Origin: a virus
Strand: one strand, 5' to 3'
DNA length: 64,000 nucleotides
Virus record (IMG/VR): IMGVR_UViG_3300042389_001427
Span: 1 to 64,000 of that record
The position numbers were made by a program, and so were the translations under genes. Below are positions 1 to 64,000 of the stretch, one piece after another. The notes under the pieces were generated by a model that saw only the letters and a program-made list of their open reading frames with translations, ran no database searches and was not told where the DNA came from. Every line of letters starts with the position of its first letter. The first letter of the stretch is position 1.

Positions 1-1
1 C

Positions 2-1042
2 AAGGAAGAAGCCTTCGCCCTTGTCGAAAGGGATTTGATGTTTGCGGTGGAAAACGCAAGAAGGACTGCCGCAGGGGAAGAAGGCAAACTCCACAACGAG
101 CTTCCCAACGGTCTTTCGTATCCTACCGCTCGGTTGACTGCTTTTCTTTCCCAAGCCAACACGGAAGCTGGAGCGCACTATGACTTCCTTGCCCGCAAGG
201 AAAATTATGCGGGCGGGACAAAACCTGCGTCTTTCTCTTATGAAATTCGAAAGAAACTTGTGGAGTCCTACATTGCCACTAACATCGGCGCTGGAGATGT
301 GTCAGCGAAATTGAAAGAAGAAGCCTTTGTTTTGATTGATCGCGATCTTGCTCAAAATGTGGAAAACACCCGCCGAGCAGCTCGGGCAACTTTATTGACG
401 GGGAGCCCAGATACATTCGGATACCACTGGGCTAGGCTAGGTTTGGACTTGCCCGACAGTTTGATGTATCCAGATGCTGCTTTAAAGCGATTCGTGAATT
501 CCGCCGAGGAGCAATTGATGCTCCAAGGCAAATGGGTTGGAACTATTGGGGAGTATACTTTAACTCTTAACGATTCGGGTGAAGCGTTTATTCCCCGTGA
601 AGTGGAAACAATTCTTTTTCTCTCTTACAACGGCGACCCAAAGCCGATACACGATCGGTATAATGAATGGCTTCGCGGCGGCACGGGATACCGCGAGTTG
701 GATGACAAGTGGAGGGAGGGAGCGGTTGATCGTGGCGAGGCGCCCGACCCCTTTGATAATAACCGAGTAAAAAGAAAATATTTTTTCACGCTCCCCGACG
801 GGGCCGCACCGATCGTAAGAATTTTAGCCAAGAAAAGATTCATCCCCCACACTTCAGACTCCGAGAGGATGTATCTGCAAAACGCTCCGGCCATATTTGA
901 GGCTGCCAAGGGGCTAATGCTCGGCGGCGATCAGATTGCCCCGCATTTTGCAAATGCTATAAAACTACTTTCTTCGCAAGTGGCCCAACAATCGTTTAAA
1001 GGCGACCTTCCGATGAGAAGGCGTGTGCTTGCTATGATGTAA
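2..1042 (+). CDS. Putative internal virion protein, C-terminal part (5' end outside the window)
   Basis: The frame is open from the first bases, so the gene enters from the left and the ATG at 35 is internal. The segment KEEAFALVERDL just before that ATG is echoed about 105 codons later by KEEAFVLIDRDL followed by a similar VEN.RR stretch, which shows an internal repeat of helical units. There are no signal peptide, membrane segments or catalytic motifs that I recognise. It lies at the head of a co-directional block of virion-type genes (next ATG 2 bases after the stop) that ends in a giant ejection-type protein, so an internal virion role is inferred from context only. Confidence 0.6.
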   Translation, partial: KEEAFALVERDLMFAVENARRTAAGEEGKLHNELPNGLSYPTARLTAFLSQANTEAGAHYDFLARKENYAGGTKPASFSYEIRKKLVESYIATNIGAGDVSAKLKEEAFVLIDRDLAQNVENTRRAARATLLTGSPDTFGYHWARLGLDLPDSLMYPDAALKRFVNSAEEQLMLQGKWVGTIGEYTLTLNDSGEAFIPREVETILFLSYNGDPKPIHDRYNEWLRGGTGYRELDDKWREGAVDRGEAPDPFDNNRVKRKYFFTLPDGAAPIVRILAKKRFIPHTSDSERMYLQNAPAIFEAAKGLMLGGDQIAPHFANAIKLLSSQVAQQSFKGDLPMRRRVLAMM

Positions 1043-1044
1043 CA

Positions 1045-1518
1045 ATGAAATATATTATACCAATGAGCGAAGATTTTAACGAAAGGCGAGAAAGGTTTTT
1101 AAAATACATAGGGGATCAATCCGCCGTAGAGTTTGTTGAGTTGGTATTCGATCTCGTAGATATGTGGGATGCTTTAATTGATAAAGACGAGCCAATTACA
1201 GACGAGCAGATTCACAACACATTTTTCAAATCTCTGATTGATCTCCCTGGAAATTCCTTTTATCAAAAAAATTACATGATACTCGCGCCTCAATTAATGC
1301 TTGCGATCAACTCTTGGCTTGATGCAAACGAACTTCAGAAAGGCAGTGAGAATGATCGCGTTTTTGCTTGCGGACTTCGTGGTGTGTGGATTCAAATTAT
1401 ACCTACAGTCGTCAATTTGGTGAAAGGCGCCAATGTAGCCAGAGAGTTAAGCGTAAACATCTGGCGCGATATAACCTCCGATGAAGACGCAATCGGCTGG
1501 GTGAAAGGGGGGAACTAA
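1045..1518 (+). CDS. Hypothetical virion-region protein
   Basis: 157 residues, acidic and mainly helical by composition, with no motif I recognise. It starts 2 bases after the previous stop without a clear Shine-Dalgarno sequence, as is common in this late block, and is followed 1 base later by the next gene. The tight spacing suggests translational coupling in one late transcript. A small head-tail or chaperone role is possible but not supported by sequence. Confidence 0.75.
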   Translation: MKYIIPMSEDFNERRERFLKYIGDQSAVEFVELVFDLVDMWDALIDKDEPITDEQIHNTFFKSLIDLPGNSFYQKNYMILAPQLMLAINSWLDANELQKGSENDRVFACGLRGVWIQIIPTVVNLVKGANVARELSVNIWRDITSDEDAIGWVKGGN

Positions 1519-1519
1519 T

Positions 1520-3037
1520 ATGGGAGGCTGGTTCGGAGGCGGAGGCGGCGGGAAGAAAACTGATTATGCCGGCTTAATTAGGAAGCAATCAGATGAAACT
1601 TTGGCGCGGCAGAGACAAAACGCCGATGCTTTAATCTCCCAAGTTACAAAACTGGCCGATCAGTTCGTGGCCACGGAAAAACAGAAAAGCGAAACTTGGC
1701 GCATCAATCAGGAGAAATTAGACAGCACCTATTTAGGGCGCGTCCGATCAGAAACAGATTTATACTCACGGCTATTAAACGATCTGTTCACAGAGGAGAA
1801 GGGGATAATCTCTCAATATGAAATCGACACCAAAGATTTAGCCACAAAATCCGGCCAAGAAGCGATCGATTTTAATTTAAAAAATGTCGATAACTTCATA
1901 AGTTTTGCGAATTCACTTACCTTTGCGGCTCAAGATGCGCGCAGAGAATTAATTAAGGCTGCCAACCCGTATGTGTTTGAGCAACAAGCGCAGATTAGTA
2001 GAAACAATTTGGATTTGGTTTCGGGGCGGCTTCCGGCCGCTGCGCTAGCAAACTCTACACGGGGGAGTGCATATGCATCATTTGCGACGGGGATAGGCGC
2101 AGGGAGCGGCATGGGCCGAGCGCTGGAAGCGAGGAATTTGAGCTTGGATACGCTAACCGCGATGCAACAAGGAGAGGAAAGCGCCGCTAGATGGGCGGAC
2201 TTAACTTTTAGGCAGCAAGTCGAAGGTCTTCAAACTACGCCGGCGCAAGTTGCCGAGTATATGGGGCTAGACTCAAAAACAGTTTTTGCGTTCAACGCTG
2301 CCAACGCGGAAAAAATCTTGAACGCGAGGCAAAATGTCATCGCCGGGCAAAAAACCGGCCTAAACACAGTCCTCGCAGCGAATTTGGGGGCCTCTGACGC
2401 GGTTTACAATACCGGCAGCGCGATGGAAAAATCCTTGTATGTCGGGGGGACCGATGCGGCCCTCCGAGCGATGGATGCTAAAGCAGGGGCGTATGATACC
2501 GGCGCGCGCCTTTTCGGCGGGGCAATCTCGGATTGGGGCAACACAAGAACCAAAGTGTTGGCCCAACAATGGCAAAACCAGATCGCGCGCGAAGAAGCCC
2601 AGAAGCAAAACAACGCGGCTTTGATTAGCGGGATCACCACTTTAGCGGGCGGAGCTATCGGGCTTGTGGTAGGGGGGCCTACAGGTGCGGCGGTCGGAGC
2701 CACTTTAGGTGGGGCGGCGGGTGGAGCAATAGCAGGGGGATCAGGCAACGCGAGTGGAGGAGCCGCTTCTTTTGGAGATATTTGGGGCGGCGCTTTTGAT
2801 ACTTTCTCATCGCTCTCCTCCAACTACCGAAACCCGAAACTTAACGGGGGCATCGAAACCTACAATAACCGAAATACGCTCCTTATGAATGTCGACCAGA
2901 ATTGGGCTAAAACTGCGCAGAACTTTTACAATAGTGGGCAGCGCGGCCAATACCAACCGATGACTTATACAAATTGGGGCGGCTGGATTCCAAGGGCGAC
3001 TGTCGCAAACGCCCCTACTTTAACAACAAGGTCTTAA
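1520..3037 (+). CDS. Gly-rich putative internal virion protein with a glycine-zipper segment
   Basis: 505 residues. It opens with a Gly-rich stretch (MGGWFGGGGGGKK), continues as a long Gln/Ala-rich helical region (about residues 20-360), then has a hydrophobic small-residue segment around residues 370-420 with repeated GG and GA pairs typical of glycine-zipper membrane-insertion regions. The tail is Asn/Tyr-rich. Short-tailed phages place such proteins in the capsid core and eject them to form the trans-envelope channel. The neighbouring giant protein supports that role here, but it is inferred. No enzymatic motif is seen. Confidence 0.65.
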   Translation: MGGWFGGGGGGKKTDYAGLIRKQSDETLARQRQNADALISQVTKLADQFVATEKQKSETWRINQEKLDSTYLGRVRSETDLYSRLLNDLFTEEKGIISQYEIDTKDLATKSGQEAIDFNLKNVDNFISFANSLTFAAQDARRELIKAANPYVFEQQAQISRNNLDLVSGRLPAAALANSTRGSAYASFATGIGAGSGMGRALEARNLSLDTLTAMQQGEESAARWADLTFRQQVEGLQTTPAQVAEYMGLDSKTVFAFNAANAEKILNARQNVIAGQKTGLNTVLAANLGASDAVYNTGSAMEKSLYVGGTDAALRAMDAKAGAYDTGARLFGGAISDWGNTRTKVLAQQWQNQIAREEAQKQNNAALISGITTLAGGAIGLVVGGPTGAAVGATLGGAAGGAIAGGSGNASGGAASFGDIWGGAFDTFSSLSSNYRNPKLNGGIETYNNRNTLLMNVDQNWAKTAQNFYNSGQRGQYQPMTYTNWGGWIPRATVANAPTLTTRS

Positions 3038-3040
3038 AAT

Positions 3041-4825
3041 ATGGCAGACACCTTCTTCACTCCTCAATACGCTGCAGCCCCGTGGGATTGGAACCCCGTC
3101 AAGACCGGCATTGATGCTTACTTGGGGGTTCGCAGAGCTCAAATGGAGGCCCAAGAAAACGAACGAGAAAACCAAACGCATCAAATGACAATGCGTATGA
3201 ATGAGCAACTAATGCCTTTGAAAGTCGAGGCGGCACGGCTTGAAATAGATAAGTTTCGTAACGAAGCTGCGGAGGCTGCCTTGGGGATTCAGAAGACCCG
3301 CCAAGAGATGGAAAAAAAGCAGTGGCGCACCGCTGCAGAGGCAAATGCTCCGAGCTACGCAGCCCAAATTTTTAATAAGGACGGCTATTGGGGCGCACTC
3401 GCCGCCGAGACTTCTGCCCCCTCCGCTTCCACTGCCCGGCGCCCGGCTCCGGTCCCCGCCGCCACGGGGTCCCCGCTCCAAACAATAGCGCAGGACTTGC
3501 CCGCCCCCATGATCGCATCGGGATCAGCCGCTGCGGAAGCTCTCGCTGCACAAACCCCCGCTCCTATAGCGGCGGAGCAATCATCAACTTTGCAGAAAGT
3601 CGCAGGAGAAACCCCCACCCCCAATAAGGGCGCGTCGGCGCCACAAATTGTCCCTGTTACGGCGGAGTCGCCCAAAACTTTGGAAACAGTCGCAGCACAA
3701 ATGACTGAAGAAGACAAAGGGCCAGTTAAGCCCTCGCTTCTTTCTCTTATTGATAGGTGGAACCTAGAAGACCGAGACTTCTTAAATTATGTCGGGGCTA
3801 CCTCGCCAGGTAGCCGTGAGCGCGAGGAGCTCGCCCTTGCTTCGGAGCAGCATAGGCTTAACAATAGACTGCCCGCATTAAATTTCGCGGGCGTTACCGA
3901 AACGCAATTTGAAACGCTGCGCGGGCTCGACCGCAAACTTGTAGAAGAATTCGATCGAAATCGCGGCTTTTACCCGACTTCTGAAGAGGCCTTGCAGACT
4001 ATATTAAAACGCGAACGCAATAAAATTGAAGGCGTGGCGGCTCCGACAGAATCGCAGCAACTTATGTCGCAACTTGAAACGCTCGGAAAAGAAGCGATCG
4101 GAACCCCATTATATAATTCTATTCAAGAAAAAATTATAAAGGCACAGCGAAAGGAATCCGGCATCACCGCCGTTGATGAGTATTACTCTACATTGAATGA
4201 AGAAAGCTCAATTAATTTTGCTAAAAGCGCCCGCGCGCCCCTGTCGGATGGCTCTCAAGATTACGATGCCGCCACTCGGACGGTTATGGGCAAACGAGCG
4301 GCTTTGACTATTGATATGCTTTCATCTAGAGACCCGAGAATCATTGATGTAAGCCCGACGACAGGTATTAATGTAGGCACTCAAGAGGGTTTAAGAATTT
4401 ACGAATCCGCAGTAGAGAAGGCTCAAGCACACGCCCAAAAAGTAGGTGGGCGCCCGCTAGTCTGGAGCGGAACCGGGTTTAACCTGCTCAATCCTGGGGC
4501 CGCGATGCCGCAGCCCGCCGAGCAAGCAGGAGCCGCTCCCGCTACAAAGTATGATCAAGAAGTGACTAATGCGGCGACTGCCGGGGAAATCGCAAGGGCT
4601 AAAAAACTTAAATCGCAAATCGATGATCTGAATTCCCGAAGTGAGAATGTCCCTTCTTCTACAACCAGGCCGTTTTACGGAACGGCTGTCGGAGCAATGC
4701 CCCGTGTAGTTGATCGATCTGCCGAAGAAAAACAAAAAATGGCGAGAGAATTGAAGGGTGAAGCGATCAAACTTCAAAAAGAATTGGATGACATCTTGAA
4801 AAAATATCCTAATGCACTAAAATAA
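3041..4825 (+). CDS. Ala/Pro-rich putative virion protein
   Basis: 594 residues. After an N-terminal helical, charged region (about 1-110) comes an Ala/Pro/Thr-rich disordered linker (about 120-230) made of imperfect repeats with LQ.(I/V)A and a following proline pair. A helical C-terminal half ends in a Lys/Glu-rich coiled-coil-like stretch. The start is 3 bases after the previous stop. I do not recognise a family. Its position between the glycine-zipper protein and the giant polyvalent protein suggests a structural or ejection role. Confidence 0.65.
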   Translation: MADTFFTPQYAAAPWDWNPVKTGIDAYLGVRRAQMEAQENERENQTHQMTMRMNEQLMPLKVEAARLEIDKFRNEAAEAALGIQKTRQEMEKKQWRTAAEANAPSYAAQIFNKDGYWGALAAETSAPSASTARRPAPVPAATGSPLQTIAQDLPAPMIASGSAAAEALAAQTPAPIAAEQSSTLQKVAGETPTPNKGASAPQIVPVTAESPKTLETVAAQMTEEDKGPVKPSLLSLIDRWNLEDRDFLNYVGATSPGSREREELALASEQHRLNNRLPALNFAGVTETQFETLRGLDRKLVEEFDRNRGFYPTSEEALQTILKRERNKIEGVAAPTESQQLMSQLETLGKEAIGTPLYNSIQEKIIKAQRKESGITAVDEYYSTLNEESSINFAKSARAPLSDGSQDYDAATRTVMGKRAALTIDMLSSRDPRIIDVSPTTGINVGTQEGLRIYESAVEKAQAHAQKVGGRPLVWSGTGFNLLNPGAAMPQPAEQAGAAPATKYDQEVTNAATAGEIARAKKLKSQIDDLNSRSENVPSSTTRPFYGTAVGAMPRVVDRSAEEKQKMARELKGEAIKLQKELDDILKKYPNALK

Positions 4826-4844
4826 TAAGTGCGTAACCTAACAA

Positions 4845-7800
4845 ATGCTCAAACCAGATGAACTACAAAAAATACTCGGTATCGGGGAAGCGGTCATCAG
4901 GCGGATGCCGCAAGTGCGGGATGAAGAAATGCTCCTGCAACCACGGGCCCAAGGATCGCAAATCGTCGACCAAGAGCCAGAAGAGGAAGAGCTACTAACT
5001 CCTCGCAAACGGCTGCAGCTTCTCGGGCTAAACCCCGATGACGAGATAAGCGTTTCGATACCGAGAACTCTTACCGAGGAGTTCACGGCTGGCGTTGCGC
5101 GCGGCACGGATCAACTCCAGGCCATGGGCGGTGGAGCTGTCGGTCTTCTCGCTGAAGCTGTCGGTGTCAAGCCGCTAGCCGATTGGGGGCTGGACACTTA
5201 TCGATCCAACATGGAAGAGGCCGCTCTCAATGCGGCGAGCATCCAAGACCCGTTTGAAGAGATAGAAGGGGTTGGCGATCTTGTTCGGTATACAGTCGGA
5301 ATGCTTGGCGAACAATCGCCGCAGCTTCTTACTTCTATTGTCGGAGCCGGGATCGGCGGGAAGGCAGGCCAAGTTATCGTCAAGAAAGCTATTACGGATG
5401 AGATGAAACGCCGCGTTGCGGCGGGCATGACTGAAAAAGCGGCCGCCGCAGAGGTGGCGAAAAGGGTGGCAGATGCTTCTGCTCGCGCGCTACGAACGAA
5501 TGCGGCGAAGGAAGCCTTGAAGGAAGGCACTAAGAGAGGCGCTATCGCGGGGGCATTCGCTACAAACTACGGTCAGATCGCGGGCGGAAGTTTCGGTCAG
5601 ATTGAGCAGGAAACTGGACAGAGAGCGCCTTTGGAGGCGGCGGCTTTTGCTGTCCCAGGCGCAGGGTTGGAGACGGCATTCGAAGTATTGCTGGCATCTA
5701 AAATTTCTGGGGCGTTTCGTCCCGCAAAGGGAGCGAAGGTTACCCCCGGTTCTGTGGCTACTGGAGTCGGCATCGGGGTCACCCAAGGATCGGTGCTTGA
5801 GGGCGGAACAGAATATTTACAGACAGGGTTAGAGCAGGCCGCAGTCGGAGCCGCCGATCCTAATCAAACGATTTCGGACAGGGTTCTCACCGACAAAGCC
5901 GAGCGCGAGCGCCGAATCGCTGGTGTGGCGGGAATGGTTGTGGGCGGCCCGCTCGGGGGCGTTGGCGGCGGTGTCGAGTCTTTGGCGCCTCTTACGATGA
6001 GAAGCCTGCGCGATCCCGAAACTGGCGATCCTACTCCGCCGCCGACTGATTTAGAGGCGGATGGGTGGTCGCAGCCAGTCGATGTGGATGGCGTTACTTT
6101 GCGCCAGCATAGCCAAGGAGTCTGGGCCGCATTCAACACGCCCGAAGATTTTTTACCAGAACTCCCAAGGGTTCCGTTTTCGAGCGGAGAGGTCGGGGTG
6201 CTCCTCCCGCAGGACTATAAAAATTCCTCAATGCTAATTGCGCGCGGGCGGGCACTACTTGACCCCGCCCCGCCGGTTGGCGATAGCGCGGCGAATGACA
6301 CATCCGATCCAGAGGATGATGAAGAACCGGCGGACATCCCCTCTATCGGAGCGCAACCGGGGCGGGCGGTGAAATCTGCGGAGGAGTCGGCTGCTGTTTT
6401 TGAAGAAGTGAGTCGGCTGCGGCAAAGCCTCACTGGGGCATCTTCTTTGCAAGGAGATTTGAGGGCCCAAGAAGAAGTGACCGCCGCTCTTGCCGACAAG
6501 CCCCTGCCCCCCGATGCCAAGCCTGAAATCAAATCCGCCCAAGAATCGGCAGAAGCCATGTTGGCTGCAGACTCCCCCGCGCCCACAGAGGAGCCGACAG
6601 CCAAGAACGCGGCGACTGCCTCCTCTTTGCGGCAGGATTTGAAGTCCCGTGAAGACAAAGCCTCTTCCGTTGTTTTCCCGGCACAAAACGAGTCCCTCGG
6701 GCAGATATGGGGCGATATCATCACTTCACTTCAGCAATCTCCGACAAAATCCGCCGAAGAATCCGCAGGCGTCATTGCTGAATCGGATCGGCAGTCCGAA
6801 ATAGAAATGGCGCGGCAGGCGCAGCTTGAAAACAACTCAAGGCGGAGTCCGCTAGATGCCGCGCTGCTCGCGCAAAGATTGGATCGAAGCGATAAACTTG
6901 CGACTGAAAAATTGGATCGAAGAGATAAACTTGCGACTGCCCGAGCCGAAAGGATCAAACAAGAGCAAACCAGAGCCGAGCTAGAAGCCCGCCCGCAAGA
7001 ACAGGCGGTTGCTTTTGTAGGGGGTCTAAACACGGGCGATCGAGTAACACTAAACTTTAAAGAAACTGTCCGAAACCAAGTTACCGGGAAACTCGATGAA
7101 GTTGAGCAGACAAAGGATGCGTTCTTTGCGGGGCGGCGAGACAACGGAAATGTCATCTTGAATGTCGGCACACTCAACCCGGATCAGACCTCTTTCGTCG
7201 GTTCCACGGAAAGAATGGAACTCACTCCGTCTGAATTTTCAAAAATCGGGATTGCATCCCCGCCGAAGTTCATGCCTCGGTCGCCGGTTGAGCAGGCAAT
7301 TCTAAACCTCGTGGGAAACAACCCCACTGTGGAAACTTTGGAGGAGAAACTCGGGGCCCCCTACACGGGGAAAGATCAAAGCCAGAGTCTTACCATCAAA
7401 GACGGGTTGAGCACCGATCCGATCCCGATTCGCGTAAAATGGTTCAATAAGCGCGGAGAAAAAGGAACTCTCATCCCCCGCGCAACGGGCGTGTTCACCA
7501 ACTCGCCGTTGATGACGGTGCGGCAAATGAACCAAGGGTTGAGGGTCGTAGTCCCGGATGCTGCTCTCGGAAAGATTGATCCCGACATTCAAGTAGAGAA
7601 AAGAGGGGGCAAAAACATTGTCACCACGGTCAATCTTTGGGGCAAAACTTACCGCCAAGGCAAAGATGCTTCGGATTTCCGAGTCAACGAGATGTCAGTT
7701 TCTGAAGGCATCCAAGGCGACCGCGACAGGCAACAAACAGGACCCGAGGGTCGTGGACTTATCGCGCAAGTGGATGACTTCGGCCGCCCAATCGAGCCGA

Positions 7801-10800
7801 GAAAAACTTTTGAAGCCCGAGGGCTTTTTGCGTTCGATTCAATCTGGAGAAACTCGCCAGAGCGGATTGCTCAAAGCAAGGCGCAAACTGCCCGTGCTGA
7901 CGCTGAATTGTTTGCCATCGCGGATTCCGATTTTGATACCGCGCTGCGGAGCTTGGATAGCAAGGAAGAGCGCAAAAAACTTCAAGTCAGCAACCCTAAA
8001 ATGTTGGAAGTTGCCCTAAAGGTTCGCGGGCTTCTCGGTAAGGTGGACAACCTCGATGAGGTCGACAGGGCGTTTCTTGAAAACGAATTTGCGCGGGGGG
8101 CCGCGTTCATCAACAAATCGAGGTTCGACGACGAGGCAAAAGGCCTGGCAATAGTCGCGCTTCGGCAAAGAGTAATTGAAGAGTTTGCGAAGCGGGCCGG
8201 AAGAGATAAAGCCGAAACAAGGGTCGGCAGCTCCCAATACACTAGACTCTTTTTGGATTCGCTCGATGAAATCCGAAATGCCCGGATCAAGGACACTACT
8301 AAATCCGCAACCAAAAAAGTTGATAAAATTAGGAACACGCCGTCAAAACTTTCTGACGAGGAGCTAGAGAGCGGCAAACTTTCTTCAGAGCGGGAGCGGG
8401 CGCTTTTTGCGAGAGAAACAAATCGCGGGCAAAAAGGAACCGAACAAGACATCGATGCCGCAGTTGCGCGTTCAATAGAAAAACTTCGCCGCAAAAAAGC
8501 GTTCAACTGGATGATGACTCCAGAGGAAACCGAACAATTGTTGAAACTTCGGGATCGCGAAAAAGAAGAGGCGGCAAGCCGGAAAAAGAAAGGACTCCGT
8601 CCTAAAAAACGGCAAATTTACGATCGAATGCCCGAAGAGGATGCCAAGGCGGAGTTGGAACTCGTCGCCGAGCGCTACAAAAAACTTGGCAACTACAAAG
8701 GCAAAGGGGTTACCGATCAGATTTTCAACCCTATATCCGCCGCCAAAGGCGCGGCACTCAACGCGGCCCGCGCAATACGCCGCAGGGAGCAGGGGAGTAT
8801 TATTGATCTTGCGCCGGATTTTTTTGAGGACACGACAGATTTCTCGGATGCCAATCCCCAGATGGCGCAGGAACCTGTCGAAAAGGCTTTTGAGGCCCCC
8901 CAAGGAAAACAAGTAGCCCAAGAGGGCGCGGAGCCTGCGGCGCCGCAGGTTTCTAAAGGCGAGACTCCGATCGACAAGAAGATCAAAACCGGACTTGTAG
9001 CGACAACGCCGCAAGAAAGGTTGGAAGTCGTATTCAAGATCAACGAAGACTTAACCTCGGAAGATCGTGAAATTGCGCTGGCATCCTTGATGACAAAGAC
9101 CGATGAGTCGGGCAGGAAAATCAAGGGTCAGAAAAGCGGTTTAACAACCGAAGAGAAGGCGCGCAGCAAAGTAATCAAAAAATATCTAAACAACGAAATA
9201 ACATATGAGCAATTATATCCTAACACAGGACGACGAACTGGAAGACCCGCAGATTCTGGCGGCGGTAATGTTCGACGTGATCCGCAGGGAGGAGCCGAAC
9301 CGATTCAATCCCGTGGACGCCGATCTCAAGGAGCGGATGCGGACGGGCGACCTGGACGCGTGGACGGAGGTGCTGCTACAACAACCGGAGATATTCCAAC
9401 ACCCGAGGCTGAAACCAGTGGAGGACGTCCTGTTCGCCCGACTCTTGAGCCGGAAGCCGCGAGAAACATCTCCCGAGTAGCTCAAAGAATATTCGTCCAG
9501 TCTTTCGCGGGGCTTTCCGATGAAGAAATGTCCCGCCTCACCCCCGCAGAAATCGCGGCGGCCTATTCGGCTATCCTTTCAAAAACTGACAGTGAAGCCG
9601 CCCTGCGAGGCAAGAACGCCGTTTCGGAAACCGCCGGTTCAATGGCCGACTTGGCCGGAAAGTCGGGGCAAGAGCTTTTGGAAGGGTTTTCGGTAGAATA
9701 CCGCGAGGCCCAAAACAATATTGAGAGGGCCAATCAAATTCGCAAAAACCTCGGAAGACTTTTAAAGTCTCGGGCATTTGCGGGAGTGACGCCTTTCTTG
9801 GAGGCTGTCGCCAAAGATCGCTCAAACACGGGGTCCCAGAGAATCCGCGCGAGAGAGTTTTTAAAACTGATTCGCCGTGGAGTGGAGTTGGACAACTTGG
9901 CAGTGCAGGTCGGAAACTATTTCAACGAGTCCGGGGAAGAAGTTTCGTGGGCGGGCGTATTGGGACAAAGTTCCGATGGGGATTTGAGTATCGTTTTAAA
10001 CCTGGCCCAAAGGCACGATCGCGCGGATGCCGTGGAAACTTACCTCCACGAGTTGAGCCATGTCGGGGGGCTCGCAAAAGCCCTGCGGCAAATCAAGCTC
10101 AACCCCGCAGAGTCAAGGGCCCTTGATCAACTCACCGCGTTTAGGGAAGAGGCGATTTTAAAGGCGGCCGAAAAGATCGGAGTCCCGCTACAGCAAGGCG
10201 TCCCGCCTGACTTCGCCCAGCTCGCAAAAGCAATTTACGACAAGGCGGAATCCGAAAACCGCCAAGATGCCCGCGCTTATGCGGGGCTTTTGGACATTGG
10301 AGAATTTGTTGTCGAAATCACGAACAACCCTGAACTCGCGGCTTTGCTTGCCGATCTCGGGCTTGGGGAGGCTGCGCCGGGACAGAAAAATTCGATACTC
10401 GGGGCTATCCGACAAGCGTGGGATGCGTCGGTGAATCTAATGGGCGGCGTCAACGCGGATGTGAATAGCCCGCTTGCGGCGGCGTTTAAAAACTCTTGGC
10501 TAATCAATTTTGCAAACATGGGGGCGGAGCTTACCGCCCTATCGGACTTCACGCTTCCTCGGGTGCGTAGGAGCAAATTGCGCGAAGAAATCGACAATAT
10601 GCAGCGCGCAGCCAATTTCGTGGAAGGTGAAATTGAGGCCAGGAACCTCGCCGGGACCACCGAGGAGCGCGCAGAGCTTCTCAAAGAATACAAAAAAGCC
10701 AACAAGCGAAACAAAAAACCTACTGCCGAGCCGCAGCCCCCCGCAGCGCCTTCGGGGTTTTCGACGCAGGGATTCAACGCAGGCATCGTCACGGAGCCTA

Positions 10801-13800
10801 ACTTCGGCGAGTCCCCCCGCCGAGCAACCCCGCCCGCCCCCGGCGGAAGAGTTGAATCTGTCTTCCGAACCCCGGAGGCGCCAAGGGCTGGAGAAGGTGT
10901 GGTCAATATGGGGGCTACCCCCGAACCGACAATTTGGCCCCCCAAAGCCCCCGCCGCCCAAGAACCGCCTAAAAAAGTCGTGACAATGTTTCAAGATGTC
11001 GTTACGGGGGCGACAGAGGGAGAGGGCTTTAAAATTGGACCTGTTGTAGAAGTCCGACCGTTTAAACCTGACGAGCTTAAAAAGCCTGACGAGCTTAAAA
11101 AGCCTGATGAATCTCAAGCCGAGCCGCCGACTCCCCCGCCGCCCGCGCCCCCCAAAGAAAAGCGCGCGCCCGAACAAATCGAAGCCGATCTCAAACGATG
11201 GGTCGCGCGGCTACTCGCGGCGGGCAAAGACACAAACCCGTTTGAAAAAGCAGTCGCGTTTAACGAATCGCGTATCGCGGATCAAACACTGAAGGCCGAA
11301 GCGCGATCCGCCGCAGCCAGATACCTTGCGATATTGCTTGATGCCTTTGAGGCGGAAAATCTCCAGCGGGACCTTCGATTAATCCCCCGCCTAGAAAGGA
11401 AGCCCGCAGTATTTGAAGAAACGGCGCCAGAGCCGCCCGCCGCGCCTCCCGATGAGGAGCCGAAAAAACAAAGTAAGAAGCCCGCAAAACAAGAGCCCCC
11501 CGATGAGGAGCCCCCGAAGCCGCCCAAGCCTCCGAAAAAACCGAAGATTGTCCCACCTGCCGTAACTCCCGCAACGCAGAAAGAATCGAAAAACAAAAAA
11601 GGCGCCCGGACTGCCAAGGCAGTTAAGTCAGAAAAAACGCCACAAGTTTCTGACAAAACCGATCCACAGAAGGCGAATCCTCCGACGGAAAAACAGGGTC
11701 AAATTTCCATCGAAAACAATGACGAAGTTCCTTCGGCGGAAGAGCTCATTGCTCTGAACCAGCAAGTGCTTGAAGCCCGGCCGAAAGGCTCTTCTTTTGG
11801 TTTTAGGCCTGGATTTGATTTTACAAATCTTGCCCCCGAGCGAGCGAAGTTTATCCGAAACAACCTGCAAGAGGCATTGAACCAGATTCCGAGATATCAA
11901 GCTCCTCAAGAAGAGCCAAGAATGTCCCGCGCTATGTCTCCAAATACCGAAGTTGAATCTGAGGTAGTAGATATAGAGAATCTTGCTGATGATGCAACAT
12001 ACGAGCAGATTGAGGAAGCCGCTCCAGCGACAATGGTAAACCTTAAAGCGTCTACTAAAAATGTCGCTGGATCATTTCAGCAATTCAGCAAAATTTTAGG
12101 AGATTCATTTAAGAGCTTAGTCAGATTTGCTCAAACTATCTGGGAAAAAATAGGAAAGCTAACAATTGCAGCAGCTGCAATATCTGTAGTTACATCCGCG
12201 CCAGTTGTTATTGAATATCAAAATCTTAAAGGCCCAGAAGGAAGGGCAGACCTTAGACCAACTGGTTTAATAAAAGACAAAAATAATTTATTTAAACTAT
12301 ATTTTAAAAAAACAACAATTGAGCAACTATCAAAATCTCTTGAGACTCCTGCTGAAACTCTTGATCTAATCCGCAATGCAATTAATCAAGCACAGCCATT
12401 TGTTGGGAATGTAGATATTGATTTTAACTCTATAGATCAATTTGCTGATAGTATAAACCCAGAGGAATTCCCTTCTGGAAATACAAAGAGGTCATACAAC
12501 TACAATCCTCTATTGGAAATATCAGCAGACGATGTTAAGAATGCAGCGCAATCATTAAAGTCTCTCGCCAAAGATAAAGCCAAGATAGAATCTCGGATAC
12601 GCCAAGTAATGGGCGCAATGGAGTTCTTCACTAAAAGAAAATTCACGGATGTAAAAATTATCGTTCGTCAAACAAGTCCATCTGAAGCGGCTACATTCAT
12701 GGCACTCGGAAGGGCTGGAGGATTCCCAACCTCAAGAGCGCTATATAATCCAAAAGAAAATACAATCGAGTTACAACCTCAGACATTAATCAGTCTTGCG
12801 GAGGATGGCATTGTAGCAACAAGTTCAGCTTCAAATTTAGCAAACGAACTTACTCACAACCTTCAGTATACCACAAACAATGGTCAACCATTAGGAATTT
12901 TAGATATTAAGTTATCCGACTTTGATACTGCATCTACATTTCTTACGATGCAAACGCCCATTTATTCCAAAAACGGGAAGCTGTTTCAAACGATTAACGC
13001 AGAATCAAATTGGGCAGATATATTGGTTGGAAAATATTTTGGAGCAAAAAATAATATACAACCTAAATCCATTGAATCGATTATTGCAGAGCAACCAAAA
13101 ATACAAAAAGCTCTACAAGAAAGAGAGACAACAGATTTTGTGGATGGCATTTCTGATATGTCAGGAATGTCTTCTCAAGAAATTATCCAGCCAGAGAATC
13201 CAGATATTCGGATGTCCCGTGCTGCGGGCAAGCGCAGGGTTGTCCGCCCTATAACGAAAAAGACTGGCGGGGGCAAAACCTATGAAGTGGGCGGCATCTT
13301 TGCTCGGGACGAGCTTCTTGATGCGCGGGCCGGGGACTTGGAGGTGCAGCGCAAGGCGAATGTCAAAGCCGACATAAGCCGAGTGGAAGACTTGTCCCGG
13401 ATACTCCGAAGCCAGATTCGAAATCTCTACAGAGGCAGGACTATCCCATATGACACTCTAAACACCGCGCTCGGCAACTTGGAAAATCCGCTCACAAATG
13501 AGCAACTCGACCGAATCGATGCGGTCCTTGAATCGCGGGGAGAAAGCGCGGCGAGTGCTCTGAAGAAGCAATTTTTGAGCGAAAACCGAGAGGCGTTTAA
13601 AAAGATCAAACAACCCCAGGCCCTCGCGAAACTGCCGAAGGAAATTGCCACCACCATCCGCGAAATGAGCGGTCATGTGGAGTCGTTGTCGCGCCAATTG
13701 CTCAACCAAAAGGTTGTTTGGGACGACCTCGCCATGACTGTGGACGAAGCCTTGGGCATCTACCTAAATCGAAGCTACGCAATTTTCGACGATCCGAATT

Positions 13801-16130
13801 GGGTTGACCGCGTTAAGAAAAACGAAAAAGTTATCGGAGCGGCTCGGCGATTTATAAAGAACGCAATTGTAACTCAAGAAGCCCAGCGGCTCATGGGTGA
13901 GGGGGTCGCGGCGGGCAAGCCGATTTCATTGATGGATGCTCGCGCAAAGGCAGCGAAATCCATACTTCCCGATGAAGTGGAGGAGGTCCTTGAAGGATAC
14001 CTGTCGATCGCGGAGTCTAGCCCCGACACTTCCATTCTTTCCGGCCGGGTTTTAGGTCAGAAAAATCTCTCCATTCTAAACAAGCGCGGCAACATCGCTC
14101 CTGAAATCCAAGCCTTGTGGGGGCGGTATGAAGACCCCTCGGTCAATTATGCGAAGACTATCGCGAAGCTGTCGGCTTTGGTGAACAACGATAAGTTTCT
14201 TCGCGAATTGGTAGACCTCGGAAAAAACGAGAATTGGATTTGGGACCCAAGTAATCCGAGCAATAAAACCGCAGCCCCGCCGAGAGGATATGTGAAGTTT
14301 GAATCTGGCAACAACAGATCGCTGCAGCCTCTCGGGGGGCTATACATGATCCCCGAACTCGCGAGAGGATTGAGGGAAACTGATTTGTCAGGCAACCCGG
14401 ATGAAATGGCGGCGTGGTATAAATTCTTCACAAAAGCGACTGCGCTTTCCATGGCCACGAAAACTGTGGGCTCTGCGGCCGGCCAAGTGAGAAACAACTT
14501 GAGCCAGATTTTCAGCTTTATCGCTTCGGGCAATTTGGGCATCGGGGATATCGCTAGTGGAAGGGTCGCCGGCAACCTCAAATTTGCAGCCCGCTCGGTA
14601 TTGGCCAAAAATTGGGGGCGGTATGGGAAGTCCATGACCCGCGATAAATGGCGCCCGATCATTGAAGATATGATTCGGCGCGGACTCATGGGTGAGTCGG
14701 TTTCCGTGGGACTCCTGGATGAGTTAATGCAGACAAGCCAGGCGCACGGGACCTCGGATTTTCAAGACACAATTTTCAAAAAAATTACTGCCCCGGTTGC
14801 CGCTACTTGGGACTTCGCCAAGCGGGCGTATGGCGCATCCGACGAATTGGGCAAAGTATTTATATACCTATCGGAAATGGAGAAATATCGCGAAGCATTT
14901 CCTAAATGGTCTGAAGAACAACTCAAGGATCAAGCGGCACGGAACGCGCGGAATGTGCATTGGACTTACTCGGAAGCCCCTCAAATCATTCAAGACATTA
15001 AAAAATTTCCGTTTATCGCCCCGTTCGTCACTTTCACATCCGAAGTTATTCGGACTACCGCCCAAACTATCAAGCTGGCTCGAGAAGAAATCGCCGAGGG
15101 TCGTCGAACCGGCAACGAGGCTCTCGAAAACATCGGGTGGCAGCGGGTTCGGGGGATGGCAATTGTTGCGATCGGTCCGACGCTCGTAGGGGCGGGGGCA
15201 ATGGCAATGGCCGGGATTGATGGCGACGATGAAGAGGCGTTGAGAAAATTCCTGCCCGACTGGCAGAAAAACAATCAGCTGCTCATGTTCCGCCGCGAGA
15301 ATGGAGAGGTTTCTTTCTTGGATGTGTCGTTCCTTGACTACTCCCAATACTTCAAAAAGCCTTTGGTCGCGCTCTACCGCTCATTTAAAAACGCCGATAA
15401 CGCATCAGAAATTCTTACCCAGGGCGCGGTTCAGATGGCAATGGAGGCCCTTGATCCGTTTACGGGTGAGCAGATTTTCTCGGGGGCAATCACAGATGCG
15501 TTGAGAAACCGAGATGCCTCCGGTCGCCAAGTTTACAACCCGCAAGACTCTCCCGAACGGATTGGGGCCGCGATCGCCAAGAAGATTTTTTGGGACCCGT
15601 TTGTTCCGGGGACCGTTACAAGCGGCTCAAGAATTTTGTCTGCGGCTACCGGGCAAGTTAGCGAAAGCGGCCGTGCCTACGATCTGATGAACGAACTCGG
15701 TAGCGTGGTGCTCGGTCAGCGAATTAGCTCTCTTGATGCCCAACAGAGCCTGCTATTCGCGGCGAACACTTTCTCCCGTCAGATGCGCGATGCGACGATG
15801 CTGTTCAACCGAGAGTTTAACGCCCGAGGAAGCCGAACTTCAGCCGATATAACGAGCGGGTATTCGAGGGCGAACGCCGCTAGAAAGCGGTTGACTGAAT
15901 GGCTTCGGGATCGGCAAAAGGCGGCGGTGACTTTGGGGCTCACCCGCCAACAGACGGAATCGATCTTGAAAAAAGGCAATCTCTCAAGCGATGCCGTGAA
16001 GTCAATTATGACGGGGGTTTACCCGAGATTCAAAGCAAGCGATGAATCCCTGTCGGAAGCCAATCCGGCGCGCGCTGCGGCGTATCGGGCAATCTTAAAC
16101 GACACCCCGGAAACCGAAATACTCCCGTGA
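4845..16130 (+). CDS. Giant polyvalent/ejection protein (3761 aa) with zincin-like peptidase domain
   Basis: A single 11.3-kb gene. About residues 60-400 are Ala/Gly-rich with amphipathic and membrane-like stretches (for example GAIAGAFATNYGQ, EGGTEYLQTGLEQAA), like the N-terminal part of large phage internal virion proteins. Two imperfect VFEEVSRLRQSL / SAEES repeat regions follow, then charged linkers. A zincin motif HELSH lies at about 1735-1739. A Pro/Lys-rich linker covers about 1960-2330. An AT-rich inserted module at about 2364-2788 carries a degenerate NELTH motif near 2667-2671. The C-terminal third (about 2790-3761) resembles the helical terminal domain of large polyvalent phage proteins (KFPFIAPFVTFTSEVIRTT). 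Such proteins are packaged and ejected with the DNA and may carry anti-host enzymes. The role here is inferred from family resemblance. Confidence 0.8.
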   Translation: MLKPDELQKILGIGEAVIRRMPQVRDEEMLLQPRAQGSQIVDQEPEEEELLTPRKRLQLLGLNPDDEISVSIPRTLTEEFTAGVARGTDQLQAMGGGAVGLLAEAVGVKPLADWGLDTYRSNMEEAALNAASIQDPFEEIEGVGDLVRYTVGMLGEQSPQLLTSIVGAGIGGKAGQVIVKKAITDEMKRRVAAGMTEKAAAAEVAKRVADASARALRTNAAKEALKEGTKRGAIAGAFATNYGQIAGGSFGQIEQETGQRAPLEAAAFAVPGAGLETAFEVLLASKISGAFRPAKGAKVTPGSVATGVGIGVTQGSVLEGGTEYLQTGLEQAAVGAADPNQTISDRVLTDKAERERRIAGVAGMVVGGPLGGVGGGVESLAPLTMRSLRDPETGDPTPPPTDLEADGWSQPVDVDGVTLRQHSQGVWAAFNTPEDFLPELPRVPFSSGEVGVLLPQDYKNSSMLIARGRALLDPAPPVGDSAANDTSDPEDDEEPADIPSIGAQPGRAVKSAEESAAVFEEVSRLRQSLTGASSLQGDLRAQEEVTAALADKPLPPDAKPEIKSAQESAEAMLAADSPAPTEEPTAKNAATASSLRQDLKSREDKASSVVFPAQNESLGQIWGDIITSLQQSPTKSAEESAGVIAESDRQSEIEMARQAQLENNSRRSPLDAALLAQRLDRSDKLATEKLDRRDKLATARAERIKQEQTRAELEARPQEQAVAFVGGLNTGDRVTLNFKETVRNQVTGKLDEVEQTKDAFFAGRRDNGNVILNVGTLNPDQTSFVGSTERMELTPSEFSKIGIASPPKFMPRSPVEQAILNLVGNNPTVETLEEKLGAPYTGKDQSQSLTIKDGLSTDPIPIRVKWFNKRGEKGTLIPRATGVFTNSPLMTVRQMNQGLRVVVPDAALGKIDPDIQVEKRGGKNIVTTVNLWGKTYRQGKDASDFRVNEMSVSEGIQGDRDRQQTGPEGRGLIAQVDDFGRPIEPRKTFEARGLFAFDSIWRNSPERIAQSKAQTARADAELFAIADSDFDTALRSLDSKEERKKLQVSNPKMLEVALKVRGLLGKVDNLDEVDRAFLENEFARGAAFINKSRFDDEAKGLAIVALRQRVIEEFAKRAGRDKAETRVGSSQYTRLFLDSLDEIRNARIKDTTKSATKKVDKIRNTPSKLSDEELESGKLSSERERALFARETNRGQKGTEQDIDAAVARSIEKLRRKKAFNWMMTPEETEQLLKLRDREKEEAASRKKKGLRPKKRQIYDRMPEEDAKAELELVAERYKKLGNYKGKGVTDQIFNPISAAKGAALNAARAIRRREQGSIIDLAPDFFEDTTDFSDANPQMAQEPVEKAFEAPQGKQVAQEGAEPAAPQVSKGETPIDKKIKTGLVATTPQERLEVVFKINEDLTSEDREIALASLMTKTDESGRKIKGQKSGLTTEEKARSKVIKKYLNNEITYEQLYPNTGRRTGRPADSGGGNVRRDPQGGAEPIQSRGRRSQGADADGRPGRVDGGAATTTGDIPTPEAETSGGRPVRPTLEPEAARNISRVAQRIFVQSFAGLSDEEMSRLTPAEIAAAYSAILSKTDSEAALRGKNAVSETAGSMADLAGKSGQELLEGFSVEYREAQNNIERANQIRKNLGRLLKSRAFAGVTPFLEAVAKDRSNTGSQRIRAREFLKLIRRGVELDNLAVQVGNYFNESGEEVSWAGVLGQSSDGDLSIVLNLAQRHDRADAVETYLHELSHVGGLAKALRQIKLNPAESRALDQLTAFREEAILKAAEKIGVPLQQGVPPDFAQLAKAIYDKAESENRQDARAYAGLLDIGEFVVEITNNPELAALLADLGLGEAAPGQKNSILGAIRQAWDASVNLMGGVNADVNSPLAAAFKNSWLINFANMGAELTALSDFTLPRVRRSKLREEIDNMQRAANFVEGEIEARNLAGTTEERAELLKEYKKANKRNKKPTAEPQPPAAPSGFSTQGFNAGIVTEPNFGESPRRATPPAPGGRVESVFRTPEAPRAGEGVVNMGATPEPTIWPPKAPAAQEPPKKVVTMFQDVVTGATEGEGFKIGPVVEVRPFKPDELKKPDELKKPDESQAEPPTPPPPAPPKEKRAPEQIEADLKRWVARLLAAGKDTNPFEKAVAFNESRIADQTLKAEARSAAARYLAILLDAFEAENLQRDLRLIPRLERKPAVFEETAPEPPAAPPDEEPKKQSKKPAKQEPPDEEPPKPPKPPKKPKIVPPAVTPATQKESKNKKGARTAKAVKSEKTPQVSDKTDPQKANPPTEKQGQISIENNDEVPSAEELIALNQQVLEARPKGSSFGFRPGFDFTNLAPERAKFIRNNLQEALNQIPRYQAPQEEPRMSRAMSPNTEVESEVVDIENLADDATYEQIEEAAPATMVNLKASTKNVAGSFQQFSKILGDSFKSLVRFAQTIWEKIGKLTIAAAAISVVTSAPVVIEYQNLKGPEGRADLRPTGLIKDKNNLFKLYFKKTTIEQLSKSLETPAETLDLIRNAINQAQPFVGNVDIDFNSIDQFADSINPEEFPSGNTKRSYNYNPLLEISADDVKNAAQSLKSLAKDKAKIESRIRQVMGAMEFFTKRKFTDVKIIVRQTSPSEAATFMALGRAGGFPTSRALYNPKENTIELQPQTLISLAEDGIVATSSASNLANELTHNLQYTTNNGQPLGILDIKLSDFDTASTFLTMQTPIYSKNGKLFQTINAESNWADILVGKYFGAKNNIQPKSIESIIAEQPKIQKALQERETTDFVDGISDMSGMSSQEIIQPENPDIRMSRAAGKRRVVRPITKKTGGGKTYEVGGIFARDELLDARAGDLEVQRKANVKADISRVEDLSRILRSQIRNLYRGRTIPYDTLNTALGNLENPLTNEQLDRIDAVLESRGESAASALKKQFLSENREAFKKIKQPQALAKLPKEIATTIREMSGHVESLSRQLLNQKVVWDDLAMTVDEALGIYLNRSYAIFDDPNWVDRVKKNEKVIGAARRFIKNAIVTQEAQRLMGEGVAAGKPISLMDARAKAAKSILPDEVEEVLEGYLSIAESSPDTSILSGRVLGQKNLSILNKRGNIAPEIQALWGRYEDPSVNYAKTIAKLSALVNNDKFLRELVDLGKNENWIWDPSNPSNKTAAPPRGYVKFESGNNRSLQPLGGLYMIPELARGLRETDLSGNPDEMAAWYKFFTKATALSMATKTVGSAAGQVRNNLSQIFSFIASGNLGIGDIASGRVAGNLKFAARSVLAKNWGRYGKSMTRDKWRPIIEDMIRRGLMGESVSVGLLDELMQTSQAHGTSDFQDTIFKKITAPVAATWDFAKRAYGASDELGKVFIYLSEMEKYREAFPKWSEEQLKDQAARNARNVHWTYSEAPQIIQDIKKFPFIAPFVTFTSEVIRTTAQTIKLAREEIAEGRRTGNEALENIGWQRVRGMAIVAIGPTLVGAGAMAMAGIDGDDEEALRKFLPDWQKNNQLLMFRRENGEVSFLDVSFLDYSQYFKKPLVALYRSFKNADNASEILTQGAVQMAMEALDPFTGEQIFSGAITDALRNRDASGRQVYNPQDSPERIGAAIAKKIFWDPFVPGTVTSGSRILSAATGQVSESGRAYDLMNELGSVVLGQRISSLDAQQSLLFAANTFSRQMRDATMLFNREFNARGSRTSADITSGYSRANAARKRLTEWLRDRQKAAVTLGLTRQQTESILKKGNLSSDAVKSIMTGVYPRFKASDESLSEANPARAAAYRAILNDTPETEILP
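11934..13212 (+). other. AT-rich inserted module inside the giant gene
   Basis: The base composition drops sharply to AT-rich between a copy of codons for RMSRA (about 11928-11942) and a second copy (about 13209-13223). The reading frame is kept throughout. The module encodes a hydrophobic segment (IAAAAISVVTSAPVVIEY) and an NELTHNLQY motif resembling a zincin HExxH site with the first His lost. Flanking duplicated codons plus different composition suggest a recent acquisition of a domain. Confidence 0.7.
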
Positions 16131-16720
16131 TCAAATACAAGGTAAACGACTACACAGTTCCGCCATTGGGGGGATGGCGCTACATTCAGCCCGAAACGGG
16201 GTTTGTAATCACGGGGCAAAATTACTACGAATTGTTCAAGCGGATGAAAGATCACCGCGTTGCCAACAATCTTCCAGTGGGGGATGTGCAAGCGGACTTC
16301 GAGGACTTCGCGTGTGCCGCGCAACCAATAGGCTCTAAATGGTGCTCGCCGATTCTTGAAGGCGATGACATCAACCTCAAGCGGCATTTCACAACCGATG
16401 ACATGATGAGATTCGCAACCTCCGTGCTGTCGATGCTAACGGGCAAAAGCCTTGTAGAGAAAGACGTGGCCGAGAAGCGCGCCGAGATTTGCGCAGTGTG
16501 TCCGCTCAACACTCAAATTACCGGATGCTGGTCTTGCATAGGACTCGCTGAAAAAATCTACAACATCATTGGAACCAGGGCGACTTCCCGCGATGCAAAC
16601 CTCAATCAATGCGGCGTGTGCGGGTGTTCTTTAAAGGCCAAGGTGTGGCTGCCTCTTGATGTCGCCAAGAAGACTGTCGAAGGAATGAAATTCCCGTCGT
16701 TCTGCTGGCTTAAATCGTAA
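16127..16720 (+). CDS. Cys-rich (zinc-ribbon-like) conserved phage protein
   Basis: 197 residues, starting at a GTG that overlaps the TGA of the giant gene (GTGA). The C-terminal half has CAVCPLN, CWSC, CGVCGCSLKAKVWLPL and a final Cys, a pattern of paired cysteines suggesting two zinc ribbons or knuckles. I recall similar Cys-rich proteins in other tailed phages but know no function. It is the last gene of the plus-strand left block and converges with the glycosyltransferase gene, with an 11-base overlap at their 3' ends. Confidence 0.7.
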   Translation: MIKYKVNDYTVPPLGGWRYIQPETGFVITGQNYYELFKRMKDHRVANNLPVGDVQADFEDFACAAQPIGSKWCSPILEGDDINLKRHFTTDDMMRFATSVLSMLTGKSLVEKDVAEKRAEICAVCPLNTQITGCWSCIGLAEKIYNIIGTRATSRDANLNQCGVCGCSLKAKVWLPLDVAKKTVEGMKFPSFCWLKS

Positions 16721-17939
16721 CGGGGTGCGGCCTGCGCGCGTCGGATTTGACCGCGGATAGCCAACAATTGGTAACAACAACGCCATCATCCCATGTCGTG
16801 TCTTCGTTTCGGAATTCTTGGAACCGGATCGTGGAGTTTCTAATGTATCGAGCTTTGTCGGCCCGCGTGTAATACCAGAAGCTGTGGCGGTTCCAAAAGC
16901 TAACATGGGTCGGGTCTTGCCAAGCCCCGCGCCCGTCCGTCGAGGGGACTTCTATGAACGCCCACCCACCATCAGCGAGAACCCGATGAATCTCCCGCAT
17001 AGTTTTTATGGGGTCTTTTAGATGTTCAATTACATGGCTCGCGTTTACGACTCCAACGCTATTATCTTCAAGGGGAATCCCCACATTCAAATCGCACTGA
17101 ATGTCCGCGCCTTCGATATCGAGGGTCAAATAGCCGGGTCGGGGGTCTATTCCGCCGCCTAAATCGACCTTTAAAAGGCCGGCGAGCTCGGCATCTCGCT
17201 CCGCAAGCGCATACGCATACTTGTGGAAAAGCCGAACAGTTTCTGTCTGGATCGCTTGGTTGCGGGCAAGCCAAGTATTCTCCCCGCTAATTCGGTAAAC
17301 ATATAAGGGCTTTTCAATGAACGCCATTTTCGTGGCTAAATAAGTTCGGATCATTAAATCGTGATCATCGCAGATTTCTAACTCGGGATCGTGTCCCCCC
17401 AATTTCAAATACAAGTCCCGCCGCCACGCTCGGACATGATCGGGGGCATACCAGATAAACGCGAGGCTGCGGCTACTCGGCGGGAACCCCCGCATACGGG
17501 TCAAGGAAAGACCGTTCCAAGTGTGAAAGTCGTGCTCCCATCCGTAAAAAGGATTGTAAGGCTCAAATTTTCCTTGGGTGTGATATTTAAGATTGTCGGA
17601 ATACGCGAACCCGATTTGCGGATCGTTGAAAGCTCGGTTCAACTCTTCTAAACAGGTCGGCAAAAGAAAATCATCGTGATCTGCTTCTACTAAAACATCG
17701 CCTTCGCCTTGCGAAAACGCGCTTTTCTTATGGAACCCGACTGAAGAATTTTTTGCTTCGCTAACGAAATAGCGAACTCTTTCGTCCTCTAAAATTTCTT
17801 TGGGGAGATCAGAAGACGCCGCCCCTTGGTTTAACCAGATAATCCACTCCCAATTTGGATATGTCTGGTCTTTTATGCTGCCGTAGAGATCGCCAAGGTA
17901 ACTTGTTTTATTACTCGGCGTAATGATGCTGAATTTCAT
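16710..17939 (-). CDS. Glycosyltransferase family 2 fused to a SAM-dependent methyltransferase
   Basis: About 409 residues from the ATG at 17939. An upstream ATG at 17966 would overlap the previous gene and precede the natural GT-A start KFSIITPSNK. The N-terminal two-thirds is a GT-A fold: nucleotide-sugar strand, DQTYPNWEWII, the acidic metal motif EADHDDF and later CDDHDL. The C-terminal part is a class I methyltransferase: VDLGGGIDPRPGY (SAM-binding loop), an acidic strand end, ASHVIEHLKDP and VLADGGW. Such fusions occur in surface-glycan loci. In a phage it could modify virion proteins, DNA or host surface sugars. The acceptor is unknown. Confidence 0.8.
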   Translation of the reverse strand: MKFSIITPSNKTSYLGDLYGSIKDQTYPNWEWIIWLNQGAASSDLPKEILEDERVRYFVSEAKNSSVGFHKKSAFSQGEGDVLVEADHDDFLLPTCLEELNRAFNDPQIGFAYSDNLKYHTQGKFEPYNPFYGWEHDFHTWNGLSLTRMRGFPPSSRSLAFIWYAPDHVRAWRRDLYLKLGGHDPELEICDDHDLMIRTYLATKMAFIEKPLYVYRISGENTWLARNQAIQTETVRLFHKYAYALAERDAELAGLLKVDLGGGIDPRPGYLTLDIEGADIQCDLNVGIPLEDNSVGVVNASHVIEHLKDPIKTMREIHRVLADGGWAFIEVPSTDGRGAWQDPTHVSFWNRHSFWYYTRADKARYIRNSTIRFQEFRNEDTTWDDGVVVTNCWLSAVKSDARRPHPVTI

Positions 17940-17952
17940 TAAGTAAAAAGTT

Positions 17953-18189
17953 TTATCTAAACCCAAACATTTCCTTCAGACATTGGAGCTTTTCTAGGCT
18001 GTCAGCGGTTATTGGGGCGCGACCGTGCGGCTCTTCTTCATACCCAGGATACGCCGATGCTTCGGCGTAGTCCCAAGTTTGATCGAATAGTTTTTTCAAC
18101 CCCCGAGAAGTTAAAGAAACAACCGCATCGGGATCGCCAAACTTCGGGTTCTTTTTTACATAGGCTTCCCAAAGCCTCTCCCGAGTCAT
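17953..18189 (-). CDS. Small conserved protein, paralog of 18859-19131
   Basis: 78 residues. The N-terminal pattern M..E.LW....KNP, then LT, then FD.TW..A.EA is shared with the product of 18859-19131, so the two are diverged duplicates. No catalytic residues are obvious. Its start overlaps the stop of the upstream gene (ATGA), indicating coupled translation. Confidence 0.7.
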   Translation of the reverse strand: MTRERLWEAYVKKNPKFGDPDAVVSLTSRGLKKLFDQTWDYAEASAYPGYEEEPHGRAPITADSLEKLQCLKEMFGFR

Positions 18190-18398
18190 TTTGTAAATTC
18201 CGTTACTGTTTCCTCCAAAGCCTTGGCAGCTTTATCCATCAATTCGGGCGAAGAGTTCAACGCTTCAAATATCAAGACTTGTTGGAAGAAAAGGCCCTCT
18301 AAAAGGGTTTCGGCTTCCGTAAATACTTCGTGCTTTTCGCGCCTCTTCCCCAAATAAGTGGCGACTTTAGTCAATAAACTTGATTCTTCGTTTTCCAT
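18186..18398 (-). CDS. Hypothetical small helical protein
   Basis: 70 residues, strongly helical and acidic, with no motif. It is coupled to the downstream gene by a 4-base ATGA overlap and lies 3 bases from the upstream gene. The position in a compact block supports a real gene; the function is unknown. Confidence 0.6.
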   Translation of the reverse strand: MENEESSLLTKVATYLGKRREKHEVFTEAETLLEGLFFQQVLIFEALNSSPELMDKAAKALEETVTEFTK

Positions 18399-18401
18399 TT
18401 T

Positions 18402-18668
18402 TTACCAGAGGTTTTTGCAAGCCCAATAGCCTGCTTTTGTTTTATCTTTCTTATCCGCGCAATTGTGGCGCGAATGAAAGTTTTTGCGCCGTTTTTCGTT
18501 TTTATGCTGCGTGTAGTCGCTCATTGAGGAATCGCCGAAATGAACGACCTTCGCCGTTCCGGGCTTTTTACCCGGCACAAAAACGGACTTTTTCTTGCCC
18601 GCCGGGGTGACCCCAGCCATCTTGCGAGGTTTATATAGTGCTACTTTTTTACCTTTGTATGTTGCCAT
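18402..18668 (-). CDS. Small basic phage protein with RHNC...AGYW.CK..W signature
   Basis: 88 residues, very basic (many Lys/Arg/His). The C-terminus reads NFHSRHNC, then KTKAGYWACKNLW, a signature I recall from small conserved proteins in many phages and large viruses, usually near virion genes. The function is unknown; a small nucleic-acid-binding or structural role is plausible. A good ribosome site (TAGGAGA) precedes the ATG. Confidence 0.75.
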   Translation of the reverse strand: MATYKGKKVALYKPRKMAGVTPAGKKKSVFVPGKKPGTAKVVHFGDSSMSDYTQHKNEKRRKNFHSRHNCADKKDKTKAGYWACKNLW

Positions 18669-18677
18669 ATGATTCTC

Positions 18678-18890
18678 CTATTTTAATCGAAGCAAGTCTC
18701 TTCTTTCTGCTTCAAATTTTTCGAACAAGTGATCCGCCATTATTTTGGCTTGATCGTAGTTTTTAAGCTCAAGAAGCCCGCAAACTATTTTTAAGCGTTC
18801 GTGGGCATCGATCCATTGATCGTAAATGCGCTCAAAGGCTTCCAACAATTCTACTGATTCACTCTTTCGGGGACTTTTTCTTTTTCTCAT
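18678..18890 (-). CDS. Hypothetical small helical protein
   Basis: 70 residues. A basic start (MRKRKSPRKSES) is followed by a charged helix. The start overlaps the 3' end of the upstream gene by 32 bases. No recognised domain. Confidence 0.6.
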   Translation of the reverse strand: MRKRKSPRKSESVELLEAFERIYDQWIDAHERLKIVCGLLELKNYDQAKIMADHLFEKFEAERRDLLRLK

Positions 18891-19131
18891 TTGATACTTG
18901 TTCCGGGGACAGGGTTTCCAAGAGTTCTCCGATTGAGCCGGCCAACTTGGTCGCTGCTTGCGACCCGATTTCGGAGTAGCGAGCGGCCATGTCGTGAGCC
19001 CCCGCCTCGTAAGCGTGATTCCAACTCAAGTCGAAAAAGCGGCGGACTGCTTCCGGCGTTAATCGGCGGTCTTCTTCAAGGATTTCGGGGTTCGTCGTTA
19101 TGAGAACCCTCCACAATTTTTCTTTGCTCAT
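18859..19131 (-). CDS. Small conserved protein, paralog of 17953-18189
   Basis: 90 residues. It shares M..E.LW....TNP, then LT, then FD.SW..A.EAG with the 78-residue neighbour, followed by a helical region and a Lys-rich tail. The duplication within 1 kb suggests local gene amplification. It overlaps the genes on both sides. Function unknown. Confidence 0.7.
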   Translation of the reverse strand: MSKEKLWRVLITTNPEILEEDRRLTPEAVRRFFDLSWNHAYEAGAHDMAARYSEIGSQAATKLAGSIGELLETLSPEQVSNEKKKKSPKE

Positions 19132-19486
19132 ATTTTTTTAATTTGCGGAGAGCGGATCGGTAAAGGTGCTGCACCAAGTGGCATAGCGTTTCCTCTGCTC
19201 GATCGGTGTTCTCTCCTATGTGTTTCGTTAAAAACCCGTGGGCGACATGGACAAGTTCGTGAACGAGCGTTCCAACGACGCCTTCGGATTCGGGCCACTC
19301 CATCAACCAAACAAAACTTCTGTTTTGGTGAGTCAGGGCCCACCCTGCGGCATCATCAAGCGTTTCAAGATTTTCGGGCGCGGCTTTTGTCCAAGACTCA
19401 CAAGCCTTGGCAGCGGAATGCAAATCGCCTCCGATTTGAAATTTTACCGCAAGTCCAAAAGTATGCTCGGTAATCGTAAAACGCAT
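19076..19486 (-). CDS. Small zincin-like metallopeptidase
   Basis: 136 residues with GTLVHELVHVAHGFL, a complete HExxH zinc-binding motif at about residues 75-79, followed by an acidic, helical stretch (ENTDRAEETLCHLVQHLY) that could provide the third ligand. Phages commonly encode such short HExxH proteins of unknown substrate. It overlaps the downstream gene by 56 bases. No signal peptide, so it is probably cytoplasmic. Confidence 0.75.
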   Translation of the reverse strand: MRFTITEHTFGLAVKFQIGGDLHSAAKACESWTKAAPENLETLDDAAGWALTHQNRSFVWLMEWPESEGVVGTLVHELVHVAHGFLTKHIGENTDRAEETLCHLVQHLYRSALRKLKKYEQRKIVEGSHNDEPRNP

Positions 19487-19511
19487 TGATGAAACCTACA
19501 GGGTTATTTTT

Positions 19512-19865
19512 TTATTTCAATGTCCTTCCGATGCTTGGGTTTCGTTGGACAATTTTGTGGCAATACCACCTCGCGGTCTGCCGTGCCTTTTGCAGTATAA
19601 GATCATCGCTTGAACCGGCGGCACACTTCTCAAGGCAGAGGCGCACCCCGGCGCACACCTCGATTAACGCATCGACTGAAACACGGCTAAACGGATGGTA
19701 GCGAGTGTGTCGTGCGACATCGAGAATGTATTGTTTGGCAAGCGACTGTTTCACAAGACGGCGAAAATCGCCGGCATGGAGCTTGTAATACCGCAAAACC
19801 GCGGCCTTGTTGACTAAACAAACCGAAGCATCAATTGGATTTGCCTTTTCTTTTTCCAAGGTCAT
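19512..19865 (-). CDS. Hypothetical protein
   Basis: 117 residues, basic and helical, with several cysteines not arranged as a zinc ribbon. No recognised domain. The start overlaps the upstream lipoprotein gene by 4 bases (ATGA), so the two are probably co-translated. Confidence 0.65.
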   Translation of the reverse strand: MTLEKEKANPIDASVCLVNKAAVLRYYKLHAGDFRRLVKQSLAKQYILDVARHTRYHPFSRVSVDALIEVCAGVRLCLEKCAAGSSDDLILQKARQTARWYCHKIVQRNPSIGRTLK

Positions 19866-20095
19866 ATGACAATTGTTATTTTTTTGCTTGGTTCCTTTTT
19901 AGGGCGGTAGATTAAATCATCGGGCGGCTTTTCTTTGCAGCTTGTTAGCGCAAGCAATAGGAACAAGCGCAGTATGAAACGAAGCCAACGCGGGCCTATG
20001 ATAGGACTCTTGGTTTTTTTCACGGCTCCAGTTAGTCGGAGATACGCGGATGGCGGCAGGCAGCTTTGGTTTGGGTTGTAATCTCGGTAGTTCAT
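19862..20095 (-). CDS. Putative small lipoprotein
   Basis: 77 residues. A basic stretch followed by a hydrophobic core and LALTSC (lipobox with Cys near residue 53) resembles a lipoprotein signal, although it sits about 35 residues in from the start; a shorter start is not available as ATG. The mature part is Pro/Lys-rich. The leader AACCCAAGAAAGGAACATA before the ATG contains a clear ribosome site. Envelope location is inferred. Confidence 0.6.
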   Translation of the reverse strand: MNYRDYNPNQSCLPPSAYLRLTGAVKKTKSPIIGPRWLRFILRLFLLLALTSCKEKPPDDLIYRPKKEPSKKITIVI

Positions 20096-20141
20096 TATGT
20101 TCCTTTCTTGGGTTATTAAGACAATGCAGGGTTATTATTGT

Positions 20142-20444
20142 TCAATCTGTTTCTATGGCGAAACGGAGGGTTAACCAACTTGTGCCAACATTGGCATCAA
20201 ATTGCTTGTATAGCCGATTCGAAATATCGATCCATTGGGGATCGCTCCAATCGGCGAGCATGGTATCCGAATCCCAAGGCGACTCGGAGTCATCTTTGTC
20301 TTCTCGGATGAACTCAAAGTCATCCGGGGTCCAGGCCTCCAAGTAAACTTGCGGATACTTGTCCCGCAGTTTTTGCAAATCCCCGAAAAATGAGGATTGG
20401 CGTTTTGCTTTGGCGGGTTTCTTTTTACTTATCTTTTTACTCAT
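20142..20444 (-). CDS. Hypothetical acidic protein
   Basis: 100 residues. A Lys-rich N-terminus (MSKKISKKKPAKAKR) is followed by an acidic domain with several Trp/Asp pairs. The ribosome site AAGAAAGGAAACC precedes the ATG. I do not recognise a family. Confidence 0.65.
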   Translation of the reverse strand: MSKKISKKKPAKAKRQSSFFGDLQKLRDKYPQVYLEAWTPDDFEFIREDKDDSESPWDSDTMLADWSDPQWIDISNRLYKQFDANVGTSWLTLRFAIETD

Positions 20445-20456
20445 GGTTTCCTTTCT

Positions 20457-20774
20457 TTAGTTTAGTTCACGGATGATCCGCATCCGCTCGGCGAGTAGCC
20501 ATTTCCCGCCTTGTGAGGCGGGCCTGGCATACTCGGTGAATTGTTCCACCGACACTTCGCACCACACACGGCGCTCGCCGTTTCGTAGCTCCGTCTTGAG
20601 GTGTGGCGCTTCGGGGGTTGGGGCGCAATGCCACCCAGGGCGCACCGCAAAGCCCTTTGTCGGGTGATTCTCTGCCGGGAGCCACTCCCCGTAGGGAATG
20701 ACTTGCTTGCGGTTGATGAAGAGCGGGCCAAGCGACCCGTCCCTGCGTTTGCGTAGAAGTTTATAAGCCGTCAT
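20457..20774 (-). CDS. Conserved phage protein (GPLFINRKQ / HPTKGFAVRPGWHC signature)
   Basis: 105 residues from the ATG at 20774, or 115 from 20804, which would overlap the upstream gene. The sequence YKLLRKRRDGSLGPLFIN, then TKGFAVRPGWHC and RVWCEVSV matches a conserved protein I recall from phages, without known function. The later start lies just after the intergenic motif ATAACCCCGCAACC. Confidence 0.7.
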   Translation of the reverse strand: MTAYKLLRKRRDGSLGPLFINRKQVIPYGEWLPAENHPTKGFAVRPGWHCAPTPEAPHLKTELRNGERRVWCEVSVEQFTEYARPASQGGKWLLAERMRIIRELN

Positions 20775-20787
20775 ATAGGTTGCGGGG

Positions 20788-21495
20788 TTATGACTGCCAA
20801 ACAACGAAGCCGTCTTGGCGGTCTTTCTTGGCGCGCCCCTTGGCCCGCAGACCGACGATCACGCCGCGCGGATCAAGGAAACGCAAATCGTGCGCGTCGC
20901 CATCCACTACATCCGTTCCAAGGTATTTCTCGGGCAGCCCGCCGCCGAATACTACCGCTACATTCCCGCCGCCCTCGATGGTCTGGCGCACCGCGCCATC
21001 ATTGGATTCCGACCTGGAGAAAGTTAGCCGATAGTTTTTGGGCATTCCTCCCTGCAGGTATCGTGCCATACGATCCGGGTTTTTGGTGTAGTCGTAGAAA
21101 ACAATGTCACCATGCCGCGACATTAAGTTCACTTTACGATAGCCTCCGATAGCCTCCCAAGGGAGATCGCTGGTTCCGTTAAGGCGGATTGCGAGGCTCA
21201 ATCCTGCGCGCTTCGCCTTGCGCTTTGCGGCCTCAATGCCCGTGTCGAGGAGTTCCACAAATTCCTTGGGGTCTTTATGGAACAACAGAGTTTTCTGCAA
21301 GCGGGCCGCTTGGGTTCGCTTAAAGGCGCCGCGCCCGGCCCAAAACAGGCAATCCGCCGCGCATCTTTCGGATGCGTGGGGGCATAGGTTGCGCCCCGAC
21401 AAGTTGTGCGGGGACAGGTATAGAATCCCTGTGAGCCATCCGAGACTCTCGCCTTTGGTTGTTTTTGCGTTTTGGTATGTGATGAGTTCTTTCAT
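20788..21495 (-). CDS. Conserved phage protein of unknown function with paired cysteines
   Basis: 235 residues. The start NAKTTKGESLGWLTGILYL, followed by CPHASERCAADCLFWAGR, is a signature I recall from many phage and plasmid proteins. The Cys cluster could bind metal. Later parts contain RLNGTSDLPWE, FYDYTKNP and LTFSRSE, suggesting an alpha/beta enzyme-like fold. The ribosome site AAGAAAGGAAT precedes the ATG. No function can be assigned. Confidence 0.75.
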   Translation of the reverse strand: MKELITYQNAKTTKGESLGWLTGILYLSPHNLSGRNLCPHASERCAADCLFWAGRGAFKRTQAARLQKTLLFHKDPKEFVELLDTGIEAAKRKAKRAGLSLAIRLNGTSDLPWEAIGGYRKVNLMSRHGDIVFYDYTKNPDRMARYLQGGMPKNYRLTFSRSESNDGAVRQTIEGGGNVAVVFGGGLPEKYLGTDVVDGDAHDLRFLDPRGVIVGLRAKGRAKKDRQDGFVVWQS

Positions 21496-21520
21496 AGTAT
21501 TCCTTTCTTTTGGGTTAATT

Positions 21521-21736
21521 TTACCAGCGTGAATTTACAGCATCGGCTTGACGATCCGCCCAAACCGACGCGAGGCTTTTAAATTGCTCAAGTGCCGCCT
21601 CTTTGGACTCACCGTCTTCGATGTGTTCCATGATTTCAGTAATCGACCAGCACTCAACAATGACATCCCATCCACCGTCTCCGTAATGCTCCTTGGCGTG
21701 GTCATAAATAAAATTAGCGATCTGTTCTTTGTTCAT
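21521..21736 (-). CDS. Hypothetical small acidic protein
   Basis: 71 residues from the ATG at 21736, chosen because AAGAAAGGAAATAAC lies just before it; the frame opens further upstream only through the intergenic hairpin cassette. Helical and acidic, no motif. Confidence 0.7.
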   Translation of the reverse strand: MNKEQIANFIYDHAKEHYGDGGWDVIVECWSITEIMEHIEDGESKEAALEQFKSLASVWADRQADAVNSRW

Positions 21737-21763
21737 GTTATTTCCTTTCTTGTTTGGGTTAAT

Positions 21764-21777
21764 GTTCCGGGGGGAAC
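21764..21777 (-). repeat. Intergenic GTTCC/GGAAC hairpin
   Basis: GTTCCCCCCGGAAC on the gene strand: 5-bp stem, CCCC loop, about 20 bases upstream of the AAGAAAGGAAA ribosome site of the 21736 start. First copy of the family; no ATCCGTT palindrome accompanies it. Confidence 0.8.
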
Positions 21778-21806
21778 AGGTTGTAAGGTTATTAACTAAA
21801 TAAACT

Positions 21807-22010
21807 TTAGTCAAACCCTAAAACTCTCAAGTTATCTGCGTTGTTCCAATCGGTGTCCCAATCATTGGCGGTTCGCCAATACGGGGACCCCCATTGCTTG
21901 GATTCAATGCTCTTAGCCACCTTTTCATCGGCGGCTGCTTGGGACTTTGCTTCGACTTCGATTGTGCAATACGAAGACACAGTGACCGCAAGAGTAACCG
22001 GGTATTTCAT
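21807..22010 (-). CDS. Hypothetical small protein
   Basis: 67 residues with a Val/Thr-rich N-terminal strand pattern and a Trp/Asp/Asn-rich C-terminus. Its start overlaps the upstream stop by 4 bases. No family recognised. Confidence 0.65.
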   Translation of the reverse strand: MKYPVTLAVTVSSYCTIEVEAKSQAAADEKVAKSIESKQWGSPYWRTANDWDTDWNNADNLRVLGFD

Positions 22011-22291
22011 ATGAGTTCATACCTTTCATGTTGCCGCACCATGAAATCGAAGTGAGCCCAAATCGCTTGGTTTATTCGCTCAAGCTCATCTTCGCCGGAG
22101 AGATACTGCCAAGTTGACAGGAAAAAATCGGTCAACTTCTCACAGATCGGCAAAGCCTCCATCTCATCAAGAGAAACATCGCTCCCTTGTTGATAATTCA
22201 GACCGATAATTTCATCGTCATTCACTTTAACAACGAGCACATATCGGTCGTGTCCTTGGCACCAGTGTATTTCTCTGCTTTGTATTTTCAT
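22007..22291 (-). CDS. Hypothetical protein
   Basis: 94 residues from the ATG at 22291, preferred because it forms an ATGA overlap with the stop of the upstream gene; a longer version from 22348 would overlap that gene by 61 bases. The acidic, mixed sequence has no recognised motif. Confidence 0.65.
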   Translation of the reverse strand: MKIQSREIHWCQGHDRYVLVVKVNDDEIIGLNYQQGSDVSLDEMEALPICEKLTDFFLSTWQYLSGEDELERINQAIWAHFDFMVRQHERYELI

Positions 22292-22557
22292 ACCGATGCC
22301 TTCCTCCCTTCTGCCTTGGCAATCGCTTTCTCCGCAATAGCAATCCAATCTCCATAGAGATTTTCGCCATCACAGTTTTCGCGCATGGCCGCCGCGAGGC
22401 GGGACAAAGCGTCGAGCATATCGGGGGCGGCCGAAATTAAATCCCCGTTCCATGCGTCTTTGCGGTAAGTCAACATACAAATCGCTTTGTCATCGGGGCC
22501 CACTACCTTGCCCCAACCCAAAGCCCACGGGCCTTTTGAGTGTGTTTGTGTATCCAT
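22288..22557 (-). CDS. Conserved phage protein of the 'GPW ... LISAAPDML' type
   Basis: 89 residues: SKGPWALGWG near the start, NGDLISAAPDMLDAL in the middle and IAKAEGRK near the end. This combination recurs in many phage and prophage proteins of unknown function (commonly H.PGPW ... NA.LIAAAPDLLEAL). Cytoplasmic. Translationally coupled to the next gene. Confidence 0.75.
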   Translation of the reverse strand: MDTQTHSKGPWALGWGKVVGPDDKAICMLTYRKDAWNGDLISAAPDMLDALSRLAAAMRENCDGENLYGDWIAIAEKAIAKAEGRKASV

Positions 22558-22571
22558 AATTTAGTTCCTTT

Positions 22572-22808
22572 CTATTTTGAGTTTCGGGAGCGGACTGATA
22601 TGCGGGCGATTTCGGCGTCTACCTGCCGAAAGAACGCCGCAATTTGTTTTTTGGTCGGCGCTGCGACGGCAATTAATATGTGCCGCCCATCCGGGGAATC
22701 GTATGCATGAAGTTGGGGGAACTTCCGGGCTGCCAGCATAAGCACCTCAATGTCGTGCGCCCCGATATCCGATATGGGGATCGCGTCTGCGATAGGGTTT
22801 TTTTTCAT
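22572..22808 (-). CDS. Hypothetical small protein
   Basis: 78 residues, alpha/beta composition, ending in a basic helix. Ribosome site AAGAAAGGAAACAC before the ATG. No recognised domain. Confidence 0.65.
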   Translation of the reverse strand: MKKNPIADAIPISDIGAHDIEVLMLAARKFPQLHAYDSPDGRHILIAVAAPTKKQIAAFFRQVDAEIARISVRSRNSK

Positions 22809-22852
22809 TGTGTTTCCTTTCTTTGGTTTGGGTTTACGCCCTGGGGGAAATT

Positions 22853-22894
22853 AACTACCGATTTCGCATGAATTGGTAGTTCGTCGGTAGTTCG
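22853..22894. repeat. GGTAGTTCG direct and inverted repeats
   Basis: GGTAGTTCG occurs twice, 11 bases apart (22875 and 22886), and AACTACCGA lies upstream at 22853 as an inverted half. This falls in the leader between the genes at 22928 and 22808, so it may be an operator or an RNA hairpin. Confidence 0.55.
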
Positions 22895-22906
22895 CAAATC
22901 AGATGT

Positions 22907-22921
22907 ATCCGTTGAACGGAT
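22907..22921. repeat. ATCCGTTNAACGGAT palindrome, copy 1
   Basis: Perfect 15-base palindrome except for the central base. It lies 7 bases past the stop of the 22928 gene. Confidence 0.85.
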
Positions 22922-22927
22922 TTGCGA

Positions 22928-23446
22928 TTACGCCAACAAATCGCTAGCACATCCTAAAAAGCTCCGACCTTTCGCACAGGCGATCATATCGGTTAGTGAA
23001 TCGAATCGGAAGTCGCTTCGGTTCCGGCGTATGTAGCTCAATCTTTCTCGGGTGTTGTAGCAGTCAGACCAGATGCGATCCGCTTCTTCCTGTTCGCGCT
23101 GGCAATACTTCTCCTCATCGAGAACCGGGTAATCGGAAAGGCTAGCGTGTATGCCTTGGGCGATCGGCATTTTGTCAGAACCCTCTCGAACCGAAAGGGC
23201 TTCCCACCAACCGCAAGCCCAGTGGCCGAAGCGGTCGATGGTAACATCCTCGCCCTCCCCTCCGAGTTCCTCCAAGGCTACGCTCCAATTGCTCTCGGTA
23301 AGAATGTCGGAGTCGCGGCTTCGTGTCATCACAACCCGCCAGCAATCCTCGGGGATTTCCCCCGCGTAGTTGCTTAACGAGTCAAACCCGCTGGGGTTTT
23401 TTATCACATCGGATAACTTCGGCAGTTCAATTTCATTCAGGTGCAT
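22928..23446 (-). CDS. Conserved phage protein (RDSDILTESN ... FGHWACGW signature)
   Basis: 172 residues from the ATG at 23446, which has AAGAAAGGAACC in front of it; an earlier in-frame ATG at 23488 lies within the previous gene. The block TRSRDSDILTESNW, then RFGHWACGWWE and DYPVLDEEKY is a signature I recall from hypothetical proteins in many unrelated phages. Function unknown; probably cytoplasmic. Confidence 0.75.
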   Translation of the reverse strand: MHLNEIELPKLSDVIKNPSGFDSLSNYAGEIPEDCWRVVMTRSRDSDILTESNWSVALEELGGEGEDVTIDRFGHWACGWWEALSVREGSDKMPIAQGIHASLSDYPVLDEEKYCQREQEEADRIWSDCYNTRERLSYIRRNRSDFRFDSLTDMIACAKGRSFLGCASDLLA

Positions 23447-23636
23447 TTTCTTGGTTCCTTTCTTGTTGGATTTTGTTTTTGCAGACATTCACCAGCATCT
23501 CCTGCGTTATCTTGGTTCCGCAGCGAGAGGTGTAGTCCACGGGTTCATCGGGGAATTCCGGCGTTGAGACTTTGATGCCATCGAATTGGACATCGAAGAC
23601 TTCGCCCGCAATGCGTAAGGTTATAATTAGGTTCAT
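23433..23636 (-). CDS. Hypothetical small protein
   Basis: 67 residues. It starts in an ATGA overlap with the DNA glycosylase gene and overlaps the next start by 14 bases. It contains a short strand-rich N-terminal part and a basic helical tail. Function unknown. Confidence 0.65.
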   Translation of the reverse strand: MNLIITLRIAGEVFDVQFDGIKVSTPEFPDEPVDYTSRCGTKITQEMLVNVCKNKIQQERNQENAPE

Positions 23637-24205
23637 GGGTTATTATTCCTCCCGCTCATAATCATCCATGTGTTCAGATCGAAGTCCGCAAAAGTGACGC
23701 CCGGATAGAGCTTCTTGATGCGGCGAATCGCTTTGGCTTCCAGCTGCGAATACAGCTTCGTGGCCTTACCCGGCGTCGTTCGCGGAACGCGCCTCATGCG
23801 GCACGATTCGCGCAGCCAACGCAAGAGATGGGTGTCGAGCACCACATACTCCTGGGAAGGGCGCGAGTGCAGGAGAAACATCCGCGCCGTCTTGGGCCCC
23901 ATGCCGGGTATGCAGAGCAACTCGTTGAGCGAGCACTTCTGCAAATCCAAATCCAAAACAGCGAGTGTCGTCGGGACTGTTCTTTGTTTATACGGGCCTA
24001 GCCCGACACGCCGCATCGACACCTCAACGCCGACTTCTTTGAGCCGCTGGAAGGGGCTCCCGCTGCCTAAATAAGTAAGCAGTTGGTTGATCTTCGCGGC
24101 GGCAATGTCGCTGCGCTTCCCGGCTACAGCGATACAGAAGAGCATGAACTCCTGTAGCTCGTCGTCCGTGCGCTCAAAGTTGGTCACGCTTGTCGGATCA
24201 ATCAT
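23633..24205 (-). CDS. HhH-GPD DNA glycosylase-like protein (endonuclease III type)
   Basis: 190 residues. LLCIPGMGPKTARMF (about 96-110) is a helix-hairpin-helix with the lysine (about 105) at the position of the catalytic Lys of endonuclease III. VVLDTHLLRWL (about 121-131) supplies the conserved Asp. The C-terminal 4Fe-4S cysteine cluster of bacterial Nth is absent. It would excise damaged or modified bases, for repair of phage DNA or possibly attack on host DNA. The preceding gene overlaps its start by 8 bases. Confidence 0.75.
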   Translation of the reverse strand: MIDPTSVTNFERTDDELQEFMLFCIAVAGKRSDIAAAKINQLLTYLGSGSPFQRLKEVGVEVSMRRVGLGPYKQRTVPTTLAVLDLDLQKCSLNELLCIPGMGPKTARMFLLHSRPSQEYVVLDTHLLRWLRESCRMRRVPRTTPGKATKLYSQLEAKAIRRIKKLYPGVTFADFDLNTWMIMSGRNNNP

Positions 24206-24794
24206 CGGACACCTCCGTCTCTTCAGAGAATTTCTTTCTTATAGGAGTCCATTTGAATTTGTCTGAATACTCCCCGTGCCGAAACGATTCTTGCAGGTCT
24301 TTCGGCGCCTGCCGCGCCTCTTTGTATACTTTCTCTTGAGTGCCCTCAATTTTAGCAATTAAGCGCCCGATCCAGAATCCGCCTTCATCGGCGAAATCCA
24401 ATTGCAAGTCGAAGCCGGTTCGTTCAGCCAATGTTTTAATGATGGGGCGAGGGGGCTCCCATGCAGTGAAAAACCGCAACTCGGTCCAGTCTTCCCCTTC
24501 CCCGTTCTTATCAACCATGTAGCTATTCCACTTGGTTCCCCAATGGTGGACCGCCCAGCGATCCGCGCTCTCAAAGCCATACATTTTGAGGTTCTCGGCT
24601 AGCCTTTCGTTAAGCTCTGTTTTTCGCCGCTCGTCAAGCTGTATGTCGAGAGACAGATTTAGAGCATCGGGCAAGGGGACAATTTTGTTGAAGTCTAATA
24701 TCTCGTTGCCGCCCTCAACAGTCATGTATCTTTGAAGAGGTCGGAGTGTTCCGCCGTCGAGGCGGGTCAATATGTTTAGCGTATTGTTTGGCAT
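24198..24794 (-). CDS. YubB/Api92-like ferredoxin-fold protein
   Basis: 198 residues. LDFNKIVPLP, then WAVHHWGTKWNSY, RFFTAWEPP and FADEGGFWIGRL follow the pattern of the YubB ferredoxin-like (DUF1281, Api92-type) family found on plasmids and phages. The family is of unknown biochemical function. It overlaps the DNA glycosylase gene by 8 bases, which suggests co-expression. Confidence 0.75.
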   Translation of the reverse strand: MPNNTLNILTRLDGGTLRPLQRYMTVEGGNEILDFNKIVPLPDALNLSLDIQLDERRKTELNERLAENLKMYGFESADRWAVHHWGTKWNSYMVDKNGEGEDWTELRFFTAWEPPRPIIKTLAERTGFDLQLDFADEGGFWIGRLIAKIEGTQEKVYKEARQAPKDLQESFRHGEYSDKFKWTPIRKKFSEETEVSDD

Positions 24795-24839
24795 AGGTTA
24801 TTTTTCCTTTCTTGTTGGTTGTTTAGATTCAAACAGCGA

Positions 24840-25250
24840 TTACTTGGCTAACATCGCAAGGCGCTCGATCAGAGCGTTCTTGGCATCTTCAAGGGTCACA
24901 TTTTTTCTGTTGTCTCTGCAGCTATACCCATAATCGAGGTCGAAAGACCCGTCCTCATGGGATGAAACGCGGAGCTTTCCAGAGTAGCGAGCCATAATTT
25001 CGACAGAAATAATCGCGTCCCTATGAATCCAAGCGCCAACGAGGTATGGGTCTTTCGGCCTAATGCTTATTATAGGCCACTCGGATTTTTCTTTGGCGGG
25101 CAAGTCGGCGACCTCCTCGATTAGTTGTTTAATAGGGGCAAAGACGCGGATACGGGCCTCCTGGTCGGCGCGTTGCTTGGCTTTCTTTAAATCCTCCTCT
25201 GCTCGGACTGCGTTTTGTTTTGCTTTGATGAGTTCAATTGTTGCGTTCAT
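24840..25250 (-). CDS. Hypothetical protein with N-terminal coiled coil
   Basis: 136 residues. The first 40 form a charged heptad-like helix (Lys/Glu/Ala), followed by a strand-rich domain. Ribosome site AAGAAAGGATAATAC before the ATG. No recognised family. Confidence 0.65.
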   Translation of the reverse strand: MNATIELIKAKQNAVRAEEDLKKAKQRADQEARIRVFAPIKQLIEEVADLPAKEKSEWPIISIRPKDPYLVGAWIHRDAIISVEIMARYSGKLRVSSHEDGSFDLDYGYSCRDNRKNVTLEDAKNALIERLAMLAK

Positions 25251-25280
25251 ATGTATTATCCTTTCTTGTTTGGGTTAAGC

Positions 25281-25313
25281 GTTCCGGGGGGAACGAATGG
25301 CAGCTATCCGTCA
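25281..25313 (-). repeat. Intergenic cassette with decayed palindrome
   Basis: The GTTCCCCCCGGAAC hairpin (25281-25294) is intact. Only the half TGACGGATAG of the palindrome remains at 25304-25313, and its TGA is the stop codon of the gene that ends at 25311. Confidence 0.7.
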
Positions 25314-25622
25314 CACGACGTCCCCGACATAGACTTGGCGTCTGTAGAAGTTGGCGTCCCCGAAGAGTTCGCGGTCGCTAATTTTGCCGAGGGCTTCGAT
25401 CGACTCCGCCAAGCTCTTGGCCAAGCTCTTGTCTTCCTCACTCTCGTAACAATCCCAGAGGCTCTCGGCATCGGGTTTTTGTCGTTTGAAGGTTAGGATG
25501 TGGATGCAATACGCCTCGTCCTTGCAGCCCCATATCTCGGGATTGAGCGGATGGATATATACCATCCTGTCTCTCATGCCGCTGCGTTGGATTGCTTCTC
25601 GTATTTTGTTTTGTAGTTTCAT
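25311..25622 (-). CDS. Hypothetical protein
   Basis: 103 residues, charged, alpha/beta in composition. Its stop is the TGA of a decayed palindrome copy. Ribosome site AAGAAAGGAAAACC precedes the ATG. No recognised domain. Confidence 0.65.
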   Translation of the reverse strand: MKLQNKIREAIQRSGMRDRMVYIHPLNPEIWGCKDEAYCIHILTFKRQKPDAESLWDCYESEEDKSLAKSLAESIEALGKISDRELFGDANFYRRQVYVGDVV

Positions 25623-25652
25623 TGGTCGGTTTTCCTTTCTTGTTTGGGTTAT

Positions 25653-25689
25653 GTTCTGGGGGGAACTGGGGGCTATCCGTTTAACGGAT
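25653..25689 (-). repeat. Intergenic cassette: hairpin plus palindrome, copy 2
   Basis: GTTCCCCCCAGAAC (25653-25666) and ATCCGTTAAACGGAT (25675-25689, gene strand) precede the leader AACCCAAACAAGAAAGGAA of the 25622 start. Confidence 0.85.
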
Positions 25690-25705
25690 TACCCGCTCCG
25701 CTACT

Positions 25706-27163
25706 TCATAAACCCGGAAGAATAGTAGGGGGTTGCGGGGTTATGACACGCGGGCGGCGGTAGCGGGCGAGTCGAATGTCCGATTCGTTGAACATTTGAA
25801 TATACGCCATCGCCATGTCGTGGGCACGGGCATCGCGCCCGTGGCGGGCCTTGGCTCGGAACTTCTTGAGAACCCAGCGAAGCACATCGGGGGCCCCGAC
25901 GGCGGCCCATCGGGCGAAGTCCATCCACGCAAACCGGGAATTGTCGTTCCTAATAAGCGGAGGGTTCTGCAACCAATGCGGGACAGGTGGGTTGTCGTAT
26001 CCTTCGCGGCGGCATTCCGGGTTTGTGAAGCCGCCGGGTGTCGGGACGGCAACGACTTGCGGGCAGGCCGCTCGGAGTTCAGGCGTAGAGTGGCCGTGAT
26101 AAGTCTCGGAAAACTCGGCCCAACGGGCCATGGCTTTCATAAACTCCGAACGCTGGAACCACTCTTTCGAGTTGCGGGTCGGCCCCCAAAGCCGAATTTC
26201 CACAGTCCCGAAGTCATCCCACTTGTTAGCCGATATCGCGGCAAACTTATGGCGTTTCGCCAATCGCCATTCGCGCTGCGTAGCATCGACAGCGGTGTGA
26301 CGGTGGTTGCGGCGGGTGTAGGTTTCCAAGTAACGGAACCAAGACAAGTGGTAGCGGAACGCAAAGTATGTGCGCTGCCCGATCCACTCATCCTTCTTGC
26401 AGTTGAGGTGGATGTGCCCACCATTCCGCGACCCAGGCCCCAAGCGTATAACTCGCTTGCACGCCAAGTTCGGCAAAGTGCCCTTGATTCGGAAACGAAT
26501 CTCGGGCTGGCCGCCTCCATCATAGCCGCACTTCCAATACTCGCGATCGATGCGGGCCACTCGGGTTTGGTAGTTGGCCCGCGAACACTCCAACTCTCCG
26601 CTGCACTCATAGAGCGGGAGGCGCAGGTAATACGGCTCCTCTTCCAAGGGCTTGGGGGCCTTTGTTTCGATGTAAGTCCTCTCCGTATTTCGGAGGAACT
26701 CCCCGACTTGCTTCCGCAAATCGAGCGGCTTGGTGCCGGCAAGCCAACTCCGAAGTTGAACAAATGTGTAGTCGCTCTTGGGGTGCCCCCAACAAGAGGC
26801 CATGAACTGATCGAGAAGTTCGCTCAACTTCCAGGATTTTCCCATGAAGTGGCTTGCGTATCGCCGTCCGCGCGCCGCCGAAACCACCAAGCGGGCCAAG
26901 GCCGTTCTGCTTTTGATTTTGCTCGGCTCTTGGGTGTCCCAACGCGCGCGGTGGCGCTTGACGGCTTTGCCGATGATCGCCCGCTCCTCGCGCTCAAGAC
27001 CTCTGTAATACGGAATCGCAAAAAGATCGATCTCGTCAGGGTTGACATGGTTCTTGCTCAAAACCTGCTGCACTTCCCAATAACAGATTTTGAACCGATC
27101 GCTCACGCCGGGTATGGGTTGGTTGACAACTTCGATCAATGATTTGTTTTGTAATACTGACAT
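25706..27163 (-). CDS. Putative amidoligase (COOH-NH2 ligase) family protein
   Basis: 485 residues. The central region has EIRFRIKGTL (about 221-230), GPGSRNGGHIHLN (about 242-254) and FGTVEIRLWGP (about 318-328). This matches the phage amidoligase layout of an acidic strand, a G.H.H strand and a late E.R strand in an ATP-dependent glutamine-synthetase-like fold. Such enzymes join a carboxylate to an amine using ATP. The next gene downstream is a class II glutamine amidotransferase, a partner known from amidoligase operons. The assignment rests on short motifs; the opposite strand is also open for 469 codons, but that is a shadow. Confidence 0.55.
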   Translation of the reverse strand: MSVLQNKSLIEVVNQPIPGVSDRFKICYWEVQQVLSKNHVNPDEIDLFAIPYYRGLEREERAIIGKAVKRHRARWDTQEPSKIKSRTALARLVVSAARGRRYASHFMGKSWKLSELLDQFMASCWGHPKSDYTFVQLRSWLAGTKPLDLRKQVGEFLRNTERTYIETKAPKPLEEEPYYLRLPLYECSGELECSRANYQTRVARIDREYWKCGYDGGGQPEIRFRIKGTLPNLACKRVIRLGPGSRNGGHIHLNCKKDEWIGQRTYFAFRYHLSWFRYLETYTRRNHRHTAVDATQREWRLAKRHKFAAISANKWDDFGTVEIRLWGPTRNSKEWFQRSEFMKAMARWAEFSETYHGHSTPELRAACPQVVAVPTPGGFTNPECRREGYDNPPVPHWLQNPPLIRNDNSRFAWMDFARWAAVGAPDVLRWVLKKFRAKARHGRDARAHDMAMAYIQMFNESDIRLARYRRPRVITPQPPTILPGL

Positions 27164-27196
27164 AGGTTATTTTCCTTTCGTTTGGTTTGGGTTTAT

Positions 27197-27236
27197 GTTC
27201 CGAGGGGAACGAAGGGTTGAAATCCGTTGAACGGAT
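27197..27236 (-). repeat. Intergenic cassette: hairpin plus palindrome, copy 3
   Basis: GTTCCCCTCGGAAC (27197-27210) and ATCCGTTCAACGGAT (27222-27236). The final A of the amidotransferase stop TAA is the first base of the palindrome. Confidence 0.85.
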
Positions 27237-28246
27237 TAATCAATGATGAGGCCGGAGTGTGACTTGGCTGCGGGATCGTAGTCGGGAAACGACTCGGCGG
27301 TTTGCGCGGAGGTTGTTTCGAGAGAGGCGCCGTCCCAATCGTCATCGAACTCCGCCTGGGTCATCGGACTGGAATGCCACTTGCGCCCGCCGTAAGAGCG
27401 AAAGCTGTCCGAGCAGCCCCCACCATTGTGGTTGATCTTGTAGCCGAGCGAACGCTGGGCGTAGCTTGCCTGCTTTGCGGTTGTTGCGCGGTGTGTCCAC
27501 ACCGAGACATCGGGGTCACCGCCGCGCGGCTTGAACTCCAACCAAGTCCAAGCATCGAGCTTGTAAGCAATGAAGTTCTTGCAGCGCCAAGCCTCCCCCA
27601 CGGCTTCCACAATATGCTCGGTTGTGCCGAACACCCACCGCCCCTTGGTGGTCACCGCGCCGTATAGCGAAGCGGTGTCATCCACGGCAACGATGAGGCG
27701 CCCATCCGGGGCGGCGGCGAGAAACGCGGCGTAGCCCGAGATGTTTTCGAGTGCCTCCTTCTGCTGCTCGACGGAGTTGTGATCCGTGAAGCAGTATAAG
27801 AGATGTTGAGAGTCACAAGTCGCGGACTTGTGCTCATCGGTCTGCGCCCCGTTCCAACTCACGACGCCGTTGTGGGCGAGCGTCCATCCCTTGTGCCGGA
27901 ATGGATGCGTGTTGTGCAGATCGATGCCGCAAGTGGCAGTCCTGCCGTGTGCGATGAGCGGTTTGTTCTTCGAGTAACGCCCTGTCTGCTCGGCGTGGGA
28001 CGCCGCGCGGAACGCATCGAAGCCCCCACGGGAAAGGCGGCGGAGAAGCGGGAGCTCCTCCATGCCCTTGAAGTCATTGGGCTCCACGAAGCGGGCGTGG
28101 AGAGCGGATGCGCCGGGTTGCGCGAATCCGAACCCATCCTGCTGGGTCGGGGTTATTACTTTAGCCGCCGCACAAAGAGCGCGGTTGGCTGCGGGTTTGT
28201 TCAGGGGCAGTTGGTTGGACGATGTCCAGGCCATAAGTTTGCACAT
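27236..28246 (-). CDS. Class II glutamine amidotransferase (Ntn hydrolase)
   Basis: 336 residues. Cys2 directly follows the initiator Met, so Met removal would expose the catalytic N-terminal cysteine. LIAHGRTATCG (about 97-107), NTHPF (112-116), LAHNGVV (123-129) and a CDSQ motif (about 144-147) are the glutamine-binding and oxyanion-loop motifs of GATase II. The C-terminal 120 residues are Gly/Ser/Asp-rich and unlike known domains. It would release ammonia from glutamine for the adjacent amidoligase-like enzyme or act as an amidase. The stop touches a palindrome. Confidence 0.85.
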   Translation of the reverse strand: MCKLMAWTSSNQLPLNKPAANRALCAAAKVITPTQQDGFGFAQPGASALHARFVEPNDFKGMEELPLLRRLSRGGFDAFRAASHAEQTGRYSKNKPLIAHGRTATCGIDLHNTHPFRHKGWTLAHNGVVSWNGAQTDEHKSATCDSQHLLYCFTDHNSVEQQKEALENISGYAAFLAAAPDGRLIVAVDDTASLYGAVTTKGRWVFGTTEHIVEAVGEAWRCKNFIAYKLDAWTWLEFKPRGGDPDVSVWTHRATTAKQASYAQRSLGYKINHNGGGCSDSFRSYGGRKWHSSPMTQAEFDDDWDGASLETTSAQTAESFPDYDPAAKSHSGLIID

Positions 28247-28280
28247 ATGTATTTTTCCTTTCGTTTTTGTTTTGGTTTAT

Positions 28281-28321
28281 GTTCCGAGGGGGAACAAAGG
28301 GTTGTTATCCGTTCAACGGAT
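28281..28321 (-). repeat. Intergenic cassette: hairpin plus palindrome, copy 4
   Basis: GTTCCCCCTCGGAAC (28281-28295) and ATCCGTTGAACGGAT (28307-28321). The palindrome's TGA is the stop of the membrane microprotein at 28313-28444. Confidence 0.85.
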
Positions 28322-28444
28322 AGCGGCGAGGATTGCCTCAAGAATTGCGGCGGCCAGCCCTAAAAGGCTGGTCACGAAAATCACTCCAAGCACTGCAAAG
28401 AGCGGGAGAATCGCTTCAGCGATGTCGTTGTCGTCGAGTTTCAT
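28313..28444 (-). CDS. Single-helix membrane microprotein (43 aa)
   Basis: An acidic start MKLDDNDIAEAI is followed by a hydrophobic segment with LPLFAVLGVIFVTSLLGLA and a short C-terminal helix ending in IR. The stop codon TGA lies inside the palindrome. Inner-membrane insertion is predicted from hydrophobicity. It could be a holin-like, exclusion or regulatory peptide; nothing decides between these. Confidence 0.6.
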   Translation of the reverse strand: MKLDDNDIAEAILPLFAVLGVIFVTSLLGLAAAILEAILAAIR

Positions 28445-28452
28445 AGGTTGTT

Positions 28453-28467
28453 ATCCGTTAAACGGAT
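28453..28467 (-). repeat. ATCCGTTNAACGGAT palindrome, copy 5
   Basis: The gene strand reads ATCCGTTTAACGGAT. Its TAA is the in-frame stop of the 28458-29018 gene (last codons for Ser-Val come from the palindrome). It lies 8 bases before the next ATG. Confidence 0.85.
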
Positions 28468-29018
28468 AAGGCGAGTTGCAGTTGATTCGGGTTCTCTTCT
28501 GGGGATTCGTAGAGCAGTTCAATCTCGCTCACCTCGTCCCAAGTCCACGACCCTGCGCCGATGGAGTAGACCTTCACCGGCACACCATCGACGTGGATGA
28601 TGCTACCTTGCGTCGAGTCTTCCTCCTCGCCGTCGAGAACGACCCACGAGAAAGTGTCCGTGGCTTCGTCGTAGCGGTATTTGGCATCGGTCGCCTTGAG
28701 GATCTTCTCCGCGTTCTCCTTGTCGAAGACGGGCATCGCCCATCCGTTCCAGAGAAAGCCCATCGTGTAGCCATCCGCGCAAAAGAACGGATCGTCTTCG
28801 TCCATCATCTCGATGGAGAAGCGGCCCTTGCGGTGGGGCGGGTTGTAGTTGAGTTCTTCTTCCGTCGCGGGACGGAAGTCCTCGTTGAAACGCTTCAAGT
28901 CCGCGATGTGGCGGACAAAGCCGCCGCCGGAGCGGTAGAAGGTTCCTGCTTCAGTATCAACTTCGATGGAGTCTTTGGGATAAGTTCCTCCACGAAGGAC
29001 GTAGGTTTTTGCTGACAT
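28458..29018 (-). CDS. Hypothetical protein
   Basis: 186 residues, acidic, strand-rich with many Asp/Glu/Tyr/Trp. Its stop codon TAA is provided by the palindrome. Ribosome site AAAAGAAAGGAAATAACC before the ATG. No recognised family. Confidence 0.65.
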   Translation of the reverse strand: MSAKTYVLRGGTYPKDSIEVDTEAGTFYRSGGGFVRHIADLKRFNEDFRPATEEELNYNPPHRKGRFSIEMMDEDDPFFCADGYTMGFLWNGWAMPVFDKENAEKILKATDAKYRYDEATDTFSWVVLDGEEEDSTQGSIIHVDGVPVKVYSIGAGSWTWDEVSEIELLYESPEENPNQLQLALSV

Positions 29019-29047
29019 AGGTTATTTCCTTTCTTTTTTGGGTTGAT

Positions 29048-29086
29048 GTTCTTGGGGGAACAAGGGGTTGAATCCGTTGAACGGAT
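29048..29086 (-). repeat. Intergenic cassette: hairpin plus palindrome, copy 6
   Basis: GTTCCCCCAAGAAC (29048-29061) and ATCCGTTCAACGGAT (29072-29086), between the stop of the 29101 gene and the leader of the 29018 start. Confidence 0.85.
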
Positions 29087-29100
29087 ATGTGGTGGCGCGG

Positions 29101-29325
29101 TTATGATAGATGATAGGATTCTACTTCTCCATGCTCCCGCGCGATGTAGTCGAGGGCGGAGCGGATTGCGGCTTGCGCCTCCGCATCGGACAAGTCGTCG
29201 CACGATCCATCGGTCATGCAACACCATCCGTTCTTGTCCGCAGCCCACAACGCGGCTAGCGGGTCACGAAGCGCGCCGCGATCCCGCAAGGGAATCCGTT
29301 GAACGGATTCGGGTAGCCTTTCCAT
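29101..29325 (-). CDS. Hypothetical small protein with a translated palindrome
   Basis: 74 residues. A strong ribosome site AAAGGAGGAAAAC precedes the ATG. Codons 6-10 (ESVQRI region) come from a palindrome copy that lies inside the coding sequence. An acidic C-terminal part contains DDLSDAEAQAAIRSALD. It overlaps the upstream zinc-ribbon gene by 62 bases. Function unknown. Confidence 0.6.
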   Translation of the reverse strand: MERLPESVQRIPLRDRGALRDPLAALWAADKNGWCCMTDGSCDDLSDAEAQAAIRSALDYIAREHGEVESYHLS

Positions 29326-29506
29326 GTTTTCCTCCTTTCTGGTTGAACCAATTCGGGAAGTGCCCGAAATCTCGGGGTTCCGTCACATTGGCGTTTTTTC
29401 CACAGACACCACACTTCCCGTAGTGCCAACAGGAAACCGCGCGGCGGAAGCCCGTTCCATGCTTCACGCCGCACGGATCACAAGTCCACGATGGGTATGC
29501 ACTCAT
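29264..29506 (-). CDS. Zinc-ribbon phage protein (CDPCG ... CGVCGK ... VTEPRDFG)
   Basis: 80 residues from the ATG at 29506, which overlaps the upstream stop as ATGA; an earlier ATG at 29527 is possible. WTCDPCGVKHG and HYGKCGVCGKNANVTEPRDFGHF form a four-cysteine zinc ribbon that I recall as a widespread small phage protein. The last 14 residues come from reading through a palindrome copy. Possible nucleic-acid or protein binding; function unknown. Confidence 0.7.
   Translation of the reverse strand: MSAYPSWTCDPCGVKHGTGFRRAVSCWHYGKCGVCGKNANVTEPRDFGHFPNWFNQKGGKHGKATRIRSTDSLAGSRRAS
29294..29308 (-). repeat. ATCCGTTNAACGGAT palindrome inside coding sequence, copy 7
   Basis: The gene strand reads ATCCGTTCAACGGAT. 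It is translated in two overlapping genes. In the upstream zinc-ribbon frame it reads Ile-Arg-Ser-Thr-Asp; a G at the centre would have produced Ile-Arg-stop, as seen in other copies. Confidence 0.85.
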
Positions 29507-29760
29507 GTTGAGATGTATCGATTCCATAGATCGGGGTGCTTATCGAACAACTCCCAAGGGTTACACGCCGCCCATAGCTCCTCATGGAGCCGCGCCATGT
29601 GGGAGGTAGCCTCCTCACTCAAAGGGGAGCCCTCCCAAACGATGTCTCTCGGATCGTCGTCCAAGTGATACTGCCTTTGGCGCTCCGCAAGCCAATACAG
29701 GTAAGCAACCGCGTCATCCTCGGATTGAACCCGAAGACTCGCCAATGTTTGATCGCTCAT
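29503..29760 (-). CDS. Hypothetical protein
   Basis: 85 residues from the ATG at 29760, which forms an ATGA overlap with the upstream stop; the earlier ATG at 29820 would overlap that gene by 64 bases. Acidic, helical, Trp-containing. No family recognised. Confidence 0.65.
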   Translation of the reverse strand: MSDQTLASLRVQSEDDAVAYLYWLAERQRQYHLDDDPRDIVWEGSPLSEEATSHMARLHEELWAACNPWELFDKHPDLWNRYIST

Positions 29761-30059
29761 CCCAATTTCACGCGGCATGGCGCATCGTTTGAGTTGGTGA
29801 GCCATTTCTTGAACTCCCAAGCGGAGAGTTTAAGTGTGAACTTCGTCCCCCCATCGGGTTCAAGCAGGGACAGCTTCACGCCACATTCCACGCCGCTGAA
29901 CCCGGTGTGAACCATCTTCGCTTCGATGGTTCCGTATTGCTCCCCTCGGGGATCATCCGCCACCCACTTTTGGGTGAAGTATTTTTGGAGTAGCGCCTCT
30001 ATATCTGCCTTCTGGCATTCCTGTCGGGTTTGGACAGGGGTTTTCTCTAATTGGATCAT
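29757..30059 (-). CDS. Hypothetical protein
   Basis: 100 residues from the ATG at 30059, which follows AAGAAAGGAAAAATAACC; the frame extends upstream only through the cassette. A helical N-terminus is followed by a strand-rich part. No recognised family. Confidence 0.65.
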   Translation of the reverse strand: MIQLEKTPVQTRQECQKADIEALLQKYFTQKWVADDPRGEQYGTIEAKMVHTGFSGVECGVKLSLLEPDGGTKFTLKLSAWEFKKWLTNSNDAPCRVKLG

Positions 30060-30091
30060 GGTTATTTTTCCTTTCTTTTTTGCTGGGTTAT

Positions 30092-30122
30092 GTTCTGGAG
30101 GGAACAAATCCGTTCAACGGAT
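30092..30122 (-). repeat. Intergenic cassette: hairpin plus palindrome, copy 8
   Basis: GTTCCCTCCAGAAC (30092-30105) and ATCCGTTGAACGGAT (30108-30122). The palindrome's TGA is the stop of the 30114-30329 gene. Confidence 0.85.
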
Positions 30123-30329
30123 ACCGACAACCTGGATTCGGGTTGGCGACCACTCGCTCTCATGGGCGGCTTGGATTCCGCCGATGCGAACGAGGGCTTC
30201 CGACATGGTTCGGTAGTATTCCTTCCGCCCTTTGTTCGGGGCGGAATGAGTTCCATACACAAGAACCCAACCGAGCCGATCGGAGGGTTCGACTTGCGCC
30301 CAAAAATTGGGCAAGTTTATTTTAAACAT
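30114..30329 (-). CDS. Hypothetical small protein
   Basis: 71 residues, mixed alpha/beta, ending in GIR where Ile-Arg-stop is encoded by the palindrome. Leader AACCCAAACAAGAAAGGAA lies before the ATG. Function unknown. Confidence 0.65.
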   Translation of the reverse strand: MFKINLPNFWAQVEPSDRLGWVLVYGTHSAPNKGRKEYYRTMSEALVRIGGIQAAHESEWSPTRIQVVGIR

Positions 30330-30358
30330 GGGTTATTTCCTTTCTTGTTTGGGTTGGT

Positions 30359-30389
30359 GTTCCGGGGGGAACGAATCCGTTCAACGGAT
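30359..30389 (-). repeat. Intergenic cassette: hairpin plus palindrome, copy 9
   Basis: GTTCCCCCCGGAAC (30359-30372) and ATCCGTTGAACGGAT (30375-30389), two bases apart. The palindrome's TGA ends the 30381-30503 microprotein. Confidence 0.85.
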
Positions 30390-30503
30390 ATCGCAAATCC
30401 AATTGGTGATGAGCACCACATTGAGCGTGATGAGCACCGAGAGGATGAACAGGAGGACGAAGAACTTCTCCTTCTCCTCCTCAAGATTGAGTTTCTTTTT
30501 CAT
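30381..30503 (-). CDS. Single-helix membrane microprotein (40 aa)
   Basis: A charged start MKKKLNLEEEKEK is followed by a hydrophobic segment FFVLLFILSVLITLNVVLI and a short tail ending in DIR. The stop TGA is within the palindrome, exactly as in the 43-residue protein at 28313. The ATG lies after the intergenic motif AATAACCTTGCAACCCCGT without a clear ribosome site. A small inner-membrane protein of unknown role. Confidence 0.6.
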   Translation of the reverse strand: MKKKLNLEEEKEKFFVLLFILSVLITLNVVLITNWICDIR

Positions 30504-30520
30504 ACGGGGTTGCAAGGTTA

Positions 30521-30751
30521 TTATCTGTCGAAATCCGCAAGCGCAAGAGCAAACGGATTGTGTGTCAATGCGGCGGGCTGCGGGGTTCGCGGAGCGGGCG
30601 TGTCAAGTAGATTGACAACCTCGCCGCGCCCGCGCCAATTGCGGGGATCGCCCTCGAACTTGTAGCCGAGCATTGCTTCGCGGCTCAAGTCCTCATTGAG
30701 CCTGTTTGTGATCACCACATGGAGGTGGCGGATTTTCTGTGGGTTTTTCAT
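30521..30751 (-). CDS. Hypothetical protein
   Basis: 76 residues, basic N-terminus with strand pattern (RHLHVVITNRL), then a Pro-rich C-terminal half. Ribosome site AAAGGAAAAAGACAA precedes the ATG. Unknown function. Confidence 0.6.
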   Translation of the reverse strand: MKNPQKIRHLHVVITNRLNEDLSREAMLGYKFEGDPRNWRGRGEVVNLLDTPAPRTPQPAALTHNPFALALADFDR

Positions 30752-30786
30752 TTGTCTTTTTCCTTTCGTTTTTTGTTTCGGGTTAT

Positions 30787-30817
30787 GTTCCGGGGGGAAC
30801 GAATCCGTTCAACGGAT
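30787..30817 (-). repeat. Intergenic cassette: hairpin plus palindrome, copy 10
   Basis: GTTCCCCCCGGAAC (30787-30800) and ATCCGTTGAACGGAT (30803-30817), two bases apart, as in copy 9. The preceding gene stops 3 bases earlier at its own TGA. Confidence 0.85.
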
Positions 30818-30819
30818 AA

Positions 30820-31206
30820 TCAATAAATGTTGTGGTGGTTGTAGCACATCTTCTGAAGCGCACGGAGAGCCGAGGGGAGCGACGATCCATTATTAAACGC
30901 GAAGTCGAACTTCTCCTCTTCACTCATAGTGTCAAAGATCGCCCTTGCGGCGCGGGAGCCTTCCTCCTCATCGATGAGTTTGGGATCGCAAACCCTCTCT
31001 TGAATCTCTTCTTTTGTGGAAGGCGCAAGAAGCCCATCGAAGGCTTTGATCTTATCGAAATCCCGAAGGATGGAATCCAATGCGGGCTTGTGTTCCTCCC
31101 AAATTCCATCCCTACAAAGCTCAATTGTCGTAACAATTCGAGCGACCGCGTTGAGAGTTTGGGAGGCGTTTCTTAAAGCTGCCCGTAGTTCTGTCGTAGT
31201 AGTCAT
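30820..31206 (-). CDS. Hypothetical helical protein
   Basis: 128 residues, helical and acidic throughout, no motif. The ATG lies 9 bases after palindrome copy 11, with no clear ribosome site between them, which makes this start a candidate for control by the palindrome. Confidence 0.65.
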   Translation of the reverse strand: MTTTTELRAALRNASQTLNAVARIVTTIELCRDGIWEEHKPALDSILRDFDKIKAFDGLLAPSTKEEIQERVCDPKLIDEEEGSRAARAIFDTMSEEEKFDFAFNNGSSLPSALRALQKMCYNHHNIY

Positions 31207-31214
31207 ATGAAGTT

Positions 31215-31316
31215 ATCCGTTTAACGGATTCGATTGTGATATGGATTGAAGTGGCGTGGTGCGCGAAGCGGGTAGGACGCCTCACGCATCACTTGGTTTT
31301 TATCCGTTCAACGGAT
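31215..31316 (-). repeat. Two palindromes (copies 11 and 12) flanking a 72-base gap
   Basis: ATCCGTTGAACGGAT at 31302-31316 touches the TAA stop of the 31316 gene. ATCCGTTAAACGGAT at 31215-31229 sits just before the 31206 start. The 72 bases between them hold no gene, hairpin partner or leader and may be what is left of a lost gene. Confidence 0.8.
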
Positions 31317-31825
31317 TACTTGCGGCTCGCGGCGTTATCGGCGCGGAGTTGCTTGAGAGCGCGATGGAGAACGGCGATTGCCATGTCCTTGGACATATTC
31401 GGGAGGGTGATCCCCTTGCCTTTCTTCACCTGTGCAACAAGTGATTCGGCGTGTTTCTGTGCCGCCTTGCTTTTGGCGGAGGAGTCCTTCTCCTTACGGC
31501 GCAATCCGTATTTGAGGAACAGATCGCTAATCCGTTGTGGCGTGAAGCCCGCATCTTCCAAGGCTTTCTGGATGTTCTCAATCTTTGCGCCCTGTTCAAT
31601 CGCCTTAACGGCTTCCGCCTTGATCACGCCGATCTCTTCGTATGCCGCTTGAAGGATGTTTTCGTTCATCGCGATGCGATCGGCAATCCTCATTTCCGCC
31701 TTGGAAATGCCTTTGCTCTTCTTCGGGGTGAATTGAAGATTCGGAACGGCGATTCCGTATGCTTCCTTTGTCTCGAAGAGAGAAGTGGCGATTGCGATTG
31801 CGTTGGTTTGTGCTGTCTTTTTCAT
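31316..31825 (-). CDS. Hypothetical Lys/Ala-rich protein
   Basis: 169 residues. A first domain (about 1-60) is followed by a long helical region with SKAEMRIADRIAMNENI and ALEDAGFTPQRISDLFLKYGLRRKEKD (residues grouped here in separate short motifs: ALEDAGFTPQR, ISDLFLKYGL), resembling a DNA-binding helix pair. It is the promoter-proximal gene of the 16.7-31.8 kb minus-strand block, a position often held by an early regulator. No family assigned. Confidence 0.65.
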   Translation of the reverse strand: MKKTAQTNAIAIATSLFETKEAYGIAVPNLQFTPKKSKGISKAEMRIADRIAMNENILQAAYEEIGVIKAEAVKAIEQGAKIENIQKALEDAGFTPQRISDLFLKYGLRRKEKDSSAKSKAAQKHAESLVAQVKKGKGITLPNMSKDMAIAVLHRALKQLRADNAASRK

Positions 31826-31842
31826 TGTTGTTTACTTTCTAA

Positions 31843-31857
31843 ATCCGTTGAACGGAT
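31843..31857 (-). repeat. ATCCGTTNAACGGAT palindrome, copy 13
   Basis: Lies 17 bases upstream of the first ATG of the minus-strand block and is not preceded by any gene on that strand, so it is within the leader or promoter. A hairpin GCGGG/CCCGC lies further upstream at 31882-31898. Confidence 0.85.
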
Positions 31858-31970
31858 ACCTGCATTTTTGTTTTGTTGTCGGCGGGCATGATTCCCGCTT
31901 CCAAAAATAAAGTGTCCGCCTTGCCTGTTTCCCTTGTGAAAATAGGTTTTGCGGTTATTATTTTTTCATC

Positions 31971-32480
31971 ATGGGAAGACTCGAAATTGCGGCGGATTGG
32001 CAAGCTATTCGTTCACTCTACTTGGATGGGGCAACCTATAGGGAATTGGGGGAAAAATTCGGAGTGAAGGAAGGCACGATAAAGGCAAGGGCGAATCGCG
32101 AAGGGTGGAGTAAAATCCCCGTAAGGCACAGAAACGCAACGATTAGAAGCGTGAACAAGGAAAGTGCGGGAATAGCTCAAGAACTATGGTCAGATCGTAG
32201 GGAAAAGGTTAGGAATCAAGAGTTTGCGATAGCTTCCAAGATATTGACATATGCCGAACAAATGAATGAAGATCAACTACTTGCGAAAGTAGACAAGATC
32301 AAAGTGGGAGCGGACATGGCAAGGCGGGCAAGTGGCTTGGATAAAGAGGATAGCAACAAAAATGCTGTGAACATTGCGATCCTCTCGGATATTGATGGAA
32401 TGTCAACGCCGGGAATAGTTTACGAAAAACAACCGAACCAAGGAGATTTGGAACAAACAGGTGACAAACTCGGTTTGTGA
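31971..32480 (+). CDS. HTH protein, terminase small subunit-like
   Basis: 169 residues. LYLDGATYRELGEKFGVKEG followed by TIKARANREGW (about 17-48) is a helix-turn-helix of the type at the N-terminus of many phage small terminase subunits, followed by a helical region that could form the oligomer core. It is about 16 kb from TerL. It is divergent from the minus-strand block with a 145-base gap that must contain both promoters. A transcription regulator is the alternative. Confidence 0.6.
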   Translation: MGRLEIAADWQAIRSLYLDGATYRELGEKFGVKEGTIKARANREGWSKIPVRHRNATIRSVNKESAGIAQELWSDRREKVRNQEFAIASKILTYAEQMNEDQLLAKVDKIKVGADMARRASGLDKEDSNKNAVNIAILSDIDGMSTPGIVYEKQPNQGDLEQTGDKLGL

Positions 32481-32618
32481 GGGTAAAACTACGGGTTTTG
32501 AATCTGTAAGCCCTACCACCCCATCCACTACTGTCCCCTCCCACCAACAACCTGACCAGCCAGAATTATAATATCATGCATTACAAATTTTTTTTCCTTT
32601 TTTGGGGGTTAATAACGA

Positions 32619-32843
32619 ATGACTCTATGGCTTGGCTCCGCTGAAGGAAGGCGTCCATACCGGAAGTGCTTTAAGAGGGCGTATAAAACTCTGGAATCCG
32701 CTAGAAAGTTTTGCGCCAGTTTCTGGCTGCGGGAGGGTCGCAATCAATGGGTGTATCGCTGCCCCAGGTGTGGGGCCTGGCACACAACTTCCAAGTCGAT
32801 AGATGAGCAAATCAAAAAAGGATTGAGCACGACATTGAAGTAG
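32619..32843 (+). CDS. Small zinc-ribbon phage protein
   Basis: 74 residues. Basic N-terminal half, then YRCPRCGAWHTTS, a CxxC..WH motif common in short phage proteins (half a zinc knuckle; His may complete the site). Directly precedes a tRNA gene. Function unknown. Confidence 0.65.
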   Translation: MTLWLGSAEGRRPYRKCFKRAYKTLESARKFCASFWLREGRNQWVYRCPRCGAWHTTSKSIDEQIKKGLSTTLK

Positions 32844-32858
32844 GTTATTATAATTCGC

Positions 32859-32929
32859 TGCGGGGAGGAGACGGCTCTCCGGTCTGTCTCATAAGCAGAC
32901 TTTTGAGGGTTCGACTCCCTCCCCCGCTA
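32859..32929 (+). tRNA. tRNA with CAT anticodon (Met, or Ile2 if lysidine-modified)
   Basis: The acceptor strand GCGGGG (32860-32865) pairs with CCCCGC (32922-32927), leaving a T-T mismatch at the end pair. D arm GGAG/CTCC. Anticodon stem TCTGT/GCAGA closes the 7-base loop CTCATAA (anticodon CAT). T arm GAGGG-TTCGACT-CCCTC. Discriminator A and no encoded CCA. The loop sizes are typical except for a short D loop. It lies between two plus-strand genes. Confidence 0.8.
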
Positions 32930-32942
32930 AAGCAAGTAGCAC

Positions 32943-33137
32943 ATGAGTCTTCGATACGAGCAATACTGGGCCTTGAGGAAAACGAGAACTCTACTCTACG
33001 AGTTGCTCGACCCTAAGAAGCGCCCTAAAACAATCAAAGAGTTGCGCCAGCGGGTTAGGAGTTGCACCAAACACTTCCCCCTACTAATGCCCAACGGAAG
33101 ACCGATCTGGTCGCAAGATGAATTTACCGAAGATTGA
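32943..33137 (+). CDS. Small conserved phage protein
   Basis: 64 residues, basic. LRYEQYWALRKTRTLLYELL, then DPKKRPKTIKELR and FPLLMPNGRPIWSQDEF resembles short phage proteins that I recall without function. Starts 13 bases after the tRNA and is the last plus-strand gene before the gene-free region. Confidence 0.65.
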   Translation: MSLRYEQYWALRKTRTLLYELLDPKKRPKTIKELRQRVRSCTKHFPLLMPNGRPIWSQDEFTED

Positions 33138-33139
33138 CC

Positions 33140-33311
33140 GGTGTTGCTGGGCATTAAAATTTCCGCATTGAGCAGGTAGGATTACCAGATGACTCCGTAT
33201 GGAGCACATCGAGGTCGGGAGGCGGTCTACAGAACCGGGCGCGACCCGGGGAGCCGAGTCCCAACGCGGGGCGTAAACCTTGGAAACCCGATACCTGAAA
33301 AGGCAGCGCGC
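33140..33311 (+). ncRNA. Candidate structured RNA
   Basis: No ORF of note fills this stretch. It contains closely packed short hairpins: GGTA/TACC (33176-33187), CTCC/GGAG (33193-33204) and CCGGG/CCCGG (33235-33249), and it runs directly into an intrinsic terminator. GC-rich in contrast to the following region. I do not recognise the RNA class. A tRNA-like reading with loop CTACAGA was tried but does not fold fully. Confidence 0.4.
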
Positions 33312-33335
33312 AGCCGTCCTCAATGCGGCTTTTTT
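33312..33335 (+). terminator. Rho-independent terminator
   Basis: AGCCG (33312-33316) pairs with CGGCT (33326-33330) across a 9-base loop and is followed at once by a run of T (33330-33335). It would end plus-strand transcription from the TerS-like gene, tRNA and candidate RNA. Confidence 0.7.
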
Positions 33336-33346
33336 ATTGCTGCGAC

Positions 33347-33541
33347 GGGAACTTCCCTGTTTTATAAGTTCCCATACAAGTTCCCACAAACTAAACACAT
33401 GAATTGGAGTCACTAAACCCTTGAAGGGAACTTGGGAACTTCCCCCTGTGTTCCTTTCTTCAATAGAAAAAATATATATATAGGAGTAGCGCACAATACC
33501 GGACACAAGCGATTCCCCGAATTCCCAGTTCCCAAGTTCCC
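33347..33541. repeat. Six AAGTTCCC/GGGAACTT boxes
   Basis: The octamer occurs at 33347, 33366, 33378, 33426, 33434 and 33534, in both orientations, plus a near copy CAGTTCCC at 33526. No gene is seen here. The boxes share GTTCC/GGAAC with the intergenic hairpin family further left. They may be sites for a phage DNA-binding protein. Confidence 0.75.
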
Positions 33542-33704
33542 GTTTAAAAGTAAAATATTCAGCGTCATTTGTTTAACATGGGGGAATTGCCCCGAAAACG
33601 CCAGTTCCGCAGAATGCTAGTTCCTCTCGGGCAGTTCCTGCGGGCAGGGATGACGCGGGCGCCAATAATTAACTCGCCCGTTAGTTTACTTGCGCCCTCT
33701 CCGA

Positions 33705-33750
33705 TTTATACCCGATTTATGCCGGTTTATACTAATTTATGCCGGTTTAT
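33705..33750. repeat. Five TTTAT iterons with helical spacing
   Basis: TTTAT(A/G)C units begin at 33705, 33716, 33726, 33736 and 33746, a 10-11 base period, several followed by CCGG or CCCG. Helically phased short iterons in a gene-free region are typical of replication origins or cooperative operators. Confidence 0.65.
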
Positions 33751-33925
33751 ACCCTAACTCGCCGTTTTCGGGTTCGTATTGTCGATGTAGAGGGGGTTGC
33801 TGACTGAAATCGGGGGGCAACTGTCGGATTTCGACACTTGAGCACAAATCCACTGGCGCGATTCGTGATTCGCGAATGGCGTTTCAAGAGGTAGGACTTT
33901 TTGTAGGATGTCCTGCGATGTGTGC

Positions 33926-34010
33926 AACTATAGTTGGCAGATTTGCGGGAAAAACGCCAATCTGGAAACTATAGTGAGTTTAGCCTAAACTCGGATAAAC
34001 TTGTTATAAT
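33926..34010. promoter_or_regulatory. Nested dyads and a -10-like box in the gene-free region
   Basis: Two ACTATAGT boxes (33927-33934, 33968-33975) flank a stem CAGATT/AATCTG with an inner GCG/CGC pair. Next comes the perfect 17-base inverted repeat GAGTTTAGCCTAAACTC (33976-33992), then TATAAT (34005-34010) on the plus strand with no good -35. The arrangement suits an operator or origin. The region 33542-33704 and 33751-33925 shows nothing else that I can name. Confidence 0.5.
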
Positions 34011-34022
34011 TGGGGGGTGAGC

Positions 34023-34337
34023 TTATAACTCAAAGCCCCCCGGCTCGATTTGATAGGCTTTTCGAACTTTATCCCACGCTTGTCGATCGCAAGGATCGCC
34101 TAAAGGTTTACTTCCAGGGATTCTTTCAGCCTCTCGATACGCCTCCTCCAACTCGCGCCTGATCGCGGCCTTTGAATGGCCGTCCAAAATAGGGTATATT
34201 TTAGCCAACCGTCTAGCGAAGTCGGGGGTCGCTGCGGTTCTGCGCCCAAGGAAGTATCTAAAGCTCCAGAACACGAGATCGGACACTCCGTTGAACTGGT
34301 CCAGTATTAGTTTGTCGTCTCTAGTTATTTTCTTCAT
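34023..34337 (-). CDS. Conserved phage protein of unknown function
   Basis: 104 residues from the ATG at 34337, preferred because the 26 residues of the longer frame come from a repetitive AT-rich leader with three GTTATTTTCTTC-like units. DQFNGVSDLVFWSFRYFLGR followed by an acidic helix is a pattern I recall from phage and gut-metagenome proteins without known function. Last gene of the replication block. Confidence 0.65.
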   Translation of the reverse strand: MKKITRDDKLILDQFNGVSDLVFWSFRYFLGRRTAATPDFARRLAKIYPILDGHSKAAIRRELEEAYREAERIPGSKPLGDPCDRQAWDKVRKAYQIEPGGFEL

Positions 34338-34354
34338 AGTTATTTTCTTCGTGG

Positions 34355-34540
34355 TTATTTTTTGTAGGGAGGTTGTTCCGGGTGTGGCGTTGAAACCGGC
34401 CCCGAAGCAGTCCACCGCGTCGAAGACAATTCATCAAATCGGCGACTCCACTCGTCGCGATCGATTTTTCCGCTGGCGTAAAGCCAGTCGATTTTCGACT
34501 GTTCTTCCATTCTTACTGTCTTAGGTTTGTCGTTTTGCAT
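34355..34540 (-). CDS. Hypothetical small protein
   Basis: 61 residues, charged N-terminal half with IDWLYASGKIDRDEWSRRFD, a helix pair, and a Pro/Ser-rich tail. It lies 6 bases from the upstream deaminase gene. Function unknown. Confidence 0.55.
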   Translation of the reverse strand: MQNDKPKTVRMEEQSKIDWLYASGKIDRDEWSRRFDELSSTRWTASGPVSTPHPEQPPYKK

Positions 34541-34546
34541 TGGTTT

Positions 34547-34975
34547 TTATTTTGTTGCGGTAAGTGTGCGCCTCTTTTTGGGTAAGGGCATTTGTATCAA
34601 CTCTATGCCCAGTAGGGTTGCCACCTCCAAAGAGGAGCAGTCCTTTCGGTATGTTTCCTTGTAGACGACTCTCTTTATTTGGTGGGCGGCGATGCTCTTC
34701 AGGCAGTCGTTGCACGGGAGGAGTGTTGAGTAGAGTGCAACTCCCTCCCCTGGTTTGGTATATCTCAGGGCGTTTTGTTCCGCGTGGATGACGAACAGCC
34801 TTCTTTTTGCGCGGGATCGCCAGCTTTCGGCAACTCCTTGCGGGAATCCGTTATACCCGACAGAGGCTACCGAGTTGTCATTTCTTAGAATGACCGCACC
34901 TACTTTTTGCCACGGGTCTTTGCTCTTTTTCGCAACCGCCTCCGCGATGGACATGGCATATTCATCCCAGCTCAT
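34547..34975 (-). CDS. Deoxycytidylate deaminase-like protein
   Basis: 142 residues from the ATG at 34975 (MSWDEYAM), the natural start of the family and in ATGA overlap with the upstream gene. VGAVILRND, then VIHAEQNAL (zinc His and catalytic Glu) and LLPCNDCLKSI (two zinc Cys) form the cytidine/dCMP deaminase active site. It would convert dCMP to dUMP for dTMP synthesis. Two basic residues and a KKRR stretch near the end are unusual but not part of the fold. Lies in the replication block, as expected. Confidence 0.85.
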   Translation of the reverse strand: MSWDEYAMSIAEAVAKKSKDPWQKVGAVILRNDNSVASVGYNGFPQGVAESWRSRAKRRLFVIHAEQNALRYTKPGEGVALYSTLLPCNDCLKSIAAHQIKRVVYKETYRKDCSSLEVATLLGIELIQMPLPKKRRTLTATK

Positions 34976-35232
34976 ATCAACGGCGGCCGGTTGAGAATGT
35001 CGTTGAGTCTGTCGAGCAGATCGGCTTCCCTTTTCGCGCTCATGCTCAGTAAGCGGGCTTGCCTGCTGCACTCTCTCCGCGCCTCGTTGAGCTCGCGTTC
35101 CAGGCGGCGGCAAAGATCGACGAGGGGACTGTCGTAGGTAACTCCTTCACTTGTCTCCGATAAAAACGGACGCCTCCATTTTTTCATTTCGGCGATAGCC
35201 GCGTCCGTCTTCGAATTGTGCGATTCAATCAC
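34972..35232 (-). CDS. Hypothetical coiled-coil protein
   Basis: About 86 residues from a GTG at 35232 that overlaps the stop of the upstream membrane protein gene; longer versions would overlap that gene extensively. The C-terminal half (LCRRLERELNEARRECSRQA) is a long Arg/Glu heptad helix. Function unknown. Confidence 0.5.
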   Translation of the reverse strand: MIESHNSKTDAAIAEMKKWRRPFLSETSEGVTYDSPLVDLCRRLERELNEARRECSRQARLLSMSAKREADLLDRLNDILNRPPLI

Positions 35233-35425
35233 GACCCGATTCCTTCTCTTTTTGGAGTTTTTCCACCAAGTCCCAAGCTGCGCCCTCCTCCCCACATAGG
35301 GGACACAGTTGAAAATTCGGCTCGTTTCTTTCAACAGCCACCATCACCGCCACCGCAATGTAGACTACCGCGATCACGGCTATAATAATCCAATTTCTAA
35401 CTTTATTTTGTGTGTTGTCTTTCAT
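35225..35425 (-). CDS. Single-pass membrane protein with a CPLCG motif
   Basis: 66 residues. One hydrophobic helix (WIIIAVIAVVYIAVAVMVAV, about 12-31) follows a short basic N-terminus; the C-terminal part has CPLCGEEG and a charged helix. Start ATG overlaps the upstream stop (ATGA). Function unknown. Confidence 0.6.
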   Translation of the reverse strand: MKDNTQNKVRNWIIIAVIAVVYIAVAVMVAVERNEPNFQLCPLCGEEGAAWDLVEKLQKEKESGRD

Positions 35426-35760
35426 AGTGTTCTATCCCATAGTTTTTTAACCCACATTGGAGTTTCGTCGGTTATTTTCAACCCCGTCCATTTGCGCGCT
35501 TCCTGCGGTCTCTCGGGCGTTTTAATCTTCTTCGGGGCGGCCGGTTTTTTAGGTTTTACCTCTTTTTTCTTTGGCGTTTTTGTCAGCGGCTTGCGCCGAT
35601 ATCTGCCCGAGCGCCTGTCGATGTAGTCCCATTTTTCGACAATCACTTCTTTCGTGTAAGTGATGTGTCCATTACTACAGCGGCGCTTTCGCTCGCGACC
35701 CCCACTCACCTTTCTTGTATCTGCAACAATTGTATAGTTATGGCACTTCGGACATTTCAT
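35422..35760 (-). CDS. NrdR-like zinc-ribbon protein without ATP cone
   Basis: 112 residues. MKCPKCHNYTIVADTRKVSG, then RERKRRCSNGHITYTKE, resembles the N-terminal zinc ribbon of NrdR (MKCPxC ... D.R ... RRR.C..C..RFTT.E); here the second pair is C and GH rather than CxxC. The ATP-cone that senses dNTPs is missing and replaced by a Lys/Pro-rich tail. It may bind DNA as a small regulator. The stop and next start overlap. Confidence 0.65.
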   Translation of the reverse strand: MKCPKCHNYTIVADTRKVSGGRERKRRCSNGHITYTKEVIVEKWDYIDRRSGRYRRKPLTKTPKKKEVKPKKPAAPKKIKTPERPQEARKWTGLKITDETPMWVKKLWDRTL

Positions 35761-37199
35761 AACAAAGGCTCGATTTTATACCGATGAATTTTCTTGGGGC
35801 CGCTTCTCTTCCTAACGAGTGAGATGCCAGTGCCTGGGCGGTTTGAAAGTTGCGCCAATTGTTGCCCGATGTTCCTGACGGACCACTCCCTTGTGAGGGA
35901 AGAGTTGTCGAACACATCATGCAAAGACTGGTGCAGATCGACAGCAGTCCCCTCCCAAGCCACTTTTTGAACTTCAGAGGCTCGGCGTTTCCACCATGTG
36001 TCGAGCACGGACAAGAGTTGCGCCCCCGATGAAGAAGCATCATTCAACTCGCGTATCTCCGGGGACACGAAGCTCTTGATGCCATACCGAGATTTCTTGT
36101 CCTGCACTTCGTCCGGCACGGTCCACGATTTGAGCCACGCCAAAAAGTGCGAAAGCTCTTCTTGTTCGAGCCCGATAAATTCCTCCGGGGCGGGGGCCCC
36201 CTCCCACCGCTTCATCGCAAGGATGATCATCTTGTCCTCGTTGGATAGATCGCGCTGCGGGATGACTTGGATCGAGACGGGGTCGTCGTTTGTGGCGATC
36301 ACCACTCGCCCCGCCCATTCCACCACAGTCGGGGTTAGGAATTTTTCGTGGTAGGTATGCTTGGCGTGAGCCGCCAGCTTTTTAATCGTCGCGGAATACC
36401 TTGTGCGTTGCGTTTCGTTGGCAAGCCCTTTGGAGTCATCCACAATGGCGAGCGGCGATGAGAACACCTCCGCGTTGAATCCATTGTTCTCCCCCGCCGC
36501 CATTGAGGACAGGTCCGCGTAGCCCCCCATTGCCGGGGTTAGGAGCCGCTCAATTGTGAAGGATTTGTAGCATTGCACCGGTCCGCAGAGGACCATGGTT
36601 TGCCCGAGAAGGGGTTTGCCGTTTTCGGCACTCTCATAGAATCTCTTTAGCCACGCCAAGAGGTAGTGGAGGTATTCTTGAGTCGCAAAAACATTGTCCA
36701 AGACCTTCGCGTATCTTGGGAATAAAACCCCCCACGCCTGCGCTGCCGGGGCGGCGGGCCAGAGTTTGGCGGTTGCGATGTTCAGAAACTTCTTACCCCC
36801 GTGTTCCCATATGGGGCGGGGGTGGTAGAGAGCGGGACCTGCTCCATCCACCCTTCGGTGTGTCCGAATGAACGACTTCACCCGATCCATCGGCGACGCC
36901 GAGGCCCCCTTGGGAACTTTCTCGGAGAAACCCCTTTCCTTTAGGGTCGCGGTTGCAAACGATGCCGCCTCGTATCTCCAGACTCCGTCTCCCCCGCGCA
37001 TGAAGACATTTCGCCCATCGTAATAGAGGTCATCTACGAGCATCGGATCGATGTCTCGTTCCGGGAACGCGGCCGCGGCAGCCTCCCTTAATTGCTCTAA
37101 ATTGACCGGGGTCGAAAAGTCCGGCGATGCGGCATTCACTTCTATCGGGTCTTGAAGAATTTCTGGATTGGAGTCGTTGATGGGTTCGGGTTCAGCCAT
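35757..37199 (-). CDS. SF3/D5-like replicative helicase
   Basis: 480 residues. Walker A GPVQCYKS (about 206-213), Walker B LAIVDDS (about 250-256) and a sensor region VVIATNDDPVSIQVIPQRDL fit virus-type superfamily 3 or D5-like helicases, which unwind DNA at the origin as hexamers. The N-terminal part (about 1-140) is acidic and unlike known domains; the C-terminal region could be a winged helix. It overlaps the primase-like gene by 58 bases, a common pairing in phages. Confidence 0.75.
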   Translation of the reverse strand: MAEPEPINDSNPEILQDPIEVNAASPDFSTPVNLEQLREAAAAAFPERDIDPMLVDDLYYDGRNVFMRGGDGVWRYEAASFATATLKERGFSEKVPKGASASPMDRVKSFIRTHRRVDGAGPALYHPRPIWEHGGKKFLNIATAKLWPAAPAAQAWGVLFPRYAKVLDNVFATQEYLHYLLAWLKRFYESAENGKPLLGQTMVLCGPVQCYKSFTIERLLTPAMGGYADLSSMAAGENNGFNAEVFSSPLAIVDDSKGLANETQRTRYSATIKKLAAHAKHTYHEKFLTPTVVEWAGRVVIATNDDPVSIQVIPQRDLSNEDKMIILAMKRWEGAPAPEEFIGLEQEELSHFLAWLKSWTVPDEVQDKKSRYGIKSFVSPEIRELNDASSSGAQLLSVLDTWWKRRASEVQKVAWEGTAVDLHQSLHDVFDNSSLTREWSVRNIGQQLAQLSNRPGTGISLVRKRSGPKKIHRYKIEPLL

Positions 37200-38068
37200 A
37201 TAAGTTTTTGTTCCTGTTCGGTGTCGGCGCGGACAACTTTCGGGAGTCGGGAGAGGCGGACGGCGGTAAGCGCGCCGGGGCAGGCTCCGAGCGGAACAAC
37301 CATGTCAGCAATGGCTTCCGCCGCTTTTACCCAATGATCCCGCGATTTGCTGTTCACTCGAACGAGCGCGTGTGCGGACTCGTTTCCAGAGAGCGTTACC
37401 GAAACGATTGGCAGAGGGAGGGTTTTGAGGATCGAAAGCCAGCTCTCAAGTTTGATCGCATCGCTCTCGATGAGAATGTGTCGGTAGCTGGTCGTGTTCT
37501 CTTCGCTCCTCCGAGAGAATCTCCCAAGCCGCTCAATTTTCTCGAACTTCCCTGATACGGGGTTGATGAGAAACCAAGCCCCGTGCTGATTTCCTAAAAT
37601 TGCTTTTCCGATCGCGAGATCGGGGACCCCGTGATGCCATATAAGTTGCCCTTGGCTTCTCTCTTCGGTGAAAATGATTGTCCGCTCGTCATGTGCAAAC
37701 AGAGTTCGGAGAACCCCGCCGGCACTGATAGTGCGGCAATCAACTGGGCTCCTCCCGAGGAACTCCCCGATTTCGGTCGGCTCGGCGGAGAGGGTTTCTA
37801 TTAGCTTGCCATTAAGGGGTCGGTTTCGGCTAAAGCCCCTCGGCGGAACGACATTGTTATATTCCTCATACCGCGCCTTCCTTATGGTGCTTTTGATTTC
37901 CCCCGGCGTTTCCGGTCGGCTCATCCAATGGGCCGCCCACTTTTCTATGAACTCGTCTTCGTTGCCGGCTTTGACCCATAGCTTGACTACTTTGTAGAGC
38001 CAGATATGGCAGCCCTGCCCCGACTCGGGACACCGGGGCATCGATACTTCTTCAGGTGCGGGAGCCAT
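37142..38068 (-). CDS. Archaeo-eukaryotic primase-like protein
   Basis: 308 residues. The C-terminal half has HILIESDAI, then VSVTLSGNESAHALVRV and GALTAVRLSRLPKVVRADTE followed by QKLIWLNP. This resembles the AEP-type primase domain of phage replication proteins, where a (S)D/H.LV. strand pattern and RLPG..R motif recur. The canonical DxD acid pair is not clear, so activity is uncertain. The N-terminal part contains CPESGQGCH and a helical region like a primase C-terminal domain (KSTIRKARYEEY). Neighbour of the SF3-like helicase, supporting primase function. Confidence 0.5.
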   Translation of the reverse strand: MAPAPEEVSMPRCPESGQGCHIWLYKVVKLWVKAGNEDEFIEKWAAHWMSRPETPGEIKSTIRKARYEEYNNVVPPRGFSRNRPLNGKLIETLSAEPTEIGEFLGRSPVDCRTISAGGVLRTLFAHDERTIIFTEERSQGQLIWHHGVPDLAIGKAILGNQHGAWFLINPVSGKFEKIERLGRFSRRSEENTTSYRHILIESDAIKLESWLSILKTLPLPIVSVTLSGNESAHALVRVNSKSRDHWVKAAEAIADMVVPLGACPGALTAVRLSRLPKVVRADTEQEQKLIWLNPNPSTTPIQKFFKTR

Positions 38069-38071
38069 GAT

Positions 38072-39880
38072 TTAGGTTATGGGGTTATTATTAGAGGTCA
38101 ACAACTCATTGAACAGGGTTCGGAACGCAACTTCGCAAGTTTGTGCAACCACTCCGTTTCCGAGAAGTCTCAATTCATCGTTTCGATTTGTGTTCAGAAC
38201 CATCCATTGATGAATCTCAACCAATTCCTCGTGACGGAGGCGGGGCAGTTCGGAGACGCCCACCCCAGCGGGAGCCCCATCAATGTCTCTACCCAGCGAG
38301 GCGAGAGCCGCGATTTCGGAGTTTTCCCGACCATCTCCACCTGTTGATTGATTGTCTGCGATTGCAGCACCATCTCCCCGGTCGGGGTTTTTCGGTATGC
38401 CCGCTCCCCCGGCCGCGCAGGTTGGCCATCCTTGGTGTAGAGGGTTTCCACTTTCGCACCCGCTTCCTGCGCTTGGGGCGTCCTCCAATCCACTTTGACT
38501 TGTGTTGCCAAAGGCATCGTCGCCACATCGCCCTTCTCCTGCCGCTTCTTCCATACCTCGGGGTTTTCCTCCGTCGTCTCCCCCGAGCGCGGAGTTGCCC
38601 ATTGCTTCTCCATCTGCCACGCAAGGTTCGGCTGCCCCCCATCTTTCCGCTCCGGGTGGTGTATGGTTGGCTGGCCATCCCCCGTTTTCGGAGTCAACCA
38701 CTCGCGGCGGCTCCCACCAGAATTGCGCGAATCCGGGGCGGGATGGCCAAAACCAGGCACTTGAACAAGTCTCGCCAACCCCAACGATGCCGAATGCCCC
38801 GACTGAACTATTCTCCGAGGGAGTTGCCCCGTCCAATAGACTTGATCCTTCTCCCCCCAAATCTCCATGATGGAGGCTTCCGGGGTCGGCCAATTCAAGT
38901 TCTTGTTGACCTGGGACACGAGCGTCTCCCTGCGGCTGTCCTTCGGGTTCACATTGCTTGAGTCGTCCTCCTGCGGCGTTAGCCAGTTCCCCTCCTTGGC
39001 CACCGCCTCCCGAAGTTGATACCCCTTGCCCCCGTTCGGGCCCACCTTGACTCTCTGCATTGAGGGGGAGTTGGAGTCCGTGCTTCTCGCGGTCGGCCAG
39101 TTCGCCACTGCATTGGGCAGCGTGTCCGGGGGGTTCCCCTTGCGCTCCTGCCTGCCCGCACCGCTCTCGCCTTTGTAATCCCGCGCTGCAACTGTCGGCC
39201 AATTTCTCTCCTCCTTGATCGCCGCAATATGCAGCAGACCAGTGTGCCCCGCCCCCTCTATTTCTTGCGAGGGCGTTATCCCACCTTGTTTCCCATCCTG
39301 GCTCGTCGCGGTGGGCCAAGATAAAAATTCGTTTCCTCTGGTGGGGGGCCCCGACCTCGCTCGCGCTAAAAATGCCTGCCGTCGCGCGGTAACCCACTCT
39401 TTCCAATTCTCGAAGGACATGGAGCAAAACTGGAGTCCCCGGCGGATCGTTCCAGCCGTCGCCTGCGAGCTTTGCACTGACAATGCCCTCGACATTTTCC
39501 AAGAAAACAAGGGAAGGTCCGCAACGCTTGATTCCATCAAGGATGGCGGGGAAGAGGTGTCGTCCATCGGCATCGGCTGCTCTACGGCCAGCGGCTGAAA
39601 AGGGCTGACATGGAAAGCCTCCCGAAACCAAACTGACGCCTTGAAATTCCTCCCAAGGGAATGTGCGTAGATCAGTCCAGATCGGAGCCGCAGGAAGGAG
39701 CCCGCCTTCCATTTTCGCAAGAGCATTTTCCAAGCTAAAGGACTCGATCTCGCATACAGCGGCGAGTCGTAATAGCCTTCCAAAGACTCTATCAAGTCCG
39801 AGGTCAATTCCCCCGTATCCGAAGCACAGGCTGATGTGCGAGAGTTCGGGTTTCCAAGCAGGTTTTTCGGTAATATCCAC
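38072..39880 (-). CDS. C5 cytosine DNA methyltransferase
   Basis: 602 residues from a GTG at 39880. FGYGGIDLGLDRV (motif I), VSGGFPCQPFS (motif IV, catalytic Cys about 91), LVFLENVEG (motif VI), GAPHQRKRIFILA (motif VIII) and LRLLGNGVVAQTCEVAF (motif X) are in order. Between motifs VIII and X lies an unusually long region (about residues 215-560) of Gly-rich repeats with ELAD/LANA/GNS units. This middle part coincides with a second meaningful reading frame. The enzyme would methylate phage DNA against restriction. It ends 3 bases before the primase-like gene. Confidence 0.85.
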   Translation of the reverse strand: MDITEKPAWKPELSHISLCFGYGGIDLGLDRVFGRLLRLAAVCEIESFSLENALAKMEGGLLPAAPIWTDLRTFPWEEFQGVSLVSGGFPCQPFSAAGRRAADADGRHLFPAILDGIKRCGPSLVFLENVEGIVSAKLAGDGWNDPPGTPVLLHVLRELERVGYRATAGIFSASEVGAPHQRKRIFILAHRDEPGWETRWDNALARNRGGGAHWSAAYCGDQGGEKLADSCSAGLQRRERCGQAGAQGEPPGHAAQCSGELADREKHGLQLPLNAESQGGPERGQGVSTSGGGGQGGELANAAGGRLKQCEPEGQPQGDARVPGQQELELADPGSLHHGDLGGEGSSLLDGATPSENSSVGAFGIVGVGETCSSAWFWPSRPGFAQFWWEPPRVVDSENGGWPANHTPPGAERWGAAEPCVADGEAMGNSALGGDDGGKPRGMEEAAGEGRCGDDAFGNTSQSGLEDAPSAGSGCESGNPLHQGWPTCAAGGAGIPKNPDRGDGAAIADNQSTGGDGRENSEIAALASLGRDIDGAPAGVGVSELPRLRHEELVEIHQWMVLNTNRNDELRLLGNGVVAQTCEVAFRTLFNELLTSNNNPIT

Positions 39881-39882
39881 AT
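38194..39882 (-). CDS. Overlapping second frame with WPTP repeats (possible dual coding)
   Basis: 562 codons, open in the +1 frame of the methyltransferase. Its ATG at 39882 overlaps the GTG of the methyltransferase (ATGTG). The N-terminal 190 residues have no motif. From about residue 190 on there are repeated NWPT(P/A).A.D units and near the C-terminus LSPRWVETLMGLPLGW, which I recall from the C-terminal regions of phage methyltransferase-associated proteins (LNPRWVE.LMG.P.GW). The repeats in the two frames come from the same DNA repeat. Expression is unproven; an alternative is a shadow frame. Confidence 0.45.
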   Translation of the reverse strand: MWILPKNLLGNPNSRTSACASDTGELTSDLIESLEGYYDSPLYARSSPLAWKMLLRKWKAGSFLRLRSGLIYAHSLGRNFKASVWFREAFHVSPFQPLAVEQPMPMDDTSSPPSLMESSVADLPLFSWKMSRALSVQSSQATAGTIRRGLQFCSMSFENWKEWVTARRQAFLARARSGPPTRGNEFLSWPTATSQDGKQGGITPSQEIEGAGHTGLLHIAAIKEERNWPTVAARDYKGESGAGRQERKGNPPDTLPNAVANWPTARSTDSNSPSMQRVKVGPNGGKGYQLREAVAKEGNWLTPQEDDSSNVNPKDSRRETLVSQVNKNLNWPTPEASIMEIWGEKDQVYWTGQLPRRIVQSGHSASLGLARLVQVPGFGHPAPDSRNSGGSRREWLTPKTGDGQPTIHHPERKDGGQPNLAWQMEKQWATPRSGETTEENPEVWKKRQEKGDVATMPLATQVKVDWRTPQAQEAGAKVETLYTKDGQPARPGERAYRKTPTGEMVLQSQTINQQVEMVGKTPKSRLSPRWVETLMGLPLGWASPNCPASVTRNWLRFINGWF

Positions 39883-41694
39883 TTATGCCTTCCTATAGAT
39901 TTTTGAGATGTGGGCATCCGCCCCAAGCGGTAGCCCCCGACACCACGACGGGGGATTGCCCATGATTGAGAGCAGCTGTTCTTTCTTTGCGGCGGCCTCC
40001 TGCTCATCGACCAGCACAACGACTTCGTCATGCACCCGCAAAATTATCTCAAATCCCTGCGACTCAAGTTCGTAGCAGCGATCCATAAAAACATCCCGAG
40101 CAAAGCCTTGCGTGAGGTTTTCTGTTAGCAGCCCCCCGTAAAGTTTGCAGCGCATCATCTTGCCGTCCTTCGGAAGGAGCCCACTAAAGCCCCCGTCCCT
40201 AACCACATCGTAATATCGTAGCGTTCTACTACTTGGTAAGGTTATTTCTAATAGACGATCGACGAGGCTATCCTTCAACGCACCCTCCAAAAACCTCCAA
40301 AGGTTTATAATTTTCGGGTTCTGTCTGCGGTAATCCCGCACAATCTTTTCGGACTCTTCATCGCTAATTTCGAGCCCTGCCATGAGTTTGGCTACGAGCT
40401 TGAACTTCGCGGGGCCGCACCCGTAGCCGAGCCCGAGAACCCTCGCCTTTGCGAGTTGACGCATCTTTGGATCGACATCTTTGAGAGAGCGCGGGTCATC
40501 ATACCCCATCGTCGCGCGGGCGTGGGCTTCATAAACATCCGCGCCACCTTCCATTAGCTTTAGCGAGTCGGTGTCTTTGGCGAGGTAGCAAATGCACCGG
40601 GCTTCAATTTGCGCGAGATCGGCAATGATCAAAGTCTTGCCCTCCGGGGCCTCAATGAGGCTCCTCAAATCCACGCCGGCAACAGTGCCTCTCGGGATGT
40701 TTTGACAGTTCCACCCTCCCCCTCCGCTATCCCGCCCTGTAGCGGCCCCGAAATATCGTAATTCATACGGCATTCGCGCAATCTCGCCTCCCGACTCAAT
40801 TGTCCTTGTAAGCATGGTATTCACTGTCTTTAGGTGCTTGTTGGCTTTCCTAAAGTCGCGCACAGCGGTCACCCAAGGATACACGCCCGAAAATTCCTCC
40901 TCCCACCGAAGCCCCTCCGGGTCTTTCTCCGCAAAAGACGCAGGCGCCCAAATCCCCTCAACTTCACATTGGTTGCGGATTGCTTGTAGCGAAAGAGGCG
41001 GTAAGTCTCCTCCGATCCACGGCAGCTTTTGCAAGGCCACCTCGCACTCTTCTTGAAGTTTTTTCTGGGACTCTTTTAGCCGATCCCAATTCACGGGAAC
41101 GCCGCGCATCCCCATTTCCCGCGTCATTTGGGAAATTGATCTTTCAAACCCCGGCCACTTCCCCCCGTGCTTTTGCCACAAATTCAGAGTGTTCTTTGTG
41201 TCCAAGAAAGCGTATTCGCAAACTTCGCGTTTGAAGTCATCCGTCATCTCCTCCCACTTTTTGCCGTTCATTTGATCGCGAGTCGTCTTTTTTACCTCAA
41301 CCCCGAGAAGGTGCTTGGAAGCCTCTTTAAGTGAGCGGGGGTATCCCAAATAAGCCGCGAGATCGGCGGTATCGAAAATTCGCGCGGGCGAGACTCCGGG
41401 GATGGCCCCCGTTTCTACGAGGCAATTGAAAAGCGTGAGATCGAAGCCCGCGTTGTGCATGATCCAATCGCGCCCGTTTACACGATCCCACGGGGCGGTT
41501 TTAGGATGCCCGACGAATGACCATTCGCCGCTGCACATAGCCACTAAATAAATATCAGTCGCCCTGGCGTATTTGTAGGCCCCCAAAGTGACGACAGAAG
41601 TGTGCTTGTCGTAATACGCTTCGAAATCGATGGCGACTGTGTGTGTCACAGGAAAAAAATCCTCGGCGGCGACCAAGGGCAGCGGGGAACCCAT
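39883..41694 (-). CDS. polA-like: Family A DNA polymerase with 3'-5' exonuclease domain
   Basis: 603 residues. Exonuclease motifs VAIDFEAYYD (Exo I), MHNAGFDLTLF (Exo II) and YAFLDTKNT (Exo III) occupy the N-terminal third. Polymerase motif A LIIADLAQIEARCI has an Ala where most have Ser or Tyr. Motif B is RQLAKARVLGLGYGCGPAKF, and motif C LRVHDEVVVL (about 553-562). The family replicates phage DNA. It is shorter than Pol I because the 5'-3' nuclease is absent. The stop is followed directly by the overlapping ATG/GTG of the methyltransferase. Confidence 0.92.
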   Translation of the reverse strand: MGSPLPLVAAEDFFPVTHTVAIDFEAYYDKHTSVVTLGAYKYARATDIYLVAMCSGEWSFVGHPKTAPWDRVNGRDWIMHNAGFDLTLFNCLVETGAIPGVSPARIFDTADLAAYLGYPRSLKEASKHLLGVEVKKTTRDQMNGKKWEEMTDDFKREVCEYAFLDTKNTLNLWQKHGGKWPGFERSISQMTREMGMRGVPVNWDRLKESQKKLQEECEVALQKLPWIGGDLPPLSLQAIRNQCEVEGIWAPASFAEKDPEGLRWEEEFSGVYPWVTAVRDFRKANKHLKTVNTMLTRTIESGGEIARMPYELRYFGAATGRDSGGGGWNCQNIPRGTVAGVDLRSLIEAPEGKTLIIADLAQIEARCICYLAKDTDSLKLMEGGADVYEAHARATMGYDDPRSLKDVDPKMRQLAKARVLGLGYGCGPAKFKLVAKLMAGLEISDEESEKIVRDYRRQNPKIINLWRFLEGALKDSLVDRLLEITLPSSRTLRYYDVVRDGGFSGLLPKDGKMMRCKLYGGLLTENLTQGFARDVFMDRCYELESQGFEIILRVHDEVVVLVDEQEAAAKKEQLLSIMGNPPSWCRGLPLGADAHISKIYRKA

Positions 41695-41746
41695 ACTCCC
41701 GCTACCACGGCGAAAGGAAACCGCGCCGCCGCCGAGGAAACTTGTT

Positions 41747-42493
41747 TTAGAGAACTCCTTTGATTTGCTGGATTACACTCGGCTCAATGCGGGCTGCGGA
41801 GCGAAGCGTCGGCTTCCACCAGCTATTTTTAGAGTCCTTGACGAGTGTGGAGCCTAGCGACCAGCTTCCGCCGATCAATCCCGATTCCATCAAATAAGTT
41901 TTCAAGGCGCTCGCCATAGTAACCGCAACCGCGCTAAACGCGCCTCCGCTTGCGGTGTATACAAACCGGCCGTATTTCTTTCCCCCGAACTCGTAGAAGA
42001 ACAGACCCGCTGCTTCCTCGGACAGGTTCTCCGGGCTTTCGACGAAAAGCTCAATGTGAGCAAGTTCGCTAAAATTCCCGTCCCCTTTTTCTCGGCTGAC
42101 GCGCCCTCCGAGCTCCCGAACTTCCTGCGCGGTGTTCGCCATTTTGCGCGGAGTAGAGGGATCGAACTCGGTGTTCTCCTGATATTGCTTTGAAAGTGTC
42201 GCCGCAATGACTGTGAGAGCGTTCCCAACATTTTTATTTTCGCTGTTAACGGTCGTAATTGCGTGCTCGCGGTTCACAACCCAAGTGCCGGGGGTGAAAT
42301 TGTCGGCGAGTTCGCCGCTTTTGTTGACGAGATTGAGGCGCGGCAGCCGCAAGTCTTCTGAAGTCCATTCTCCGATAAGCCCTTTATCGGGGTCGGATAT
42401 AACGGGCGCGGCAACTACGATTGCCGTCTCCCTGATTGCGAGTTGTTTTTCGGGTTGTTTTGTTTCGATTTCTTCGAACGATACTTTAGCCAT
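41747..42493 (-). CDS. Putative ssDNA-binding or recombination-associated protein
   Basis: 248 residues. A region with LRLPRLNLVNKSGELADNF, then a strand-rich middle and aromatic C-terminus (WSLGSTLVKDSKNSWWKPTL) recalls phage proteins placed between polymerase and recombination genes. No OB-fold can be proven by eye. Five CTAAA repeats directly precede the ATG. Assignment is by position. Confidence 0.4.
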   Translation of the reverse strand: MAKVSFEEIETKQPEKQLAIRETAIVVAAPVISDPDKGLIGEWTSEDLRLPRLNLVNKSGELADNFTPGTWVVNREHAITTVNSENKNVGNALTVIAATLSKQYQENTEFDPSTPRKMANTAQEVRELGGRVSREKGDGNFSELAHIELFVESPENLSEEAAGLFFYEFGGKKYGRFVYTASGGAFSAVAVTMASALKTYLMESGLIGGSWSLGSTLVKDSKNSWWKPTLRSAARIEPSVIQQIKGVL

Positions 42494-42494
42494 A

Positions 42495-42519
42495 TTTAGT
42501 TTAGTTTAGTTTAGTTTAG
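42495..42519 (-). repeat. Five tandem CTAAA units at a ribosome-site position
   Basis: On the gene strand (CTAAA)5 lies one base before the ATG of the 41747-42493 gene. A pure pentanucleotide tract is prone to slippage, and its place at the translation start could make expression variable. No purine-rich ribosome site is seen. Confidence 0.8.
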
Positions 42520-42558
42520 TAGTTAGTTTGCCGAGTGCCGCTCGGCGCGGGCGGGTTA

Positions 42559-42575
42559 CGGGGTTAATAACCCCG
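42559..42575. repeat. Perfect inverted repeat CGGGGTTAATAACCCCG
   Basis: 8-base arms around a single A, between the 42591 gene and the 42493 start. It contains the ATAACCCCG element seen elsewhere upstream of starts. It has no T-run after it on the gene strand, so operator is as likely as terminator. Confidence 0.7.
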
Positions 42576-42590
42576 ACGGCTCGCAAGATT

Positions 42591-43217
42591 TTAATGCGCG
42601 ATATTAAAGAAGAATAGCTGGACGAGCCTTTCAGTCTGGGTGGAATACTCGCTCGCGGAGTGGATTAGCTTGGCATCCCATAGCACGAGTCTATTGTAGA
42701 CAGCCCCGATTTTATCAACAAGTTCCCAATACGAGGGAGAAACCAAAGATTCTTTGGTGAAAATCTCCTCTGTAGGAGACTCCGTTTCGAGTGGGTGCCC
42801 CGGCTGTCTTCGGCAGCCCGACATCTTGTGCCTCCACATCGAAGTCCCCATAGAAGGGGGAAGATCGGGGGTTAAATACACCGCCCCCGCAAAATCCTGG
42901 TTGTCTGTGTGAAATACTAATGGATCGGCTTTGGAAGTTTTTTGAAAAATTCCATTGGCGCTCTGCTGAAGCCAGTCAACTATTTGAACGCCGAGCAGCC
43001 GCTCAAACTCTTCTTTGACATACGGCAATAGGAGAGTGTCATGGGACCTTAAACCTTTATAGAATTTTAAGTCTTCCCTATATGGTTGCTGTAATGCGTG
43101 TTCTCTAATTTTGTCGGGCTCTTTATAGAAGTTGTCTACAATCAGAATGCTCGGCTGGTCTTGTGTAAATGTGACTTCAGTATTGCTATTTATGCTAGGT
43201 AGTTCGTATTGAATCAT
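42591..43217 (-). CDS. 2OG-Fe(II) oxygenase-like protein (DUF6445 type)
   Basis: 208 residues. LVFHTDNQDFAGAVYLTPD (HxD), then RLVLWDAKLIHSASEY and RLVQLFFFN form the HxD...H iron and Arg motif of 2-oxoglutarate oxygenases of the phage DUF6445 type. Hydroxylation substrate unknown; phages use related enzymes for nucleobase or protein modification. Lies between the helicase-nuclease gene and the ssDNA-binding candidate. Confidence 0.7.
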   Translation of the reverse strand: MIQYELPSINSNTEVTFTQDQPSILIVDNFYKEPDKIREHALQQPYREDLKFYKGLRSHDTLLLPYVKEEFERLLGVQIVDWLQQSANGIFQKTSKADPLVFHTDNQDFAGAVYLTPDLPPSMGTSMWRHKMSGCRRQPGHPLETESPTEEIFTKESLVSPSYWELVDKIGAVYNRLVLWDAKLIHSASEYSTQTERLVQLFFFNIAH

Positions 43218-43218
43218 A

Positions 43219-45594
43219 TTAAGAGATTTTTTTTAGGTATTGAACCTTGCCTTCGACCTTCGCGGCATCCGCGTCTATGAGAGCATCTCGGAGAGCCGCT
43301 TTGGCTTTTGCCATTTGCCCCCGCTCCGCCGTCCGAGCAATCGCTTTTTCGAGATCGCCGATCGAAATGTCCGCGCAAGCAGCAAATGCTTCGGGCGTAA
43401 TTCTGTCTTTTACAACTTCCCACGCCGATTGAGCATTTGTAATCTTGAATGGCGCGTTTTTCTCCGCGAGTTCAAACCCCGGTATTTCAATGCCCTCATC
43501 ACGCCGCATTTCCAAGGCGCGGCGTTCGACTTTTTCAGCCCAGGATTTCATAATCGGAGAGAGTCTCTTTGCCAGAGACATTTTCTCTGGATCGGTTATC
43601 AGCGCGGGGTCATAATGCGCGGGGATTGTAAGTTCCTCTGGCTTGTATTCCTTCGCGATAGACAAGGCGATTTCTCGAAGTTTCGGGCATTCCGCTCGCC
43701 GCAAGCACCAGCTACAGTGCGCTCCGGTCGCGTAATCTTCCACACGATCGCGTTCCGCAGCCGCGATTATCGCGGACACTTTGCCCGCCAAGCGATCGTA
43801 GTCATCGCGGGTCCAAGTCTCCAAGTCGATTACGCCTTGAAAGGGAAGGAGCACATGGACATTTATGGTGGCGACTTGGGGGTGCGCGTCGAAAATTCCA
43901 ATAGCGTAAGCCCAAAACTGCGGGCTATCCGCTGTGTATTTGCCCCAAGCAAATTTGTAGTCCACCAACTCTGCGGAGTCGCCATGCAAAATGATGTGGT
44001 CGATGTGCCCGAATTGATCGAGCACCTGGTATCGTCGTTCGCGAATTTCCTCAAAATTGGAAAGGATGCGCCCGCGAAGTTTAGCCAGATACTTTAAGCA
44101 AAGTTCCACGGCTTCGCGGAGCTTTGGATCGTCGGATGGAACAATGTCGAGGTTTTCCTTTTCGACCGCCGCGTGACCGAGAGTCCCTCGGTCTGCCGCA
44201 CTTTGATCGCGTGTGTTGTCATTTCTCCACCCGCAGCATTTGGCTTTTTCCTTTAACGAGGAAGGCGAGTGTTTGCTGTGCTCCCGCTCGGGTTGCGGGG
44301 TTATTATTTGGGTCATCGGCCGTGAGACAACCTCACCCGCTCCTTCGTTCAAAAATTTTACATTTTCTCTTTTTTGGGAAGTCATCTCTAGCGCGCGCTC
44401 CTCTACGCCCCCCGGCACAAAAAGTCTGACCGCAACAGCCCGCCCCTTTGCTCCGACCCGAGCTATCCTCCCAAGAGCTTGCTCTTCTACGAGCCCCGAA
44501 AACTGCGGGCATATTAGCGCGACGCGGGGGTTTTTCCCGCTTGTGTCGTGCAGATCGATGCTTTGTCCGCCCGCCGCGATTTGAACGATGATCATTTTTA
44601 ATTCACCGCTTTGAAATTTTTCCTGCGCGGCGATTCGATTTTCGCTGCTAACGCGCCCATCGAGAACCCCTGCCTCGGGGTTTAGTTTTTGAAGTTCGTC
44701 GATGCTCGCGTGAAAGTTCAAAAAAACGACAGCCGATCCGCCGGCTTCAACTACTTCTTTCGCTCGATCGCTCAAAGCGCGCACTTTTACAAGCTCGATG
44801 GCCTGGCGCTGACGCAGGTTTTTTACTCCTCCCGGATCGTCGGGCTCGGTCATGTTTTTATAGAGTTCTCGTATTTCGGAAAAGTCATCTTTCGTAAGGC
44901 AGAGCGGCTCGTCCGAAGTCATTAGTTCCGGCAATTGCTCTCTCAAAACCCGCTCCGGGACTCGATGCCCCCGAGAAGTAAAAATGCTATCGTGGATTTT
45001 TTTCATCTGTTCTTTGTTTGCGGGATCGCTCGCGTCCCAGGCTAAACCGCCCCAATCCCCGTCGGTAGCCCCCATTTTACGGGCCCAGGTCCAGAAGCCG
45101 CGAGGGTGGAACATCCTTAATTGGCCCCCGATATTTTTCATCCGCAACGGGGACTCCGCTGCGGTCGCCGAAAGCATCAATGTTGGGATTCCTATGGCAC
45201 ACTCAAGGAGTTTGCCGTTCTGGGAGTCGTGCGCTCCGAAGCAGTGGGCCTCATCAAAAATCAAGAGAGTGCCTTTTGGAACCGCCCACTCAAATTTTGG
45301 CCGGCCGTTTGTCGGTATTTTTTTAACCCAGCCGCTCCCCCCGGTTCGAAGTTTTTCTGGGTTCAAGACAAAAAGCGGAGAAACGCCGAAAGCCGCGAGC
45401 GTTTTTCCCCATTTTGCAATGACTGACTTCGGGCATACAACGCCAACTCGTAGACCATATCGCGCAGCCACAGCGGATGCGATAACAGTCTTCCCTCCGC
45501 CGCACCCGGTTCCATCTAAAGAAGCCCCAACAGAGTCTAAAATTTTTAAGTGGCGCTCAACAGCCTCTTTTTGGTATGGAAATAAAGTGAACAT
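43219..45594 (-). CDS. SF2 helicase fused to a RecB/Cas4-type (DUF2800-like) nuclease
   Basis: 791 residues. N-terminal SF2 helicase: GTGCGGGKT (Walker A, about 28-36), FDEAH (about 113-117), LSATAAES, and a C-lobe with QALGRIARVGAKGRAV. From about 445 the domain changes: SPSSLKEKAKCCGW, ADRGTLGHAAVEK, DHIILHGDSAELVDYKFAWGKY (PD-(D/E)XK signature with D...DxK), ATGAHCSWCLRRAEC, then an unknown C-terminal part. Such nucleases with helicases process DNA ends for recombination. Fusion of both in one chain is notable. Confidence 0.8.
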   Translation of the reverse strand: MFTLFPYQKEAVERHLKILDSVGASLDGTGCGGGKTVIASAVAARYGLRVGVVCPKSVIAKWGKTLAAFGVSPLFVLNPEKLRTGGSGWVKKIPTNGRPKFEWAVPKGTLLIFDEAHCFGAHDSQNGKLLECAIGIPTLMLSATAAESPLRMKNIGGQLRMFHPRGFWTWARKMGATDGDWGGLAWDASDPANKEQMKKIHDSIFTSRGHRVPERVLREQLPELMTSDEPLCLTKDDFSEIRELYKNMTEPDDPGGVKNLRQRQAIELVKVRALSDRAKEVVEAGGSAVVFLNFHASIDELQKLNPEAGVLDGRVSSENRIAAQEKFQSGELKMIIVQIAAGGQSIDLHDTSGKNPRVALICPQFSGLVEEQALGRIARVGAKGRAVAVRLFVPGGVEERALEMTSQKRENVKFLNEGAGEVVSRPMTQIITPQPEREHSKHSPSSLKEKAKCCGWRNDNTRDQSAADRGTLGHAAVEKENLDIVPSDDPKLREAVELCLKYLAKLRGRILSNFEEIRERRYQVLDQFGHIDHIILHGDSAELVDYKFAWGKYTADSPQFWAYAIGIFDAHPQVATINVHVLLPFQGVIDLETWTRDDYDRLAGKVSAIIAAAERDRVEDYATGAHCSWCLRRAECPKLREIALSIAKEYKPEELTIPAHYDPALITDPEKMSLAKRLSPIMKSWAEKVERRALEMRRDEGIEIPGFELAEKNAPFKITNAQSAWEVVKDRITPEAFAACADISIGDLEKAIARTAERGQMAKAKAALRDALIDADAAKVEGKVQYLKKIS

Positions 45595-45622
45595 TAGATT
45601 TCAAAAAGTGTCATTATATGTG

Positions 45623-45874
45623 ATGAAAGCAGCATTATTGTGTTTGTTGATCCCTGCGGCGGTCGTAGCCCAAGACAAAGTTTTTTATTTGAGCGGCGGC
45701 GGCTCGGTGATCATGCAGCCGATGGGCCCGAACTCTTACTATGTCTACAAGCTCGATCCGTATGTTAAATACCCGGAGTCGAAACAAGTCATCGCAGAGC
45801 CTAAACCCCGCGACTTGATCTCTGAAGTGGATGCCTTTATAGAAGGTCTTCGCGAAACCCATCAAAGGCGATAG
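45623..45874 (+). CDS. Secreted small protein (moron-like)
   Basis: 83 residues on the plus strand among minus-strand genes. The ATG at 45623 is chosen because it starts a signal peptide MKAALLCLLIPAAVVAQ with an A-x-A-like cleavage near VVAQ. The mature part is Tyr/Pro-rich (YYVYKLDPYVKYPESK) with no Cys. Divergent from the helicase gene with a 28-base gap, so it has its own promoter, and convergent with the resolvase gene (38-base overlap). Isolated transcription is typical of morons that alter the host surface. Function unknown. Confidence 0.6.
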   Translation: MKAALLCLLIPAAVVAQDKVFYLSGGGSVIMQPMGPNSYYVYKLDPYVKYPESKQVIAEPKPRDLISEVDAFIEGLRETHQRR

Positions 45875-46196
45875 AATTGGACTCTTTTACAAGCGCGAGC
45901 CAATCGCTTGCTCGCATGGTGACCAAAAATTCTTCCCCGTTGACTTTGTGCGCGACTATCGGCTTTCGCCCACTTTTTGAAGAGTCGGCGATCGCCTGCT
46001 TCATGGCGGCACGAAGATTGAGTTTTTGGACCCCTTTGACTTCGAAGTGATACCCCGGCAATTCGGGGCATACAACATCCGCATCGCCAGAAGCTCCGCA
46101 GTATTGTTGCCCTCGAAATGCTTTTAGAAACCCAGCTTCTCGCAATTCGTCGCGCCAGAGCCTTTCAATGCGCTTGCCTTTTTGTCTTGAATTCAT
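45837..46196 (-). CDS. Holliday-junction resolvase-like nuclease
   Basis: 119 residues. KGKRIERLWRDELREAGF, then GASGDADVVC and YHFEVKGVQKLNL (E-x-K) form a PD-(D/E)XK fold like archaeal Hjc and phage resolvases. The C-terminal part has strands with FLVTMRASDW. It would cut branched recombination or packaging intermediates. Start overlaps the excisionase-like gene by 4 bases. Confidence 0.7.
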   Translation of the reverse strand: MNSRQKGKRIERLWRDELREAGFLKAFRGQQYCGASGDADVVCPELPGYHFEVKGVQKLNLRAAMKQAIADSSKSGRKPIVAHKVNGEEFLVTMRASDWLALVKESNSIAFDGFREDLL

Positions 46197-46483
46197 GGTA
46201 GGGTTGTAGTGAAGCGCCCTCGGGCCCAGTTTGTAATTTCATCTTCATTGTAGATGATCTTTTTATCCCCGATTTTTGTAAACGGGAGCCCTTGCTTTCT
46301 CCAGTAAGCTAAAGAATTGCGATGCATTGGGCGCCCGAATATTTCGCTTAATCTCTCAATGGCTTCGGTTGACCCGAAAGCCGCTTTTTTAGGTGCGATT
46401 GGCTCGCTAATTTCCAATCGCACCCGACCTTCTCCAATTGGGAACGCCGAGAATGACCGGCATTCAATTGTTAATTTTGTCAT
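46193..46483 (-). CDS. Excisionase/MerR-like winged-helix protein
   Basis: 96 residues. From about 40: LSEIFGRPMHRNSLAYWRKQ, followed by GLPFTKIGDKKIIYNEDEI, an excisionase-type helix-turn-helix in which the wing is followed by an acidic pair. Candidate Xis or regulator; located between integrase and replication genes. Preceded by ATAACCCCACCACCTA before ATG. Confidence 0.65.
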   Translation of the reverse strand: MTKLTIECRSFSAFPIGEGRVRLEISEPIAPKKAAFGSTEAIERLSEIFGRPMHRNSLAYWRKQGLPFTKIGDKKIIYNEDEITNWARGRFTTTLP

Positions 46484-46686
46484 TAGGTGGTGGGGTTATG
46501 ATTTTCGAGAAATTTTTCTATAGCCTCTCGAATAACATAACTTACGCTACGCCCAATTTTTGCCGAGGCTTGTTTTAATTTCTCTTCGAGCTCCGGGCTG
46601 GAAGGAAAACTACGAATTAGCTTCGGGTTGCGAGTCGAGGTTGACTTCGGGAATGATTGTTGTTCGGAACTCATCAGGGCAGTCAT
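46483..46686 (-). CDS. Ribbon-helix-helix (CopG/Arc) protein
   Basis: 67 residues. IRSFPSSPELEEKLKQASAK, then IGRSVSYVIREAIEKFLENH, is a strand followed by two helices with the GRS turn of ribbon-helix-helix repressors. The N-terminal 20 residues are Ser/Thr-rich. It starts inside the neighbouring RHH gene (77-base overlap). Probable DNA-binding regulator. Confidence 0.65.
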   Translation of the reverse strand: MTALMSSEQQSFPKSTSTRNPKLIRSFPSSPELEEKLKQASAKIGRSVSYVIREAIEKFLENHNPTT

Positions 46687-46804
46687 TATACAACGACAGC
46701 CCGTCTTTTACAAATATTTCAATTAATGCCGCAGGTTTTATTTTTAAAACATCTGAAGCAACTTGGATTTGATTTTCTAATTCATAGGGCAATTTAATGT
46801 GCAT
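46610..46804 (-). CDS. Ribbon-helix-helix-like protein
   Basis: 64 residues. MHIKLPYELENQIQVASDVL, then IKPAALIEIFVKDGLSLY, fits the RHH pattern (strand, helix, turn, helix). It overlaps the next RHH gene by 77 bases. Upstream DNA contains AATAACCCTGCAAC. The assignment is weaker than for the other two RHH proteins. Confidence 0.55.
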   Translation of the reverse strand: MHIKLPYELENQIQVASDVLKIKPAALIEIFVKDGLSLYNDCPDEFRTTIIPEVNLDSQPEANS

Positions 46805-46896
46805 ATTTCGGTTTGTTATTATGTTGCAGGGTTATTTTTTGGGGAGCAGCCGCGCCTGCGCATCGGTTGCTTTCATTGGGTTTGTGTGCGGGGAAA

Positions 46897-47187
46897 TTAC
46901 TTTTTAAATCTTTTGACGATCTTTGCGAGAGCCTCCATTGTCTCTTCGTCAAAAGAGTGTCCGGCTCGCCGAGAGCTTTCATCGGGCAGTTGCGTAACGA
47001 GTTCTTTGGCGACTTTTGTCAATTCTCTATTCGGGTCTTCTTGAGATAAGTATCGTTTCGTGGCTTCGCGTATCACCGCTGACAGGTTGGTTCCTCTCGC
47101 TGCTGCCAAGATGTCGAGGGATTTGGCAATTTCATTCTCTTCAATATAAGAGAGGCGGCGGGTTCCATGTTTGAGTTGGTTTGGCAT
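46897..47187 (-). CDS. Ribbon-helix-helix protein, RHH_1 type
   Basis: 96 residues from the ATG at 47187, which has GAAAGGATACAT before it; the longer frame runs antisense through the integrase end and is not used. RLSYIEENEIAKSLDILAAA, then RGTNLSAVIREATKRYLSQ, is a clear CopG-like RHH domain; the rest is a charged helical tail. Candidate repressor in the lysogeny region. Confidence 0.7.
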   Translation of the reverse strand: MPNQLKHGTRRLSYIEENEIAKSLDILAAARGTNLSAVIREATKRYLSQEDPNRELTKVAKELVTQLPDESSRRAGHSFDEETMEALAKIVKRFKK

Positions 47188-47240
47188 ATGTATCCTTTCA
47201 TTGCGTTTTAGGGGGGGGGAGTGTTGGGCGGGTTCAGTTT

Positions 47241-48452
47241 TCACCAAGTTAATAACCGAGTCAAATCTTTTTTTGCTGCGTATTCCCGCACTGACTGCGG
47301 GGTTATGTTGAACCAATCGGTCGCAGCGGTCGGAGCCACTAAAGACTTGTAATGCTCTTTGAGCATTTGAGGAGAGTTTCCGGCGAGTTCTGATGTCAAA
47401 TCGGCGTTGCGATGTAGGGCCAAATGGTAGGAGCAAAAGGAGTGCCGCAGCACATTTTGTTTCCACTCCAATCCAACGGAAGAGAGGCGGTCTTTCCTAC
47501 TTGAAATGTTGGCGACCTTTTTAGTGGTTGTCAAACTGCCTTTAGAAGGCAGGTCTACGATTTGTAGCCATTGCTTCAAGTTGTCCGGCAGCTCAATTAC
47601 TCGCGCAGTCCCTTTTTTGGCAATCTCCGCATCGATGCGAGCGAAGTTTTCTGATGGATCGATTTTTTGAGCCTCTAGTCTTTCCAGTTCCGCTCGCCGA
47701 GAACCCGCAAACGCCATTGTCGCTACATACGCGAGTTCGTCTTTGTCGAGGACAACGAATAAGCGCATCAATTCTTCGGGAGTAAAAACCGAGTAGGTTT
47801 TTTTGCGAGCCGCTGGAATCGAAACTCGGTCGGATGCGGCATCGAAATCGCGCGGGAGGTATCTCTTTTTTGCCGCAAAAATTTCCAGGGCCTTGAGAGT
47901 GCGCAGCAGATTTCTTTTGGTGACCGGCCCATACCCGCAATCATCGAAAAACGCATCGATCTCCTCTGTAGTTAGGGATTGGAGAGTTCGGCTGCCCGCC
48001 CAATTTTTCCACACTTTGGTTTCGTATCGGATCGACTGGTAGTATCGGTTGGAGAGAACCCGGCGTTTGCGATCTTCAATGAATTCGTCGATAATCGTAG
48101 CGAGCGTCTTTCTCGGCGCATCGACATTATGGAATTTCAAATAAAACGCGACCGCCTCGTGAAGCGGCACAGACCCGAGGCGCTTCTGGCATTCGCGGTA
48201 GTAAACAACATCTTCGCTTCGGACCAGAGTCTTCTCTCCTTCTGCTCTCGCAAGATTCTTGACAATGTTGCGCGCTTCCTCGACCGCCTTCTCCGCATCG
48301 GAAATGGATCGGCGCTGCGCTCGAGCCCCAACCTTCCAGTCAAGCCTAAAATTTTTGTAGGCTCCGTTTCGGACTTGTCGAATTGTCACCTTCGCCCCGC
48401 CACAGGTTACTTCCATTTTGTGCCTGCCGATTGTGAGAAGCTGGATTTTCAT
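47241..48452 (-). CDS. int: Tyrosine recombinase (integrase)
   Basis: 403 residues from the ATG at 48452; an in-frame TTG at 48491 is less likely. SAM-like core-binding region (IIDEFIEDRKRRVLSNRYYQ) about 120-180. Catalytic region: FAGSRRAEL (Arg I), QNVLRHSF (Arg II; first His of the box is Asn), GNSPQMLKEHYKSL (the box III His/Trp is Asn; Tyr nucleophile about 368). It would integrate the phage at attB, making it temperate. An attP candidate lies about 130 bases upstream. Confidence 0.85.
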   Translation of the reverse strand: MKIQLLTIGRHKMEVTCGGAKVTIRQVRNGAYKNFRLDWKVGARAQRRSISDAEKAVEEARNIVKNLARAEGEKTLVRSEDVVYYRECQKRLGSVPLHEAVAFYLKFHNVDAPRKTLATIIDEFIEDRKRRVLSNRYYQSIRYETKVWKNWAGSRTLQSLTTEEIDAFFDDCGYGPVTKRNLLRTLKALEIFAAKKRYLPRDFDAASDRVSIPAARKKTYSVFTPEELMRLFVVLDKDELAYVATMAFAGSRRAELERLEAQKIDPSENFARIDAEIAKKGTARVIELPDNLKQWLQIVDLPSKGSLTTTKKVANISSRKDRLSSVGLEWKQNVLRHSFCSYHLALHRNADLTSELAGNSPQMLKEHYKSLVAPTAATDWFNITPQSVREYAAKKDLTRLLTW

Positions 48453-48567
48453 GTTGGGGCTGTAGACAAAAGTTTGTTCCAAATCGTTCAAAAAATGTCA
48501 TATTGTAGTATAAAAATAATAACCCATTGGACACGCAACCCCTTGAAAGTGAATGTTTTTACCTGTG

Positions 48568-48588
48568 GCCAAAAAAACGATTTTTGGC
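48568..48588. repeat. Inverted repeat next to the attP candidate
   Basis: GCCAAAAA (48568-48575) and TTTTTGGC (48581-48588) are separated by AACGA. It overlaps the tRNA-like core by four bases. Could be an integrase arm site or a bidirectional terminator. Confidence 0.65.
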
Positions 48589-48607
48589 AGCGCCTACGGG
48601 ATTCGAA
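48585..48607 (-). other. attP: Candidate attP core: 3' end of a tRNA gene
   Basis: Read on the minus strand: T loop TTCGAAT, T-stem half CCCGT, acceptor half AGGCGCT, discriminator G and CCA, the exact spacing of a tRNA 3' end. The pairing partner for the T stem is absent upstream, so this is not a full tRNA gene. It lies between int (47241-48452) and terL, the classical place for attP. Integration would restore a host tRNA 3' end. Confidence 0.6.
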
Positions 48608-48725
48608 GCGGTATGCCGAAACGCGCACTAAATTCCACCGCAGTTGCTTGCCGAAAGCCTATTTTCCTTGTTCCAGCCTGTTTCTCCAACCCGTGTAACA
48701 ATGACAAAAAACAACGACAGATTTT

Positions 48726-50501
48726 ATGTTCAAACCTACTCTTGCTTCTGAAATCAAGGATGCGCCTCGCGGGGCGATTGAGCGATACGGAATCGTTTTC
48801 CCGCCCGAAACTGCCGACTGGACCATCGAACTATTTGCGTATCGGCATTCCAAAAAACTTGTAGGCAAGGCGGATTTTTCTCCCCCCGATGAACACTTCA
48901 AGCGGGCCGCAAAAATGTTTTGGCACAAGAAAACCGAGAATTTCATTTGGCATCCCTGGGCCGAAGAAATGCTGCATGAGTGCTGCCACAATCAATTTGT
49001 CGGGTTTGCGGGCTGCGGCTCTTCCGGCAAGTCGGACTTTATGGCGGTCTGGGCGTTGTTGAATTGGCTGGCCGCGCCTTTTCACACTTTGTCGTTGGTA
49101 ACTTCAACTTCGATACGAGACGCCAAGAAGCGAGTCTGGGGCGCGATCCAAAGGTATTGGCCCGCACTAAAGCCGATCGCGCCGGCAAAGCTCACGGACA
49201 CTCCGACGCCCGCGATCTACGCTATTCGCGGGGAGCAGAGAATGGAGCAGGCGGGAGTCTATTTGATCCCTGCCGAAGCAAAAAAGACAAACGAAGTCAC
49301 GGGAAAAATGCGGGGCATGAAGGCGGCCCGCGTCATTGTTGCAGCGGACGAGTTGTCAGAGTTGGGGCACGCTTTGATCGATACCGCGATCTCGAACCTT
49401 TCAAACAACGCGGAACTCCACATTAGCGCGGCGGCAAATCCTGTTAGCTACTACGATCCTTTTGGAAAATTTGTAGAGCCAAAAAACGGCTGGGGCTCCG
49501 TCTCGGTCAACGATGAAAGATGGGAGACAAAACTTGGCGGAATCTGCCTGCACTTCGATGCGCTAAAAAATCCGAACTACCTCGCGAAAGAAAATCTTTG
49601 GCCAATTCAAAAGTGGGAGAAAATCGAAGAAGCCCGCGAGCGGCTAGGCGAAGACAGCCCGATGTTCTGGCGCGATTATCGCGGCTTCTGGCCGCCGCAA
49701 GCAGTTTCGAAGGCGATATATTCCGAGGCGGAGATTGTGAGATTCATGGCGGATCGCCCCGCTCTGTGGATGTCCCCTCCGACCCGCGTAGTGGGCATCG
49801 ATCCATCTTTTGTGAGCGGCGGCGATCGGTGCGTTTTATATTTGGGCAGTTTCGGGACCAACAAGGACGGCGCGGATCAAGTTAGCTTCGATAAGTTTTA
49901 TTACCTCGAAGAGGACGCCACTGATTCGGAGCCCAGAACTTTTCAGATCGCTCGCAAAATTTCTGAAATCGTGTCAGCAGAAGGAATCGATTGGTATCAT
50001 GTAGGAGTCGATGTGACGGGCGGCGGCGTCCCGTTCTGCGATGCCTTGGCTACTGTTTGCCGCTCAAACGAATTTTTGAGAGTCCACTTCGGAGGGGCCC
50101 CCTCGACAAGGACTTTGTCCGCTTACGACTCGACTTTGGCGAGTGACAAATATTGCAACCGAGTCACGGAACTTTGGTTTGGCGCAAAAGAGCTTCTCCA
50201 AAACAGTCAATTACGCGGGATCGGAGTTGATCTGGCTAAAGAAATGACCGCTCGAAATTATGAAACCCGGAAAAGCGGCGCCATGAAAGTCCTAGTTGAG
50301 TCTAAATCTGATATGAAAGCTAGGACGGGCAAGTCTCCTGACATAGCCGATGCAGCGTTTGTGATGTTGGAGGTTGTTCGCGAAAGGCTCGGAATCCAGA
50401 CTCCGCAAGAAAGTGGCAGCGGGCCTCGCGGCGAAACTCGATGGAAAGCGCAGATTAAATCGAGATATTCGCCCCGGTTGGCGGGAAGTTTGACTTATTG
50501 A
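48726..50501 (+). CDS. terL: Large terminase subunit (TerL)
   Basis: 591 residues. ATPase: GCGSSGKSD Walker A (about 95-103), VIVAADELSE Walker B (about 203-212). Nuclease: VVGIDPSFVSGGDRC, HVGVDVTGGGVPFCDAL and PDIADAAFVML supply the three acidic positions of the RNase H-like fold. It packages DNA into the procapsid. No ribosome site is evident before the ATG. First gene of the late packaging and head operon. Confidence 0.92.
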   Translation: MFKPTLASEIKDAPRGAIERYGIVFPPETADWTIELFAYRHSKKLVGKADFSPPDEHFKRAAKMFWHKKTENFIWHPWAEEMLHECCHNQFVGFAGCGSSGKSDFMAVWALLNWLAAPFHTLSLVTSTSIRDAKKRVWGAIQRYWPALKPIAPAKLTDTPTPAIYAIRGEQRMEQAGVYLIPAEAKKTNEVTGKMRGMKAARVIVAADELSELGHALIDTAISNLSNNAELHISAAANPVSYYDPFGKFVEPKNGWGSVSVNDERWETKLGGICLHFDALKNPNYLAKENLWPIQKWEKIEEARERLGEDSPMFWRDYRGFWPPQAVSKAIYSEAEIVRFMADRPALWMSPPTRVVGIDPSFVSGGDRCVLYLGSFGTNKDGADQVSFDKFYYLEEDATDSEPRTFQIARKISEIVSAEGIDWYHVGVDVTGGGVPFCDALATVCRSNEFLRVHFGGAPSTRTLSAYDSTLASDKYCNRVTELWFGAKELLQNSQLRGIGVDLAKEMTARNYETRKSGAMKVLVESKSDMKARTGKSPDIADAAFVMLEVVRERLGIQTPQESGSGPRGETRWKAQIKSRYSPRLAGSLTY

Positions 50502-50536
50502 CAACTTGTAATATAATAACCCGCTAAAATATTATA

Positions 50537-51349
50537 ATGTCAAAAAAACAAAAACGCTCAAATAAAATTGTCGGCGCGGTGGTTGTCTCGGATTTGCATT
50601 GCGGTTCTTCGGTTGGGCTGTGGCCGGACGGGTTTCAAGTGAGCTACGGAAATACCATCGGACTTGGGAACAACTTGCACCAAAAATGGTTGTGGTCTTG
50701 CTGGTTGGATGCTATCGGCAAGGCTATAGAGCATTTTGGGGACTCTCCTTGGGCGTTGATTGTCAATGGAGACTGCATCGAAGGCCGGCATCATGGGACT
50801 ACTGAAATTGTGGCGGCAAAAAACCGCGATCATGCCGCCGCCGCAATTGAATGCTTGGCCCCCCTGGCAAGCGCGGCAGCTAAAAGTTTTTGCATCGCCG
50901 GAACTGAATGCCACACAGGAGATTGGGAGGAGTTGATCGCCAAAGAGATCGGGGCCAAATGGTGTGGCGACAAAGCTCTTTTAGAGTTAAACGGGATGCT
51001 AATTGATGTAGCCCACCATATGCCGACGAGTAGCCGCGCTTACTTGGAAGCCGGGGCGATGAGCATTGTTATGGGCAACGCTCGATTGAATTATGCGCGC
51101 GCCGGACACAGCATCCCGAAAGTTTTTTTACGCGCGCATCGACACTGCGGGGGGTTTTACTCGGATGCACACGCGCTTTTTGTCGTAACGGGCGCGTGGC
51201 AGCTGCTAACCCGATACGGCTTTAAAGTCGTCACAGACTCTATTTCTCGGCCCTCAATTGCAATACTCGACTGGCGCGGCGGTCAGAGATTGCCGGCGGT
51301 TAAATTAGTTACTTATGACCCAGATCAAACGCCTCAAATCCCACTTTAA
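50537..51349 (+). CDS. Calcineurin-like metallophosphoesterase
   Basis: 270 residues. VVVSDLHCGSS (DxH), VNGDCIEG (GD), AGTECHTGD (in place of GNHE), VAHHMP (His) and LRAHRHCGG (HxH) are the five metal motifs of the fold, with the third altered to GTECH. Located between terL and portal, an unusual but known phage position. The substrate is unknown; nucleic-acid end processing or a regulatory phosphatase are possible. Confidence 0.8.
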   Translation: MSKKQKRSNKIVGAVVVSDLHCGSSVGLWPDGFQVSYGNTIGLGNNLHQKWLWSCWLDAIGKAIEHFGDSPWALIVNGDCIEGRHHGTTEIVAAKNRDHAAAAIECLAPLASAAAKSFCIAGTECHTGDWEELIAKEIGAKWCGDKALLELNGMLIDVAHHMPTSSRAYLEAGAMSIVMGNARLNYARAGHSIPKVFLRAHRHCGGFYSDAHALFVVTGAWQLLTRYGFKVVTDSISRPSIAILDWRGGQRLPAVKLVTYDPDQTPQIPL

Positions 51350-51596
51350 TCGTAAAGATTTGTATGAAAGCGCGTGGGAAGCTATTCAAAAAGAGTCTGA
51401 AGTATACGATTTAAGCCACTGGAAGTCAGAGGGCTGGAAGCCGGTTACTGATTTTCCTATTTCTATCCGTCGCAGAATGCGGGATCGCTTAAACCGAAAT
51501 TTAAAATTTGAAAGCACTAAACAAAAAGTCCGATTGTCATACGGCATCCGAGAGATTACTCTTTTTAGACCGGTCATAACCAATAAGTCACGATGA
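51315..51596 (+). CDS. Hypothetical basic protein between phosphoesterase and portal
   Basis: 93 residues, basic, helix-rich. It overlaps the phosphoesterase end by 35 bases and the portal start by 4 (ATGA), so it is translated as part of the same chain of genes. No family recognised. Confidence 0.65.
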   Translation: MTQIKRLKSHFNRKDLYESAWEAIQKESEVYDLSHWKSEGWKPVTDFPISIRRRMRDRLNRNLKFESTKQKVRLSYGIREITLFRPVITNKSR

Positions 51597-53929
51597 ATTC
51601 TTACGATAACAACGCCGCCCCTTTTGAGTTGCTTGGACTTAACCCTGATACCGGGAGGGCCCCTAAATGCCGAGTCGGCAGCGTCGATGCAGCCCGCGCA
51701 ATATACAAAACAATTAAAGATTCCGATGCGGCATCTTCTCGAAATCGAGCCCTGATTGATGCCATGTTCAACGGGGCGCCCCCTTTTAATCAAAACGATT
51801 TACTTGAATTGGGCCAGGGGGAGAGAACTAATTTAGATTTTGGGGATGCGGCATCTCTTAAAGAACAGGCGTTGGCGAGTTATTACGACTTAACAAGTTC
51901 TGTTGATGTTTTAGCCCGAGTAAAAATTGACTACGGAACCGCAGAGCAGCGCGCCGAATGGAGCCAAATCGTTTCCGAAGAGTTTCATAATACTTTGAAA
52001 GAGTGGCAGGAATTTGAAATTAATCATCAAATGCTCGCGGACAACTTTGTATCCCACGGAGTTGGGATTTCTTATTTTGAAGACGAGACAGATTGGAGAT
52101 GGAAAGTCGCGGGGCTTTCGGAGTTTAGAATCCCACGAGGAACCAAGGCCAACGAGTGGGATATTGAAGTGGCAACTGTGGAGCGCGAGTTTATGGCTCA
52201 CGAACTCTATGCATTCATTAAAGACCCAAAGGTGGCTGCGGAGTTGGGGTGGAATGTCAAAATGGTTCGCCTTGCGTTAATCCATTCTTGTCGAGACGAA
52301 ACTTTAGAGATGAGTGATTGGGAAAAGTTGGAGGAGCAGCTAAAAAACAACGACATTCTGTATGGGAATTCAAGAAGCAAAAAAATTCATGTCGTCCATC
52401 AATGGGTCCGAGAGTTTTCAGGGAAAGTAACGCATCTAATTTTCTTGAAAGAATCTCTTTTTGAGGATGATAGCGACGAGGAACAATTTCTTTTTGAGAG
52501 AATAAATCGTTTTGACGCCCCTACTAACTGTTTTGTGACCTTCTGTTATGGGATCGGGAACGGGACTTACCATAGCATCCGAGGGCTTGGATTTAAAATC
52601 TACCCGTTTGTCCAGCTTCTGAACCGAATTCGATGTGGCATGGTTGACGGGGCGTTGCTCGCATCGGCTTTGGTCGTTCAACCAAGCGATAGCGGGGCCC
52701 GCGCATTGGAAGACTTGACCCTGTCTTATTACGGGCCGTATGCGCTATTTCCGCCGGGATTAAAAATTGTTGAGAAGGCGGTGCCCGATTATCGCCAGAA
52801 TGTCCTCCCCGTGCTAGGGGATTTGAGTGTGAATCTTCAAAATCGCACTGTGGGATTTCAAGCATACGCTTCGAATTCCGAAGGCAAAGCCCGCACCGCG
52901 TATGAAGTTAGGGCCCAGCTGCAAAGAGAGGCGGTCCTATCTAGCGCGAGCGTCAATCTTTTCTACCACCCCTGGAAACGCCTTTTGAAAGAAGTTTACC
53001 GCAGGATTTCTTCCAGAGACTATAACGCACTGCTACCGGGGGGGCGCGAAGCGGTTGAGTTTAGACGGCGTTGTTTGGCGCGCGGGGTTCCCTCCGAAGC
53101 GATCCATCGGTTTGCGAGCGTTGAACCGGTTCGCTCCATTGGATTCGGCTCGCCGGGGCTGCGGCAACTAGCGGTAGATGAGACGATGCAAGTTTTTGGC
53201 GCCCTCGACGAAGCGGGAAGAGTGAATTTGTTGCGGGATCGGATCGCAGCTCGGTTTGGGCAGGAAGTTGTGGACCGGTATCTACCCAAACCTTCGACTA
53301 CTCTCCGACCGCCAATTGATGACAAAGTTGCGGTTTTGGAGAACGCTACTATGTCCACCGGAAGCCCAATTCCGGTCACCCCCGGCGAAAACCACTTTAT
53401 CCACGCTGGCCGCCACCTCCAAGCGTTGGAGCAGCTTCAAGAGGGCCTTGCAAGCGGCGTTAACCCGCAAGCCGCGCTCGCGGCCCTAAATATCTTTTTG
53501 CCGCATTTGGCGGAGCATTTAGAGCGACTCGGTCCTGATGAAGTCCGCAAGGATCAAGTCGCGTTGATGCGGCAGCGCCTCCAGCAAATGGCGGCATCGA
53601 GGGACCGCCTCCAAAACGAGCTTATGGCAGCCCAAAAGAAACAGCAGGAGGCCGAACAAGCCGAGATGACCCGAGCGATGCAGGCGGAACAAGCTCGGAT
53701 TGGAGAGATGGAGCGCGAACTCGAAGCCGCCAGGGCCTTATCCCCAGAAGCACAGCAGAAAATCTTGCAGGAAAAAGCGCGATTCGAAATGGAAGTTGAG
53801 CGCCATCAAGCAAAACTCGCCCTACAACAAGCCGAAGTAGCGCAGAAACTTCAATTGAAGGACGCCGAAACCGCCGCAAAAATCCGAAACGCGGGGCGGG
53901 CCGCAGTCCCCGAAGTTGGGAGCATATGA
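51593..53929 (+). CDS. Portal protein
   Basis: 778 residues. The N-terminal two-thirds is the portal core: DLLELGQGERTNLDF, a long helix with FHNTLKEWQEFEINHQML, a wing/stem region, and NFVSHGVGISYFEDE. The last 130 residues are a Gln/Glu/Arg coiled coil (LMAAQKKQQEAEQAEM). Position after terL and before scaffold/capsid supports the call. The dodecameric ring forms the DNA gate. The length and coiled-coil tail are typical of short-tailed phages. Confidence 0.8.
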   Translation: MNSYDNNAAPFELLGLNPDTGRAPKCRVGSVDAARAIYKTIKDSDAASSRNRALIDAMFNGAPPFNQNDLLELGQGERTNLDFGDAASLKEQALASYYDLTSSVDVLARVKIDYGTAEQRAEWSQIVSEEFHNTLKEWQEFEINHQMLADNFVSHGVGISYFEDETDWRWKVAGLSEFRIPRGTKANEWDIEVATVEREFMAHELYAFIKDPKVAAELGWNVKMVRLALIHSCRDETLEMSDWEKLEEQLKNNDILYGNSRSKKIHVVHQWVREFSGKVTHLIFLKESLFEDDSDEEQFLFERINRFDAPTNCFVTFCYGIGNGTYHSIRGLGFKIYPFVQLLNRIRCGMVDGALLASALVVQPSDSGARALEDLTLSYYGPYALFPPGLKIVEKAVPDYRQNVLPVLGDLSVNLQNRTVGFQAYASNSEGKARTAYEVRAQLQREAVLSSASVNLFYHPWKRLLKEVYRRISSRDYNALLPGGREAVEFRRRCLARGVPSEAIHRFASVEPVRSIGFGSPGLRQLAVDETMQVFGALDEAGRVNLLRDRIAARFGQEVVDRYLPKPSTTLRPPIDDKVAVLENATMSTGSPIPVTPGENHFIHAGRHLQALEQLQEGLASGVNPQAALAALNIFLPHLAEHLERLGPDEVRKDQVALMRQRLQQMAASRDRLQNELMAAQKKQQEAEQAEMTRAMQAEQARIGEMERELEAARALSPEAQQKILQEKARFEMEVERHQAKLALQQAEVAQKLQLKDAETAAKIRNAGRAAVPEVGSI

Positions 53930-54144
53930 GAAAAAGAAATTACGCCCGCGAGTATGCCCAATACCACGCGAAACCAGAGCAAAAGAAGCGCCGTGCAACG
54001 CGAAACGCCGCCCGAAGGAAAATGGCCCGCAAAGGCAAGGTTCGCAAAGGGGACGGGAAAGATGTCCACCATATTTCCGGGATGCACAACAAATCAAGCA
54101 ACTTGCGGGTGATGCCGAGGAGTTTGAATCGCAGCATTCAATGA
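53926..54144 (+). CDS. Short HNH-type protein
   Basis: 72 residues, very basic. KDVHHISGMHNKSSNLRVMP, then RSLNRS, matches the HNH core (VHH ... N..SNL.V) of phage HNH proteins. The N-terminus (YAREYAQYHAKPEQKKRRA) is a basic helix. Overlaps the portal stop (ATGA). Probable homing or packaging-associated nuclease. Confidence 0.7.
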   Translation: MRKRNYAREYAQYHAKPEQKKRRATRNAARRKMARKGKVRKGDGKDVHHISGMHNKSSNLRVMPRSLNRSIQ

Positions 54145-54147
54145 TTT

Positions 54148-54513
54148 ATGCTCGCGAGCTATAAGTTTAACCCATTCAACGGGGAGTTATACCCAGTCCC
54201 TAACTATGATGAGATCGGGGCGGCCCCTTTCAATGTCCCTATTCGGAGATTGCCCACTGCTGCGGCAGCTTCTACATGGGGGCTAATCTTGGAAGATGCG
54301 GGGAGCCTTATTCTGACAAACACGAATTGGACTGTCAATGTTCCAAGTAACACTTCTGTGGATTTCCCTATAGGGACCCAAATATTGATATTGCCGGTGG
54401 ACGATAATAGCGTGAAGATTTCGGCATCCTCTGGGGTTACTTTAATAGAAGTCCCCGGCACGAATAATCAGGTTTTGATAAAAATATCATCATCTGAATG
54501 GATTGTTGCTTAA
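54148..54513 (+). CDS. Small virion-region protein
   Basis: 121 residues, strand-rich with GTQILILPVDDNSVKISASS, ending 1 base before the LRR gene. The beta pattern suggests a head-fiber or decoration-type fold. No family recognised. Confidence 0.6.
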   Translation: MLASYKFNPFNGELYPVPNYDEIGAAPFNVPIRRLPTAAAASTWGLILEDAGSLILTNTNWTVNVPSNTSVDFPIGTQILILPVDDNSVKISASSGVTLIEVPGTNNQVLIKISSSEWIVA

Positions 54514-54514
54514 T

Positions 54515-56743
54515 ATGTTATCCATTAGAGGGAACTTAAATCAAAAAAACCTTAACAAGGTGGCGCTTCAATTCGCCTCAAATGGAGCTTCAGTAATCAC
54601 AGTAGAACCTTTTTTAATTTATAACTGGGCCGACGACCAAGAAATAGTCGATTTTTTTTACGGCGACGTGGAGATACTTGCCGAAGGTTGGAGGTTCCCC
54701 ACTGGTGTTGAGATTAAAATGAATTATTTTGATCCAAAATTTTATTATGAAGTCGACGGCGCTACATTTCACTCCCTGTCTACTTTTTATTTAACCGATT
54801 CAAATTTGCAAAAACTTTATTTGCAAGGAACTTCTTTTGTTGATATAGACATATCAAGAAATTCTTTAGACTATGTTGATGTTACTGGGTGCGAGTGGGT
54901 TGAATATTTTCGTGCTTCCAGTAATTTTTTAAATCACCAAAGGTTTTTGGGGCTGGATTCGCTAGGCCGCTCTGAATACACAAGCCCTGTAACTGGTTTG
55001 CCAATAAGAAGTATGAGTGTTTTGGATTTGCAGGCAAACCTTTTCTCTGAAATCCCGTATTTAGATTTACCAAATCATATGATTTGGGTTGAATATAACA
55101 TTTCTGACAACAATCTTTCTGGCGCGTTTGCGCCGCCAGGATTCGCACAAGGTTTGATTATCCCTCGGTTTTTAAATATATCGTTTAATAATTTTAATAG
55201 TGTGGATTTTGGCGCGTATTATTACGAGGATTTCGGAATTGAGCGGCCCAAGGTTTTCGACTGCTCATTTAACCCAAACCTCACTACTTTGGACGAAAAT
55301 TTTTTAAACGGGGATTGGATCAACACTGTCGAAATTAAATGCAATCATTGCCAGATCGATTCGATTGATTTCCCGCCAAGTGTAAGCGGCGCCCCGTATC
55401 AAATAAAATATTTAGATGTTTCTTATAATAACCTTAATACGCTCGATGTTTCGTCTTTAGTAGACTTGAGATATTTGTATGCAAATAATAACTCTATTAC
55501 CTCACTGGCTTACCCCGGTGAATACCCTAGAAGTTTTACGGCGACCCCCAACGCGGAACAGCCGTTAGACCCGGCGGGCAACTACGCACTTGATCAAAAC
55601 GGCAATCCTTTTTGGGTCTATCTAAATACATATCGTTTGACGGAATGCGATATTTCAACAAACTTGTTTACACAAAATCCTTTCTCTGATGGTTTCGAAT
55701 GGCAAGGAGCGAACGGGTTGAGATATTTCAATATTTCAGGCAACCCGATAAGTGTTCTGGGGTTGTCTACGACTTCGTCAAACTATATTGCGAACAAAGC
55801 TAGACTCGTATCCGCCACTTTTAACAACTCTACTCGTTTATTTAGGGCCGCAAACGGGGGCGGCTTCAGAATTAAACCTGGGGATATTGTTGTTTTTACA
55901 GGCGCTACGCTTTTAAATAATGGGTATACGCAACCGCAGAATACGCCTTATATTGTCAATAATTACAATTATTTGGACTGGGGCAGCACGACTAGCTCTT
56001 CTACAGATTTTGTTATTGCTGACAGAATCGATGCCGTTCCTACAGATCCTAAATCTCATGCATTGAAAAACCCGGATAAATTAGATATTACGTCGGTTAA
56101 TTATAGCGGCTTTAGTTTTACGATGGCTCACTACCCAGGCAGCTCTTGGAGAAGCACTCCTTTTCTTTCTAAACTTATATGCACCGATTGCCCGAACCTA
56201 ACGCGAGTTTCTTTGTGGGGATTGACCGGGCTTGATTACTGCGATGTGTCCAATAACCCTAATTTGACGCAGCTATGGACGGGTCTGACCGCGGAGCACG
56301 GCGCCCCGGTTCGCCCAGCGCTCCCGATTGCGAGCGTAGCAAATTACCCGGCCTGGGAGTTCGGACCGGTGTGGCTTAAAACACTACTGGCAATTAATTG
56401 CCCAAGTTTAAGTTTGGACCGAAATCTGACGCTTTCTTTTGTGAACAAGCCTAATCCGCGATGGGATAATTTAAGTTTGCTGGACTGCAATTTGAGCAAT
56501 TTGTTTTTAAACTTTAACGCGGTTTGCAGAAAAGGTTTTAATTTTAGTTTAAACAACTTCAACTCTTCGGCATTAGGGCTAGTATTGTCTCGTTTAGGGA
56601 CCCGCAGTATAGTCCCATCAACCGATCCCGGCGATACCAACATTGTTGATGTTTCTGGCAACCCCGGCCCCTACTCTGGGTCTACTTACACTTTTGGCAA
56701 AAACCAAGCGATTAGCCGAGGCTGGCAGATTGTAGAAAATTAA
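54515..56743 (+). CDS. Leucine-rich-repeat virion or adhesin protein
   Basis: 742 residues from the ATG at 54515; the in-frame TTG at 54503 would overlap the previous gene. Most of the chain is irregular LRRs (for example YLDVSYNNLNTLDVSS, RYLYANNNSITSL, YCDVSNNPNLTQL) with consensus LxxLxVSxNxL. No signal peptide. Located among late genes next to a collagen-like fiber, so it is probably part of the virion surface and may bind host glycans or proteins. LRR proteins are unusual in phage head-tail operons. Confidence 0.75.
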   Translation: MLSIRGNLNQKNLNKVALQFASNGASVITVEPFLIYNWADDQEIVDFFYGDVEILAEGWRFPTGVEIKMNYFDPKFYYEVDGATFHSLSTFYLTDSNLQKLYLQGTSFVDIDISRNSLDYVDVTGCEWVEYFRASSNFLNHQRFLGLDSLGRSEYTSPVTGLPIRSMSVLDLQANLFSEIPYLDLPNHMIWVEYNISDNNLSGAFAPPGFAQGLIIPRFLNISFNNFNSVDFGAYYYEDFGIERPKVFDCSFNPNLTTLDENFLNGDWINTVEIKCNHCQIDSIDFPPSVSGAPYQIKYLDVSYNNLNTLDVSSLVDLRYLYANNNSITSLAYPGEYPRSFTATPNAEQPLDPAGNYALDQNGNPFWVYLNTYRLTECDISTNLFTQNPFSDGFEWQGANGLRYFNISGNPISVLGLSTTSSNYIANKARLVSATFNNSTRLFRAANGGGFRIKPGDIVVFTGATLLNNGYTQPQNTPYIVNNYNYLDWGSTTSSSTDFVIADRIDAVPTDPKSHALKNPDKLDITSVNYSGFSFTMAHYPGSSWRSTPFLSKLICTDCPNLTRVSLWGLTGLDYCDVSNNPNLTQLWTGLTAEHGAPVRPALPIASVANYPAWEFGPVWLKTLLAINCPSLSLDRNLTLSFVNKPNPRWDNLSLLDCNLSNLFLNFNAVCRKGFNFSLNNFNSSALGLVLSRLGTRSIVPSTDPGDTNIVDVSGNPGPYSGSTYTFGKNQAISRGWQIVEN

Positions 56744-56781
56744 TTTGACAGGTTACCTCAAACGCATAACCTCATAACCAT

Positions 56782-57159
56782 ATGCCCTCGTATTACACTG
56801 AAAACAACACCCCGGCGCAGATGGATACGCCGGAAAGATCGCTTCAAAAAATCAACTCTATTTTGAATGAGGCGATTCCTGTTTCGGCTTCTACTACTTC
56901 GGCAACTTCCGCTAGCCCCGCCACCGCTACTGTTGTCTTCCCTGCTAAAGCAGATAGGAAATTTTTGCTCGTCCAAAATCTGTCCGACACCGATATGTAT
57001 TTAGGCATCGGAAGCACCCCCAACGCCGGCACTCCTCAAGGTATTCTTTTAGCTAAAGGCGGCGGCGGTTTTGTAGCCGAGTCTTCGATTGTTCCTAGTA
57101 GTGAAGTCCAGATTGTTTGTTCTGTGGCGAGCAAGCGGTTTCACGCAATTCAAGGATAA
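56782..57159 (+). CDS. Small virion-region protein
   Basis: 125 residues. A Ser/Thr/Ala linker (SASTTSATSASPATATVV) is followed by a beta-rich domain (KFLLVQNLSDTDMYLGIG) like capsid-decoration proteins. No signal peptide. Ends 4 bases before the collagen-like gene. Confidence 0.6.
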   Translation: MPSYYTENNTPAQMDTPERSLQKINSILNEAIPVSASTTSATSASPATATVVFPAKADRKFLLVQNLSDTDMYLGIGSTPNAGTPQGILLAKGGGGFVAESSIVPSSEVQIVCSVASKRFHAIQG

Positions 57160-57163
57160 TTTT

Positions 57164-59707
57164 ATGGGACTATTTTTCGGAGGAAGCGGTGGCGCGGGGA
57201 GTCAAGGAACTGGAAGCCAGGGGGCGCAGGGTTTCCAAGGAGTAGTCGGCAACCAAGGTTTCCAAGGCGCAGCCGGGACCGGAAGCCAGGGGGCGCAGGG
57301 TTTCCAAGGAGCAGTCGGCAACCAAGGTAACCAAGGTAACCAAGGAGCGGTCGGCAACCAAGGTTTTCAAGGAAATGCCGGGACTGGAAGTCAGGGAGCG
57401 CAAGGTTTCCAAGGAAATGCCGGGACCGGAAGTCAGGGAGCGCAGGGTTTCCAAGGAAATGCCGGGACCGGAAGTCAGGGAGCGCAGGGTTTCCAAGGCG
57501 CAGTTGGCAACCAAGGTTTCCAAGGAGCGGTCGGCAACCAAGGTTTTCAAGGAAATGCCGGGACTGGAAGTCAGGGAGCGCAGGGTTTCCAAGGAGCCAC
57601 CGGGGGCGGAAGCCAAGCCCCTGCCGGGGCCGGGGTAGTAACAGTGAGCAGCGGCAGCTTTCAGACGCCGATCCCCTTCCATCATTCTCAAAGCATTGTT
57701 TATGCTATTAGCGGTGGCCCGCCGTATCAAATAAGCAATGCCTATAATGTTAGATTAAATGTCACATCAAGTGTATTTGGATCGGACGGCCCGGAAATTA
57801 CTCTTTCTGATTCTGCCCCAAATGGCGCGCGCGCTCAAATTGTAATCGGGGCTTTAAACCCAAATAATACAGTTAGGGTCACTGGCTTCGAAACTATCGT
57901 TAATAATAATAATTCGCAGGTTTCTCACGCAGGTAGTAGTTACCATTTTTTACGCTCGGGGGGAATGTGGCAGAATGTAACTTTTGAGGCTAGAGGCCCC
58001 CAAGGTAGCCAAGGTTTCCAAGGAGCCGCCGGGACCGGAAGCCAGGGGGCGCAGGGTTTCCAAGGAGCGGCCGGAACCGGAGATCAGGGAGCGCAAGGTT
58101 TCCAAGGAAATGCCGGGACCGGAAGCCAGGGGGCGCAGGGTTTCCAAGGCGCAGTTGGCAACCAAGGTTTCCAAGGAAATGCCGGGACCGGAAGCCAGGG
58201 GGCGCAGGGTTTCCAAGGCGCAGTTGGCAACCAAGGTTTCCAAGGAAATGCCGGGACCGGAAGTCAGGGAGCGCAGGGTTTCCAAGGCGCAGTTGGCAAC
58301 CAAGGTTTTCAAGGAAATGCCGGGACCGGAAGTCAGGGAGCGCAGGGTTTCCAAGGCGCAGTTGGCAACCAAGGTTTCCAAGGAAATGCCGGGACTGGAA
58401 GTCAGGGAGCGCAGGGTTTCCAAGGAGCCGCCGGGACCGGAAGTCAGGGAGCGCAGGGTTTTCAGGGCGCAGTTGGCAACCAAGGTTTCCAAGGCTCTAT
58501 TGGGTCGGGGAGCCAAGGTTTCCAAGGAGCCGACGGGACTGGAAGTCAGGGAGCGCAAGGTTTCCAAGGAGCCCAAGGAGCCGGCATGGCTTCTCACACT
58601 AGCACAAGTTCCATTACCCCAAGTGTAGGCAGCCGACTTTGGGTTGTGTCGGGGCCCTCTACTACATTGGCGGTTAACGACTTTGTTAGGTGTAACTGGA
58701 ATGACGGCGCGGGTAGAGTGGGCTTTTTAGAGGGGCAAATTACCACAATTAATTTTTTAAGTATAACTGTAAATTGCCTTTCTAGGACAGTAGTAAGCGG
58801 CACTACTTTCGGGAATGTTAGCAATTGGACTATCCGCCAGATCAACCCCGCTGTAGGCGCAGAAATGATTACTTCTGGGACTTTCCCATTAGCAAGGATT
58901 CCTACGGGGTTAGCGGCGTCAACTTTTTCTAACACCGAACCTATTACGGGGTCTACAGCTGCATCTGAACAAGCCCGAATTATTTTTAGGGACTTGGCGC
59001 CCTCCGAAACTACTTCCATTCGCCACAGATACTTCTGGTCTGACTCCGAGGGGACTGTAGATGAAGCCAACCCTGACGTGCTTGATATCAAGCCACTGCG
59101 AGGCCTAAGTTTTGCTTCGAACTATGGGTTATCGATATCTGCGAGTGAAGTTAGGGCCAGTTGGCGCACTAGTTTGGGGCTCGGCGGCGCCGCTATTGCA
59201 AATATAGGCTCCGGTGCGAGCGAGGTTTCTGCGGGCAACCACACGCACTCTATTTATACGCGAAGAGTCGGGCCGGGGCAGATACAACATAGAGTTAACG
59301 CGACTTTCAATGCTAGCGGCTATGTTTCAGGAATAACAGCCACTTCTACACCATCAAATTTTGGGTTCTATCAAATCGCGCAAACAGGAAACTTTTTATT
59401 CAACCCGGCTGAAGTTTTCGGCGTGAACACGACATTTAGGATTCGGCTTATGGTCCGCCGCTCCCCCGGCGCGAACGCGACTCTTCGCGTCTCTCTACGA
59501 TCGAACCGAGTGGGGCGCGGAGAAGAGGGCGTTCCGGGGCTACTTGATAACGCAATAACAGGGACCAATGAGGTTGGTTCGTGGGTTTCATCAGACATCT
59601 CAACCGGAAATGGATTTTACGAAACTTACGAAATCTTTTACTCGGTCCCCTCTGGCAATGGCGGCAGCAATATTCAAGATGCAACTTTGTGGTTTGAACA
59701 AGTTTAA
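57164..59707 (+). CDS. Collagen-like fiber protein
   Basis: 847 residues from the ATG at 57164. Two G-x-y blocks (about 10-148 and 277-474) rich in GFQ, GSQ, GAQ and GNQ triplets with two-residue GT breaks are separated by a globular domain; a long C-terminal domain (about 475-847) is beta-rich with SYR/IYTRRVGPG motifs. Trimeric collagen-like stalks ending in a globular head are typical of phage head or tail fibers. The repeats are nearly identical at DNA level and should vary in number. Confidence 0.8.
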   Translation: MGLFFGGSGGAGSQGTGSQGAQGFQGVVGNQGFQGAAGTGSQGAQGFQGAVGNQGNQGNQGAVGNQGFQGNAGTGSQGAQGFQGNAGTGSQGAQGFQGNAGTGSQGAQGFQGAVGNQGFQGAVGNQGFQGNAGTGSQGAQGFQGATGGGSQAPAGAGVVTVSSGSFQTPIPFHHSQSIVYAISGGPPYQISNAYNVRLNVTSSVFGSDGPEITLSDSAPNGARAQIVIGALNPNNTVRVTGFETIVNNNNSQVSHAGSSYHFLRSGGMWQNVTFEARGPQGSQGFQGAAGTGSQGAQGFQGAAGTGDQGAQGFQGNAGTGSQGAQGFQGAVGNQGFQGNAGTGSQGAQGFQGAVGNQGFQGNAGTGSQGAQGFQGAVGNQGFQGNAGTGSQGAQGFQGAVGNQGFQGNAGTGSQGAQGFQGAAGTGSQGAQGFQGAVGNQGFQGSIGSGSQGFQGADGTGSQGAQGFQGAQGAGMASHTSTSSITPSVGSRLWVVSGPSTTLAVNDFVRCNWNDGAGRVGFLEGQITTINFLSITVNCLSRTVVSGTTFGNVSNWTIRQINPAVGAEMITSGTFPLARIPTGLAASTFSNTEPITGSTAASEQARIIFRDLAPSETTSIRHRYFWSDSEGTVDEANPDVLDIKPLRGLSFASNYGLSISASEVRASWRTSLGLGGAAIANIGSGASEVSAGNHTHSIYTRRVGPGQIQHRVNATFNASGYVSGITATSTPSNFGFYQIAQTGNFLFNPAEVFGVNTTFRIRLMVRRSPGANATLRVSLRSNRVGRGEEGVPGLLDNAITGTNEVGSWVSSDISTGNGFYETYEIFYSVPSGNGGSNIQDATLWFEQV
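57190..57606 (+). repeat. Collagen-coding repeat block 1
   Basis: DNA repeats of triplet-coding units, with the phrase CAGGGTTTCCAAGGA recurring. Units of 45 and 69 bases alternate. Likely recombination-prone. Confidence 0.8.
57994..58584 (+). repeat. Collagen-coding repeat block 2
   Basis: Includes four tandem 69-base units (23 residues each, GNAGT...GNQGFQ) that are almost identical, followed by shorter ones. This indicates recent expansion and possible length polymorphism. Confidence 0.85.
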
Positions 59708-59711
59708 TATT

Positions 59712-60323
59712 ATGAGTGATGACCAAATAATTGAGCAACTTGAGCCGAGTTCAGAGGAGACGCCGCAGGTTCGCTCGCAAATTTTGTATACCGACTGCCG
59801 AGAAATTTACATAGTTCGCGGAGAGGAGTTGCTTCCATCTTCTACGATTCCGATTTCAGGGGATCGTATTGTTATATACCGCCGCGTAAACGGCAAGTCA
59901 TCGATTGAAGACTACCCCGCCGCCACGCTTATTTCTCGCGGATCAACTTGGGGGCCCGCAGAGGATTTTAGTGTTTCCTATGGGGATCGCATTTTTTCTT
60001 ACGATCCTAGCACGGGCATTTCCGAGATTGCGATTTACTCGCCGCCCTCCGATCCGACGCCGATCGATGAAAAGCTCTTCGGAGCCGAAGAATGGCTCGC
60101 GAACCAAGGCTACTCTTCGGTGCGTCTTGTCACGCTTCTTGATCTTGAGAACCAACTTGCATCGATACTTGGAAACTCGCCAAAGCTCACGGCTGTCCGA
60201 GCTTGGATCAACGGAATCCTGGCGGCTTTTATCCAGACCCCCGCACCGAAAAACGACTGGCCGAGCGCGCCGTTTTCTTTTGAGGAAACCACCGCAGAAG
60301 CCTTTGCAGCACTTTTACAGTAA
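59712..60323 (+). CDS. Hypothetical virion-region protein
   Basis: 203 residues from the ATG at 59712; the upstream extension lies in the collagen gene. N-terminal acidic, then a beta-rich part (YTDCREIYIVRGEELL, DRIVIYRRVNGKSS) and a helical C-terminus. No family recognised. It precedes the lysis cassette and may be a fiber-associated protein. Confidence 0.6.
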   Translation: MSDDQIIEQLEPSSEETPQVRSQILYTDCREIYIVRGEELLPSSTIPISGDRIVIYRRVNGKSSIEDYPAATLISRGSTWGPAEDFSVSYGDRIFSYDPSTGISEIAIYSPPSDPTPIDEKLFGAEEWLANQGYSSVRLVTLLDLENQLASILGNSPKLTAVRAWINGILAAFIQTPAPKNDWPSAPFSFEETTAEAFAALLQ

Positions 60324-60338
60324 ACCTTTAGATTGATT

Positions 60339-60653
60339 ATGGACTCGGAGAGTTTTGTAGAGACAGTTTCTTTTGTTTCGAATCAGTCGGATCGATGGAT
60401 GTTTGTCGCGCTGCTTGTGATCGGGTTAGTCTTTGTCTTTATTTTGATTCGGTTTTTTATGAGCCGCTTCGATGATTTGCAGCGCCGAATCGATGACAGC
60501 CAACTCAAGTTTGATGCACAGAACGCCGAATTTATTCGGCATCTTAAACAAAACAACGCCGAGCTATTGGAAGTCATCGCTACCGCCCATCAGACCATCT
60601 CAAAAAACACCATGATTATGGAGAGGGTCGAAAGAAAACTTGAGTCGATATGA
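60339..60653 (+). CDS. Membrane protein with coiled coil, inner-spanin-like
   Basis: 104 residues from the ATG at 60339 (an in-frame TTG at 60333 is less likely). One N-terminal membrane segment (FVALLVIGLVFVFILIRFF, about 24-42) precedes a long coiled coil with LQRRIDDSQLKFDAQNAEF. Its stop overlaps the lipoprotein start (ATGA), and holin and endolysin genes follow. The layout resembles an i-spanin/o-spanin pair, inferred from topology only. Confidence 0.6.
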   Translation: MDSESFVETVSFVSNQSDRWMFVALLVIGLVFVFILIRFFMSRFDDLQRRIDDSQLKFDAQNAEFIRHLKQNNAELLEVIATAHQTISKNTMIMERVERKLESI

Positions 60654-60868
60654 AAATATTAACCTTGCTTTTTCCTTTTTTAATGCTAGGTTGTGTCACG
60701 ATCCCCATCCCGCCTTTCGGTGAAAGCCGAGGCGAGCTAGGCGATCTGCAACTAAAAGTTAGCGTGAATTATGTGCCGAAATCTCTCATTAGGAATGCTG
60801 ATTCTTCTGAATTGTATGCCTGGGAGAAATTCAAACTAACGAAACCAAAACTACTCAAAGACAAATGA
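60650..60868 (+). CDS. Small lipoprotein, outer-spanin-like
   Basis: 72 residues. MKILTLLFPFLMLGC is a lipoprotein signal with lipobox LMLGC (Cys 15). The mature region starts PIPPFGESRGEL and lacks the Pro-rich run of lambda Rz1. It overlaps the upstream membrane protein and the downstream holin-like gene. An outer-membrane spanin is the best guess and implies a Gram-negative type host. Confidence 0.6.
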   Translation: MKILTLLFPFLMLGCVTIPIPPFGESRGELGDLQLKVSVNYVPKSLIRNADSSELYAWEKFKLTKPKLLKDK

Positions 60869-61038
60869 AAATTCTAAACCTCCTTTTTGAAAGGCTTTCA
60901 GAGAACTCAACCTGGCGCGGGCTAATTTTGGTCGCGACAGCTCTTGGCTTGAGGATCGAGCCCGCCCTGCAGGAGCAGATTCTTGTTGCGGGGCTAGGCC
61001 TTATCGGAGTGATTAACATTCTTCGGAAGGGTAAATGA
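60865..61038 (+). CDS. Holin-like small membrane protein
   Basis: 57 residues, too short for most ORF lists. RLSENSTWRGLILVATALGL, then a helical loop and LVAGLGLIGVINILRKGK give one to two hydrophobic helices with a basic end, like small phage holins (STWRG... GL..IG...V.RK). ATG overlaps the lipoprotein stop; TGA overlaps the endolysin ATG. It would time lysis by pore formation. Confidence 0.75.
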   Translation: MKILNLLFERLSENSTWRGLILVATALGLRIEPALQEQILVAGLGLIGVINILRKGK

Positions 61039-61628
61039 CCCTAGAACAAATCCAAAGAATCCAGCGAAGGATCGGCGTCGTGCCGGATGGCTTCTGGGGG
61101 CCTCGGAGTCAGTCAAGGTGTCGGGAGCATTTGCTCTCCCTAATGCCCTCTCCGAATCCGTGGCCTTTTTCAACACAGGAGGGTCTTCGAGATTTTTACG
61201 GCGAGCCGGGGGATGAGACAAATTTAGTTTCGATTAATTTTCCGTTCCCGGTTTATTACGGGAGCCAGCTAGTAACGAAAAGCCGCTGCCACAAAAAGGT
61301 GGCGGGCTCTTTGCTTCGCATCCTCAAGAACTTGGGGAACTTTGAGGGAGGGACACGAGAAATCCTTGAGCCAGTGTCTGATTTTTCGGGCATCTACAAT
61401 TTCCGCAATAAGCGCGGCGGGACTCGCCTTTCGGTTCATGCTTGGGGGGCGGCAATCGATCTCGATGCGGATGACAACTCTTTTAAAGACCCGTGGCCCA
61501 TCAAAGCGGATATGCCGTTTGAAGTCATGGAGGAGTTTGCCAAAGAAGGCTGGACGAGTGCCGGCGCGTTTTGGGGGTATGATGCAATGCATTTCGAAGC
61601 GTGTCGCCCGAGGACTTTTCAAAAATGA
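61035..61628 (+). CDS. Endolysin, M15-type peptidase
   Basis: 197 residues. SVHAWGAAID (about 133-142) matches SxHxxGxAxD of M15 D-Ala-D-Ala carboxypeptidases and L-Ala-D-Glu endopeptidases; DAMHFEA (about 183-189) gives the second His and Glu. The N-terminal 40 residues (IQRRIGVVPDGFWGPRSQSR) look like a short peptidoglycan-binding repeat. No signal peptide, so it depends on the holin. It cuts the peptide crosslinks of the wall. Confidence 0.85.
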   Translation: MTLEQIQRIQRRIGVVPDGFWGPRSQSRCREHLLSLMPSPNPWPFSTQEGLRDFYGEPGDETNLVSINFPFPVYYGSQLVTKSRCHKKVAGSLLRILKNLGNFEGGTREILEPVSDFSGIYNFRNKRGGTRLSVHAWGAAIDLDADDNSFKDPWPIKADMPFEVMEEFAKEGWTSAGAFWGYDAMHFEACRPRTFQK

Positions 61629-61918
61629 ACCATACAGTTGAAACTTTTAGGAAGAACGAACTTCTGCAAACCGCGCTGCAACGCACTTTGGCAGAGCCGC
61701 ACATGGAAATTGCTTTGGGGCTTGTCTCCGAATTAGGGCTGCCCCGAGAGCTTGAAGCCCCGAATGGGATCGATTTCATTCACTTCAACGCCCTGCAAAA
61801 CGCGCGGCGGGAGGGGTATTTTCATGCTTTGACCGCTCTCAAAAACCTTTCCATGCCGATAACAAAAGTTCCCACAACCCGCGAGCTAATGCCGAATCTC
61901 GAAGAAGAGCAGGATTAA
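61625..61918 (+). CDS. Hypothetical protein between endolysin and scaffold
   Basis: 97 residues from the ATG at 61625 (ATGA with the endolysin stop). Helical, ending DLMPNLEEEQD-like acidic tail (ELMPNLEEEQD). Homology unknown. Possible head-tail or scaffold-associated protein by position. Confidence 0.6.
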   Translation: MNHTVETFRKNELLQTALQRTLAEPHMEIALGLVSELGLPRELEAPNGIDFIHFNALQNARREGYFHALTALKNLSMPITKVPTTRELMPNLEEEQD

Positions 61919-61922
61919 ATTT

Positions 61923-63134
61923 ATGACACAACAAACACCGTCTGACGAAAACACCGCCGTAACAACCCCTGAATTGGAAGAGACAGGAGGGACCCTTTCA
62001 TTTGATTCAGCGCGGAGCCTCCGAAGTGCGTTTGAGTCCGCTTCTTCAGAGCCGCCGCCCGCAGAGTCTAAAGAAGCCGCGCCTGCGCAGCCTAAAGAGG
62101 ATGCTTCAAAGCAGGAGTCTTCACCGAAGGCAAAAGCGGCCCCCGCCGAAGTAAAAGCCCCCACCGCAGATGATTTGGCGCAAATTTTAGGCAAGAAAAA
62201 AGATGCCCCCGTTGAGTCGGACGACACTCCCCCCGAATTAAAACAAGCCACTGAACCGGCGCAAAAAGCCTTTGGTAAGTTGAACAAAGCCTATAAAGAA
62301 GAGAAGCGCCGCCGCGAAGAGTTGGAAGCCAAGCTCTCGGATTTGGAGAAAACTCCCGTTGTTGACAGCACAGAAGTCGCAACTCTTAAAAAGCAAAACG
62401 AAGAATACGAACGGGAACTACAAGTAGCGCGCGTTGAGGCGACGCGAGAGTATAAAGATGCGGTTGTTGAGCCGATGAATTTGATCCGCAAGAATGTTGA
62501 AGTTTATGTTTCCAAGTATGATTTGAATGAGTCGGAAATCCTGTCTGCCTTTGGGGAATCCAACCTCGACACTCAAGCAGAAAAATTGAGTGACTTGGCT
62601 TCTGGCATGAATGATCGCGATCGAAACATTTTCTATAAAATGGCGGATCGGTGGCTTGAGATTCAAGGCGTCCGCGAAAAAGTCACGACAAACGCCAAAT
62701 TGGCTTTGGAGAAGTTAGAGGCGCACCGAAAAGAGGAGGGCCAAAAGCAGTCGGAGGAGCGCTCCAAGAAATATGCGGCTGCAATTGATTCCGCTTGGAG
62801 GGATTTGTCCGAAAAAGTTCCGATCTTTTCCCGCCGCGATGGGGATGACGAATGGAACTCCGGGCTTGATCAAGCCTACCAATACTCAAAATCTCTTGAT
62901 TTCGATCAGATGCAGGAGGCACAAAAATCGGATGTCGCAATCCGGGCTTCCGCTGCGACTTTCTTATACGGAAACCTCATTGCTCTCTACGAAAAATACC
63001 AAGAAGCAGTGGGCGCGCTATCAAAATATCAATCTGCAAAACCTGGAGCCGGAGGGGGTAGTTCTATCCCTGCAAAAGATGAGGGCCCGCAGCACGAAGA
63101 TTTTATTGCGGCAATTAAAGCCGGTATTTCTTAA
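61923..63134 (+). CDS. Scaffolding protein (putative)
   Basis: 403 residues, highly charged. An Ala/Pro/Glu-rich disordered first 120 residues, then a coiled coil (KRRREELEAKLSDLEKTPVV, EEYERELQVARVEATREY), then a helical domain and a Gly/Ser-rich end. The composition and place directly before the capsid gene are typical of phage scaffolds. The gene is closed by its own TAA followed by a possible promoter. Confidence 0.7.
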   Translation: MTQQTPSDENTAVTTPELEETGGTLSFDSARSLRSAFESASSEPPPAESKEAAPAQPKEDASKQESSPKAKAAPAEVKAPTADDLAQILGKKKDAPVESDDTPPELKQATEPAQKAFGKLNKAYKEEKRRREELEAKLSDLEKTPVVDSTEVATLKKQNEEYERELQVARVEATREYKDAVVEPMNLIRKNVEVYVSKYDLNESEILSAFGESNLDTQAEKLSDLASGMNDRDRNIFYKMADRWLEIQGVREKVTTNAKLALEKLEAHRKEEGQKQSEERSKKYAAAIDSAWRDLSEKVPIFSRRDGDDEWNSGLDQAYQYSKSLDFDQMQEAQKSDVAIRASAATFLYGNLIALYEKYQEAVGALSKYQSAKPGAGGGSSIPAKDEGPQHEDFIAAIKAGIS

Positions 63135-63142
63135 AAAAATAT

Positions 63143-63168
63143 TTGACAGATTTTTTTCTTCGTATAAA
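63143..63168 (+). promoter_or_regulatory. Possible promoter before the capsid gene
   Basis: TTGACA (63143-63148) and TATAAA (63163-63168) are separated by 14 bases, shorter than the usual 17. It lies just after the scaffold stop. Weak call; would give an extra source of capsid mRNA. Confidence 0.3.
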
Positions 63169-63180
63169 TAAGTCTCTATA

Positions 63181-63290
63181 ACGCTGACTGAAAGCGGTAA
63201 ATTTCAGGATACAGTCTGAACTGCGTAAGGCCCTTTGGTTCGCAGGAAGGGGAAAGAAGCTAAGATCGTCTTCGTTACGCGAAGCACGAT
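63181..63290 (+). promoter_or_regulatory. Structured 5' leader of the capsid gene
   Basis: ACGC...GACTG pairs with CAGTC...GCGT (63181-63226), CCCTT with AAGGG (63231-63251), and a strong hairpin ATCGTCTTCG-ttacg-CGAAG-c-ACGAT (63265-63290) follows. The leader is 194 bases long between stop and ATG, far more than other late gaps in this window. May stabilise or regulate capsid mRNA. Group I intron motifs were considered and rejected. Confidence 0.55.
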
Positions 63291-63327
63291 GTAGTTAAAA
63301 CCACAACCTCAAAAGAAAACCAAAATT

Positions 63328-64000
63328 ATGCCTTGTAACAATATCGAACAGCTGTTCATTGAACACGCTGGACTTATCCGAAACAATGTTTCCAAAAACA
63401 TTATCAATAGCGACTTCTACCTTAAATACCTCCCCCGCGACAAGTGGTTGGATGGTCAAGGGACAGTCTACCAATACCCTATCTACGAGCGTTCGCTTCC
63501 GACTAACCCAGTAAGTTTTACAAACTGGACTTCTTCGAACGGCGAAGCTGGTGGGGCTTGCCAAATCACGGGACAGAAAATCGATAACTTCGGTATTTCC
63601 ACCCGTTCCACTCAACTCAAGAAAGCGGCTCTTAACTCGCCCGACATCTGCTTGGACGATCTCCGCTTTGCTTGGCAAGTTGAAGACCAGATCAAAAATG
63701 TTGTCCGAGTCCTCTCGGAGAACTCAAAATATGTCTGGACCAACGCTTATCAAGATGAGTATATCGCGGCCTGCGGCAACAAACTTGTGCCCCGCGCAGC
63801 GACTACTGGCGCAACCCCGACTCCTGCAAGCATCATCACAGGTTCTACTTTCGCGAACGGAGCCAATCTCAACGCGACTAGCAAGCTAACCTGGGGCACT
63901 CTGGAACACATCTACGAGCAGCTCGGATACTTCGGCGGCAGCCTTAATCCGTTTGCCCGAGTAGATGAAATGACTCCAATCTATGCTGCAGTCGGCGACC
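63328..64000 (+). CDS. Major capsid protein (3' end outside the window)
   Basis: 224 codons from ATG 63328, running off the edge. MPCNNIEQLFIEHAGLIRNN, then a region with YLKYLPRDKWLDGQG and QVEDQIKNVVRVL. No canonical motif of HK97 capsids can be seen by eye, so the call rests on position after the scaffold, long leader and high expression context. Ribosome site is weak (AAAAGAAAACC). Confidence 0.65.
   Translation, partial: MPCNNIEQLFIEHAGLIRNNVSKNIINSDFYLKYLPRDKWLDGQGTVYQYPIYERSLPTNPVSFTNWTSSNGEAGGACQITGQKIDNFGISTRSTQLKKAALNSPDICLDDLRFAWQVEDQIKNVVRVLSENSKYVWTNAYQDEYIAACGNKLVPRAATTGATPTPASIITGSTFANGANLNATSKLTWGTLEHIYEQLGYFGGSLNPFARVDEMTPIYAAVGD

What the first reader, a model, noticed from the sequence alone, without database searches (positions are those of the whole stretch)
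38072..39882. Two long meaningful frames in the cytosine methyltransferase gene
The -1 strand encodes a C5 methyltransferase (38072-39880) and, in the shifted frame, a 562-codon ORF with repeated NWPTP and a C-terminal PRWVETLMGLPLGW, a signature I remember from phage proteins. The start codons overlap as ATGTG. The repeats ELAD in one frame and NWPT in the other come from one DNA repeat. This may be true dual coding, or a frameshifted fusion in which the WPTP frame supplies a domain to the methyltransferase.
Basis: partly seen in the sequence, partly recalled or inferred. Interest (0 to 1): 0.75.

Follow-up and report, generated by a model that had tools for sequence, protein, structure and literature searches.

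The report
Phage methyltransferase read in two frames
One stretch of phage DNA encodes two proteins in overlapping reading frames, apparently the catalytic part and the DNA-recognition part of one cytosine methyltransferase, and the same double-coded gene occurs in viruses and bacterial genomes of several phyla, where annotation often shows only one of the two proteins.

Summary
On the minus strand a 602-codon C5-methyltransferase ORF (M, 38072-39880) and a 562-codon ORF (W, 38194-39882) share 1,687 nt, with starts overlapping as ATGTG behind one Shine-Dalgarno-like site. It is true dual coding. In 54 divergent clusters of relatives, M has no stop between motif VIII and the W motif IX in 48 (1.7 expected if only W were kept); W has none in the catalytic segment in 38 (6.4 expected); the third frame is open in 0 and 1. 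Substitutions show selection passing from M (motifs I-VIII) to W (WPTP modules and a motif IX-like LSPRWVETLMGLP) and back to M (motif X). W is homologous to phrog_1008. Relatives carry motif X in W, or motifs I-VIII, IX and X in one protein, never two copies of X. Best explanation: a two-polypeptide C5-methyltransferase, M giving the catalytic core and motif X, W giving motif IX and probably target recognition, each translated from its own start. Nearest precedent: the split enzyme M.EcoHK31I (motif IX on the small polypeptide). No conserved slippery site was found. The near-complete overlap, WPTP modules and cross-phylum spread make it a new variant. Expression and activity are untested.

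The parts
38072..39880 (-). M: cytosine-C5 methyltransferase ORF, 602 aa, GTG start; motifs I-VIII and X
   Evidence: PF00145 E 3e-25 over residues 15-196; GNGVV motif X at the end; open frame conserved in relatives
38194..39882 (-). W: overlapping ORF in the frame +1 to M, 562 aa, ATG start; WPTP modules and a motif IX-like C-terminus
   Evidence: phrog_1008 E 2e-11; codon-position substitution pattern; stop avoidance
39888..39894 (-). AGGAAGG, Shine-Dalgarno-like site 5 nt before the W ATG, usable by both starts
   Evidence: sequence
39878..39882 (-). Overlapping start codons ATGTG (W ATG, M GTG)
   Evidence: sequence; W ATG 2-8 nt before the M start in relatives
39323..39829 (-). Catalytic part of M: motif I (39794-39829), IV PCQ (39596-39622), VI ENV (39491-39499), VIII QRKRIF (39323-39340)
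   Evidence: PF00145 match, invariant columns of M alignment A3
38329..39318 (-). Array of eight W-x-T-(P/A/V) modules in W, residues 189-518; in M the same DNA reads as LAD/LAN repeats
   Evidence: W-type substitution pattern
38696..38749 (-). Conserved island of M inside the linker, WPSRPG..Q..WEPPR
   Evidence: invariant columns, M-type substitution pattern
38329..38487 (-). Most conserved W domain, WRTPQAxEAGA..VETL.TK.G.PA.PG..AYR...G..VLQSQTINQQVEM
   Evidence: invariant columns of A2; beta hairpin predicted with pLDDT about 90
38260..38307 (-). Motif IX-like segment in W, LSPRWVETLMGLPLGW
   Evidence: the equivalent segment lies within a full-length PF00145 match in the one-frame relatives L205 and L213; W-type substitution pattern
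38147..38173 (-). Motif X of M, LRLLGNGVV
   Evidence: alignment A3; M-type substitution pattern in the bin after motif IX

Best explanation
The DNA encodes a two-polypeptide cytosine-C5 methyltransferase in two overlapping frames of one mRNA. Ribosomes start at an ATG (W) or at a GTG 2 nt further on (M), served by the same Shine-Dalgarno-like site. M supplies the SAM-binding and catalytic core (motifs I-VIII), a long poorly conserved linker with one conserved island, and motif X. W supplies motif IX and, by inference, the target-recognition region built of WPTP modules. The two assemble into one enzyme that methylates phage DNA, presumably against host restriction. Shown by sequence analysis: both frames are conserved, under selection and kept open, and the motif IX-like segment lies only in W. 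Inferred: assembly in trans, WPTP modules as recognition elements, and the protective role.
For: All W relatives found carry M in overlap unless the contig is cut. Stop avoidance in both frames over 54 clusters, with the third frame as control (also 34). Substitution profile M to W to M along the gene. Conserved W start just upstream of the M start. Motif X is found once per locus: in M in 120, in W in 9, never in both. One-protein relatives join I-VIII, LPTP modules, IX and X in a single frame, and PF00145 covers their motif IX. The model of one such protein has M.HhaI as its best structural match. M.EcoHK31I and M.AquI show that C5-methyltransferases can work as two polypeptides.
Against: No expression, interaction or activity data. 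W alone is predicted largely disordered (pLDDT 44) and matches no solved structure. The LPTP modules are also low-confidence in the one-protein model, and their number varies from 0 to 5 in such proteins, so their recognition role is not shown. The selection on the N-terminal part of W is weaker than on the rest.
Confidence: 0.72

Rival explanations
1. Programmed frameshifting joins the frames into one chain: motifs I-VIII from M, recognition region and motif IX from W, then motif X from M again.
For: Selection follows exactly this order along the gene, and one-protein relatives exist.
Against: It needs two shifts of opposite sign in the window type. M is kept open between VIII and X and W is kept open upstream of VIII, which this model does not need. 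W has its own conserved start. No strong slippery heptamer lies between IX and X in 120 loci, and strong ones after VIII occur in only 2.
Confidence: 0.1
2. Both proteins are made, but W has a separate function (for instance in anti-restriction or regulation) and is not a subunit of the methyltransferase.
For: No interaction data; W has no recognised fold.
Against: M has no motif IX in its own frame while W has one; in relatives the W-type segments are in frame with the methyltransferase; no W away from a methyltransferase was seen except at contig ends or where the motif search failed.
Confidence: 0.14
3. Only W and the catalytic part of M matter; the M reading between VIII and X is an unused shadow of the W modules.
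For: M is far less constrained than W between VIII and IX.
Against: M stops are avoided there (0 seen, 5-13 expected per locus; 51 against 281 over clusters), and the island WPSRPG..Q..WEPPR has an M-type pattern.
Confidence: 0.03
4. The second frame is a chance ORF in a GC-rich, repetitive gene.
For: Permutation alone gives long W frames (mean longest 205 codons).
Against: conserved W homologs with W-type substitutions.
Confidence: 0.01

Closest known systems
M.EcoHK31I, two-polypeptide C5-methyltransferase (PMC3404938, citing Lee, Kam and Shaw 1995)
   Same: Large polypeptide with motifs I-VIII and X; motif IX on a separate small polypeptide. From memory, not checked: the small polypeptide is also read from an overlapping alternative frame.
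   Different: Its predicted recognition domain is assigned to the large polypeptide; here the DNA after motif VIII is selected mainly in the W frame. Here W starts before M, overlaps it almost fully and has WPTP modules. Homology of W with the EcoHK31I small polypeptide was not tested.
M.AquI, split C5-methyltransferase (PMC3404938)
   Same: Two polypeptides complement each other, split between VIII and IX.
   Different: Motif X is on the small subunit there; in the window it is on M. Nine relatives, such as L028, do carry X in W.
phrog_1008 ('DNA methyltransferase')
   Same: W and 13 of 13 other W proteins match it.
   Different: The family profile also contains a motif X-like end (matched by M), so it seems to include forms with X in the W frame; it says nothing about overlap.
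Paenibacillus phage Shelly gp55/gp56
   Same: Depositors annotated the W homolog as a hypothetical protein, 'g55 internal gene', inside the methyltransferase gene.
   Different: W is shorter (234 aa) and starts inside the catalytic part; no function was proposed there.
Mycobacterium phage Tweety gp72 and Babsiella gp54
   Same: Motifs I-VIII, LPTP modules, a motif IX-like WMMGWP and motif X.
   Different: All in one reading frame, as a natural fusion.

Membership tests
C5-cytosine DNA methyltransferase (PF00145) | Motifs I, IV (PCQ), VI (ENV), VIII (QRKR) in M | tested here: met
   PF00145 E 3e-25 over residues 15-196; invariant columns
C5-cytosine DNA methyltransferase (PF00145) | Motif IX and motif X in the same polypeptide as I-VIII | tested here: not met
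   X is in M, the motif IX-like segment only in W
M.EcoHK31I-type two-polypeptide C5-methyltransferase | Large polypeptide with I-VIII and X, motif IX on the other polypeptide | tested here: met
   motif map of M and W; definition from PMC3404938
M.EcoHK31I-type two-polypeptide C5-methyltransferase | Recognition domain on the large polypeptide | tested here: inconclusive
   after motif VIII selection is mainly on W, but M keeps a conserved island
M.EcoHK31I-type two-polypeptide C5-methyltransferase | Both polypeptides needed for methylation | not testable with these tools
   needs expression and methylation assay
M.EcoHK31I-type two-polypeptide C5-methyltransferase | Sequence homology of W with the EcoHK31I small polypeptide | not tested
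M.AquI-type split C5-methyltransferase | Motifs IX and X together on the small subunit | tested here: not met
   X is in M in the window; X in W in 9 other loci
phrog_1008 | Profile match of W | tested here: met
   E 2e-11 for the window W, 14 of 14 members of A4

The most novel reading that the evidence does not exclude
A widespread and old class of (pro)phage C5-methyltransferases is encoded as two subunits in almost fully overlapping frames, with selection passing from one frame to the other and back, and with an array of WPTP modules as a shuffling recognition region. Annotation has hidden it because often only one of the two frames is kept.
Probability: 0.55. Interest if true: 0.85.

Novelty: new variant of a known kind. 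Interest (0 to 1): 0.7.

Why it matters
More than a kilobase of same-strand dual coding kept in several bacterial phyla and their viruses would be an unusually clear case of overlapping genes in prokaryotes, with a plausible reason for it: two parts of one enzyme made from one message. It would explain why many phage methyltransferases seem to lack motif IX, and correct annotations that keep only one frame (Acidovorax phage gp46 and a Sphingomonas plasmid gene are W; phage C75C1 is M). It also gives a system in which each frame can be silenced without changing the other protein, so that the claim is directly testable.

Tried and rejected
Programmed frameshifting: no conserved slippery heptamer. 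Full synonymous resampling of sequence pairs assumes saturation and was replaced by codon-position rates and stop counts. Flanking ORFs as a rate control were noisy because their true frames are uncertain; the comparison along the gene itself was used instead. The first W alignment A1 mixed frames in several rows, because both frames are open, and was remade. PDB search and Foldseek with W gave nothing useful. The plasmid search gave one hit, a Sphingomonas plasmid with the same overlap. No held paper describing the phage overlap was found in ten literature searches; the EcoHK31I paper itself is not held. Chance ORF: rejected.

Full report
OBSERVATION. The minus strand carries M (38072-39880, 602 aa) and W (38194-39882, 562 aa), W being in the frame +1 to M. 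The upstream DNA polymerase ORF ends in TAA directly before the W ATG; the GTG of M follows 2 nt later; AGGAAGG stands 5 nt before the ATG. W has eight W-x-T modules, and the LAD/LAN repeats of M are the same DNA. Permuting synonymous M codons never gave a W frame as long as the observed one in 20,000 trials.

WHAT THE TWO FRAMES ARE. M matches PF00145 only over motifs I-VIII and holds motif X (GNGVV) near its end. W matches phrog_1008, as do 13 of 13 further W proteins, and its C-terminal part holds LSPRWVETLMGLPLGW. In two relatives where such a sequence lies in one frame with the rest (L205, L213), PF00145 aligns over almost its whole length (2-313 and 1-319 of 324) in one stretch, so the sequence occupies the place of motif IX.

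BOTH FRAMES ARE USED. Thirty-two viral loci were found with W alone as query; a homologous M frame lies in overlap with W in them, whole or in part where the contig is cut, with split or shifted frames in a few such as L005, L028 and L031. The W start is an ATG 2-8 nt before the M start, followed by a conserved W(I/T)(L/I/V)P, in the 21 loci shown. If only W were kept, 5-13 stops would be expected in M between motif VIII and the end of the overlap; none is seen in 18 loci tested. If only M were kept, 1.3-3.4 stops would be expected in W over the catalytic part; again none is seen. Over 54 divergent clusters from viruses and bacterial genomes there are 28 W stops against 115.7 expected in the catalytic segment (38 clusters open, 6.4 expected, third frame 1), and 51 M stops against 281.3 expected between VIII and IX (48 open, 1.7 expected, third frame 0). 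Codon usage for these nulls came from the same overlapping genes, which makes them conservative. One bias remains: many loci were found through W. But of the 80 loci found through similarity to a methyltransferase, 27 show motif IX in the frame +1 to M by the classifier, and about 20 more by inspection.

WHERE EACH FRAME IS SELECTED. Mismatch rates by codon position, as M1=W3 / M2=W1 / M3=W2: first 60 nt 0.19/0.03/0.20 (both frames held); 60-240 nt about 0.16/0.09/0.25; 240-360 nt 0.18/0.11/0.43 (M alone); 360-540 nt about 0.19/0.08/0.25; after motif VIII 0.27/0.09/0.12; around the conserved W hairpin domain 0.31/0.07/0.03; motif IX bin 0.33/0.08/0.02; the next 60 nt, which lead into motif X, 0.12/0.04/0.31. 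Selection thus passes from M to W and back to M. Silent sites of M are held at about half the rate of the 240-360 nt segment over most of the catalytic part, which suggests that the N-terminal part of W is constrained too. Within the W-dominated part M keeps one island, WPSRPG..Q..WEPPR, with an M-type pattern (0.18/0.19/0.31).

NATURAL VARIANTS. A motif classifier called 163 of 253 loci: motif IX in the frame +1 to M in 154, at offset 2 in one (L005, an indel), in one frame in 8; motif X in M in 120, in W in 9, unseen in 26, never in both. Actinophage methyltransferases of the Tweety type carry 0-5 LPTP modules, IX and X in frame with I-VIII in one protein. A model of one of them (L180) has confident catalytic and C-terminal parts, disordered LPTP modules, and M.HhaI as its best structural match. 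The fusion in some lineages and the single copy of X that moves between frames are the main arguments that M and W form one enzyme.

SPREAD. Genome contigs with the arrangement carry titles from Verrucomicrobia, Alphaproteobacteria, Paenibacillus and other Firmicutes, Bacteroidetes, Spirochaetes and Polyangium. Depositors kept both frames in Paenibacillus phage Shelly ('g55 internal gene'), M only in phage C75C1, W only in Acidovorax phage Alfacinha3 gp46 and in the gene table of a Sphingomonas plasmid, which omits pseudogenes.

KNOWN PRECEDENT. M.EcoHK31I has motif IX on a separate small polypeptide, and M.AquI is split before IX (PMC3404938). I recall, without being able to check it, that the EcoHK31I small polypeptide is read from an overlapping alternative frame. 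The window therefore works like M.EcoHK31I and is a variant with near-complete overlap, WPTP modules and a W that starts first.

LIMITS. There are no expression or activity data. W alone is not modelled with confidence. The recognition role of the WPTP modules is inferred from their place between VIII and IX and from the one-protein relatives. Motif calls rest on regular expressions, and 90 loci were not called, some because contigs end inside the gene.

Noticed in passing
L015:3695-6895: The W frame runs on without a stop for 1,067 codons into a downstream RecB/Cas4-like nuclease-type sequence, a possible natural fusion of W with the next gene.
   Followed up: no
window 43219-45594 (-): One ORF joins a helicase (phrog_62) and a DUF2800-type exonuclease (phrog_69), which are separate families.
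   Followed up: no
window 4845-16130 (+): A 3,761-aa ORF; only residues 2961-3566 match a known family (phrog_22602, virion structural protein).
   Followed up: no
window 27236-28246 (-): ORF with a match to phrog_4736, L-glutamine-D-fructose-6-phosphate aminotransferase (E 1e-8), possibly a metabolic gene of the phage.
   Followed up: no
window 37142-37199 (-): The next two ORFs, one primase-like (phrog_2597) and one with DUF5906, also overlap, by 58 nt.
   Followed up: no
L016, L027, L030, L032: Blocks of W modules are 97-98% identical between loci whose other parts differ and lie at different distances from the start, which suggests exchange of modules.
   Followed up: partly
L166, L213, L252: Compact relatives with motifs IX and X in the M frame still have a WPTP-bearing ORF in another frame that ends before IX.
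   Followed up: partly
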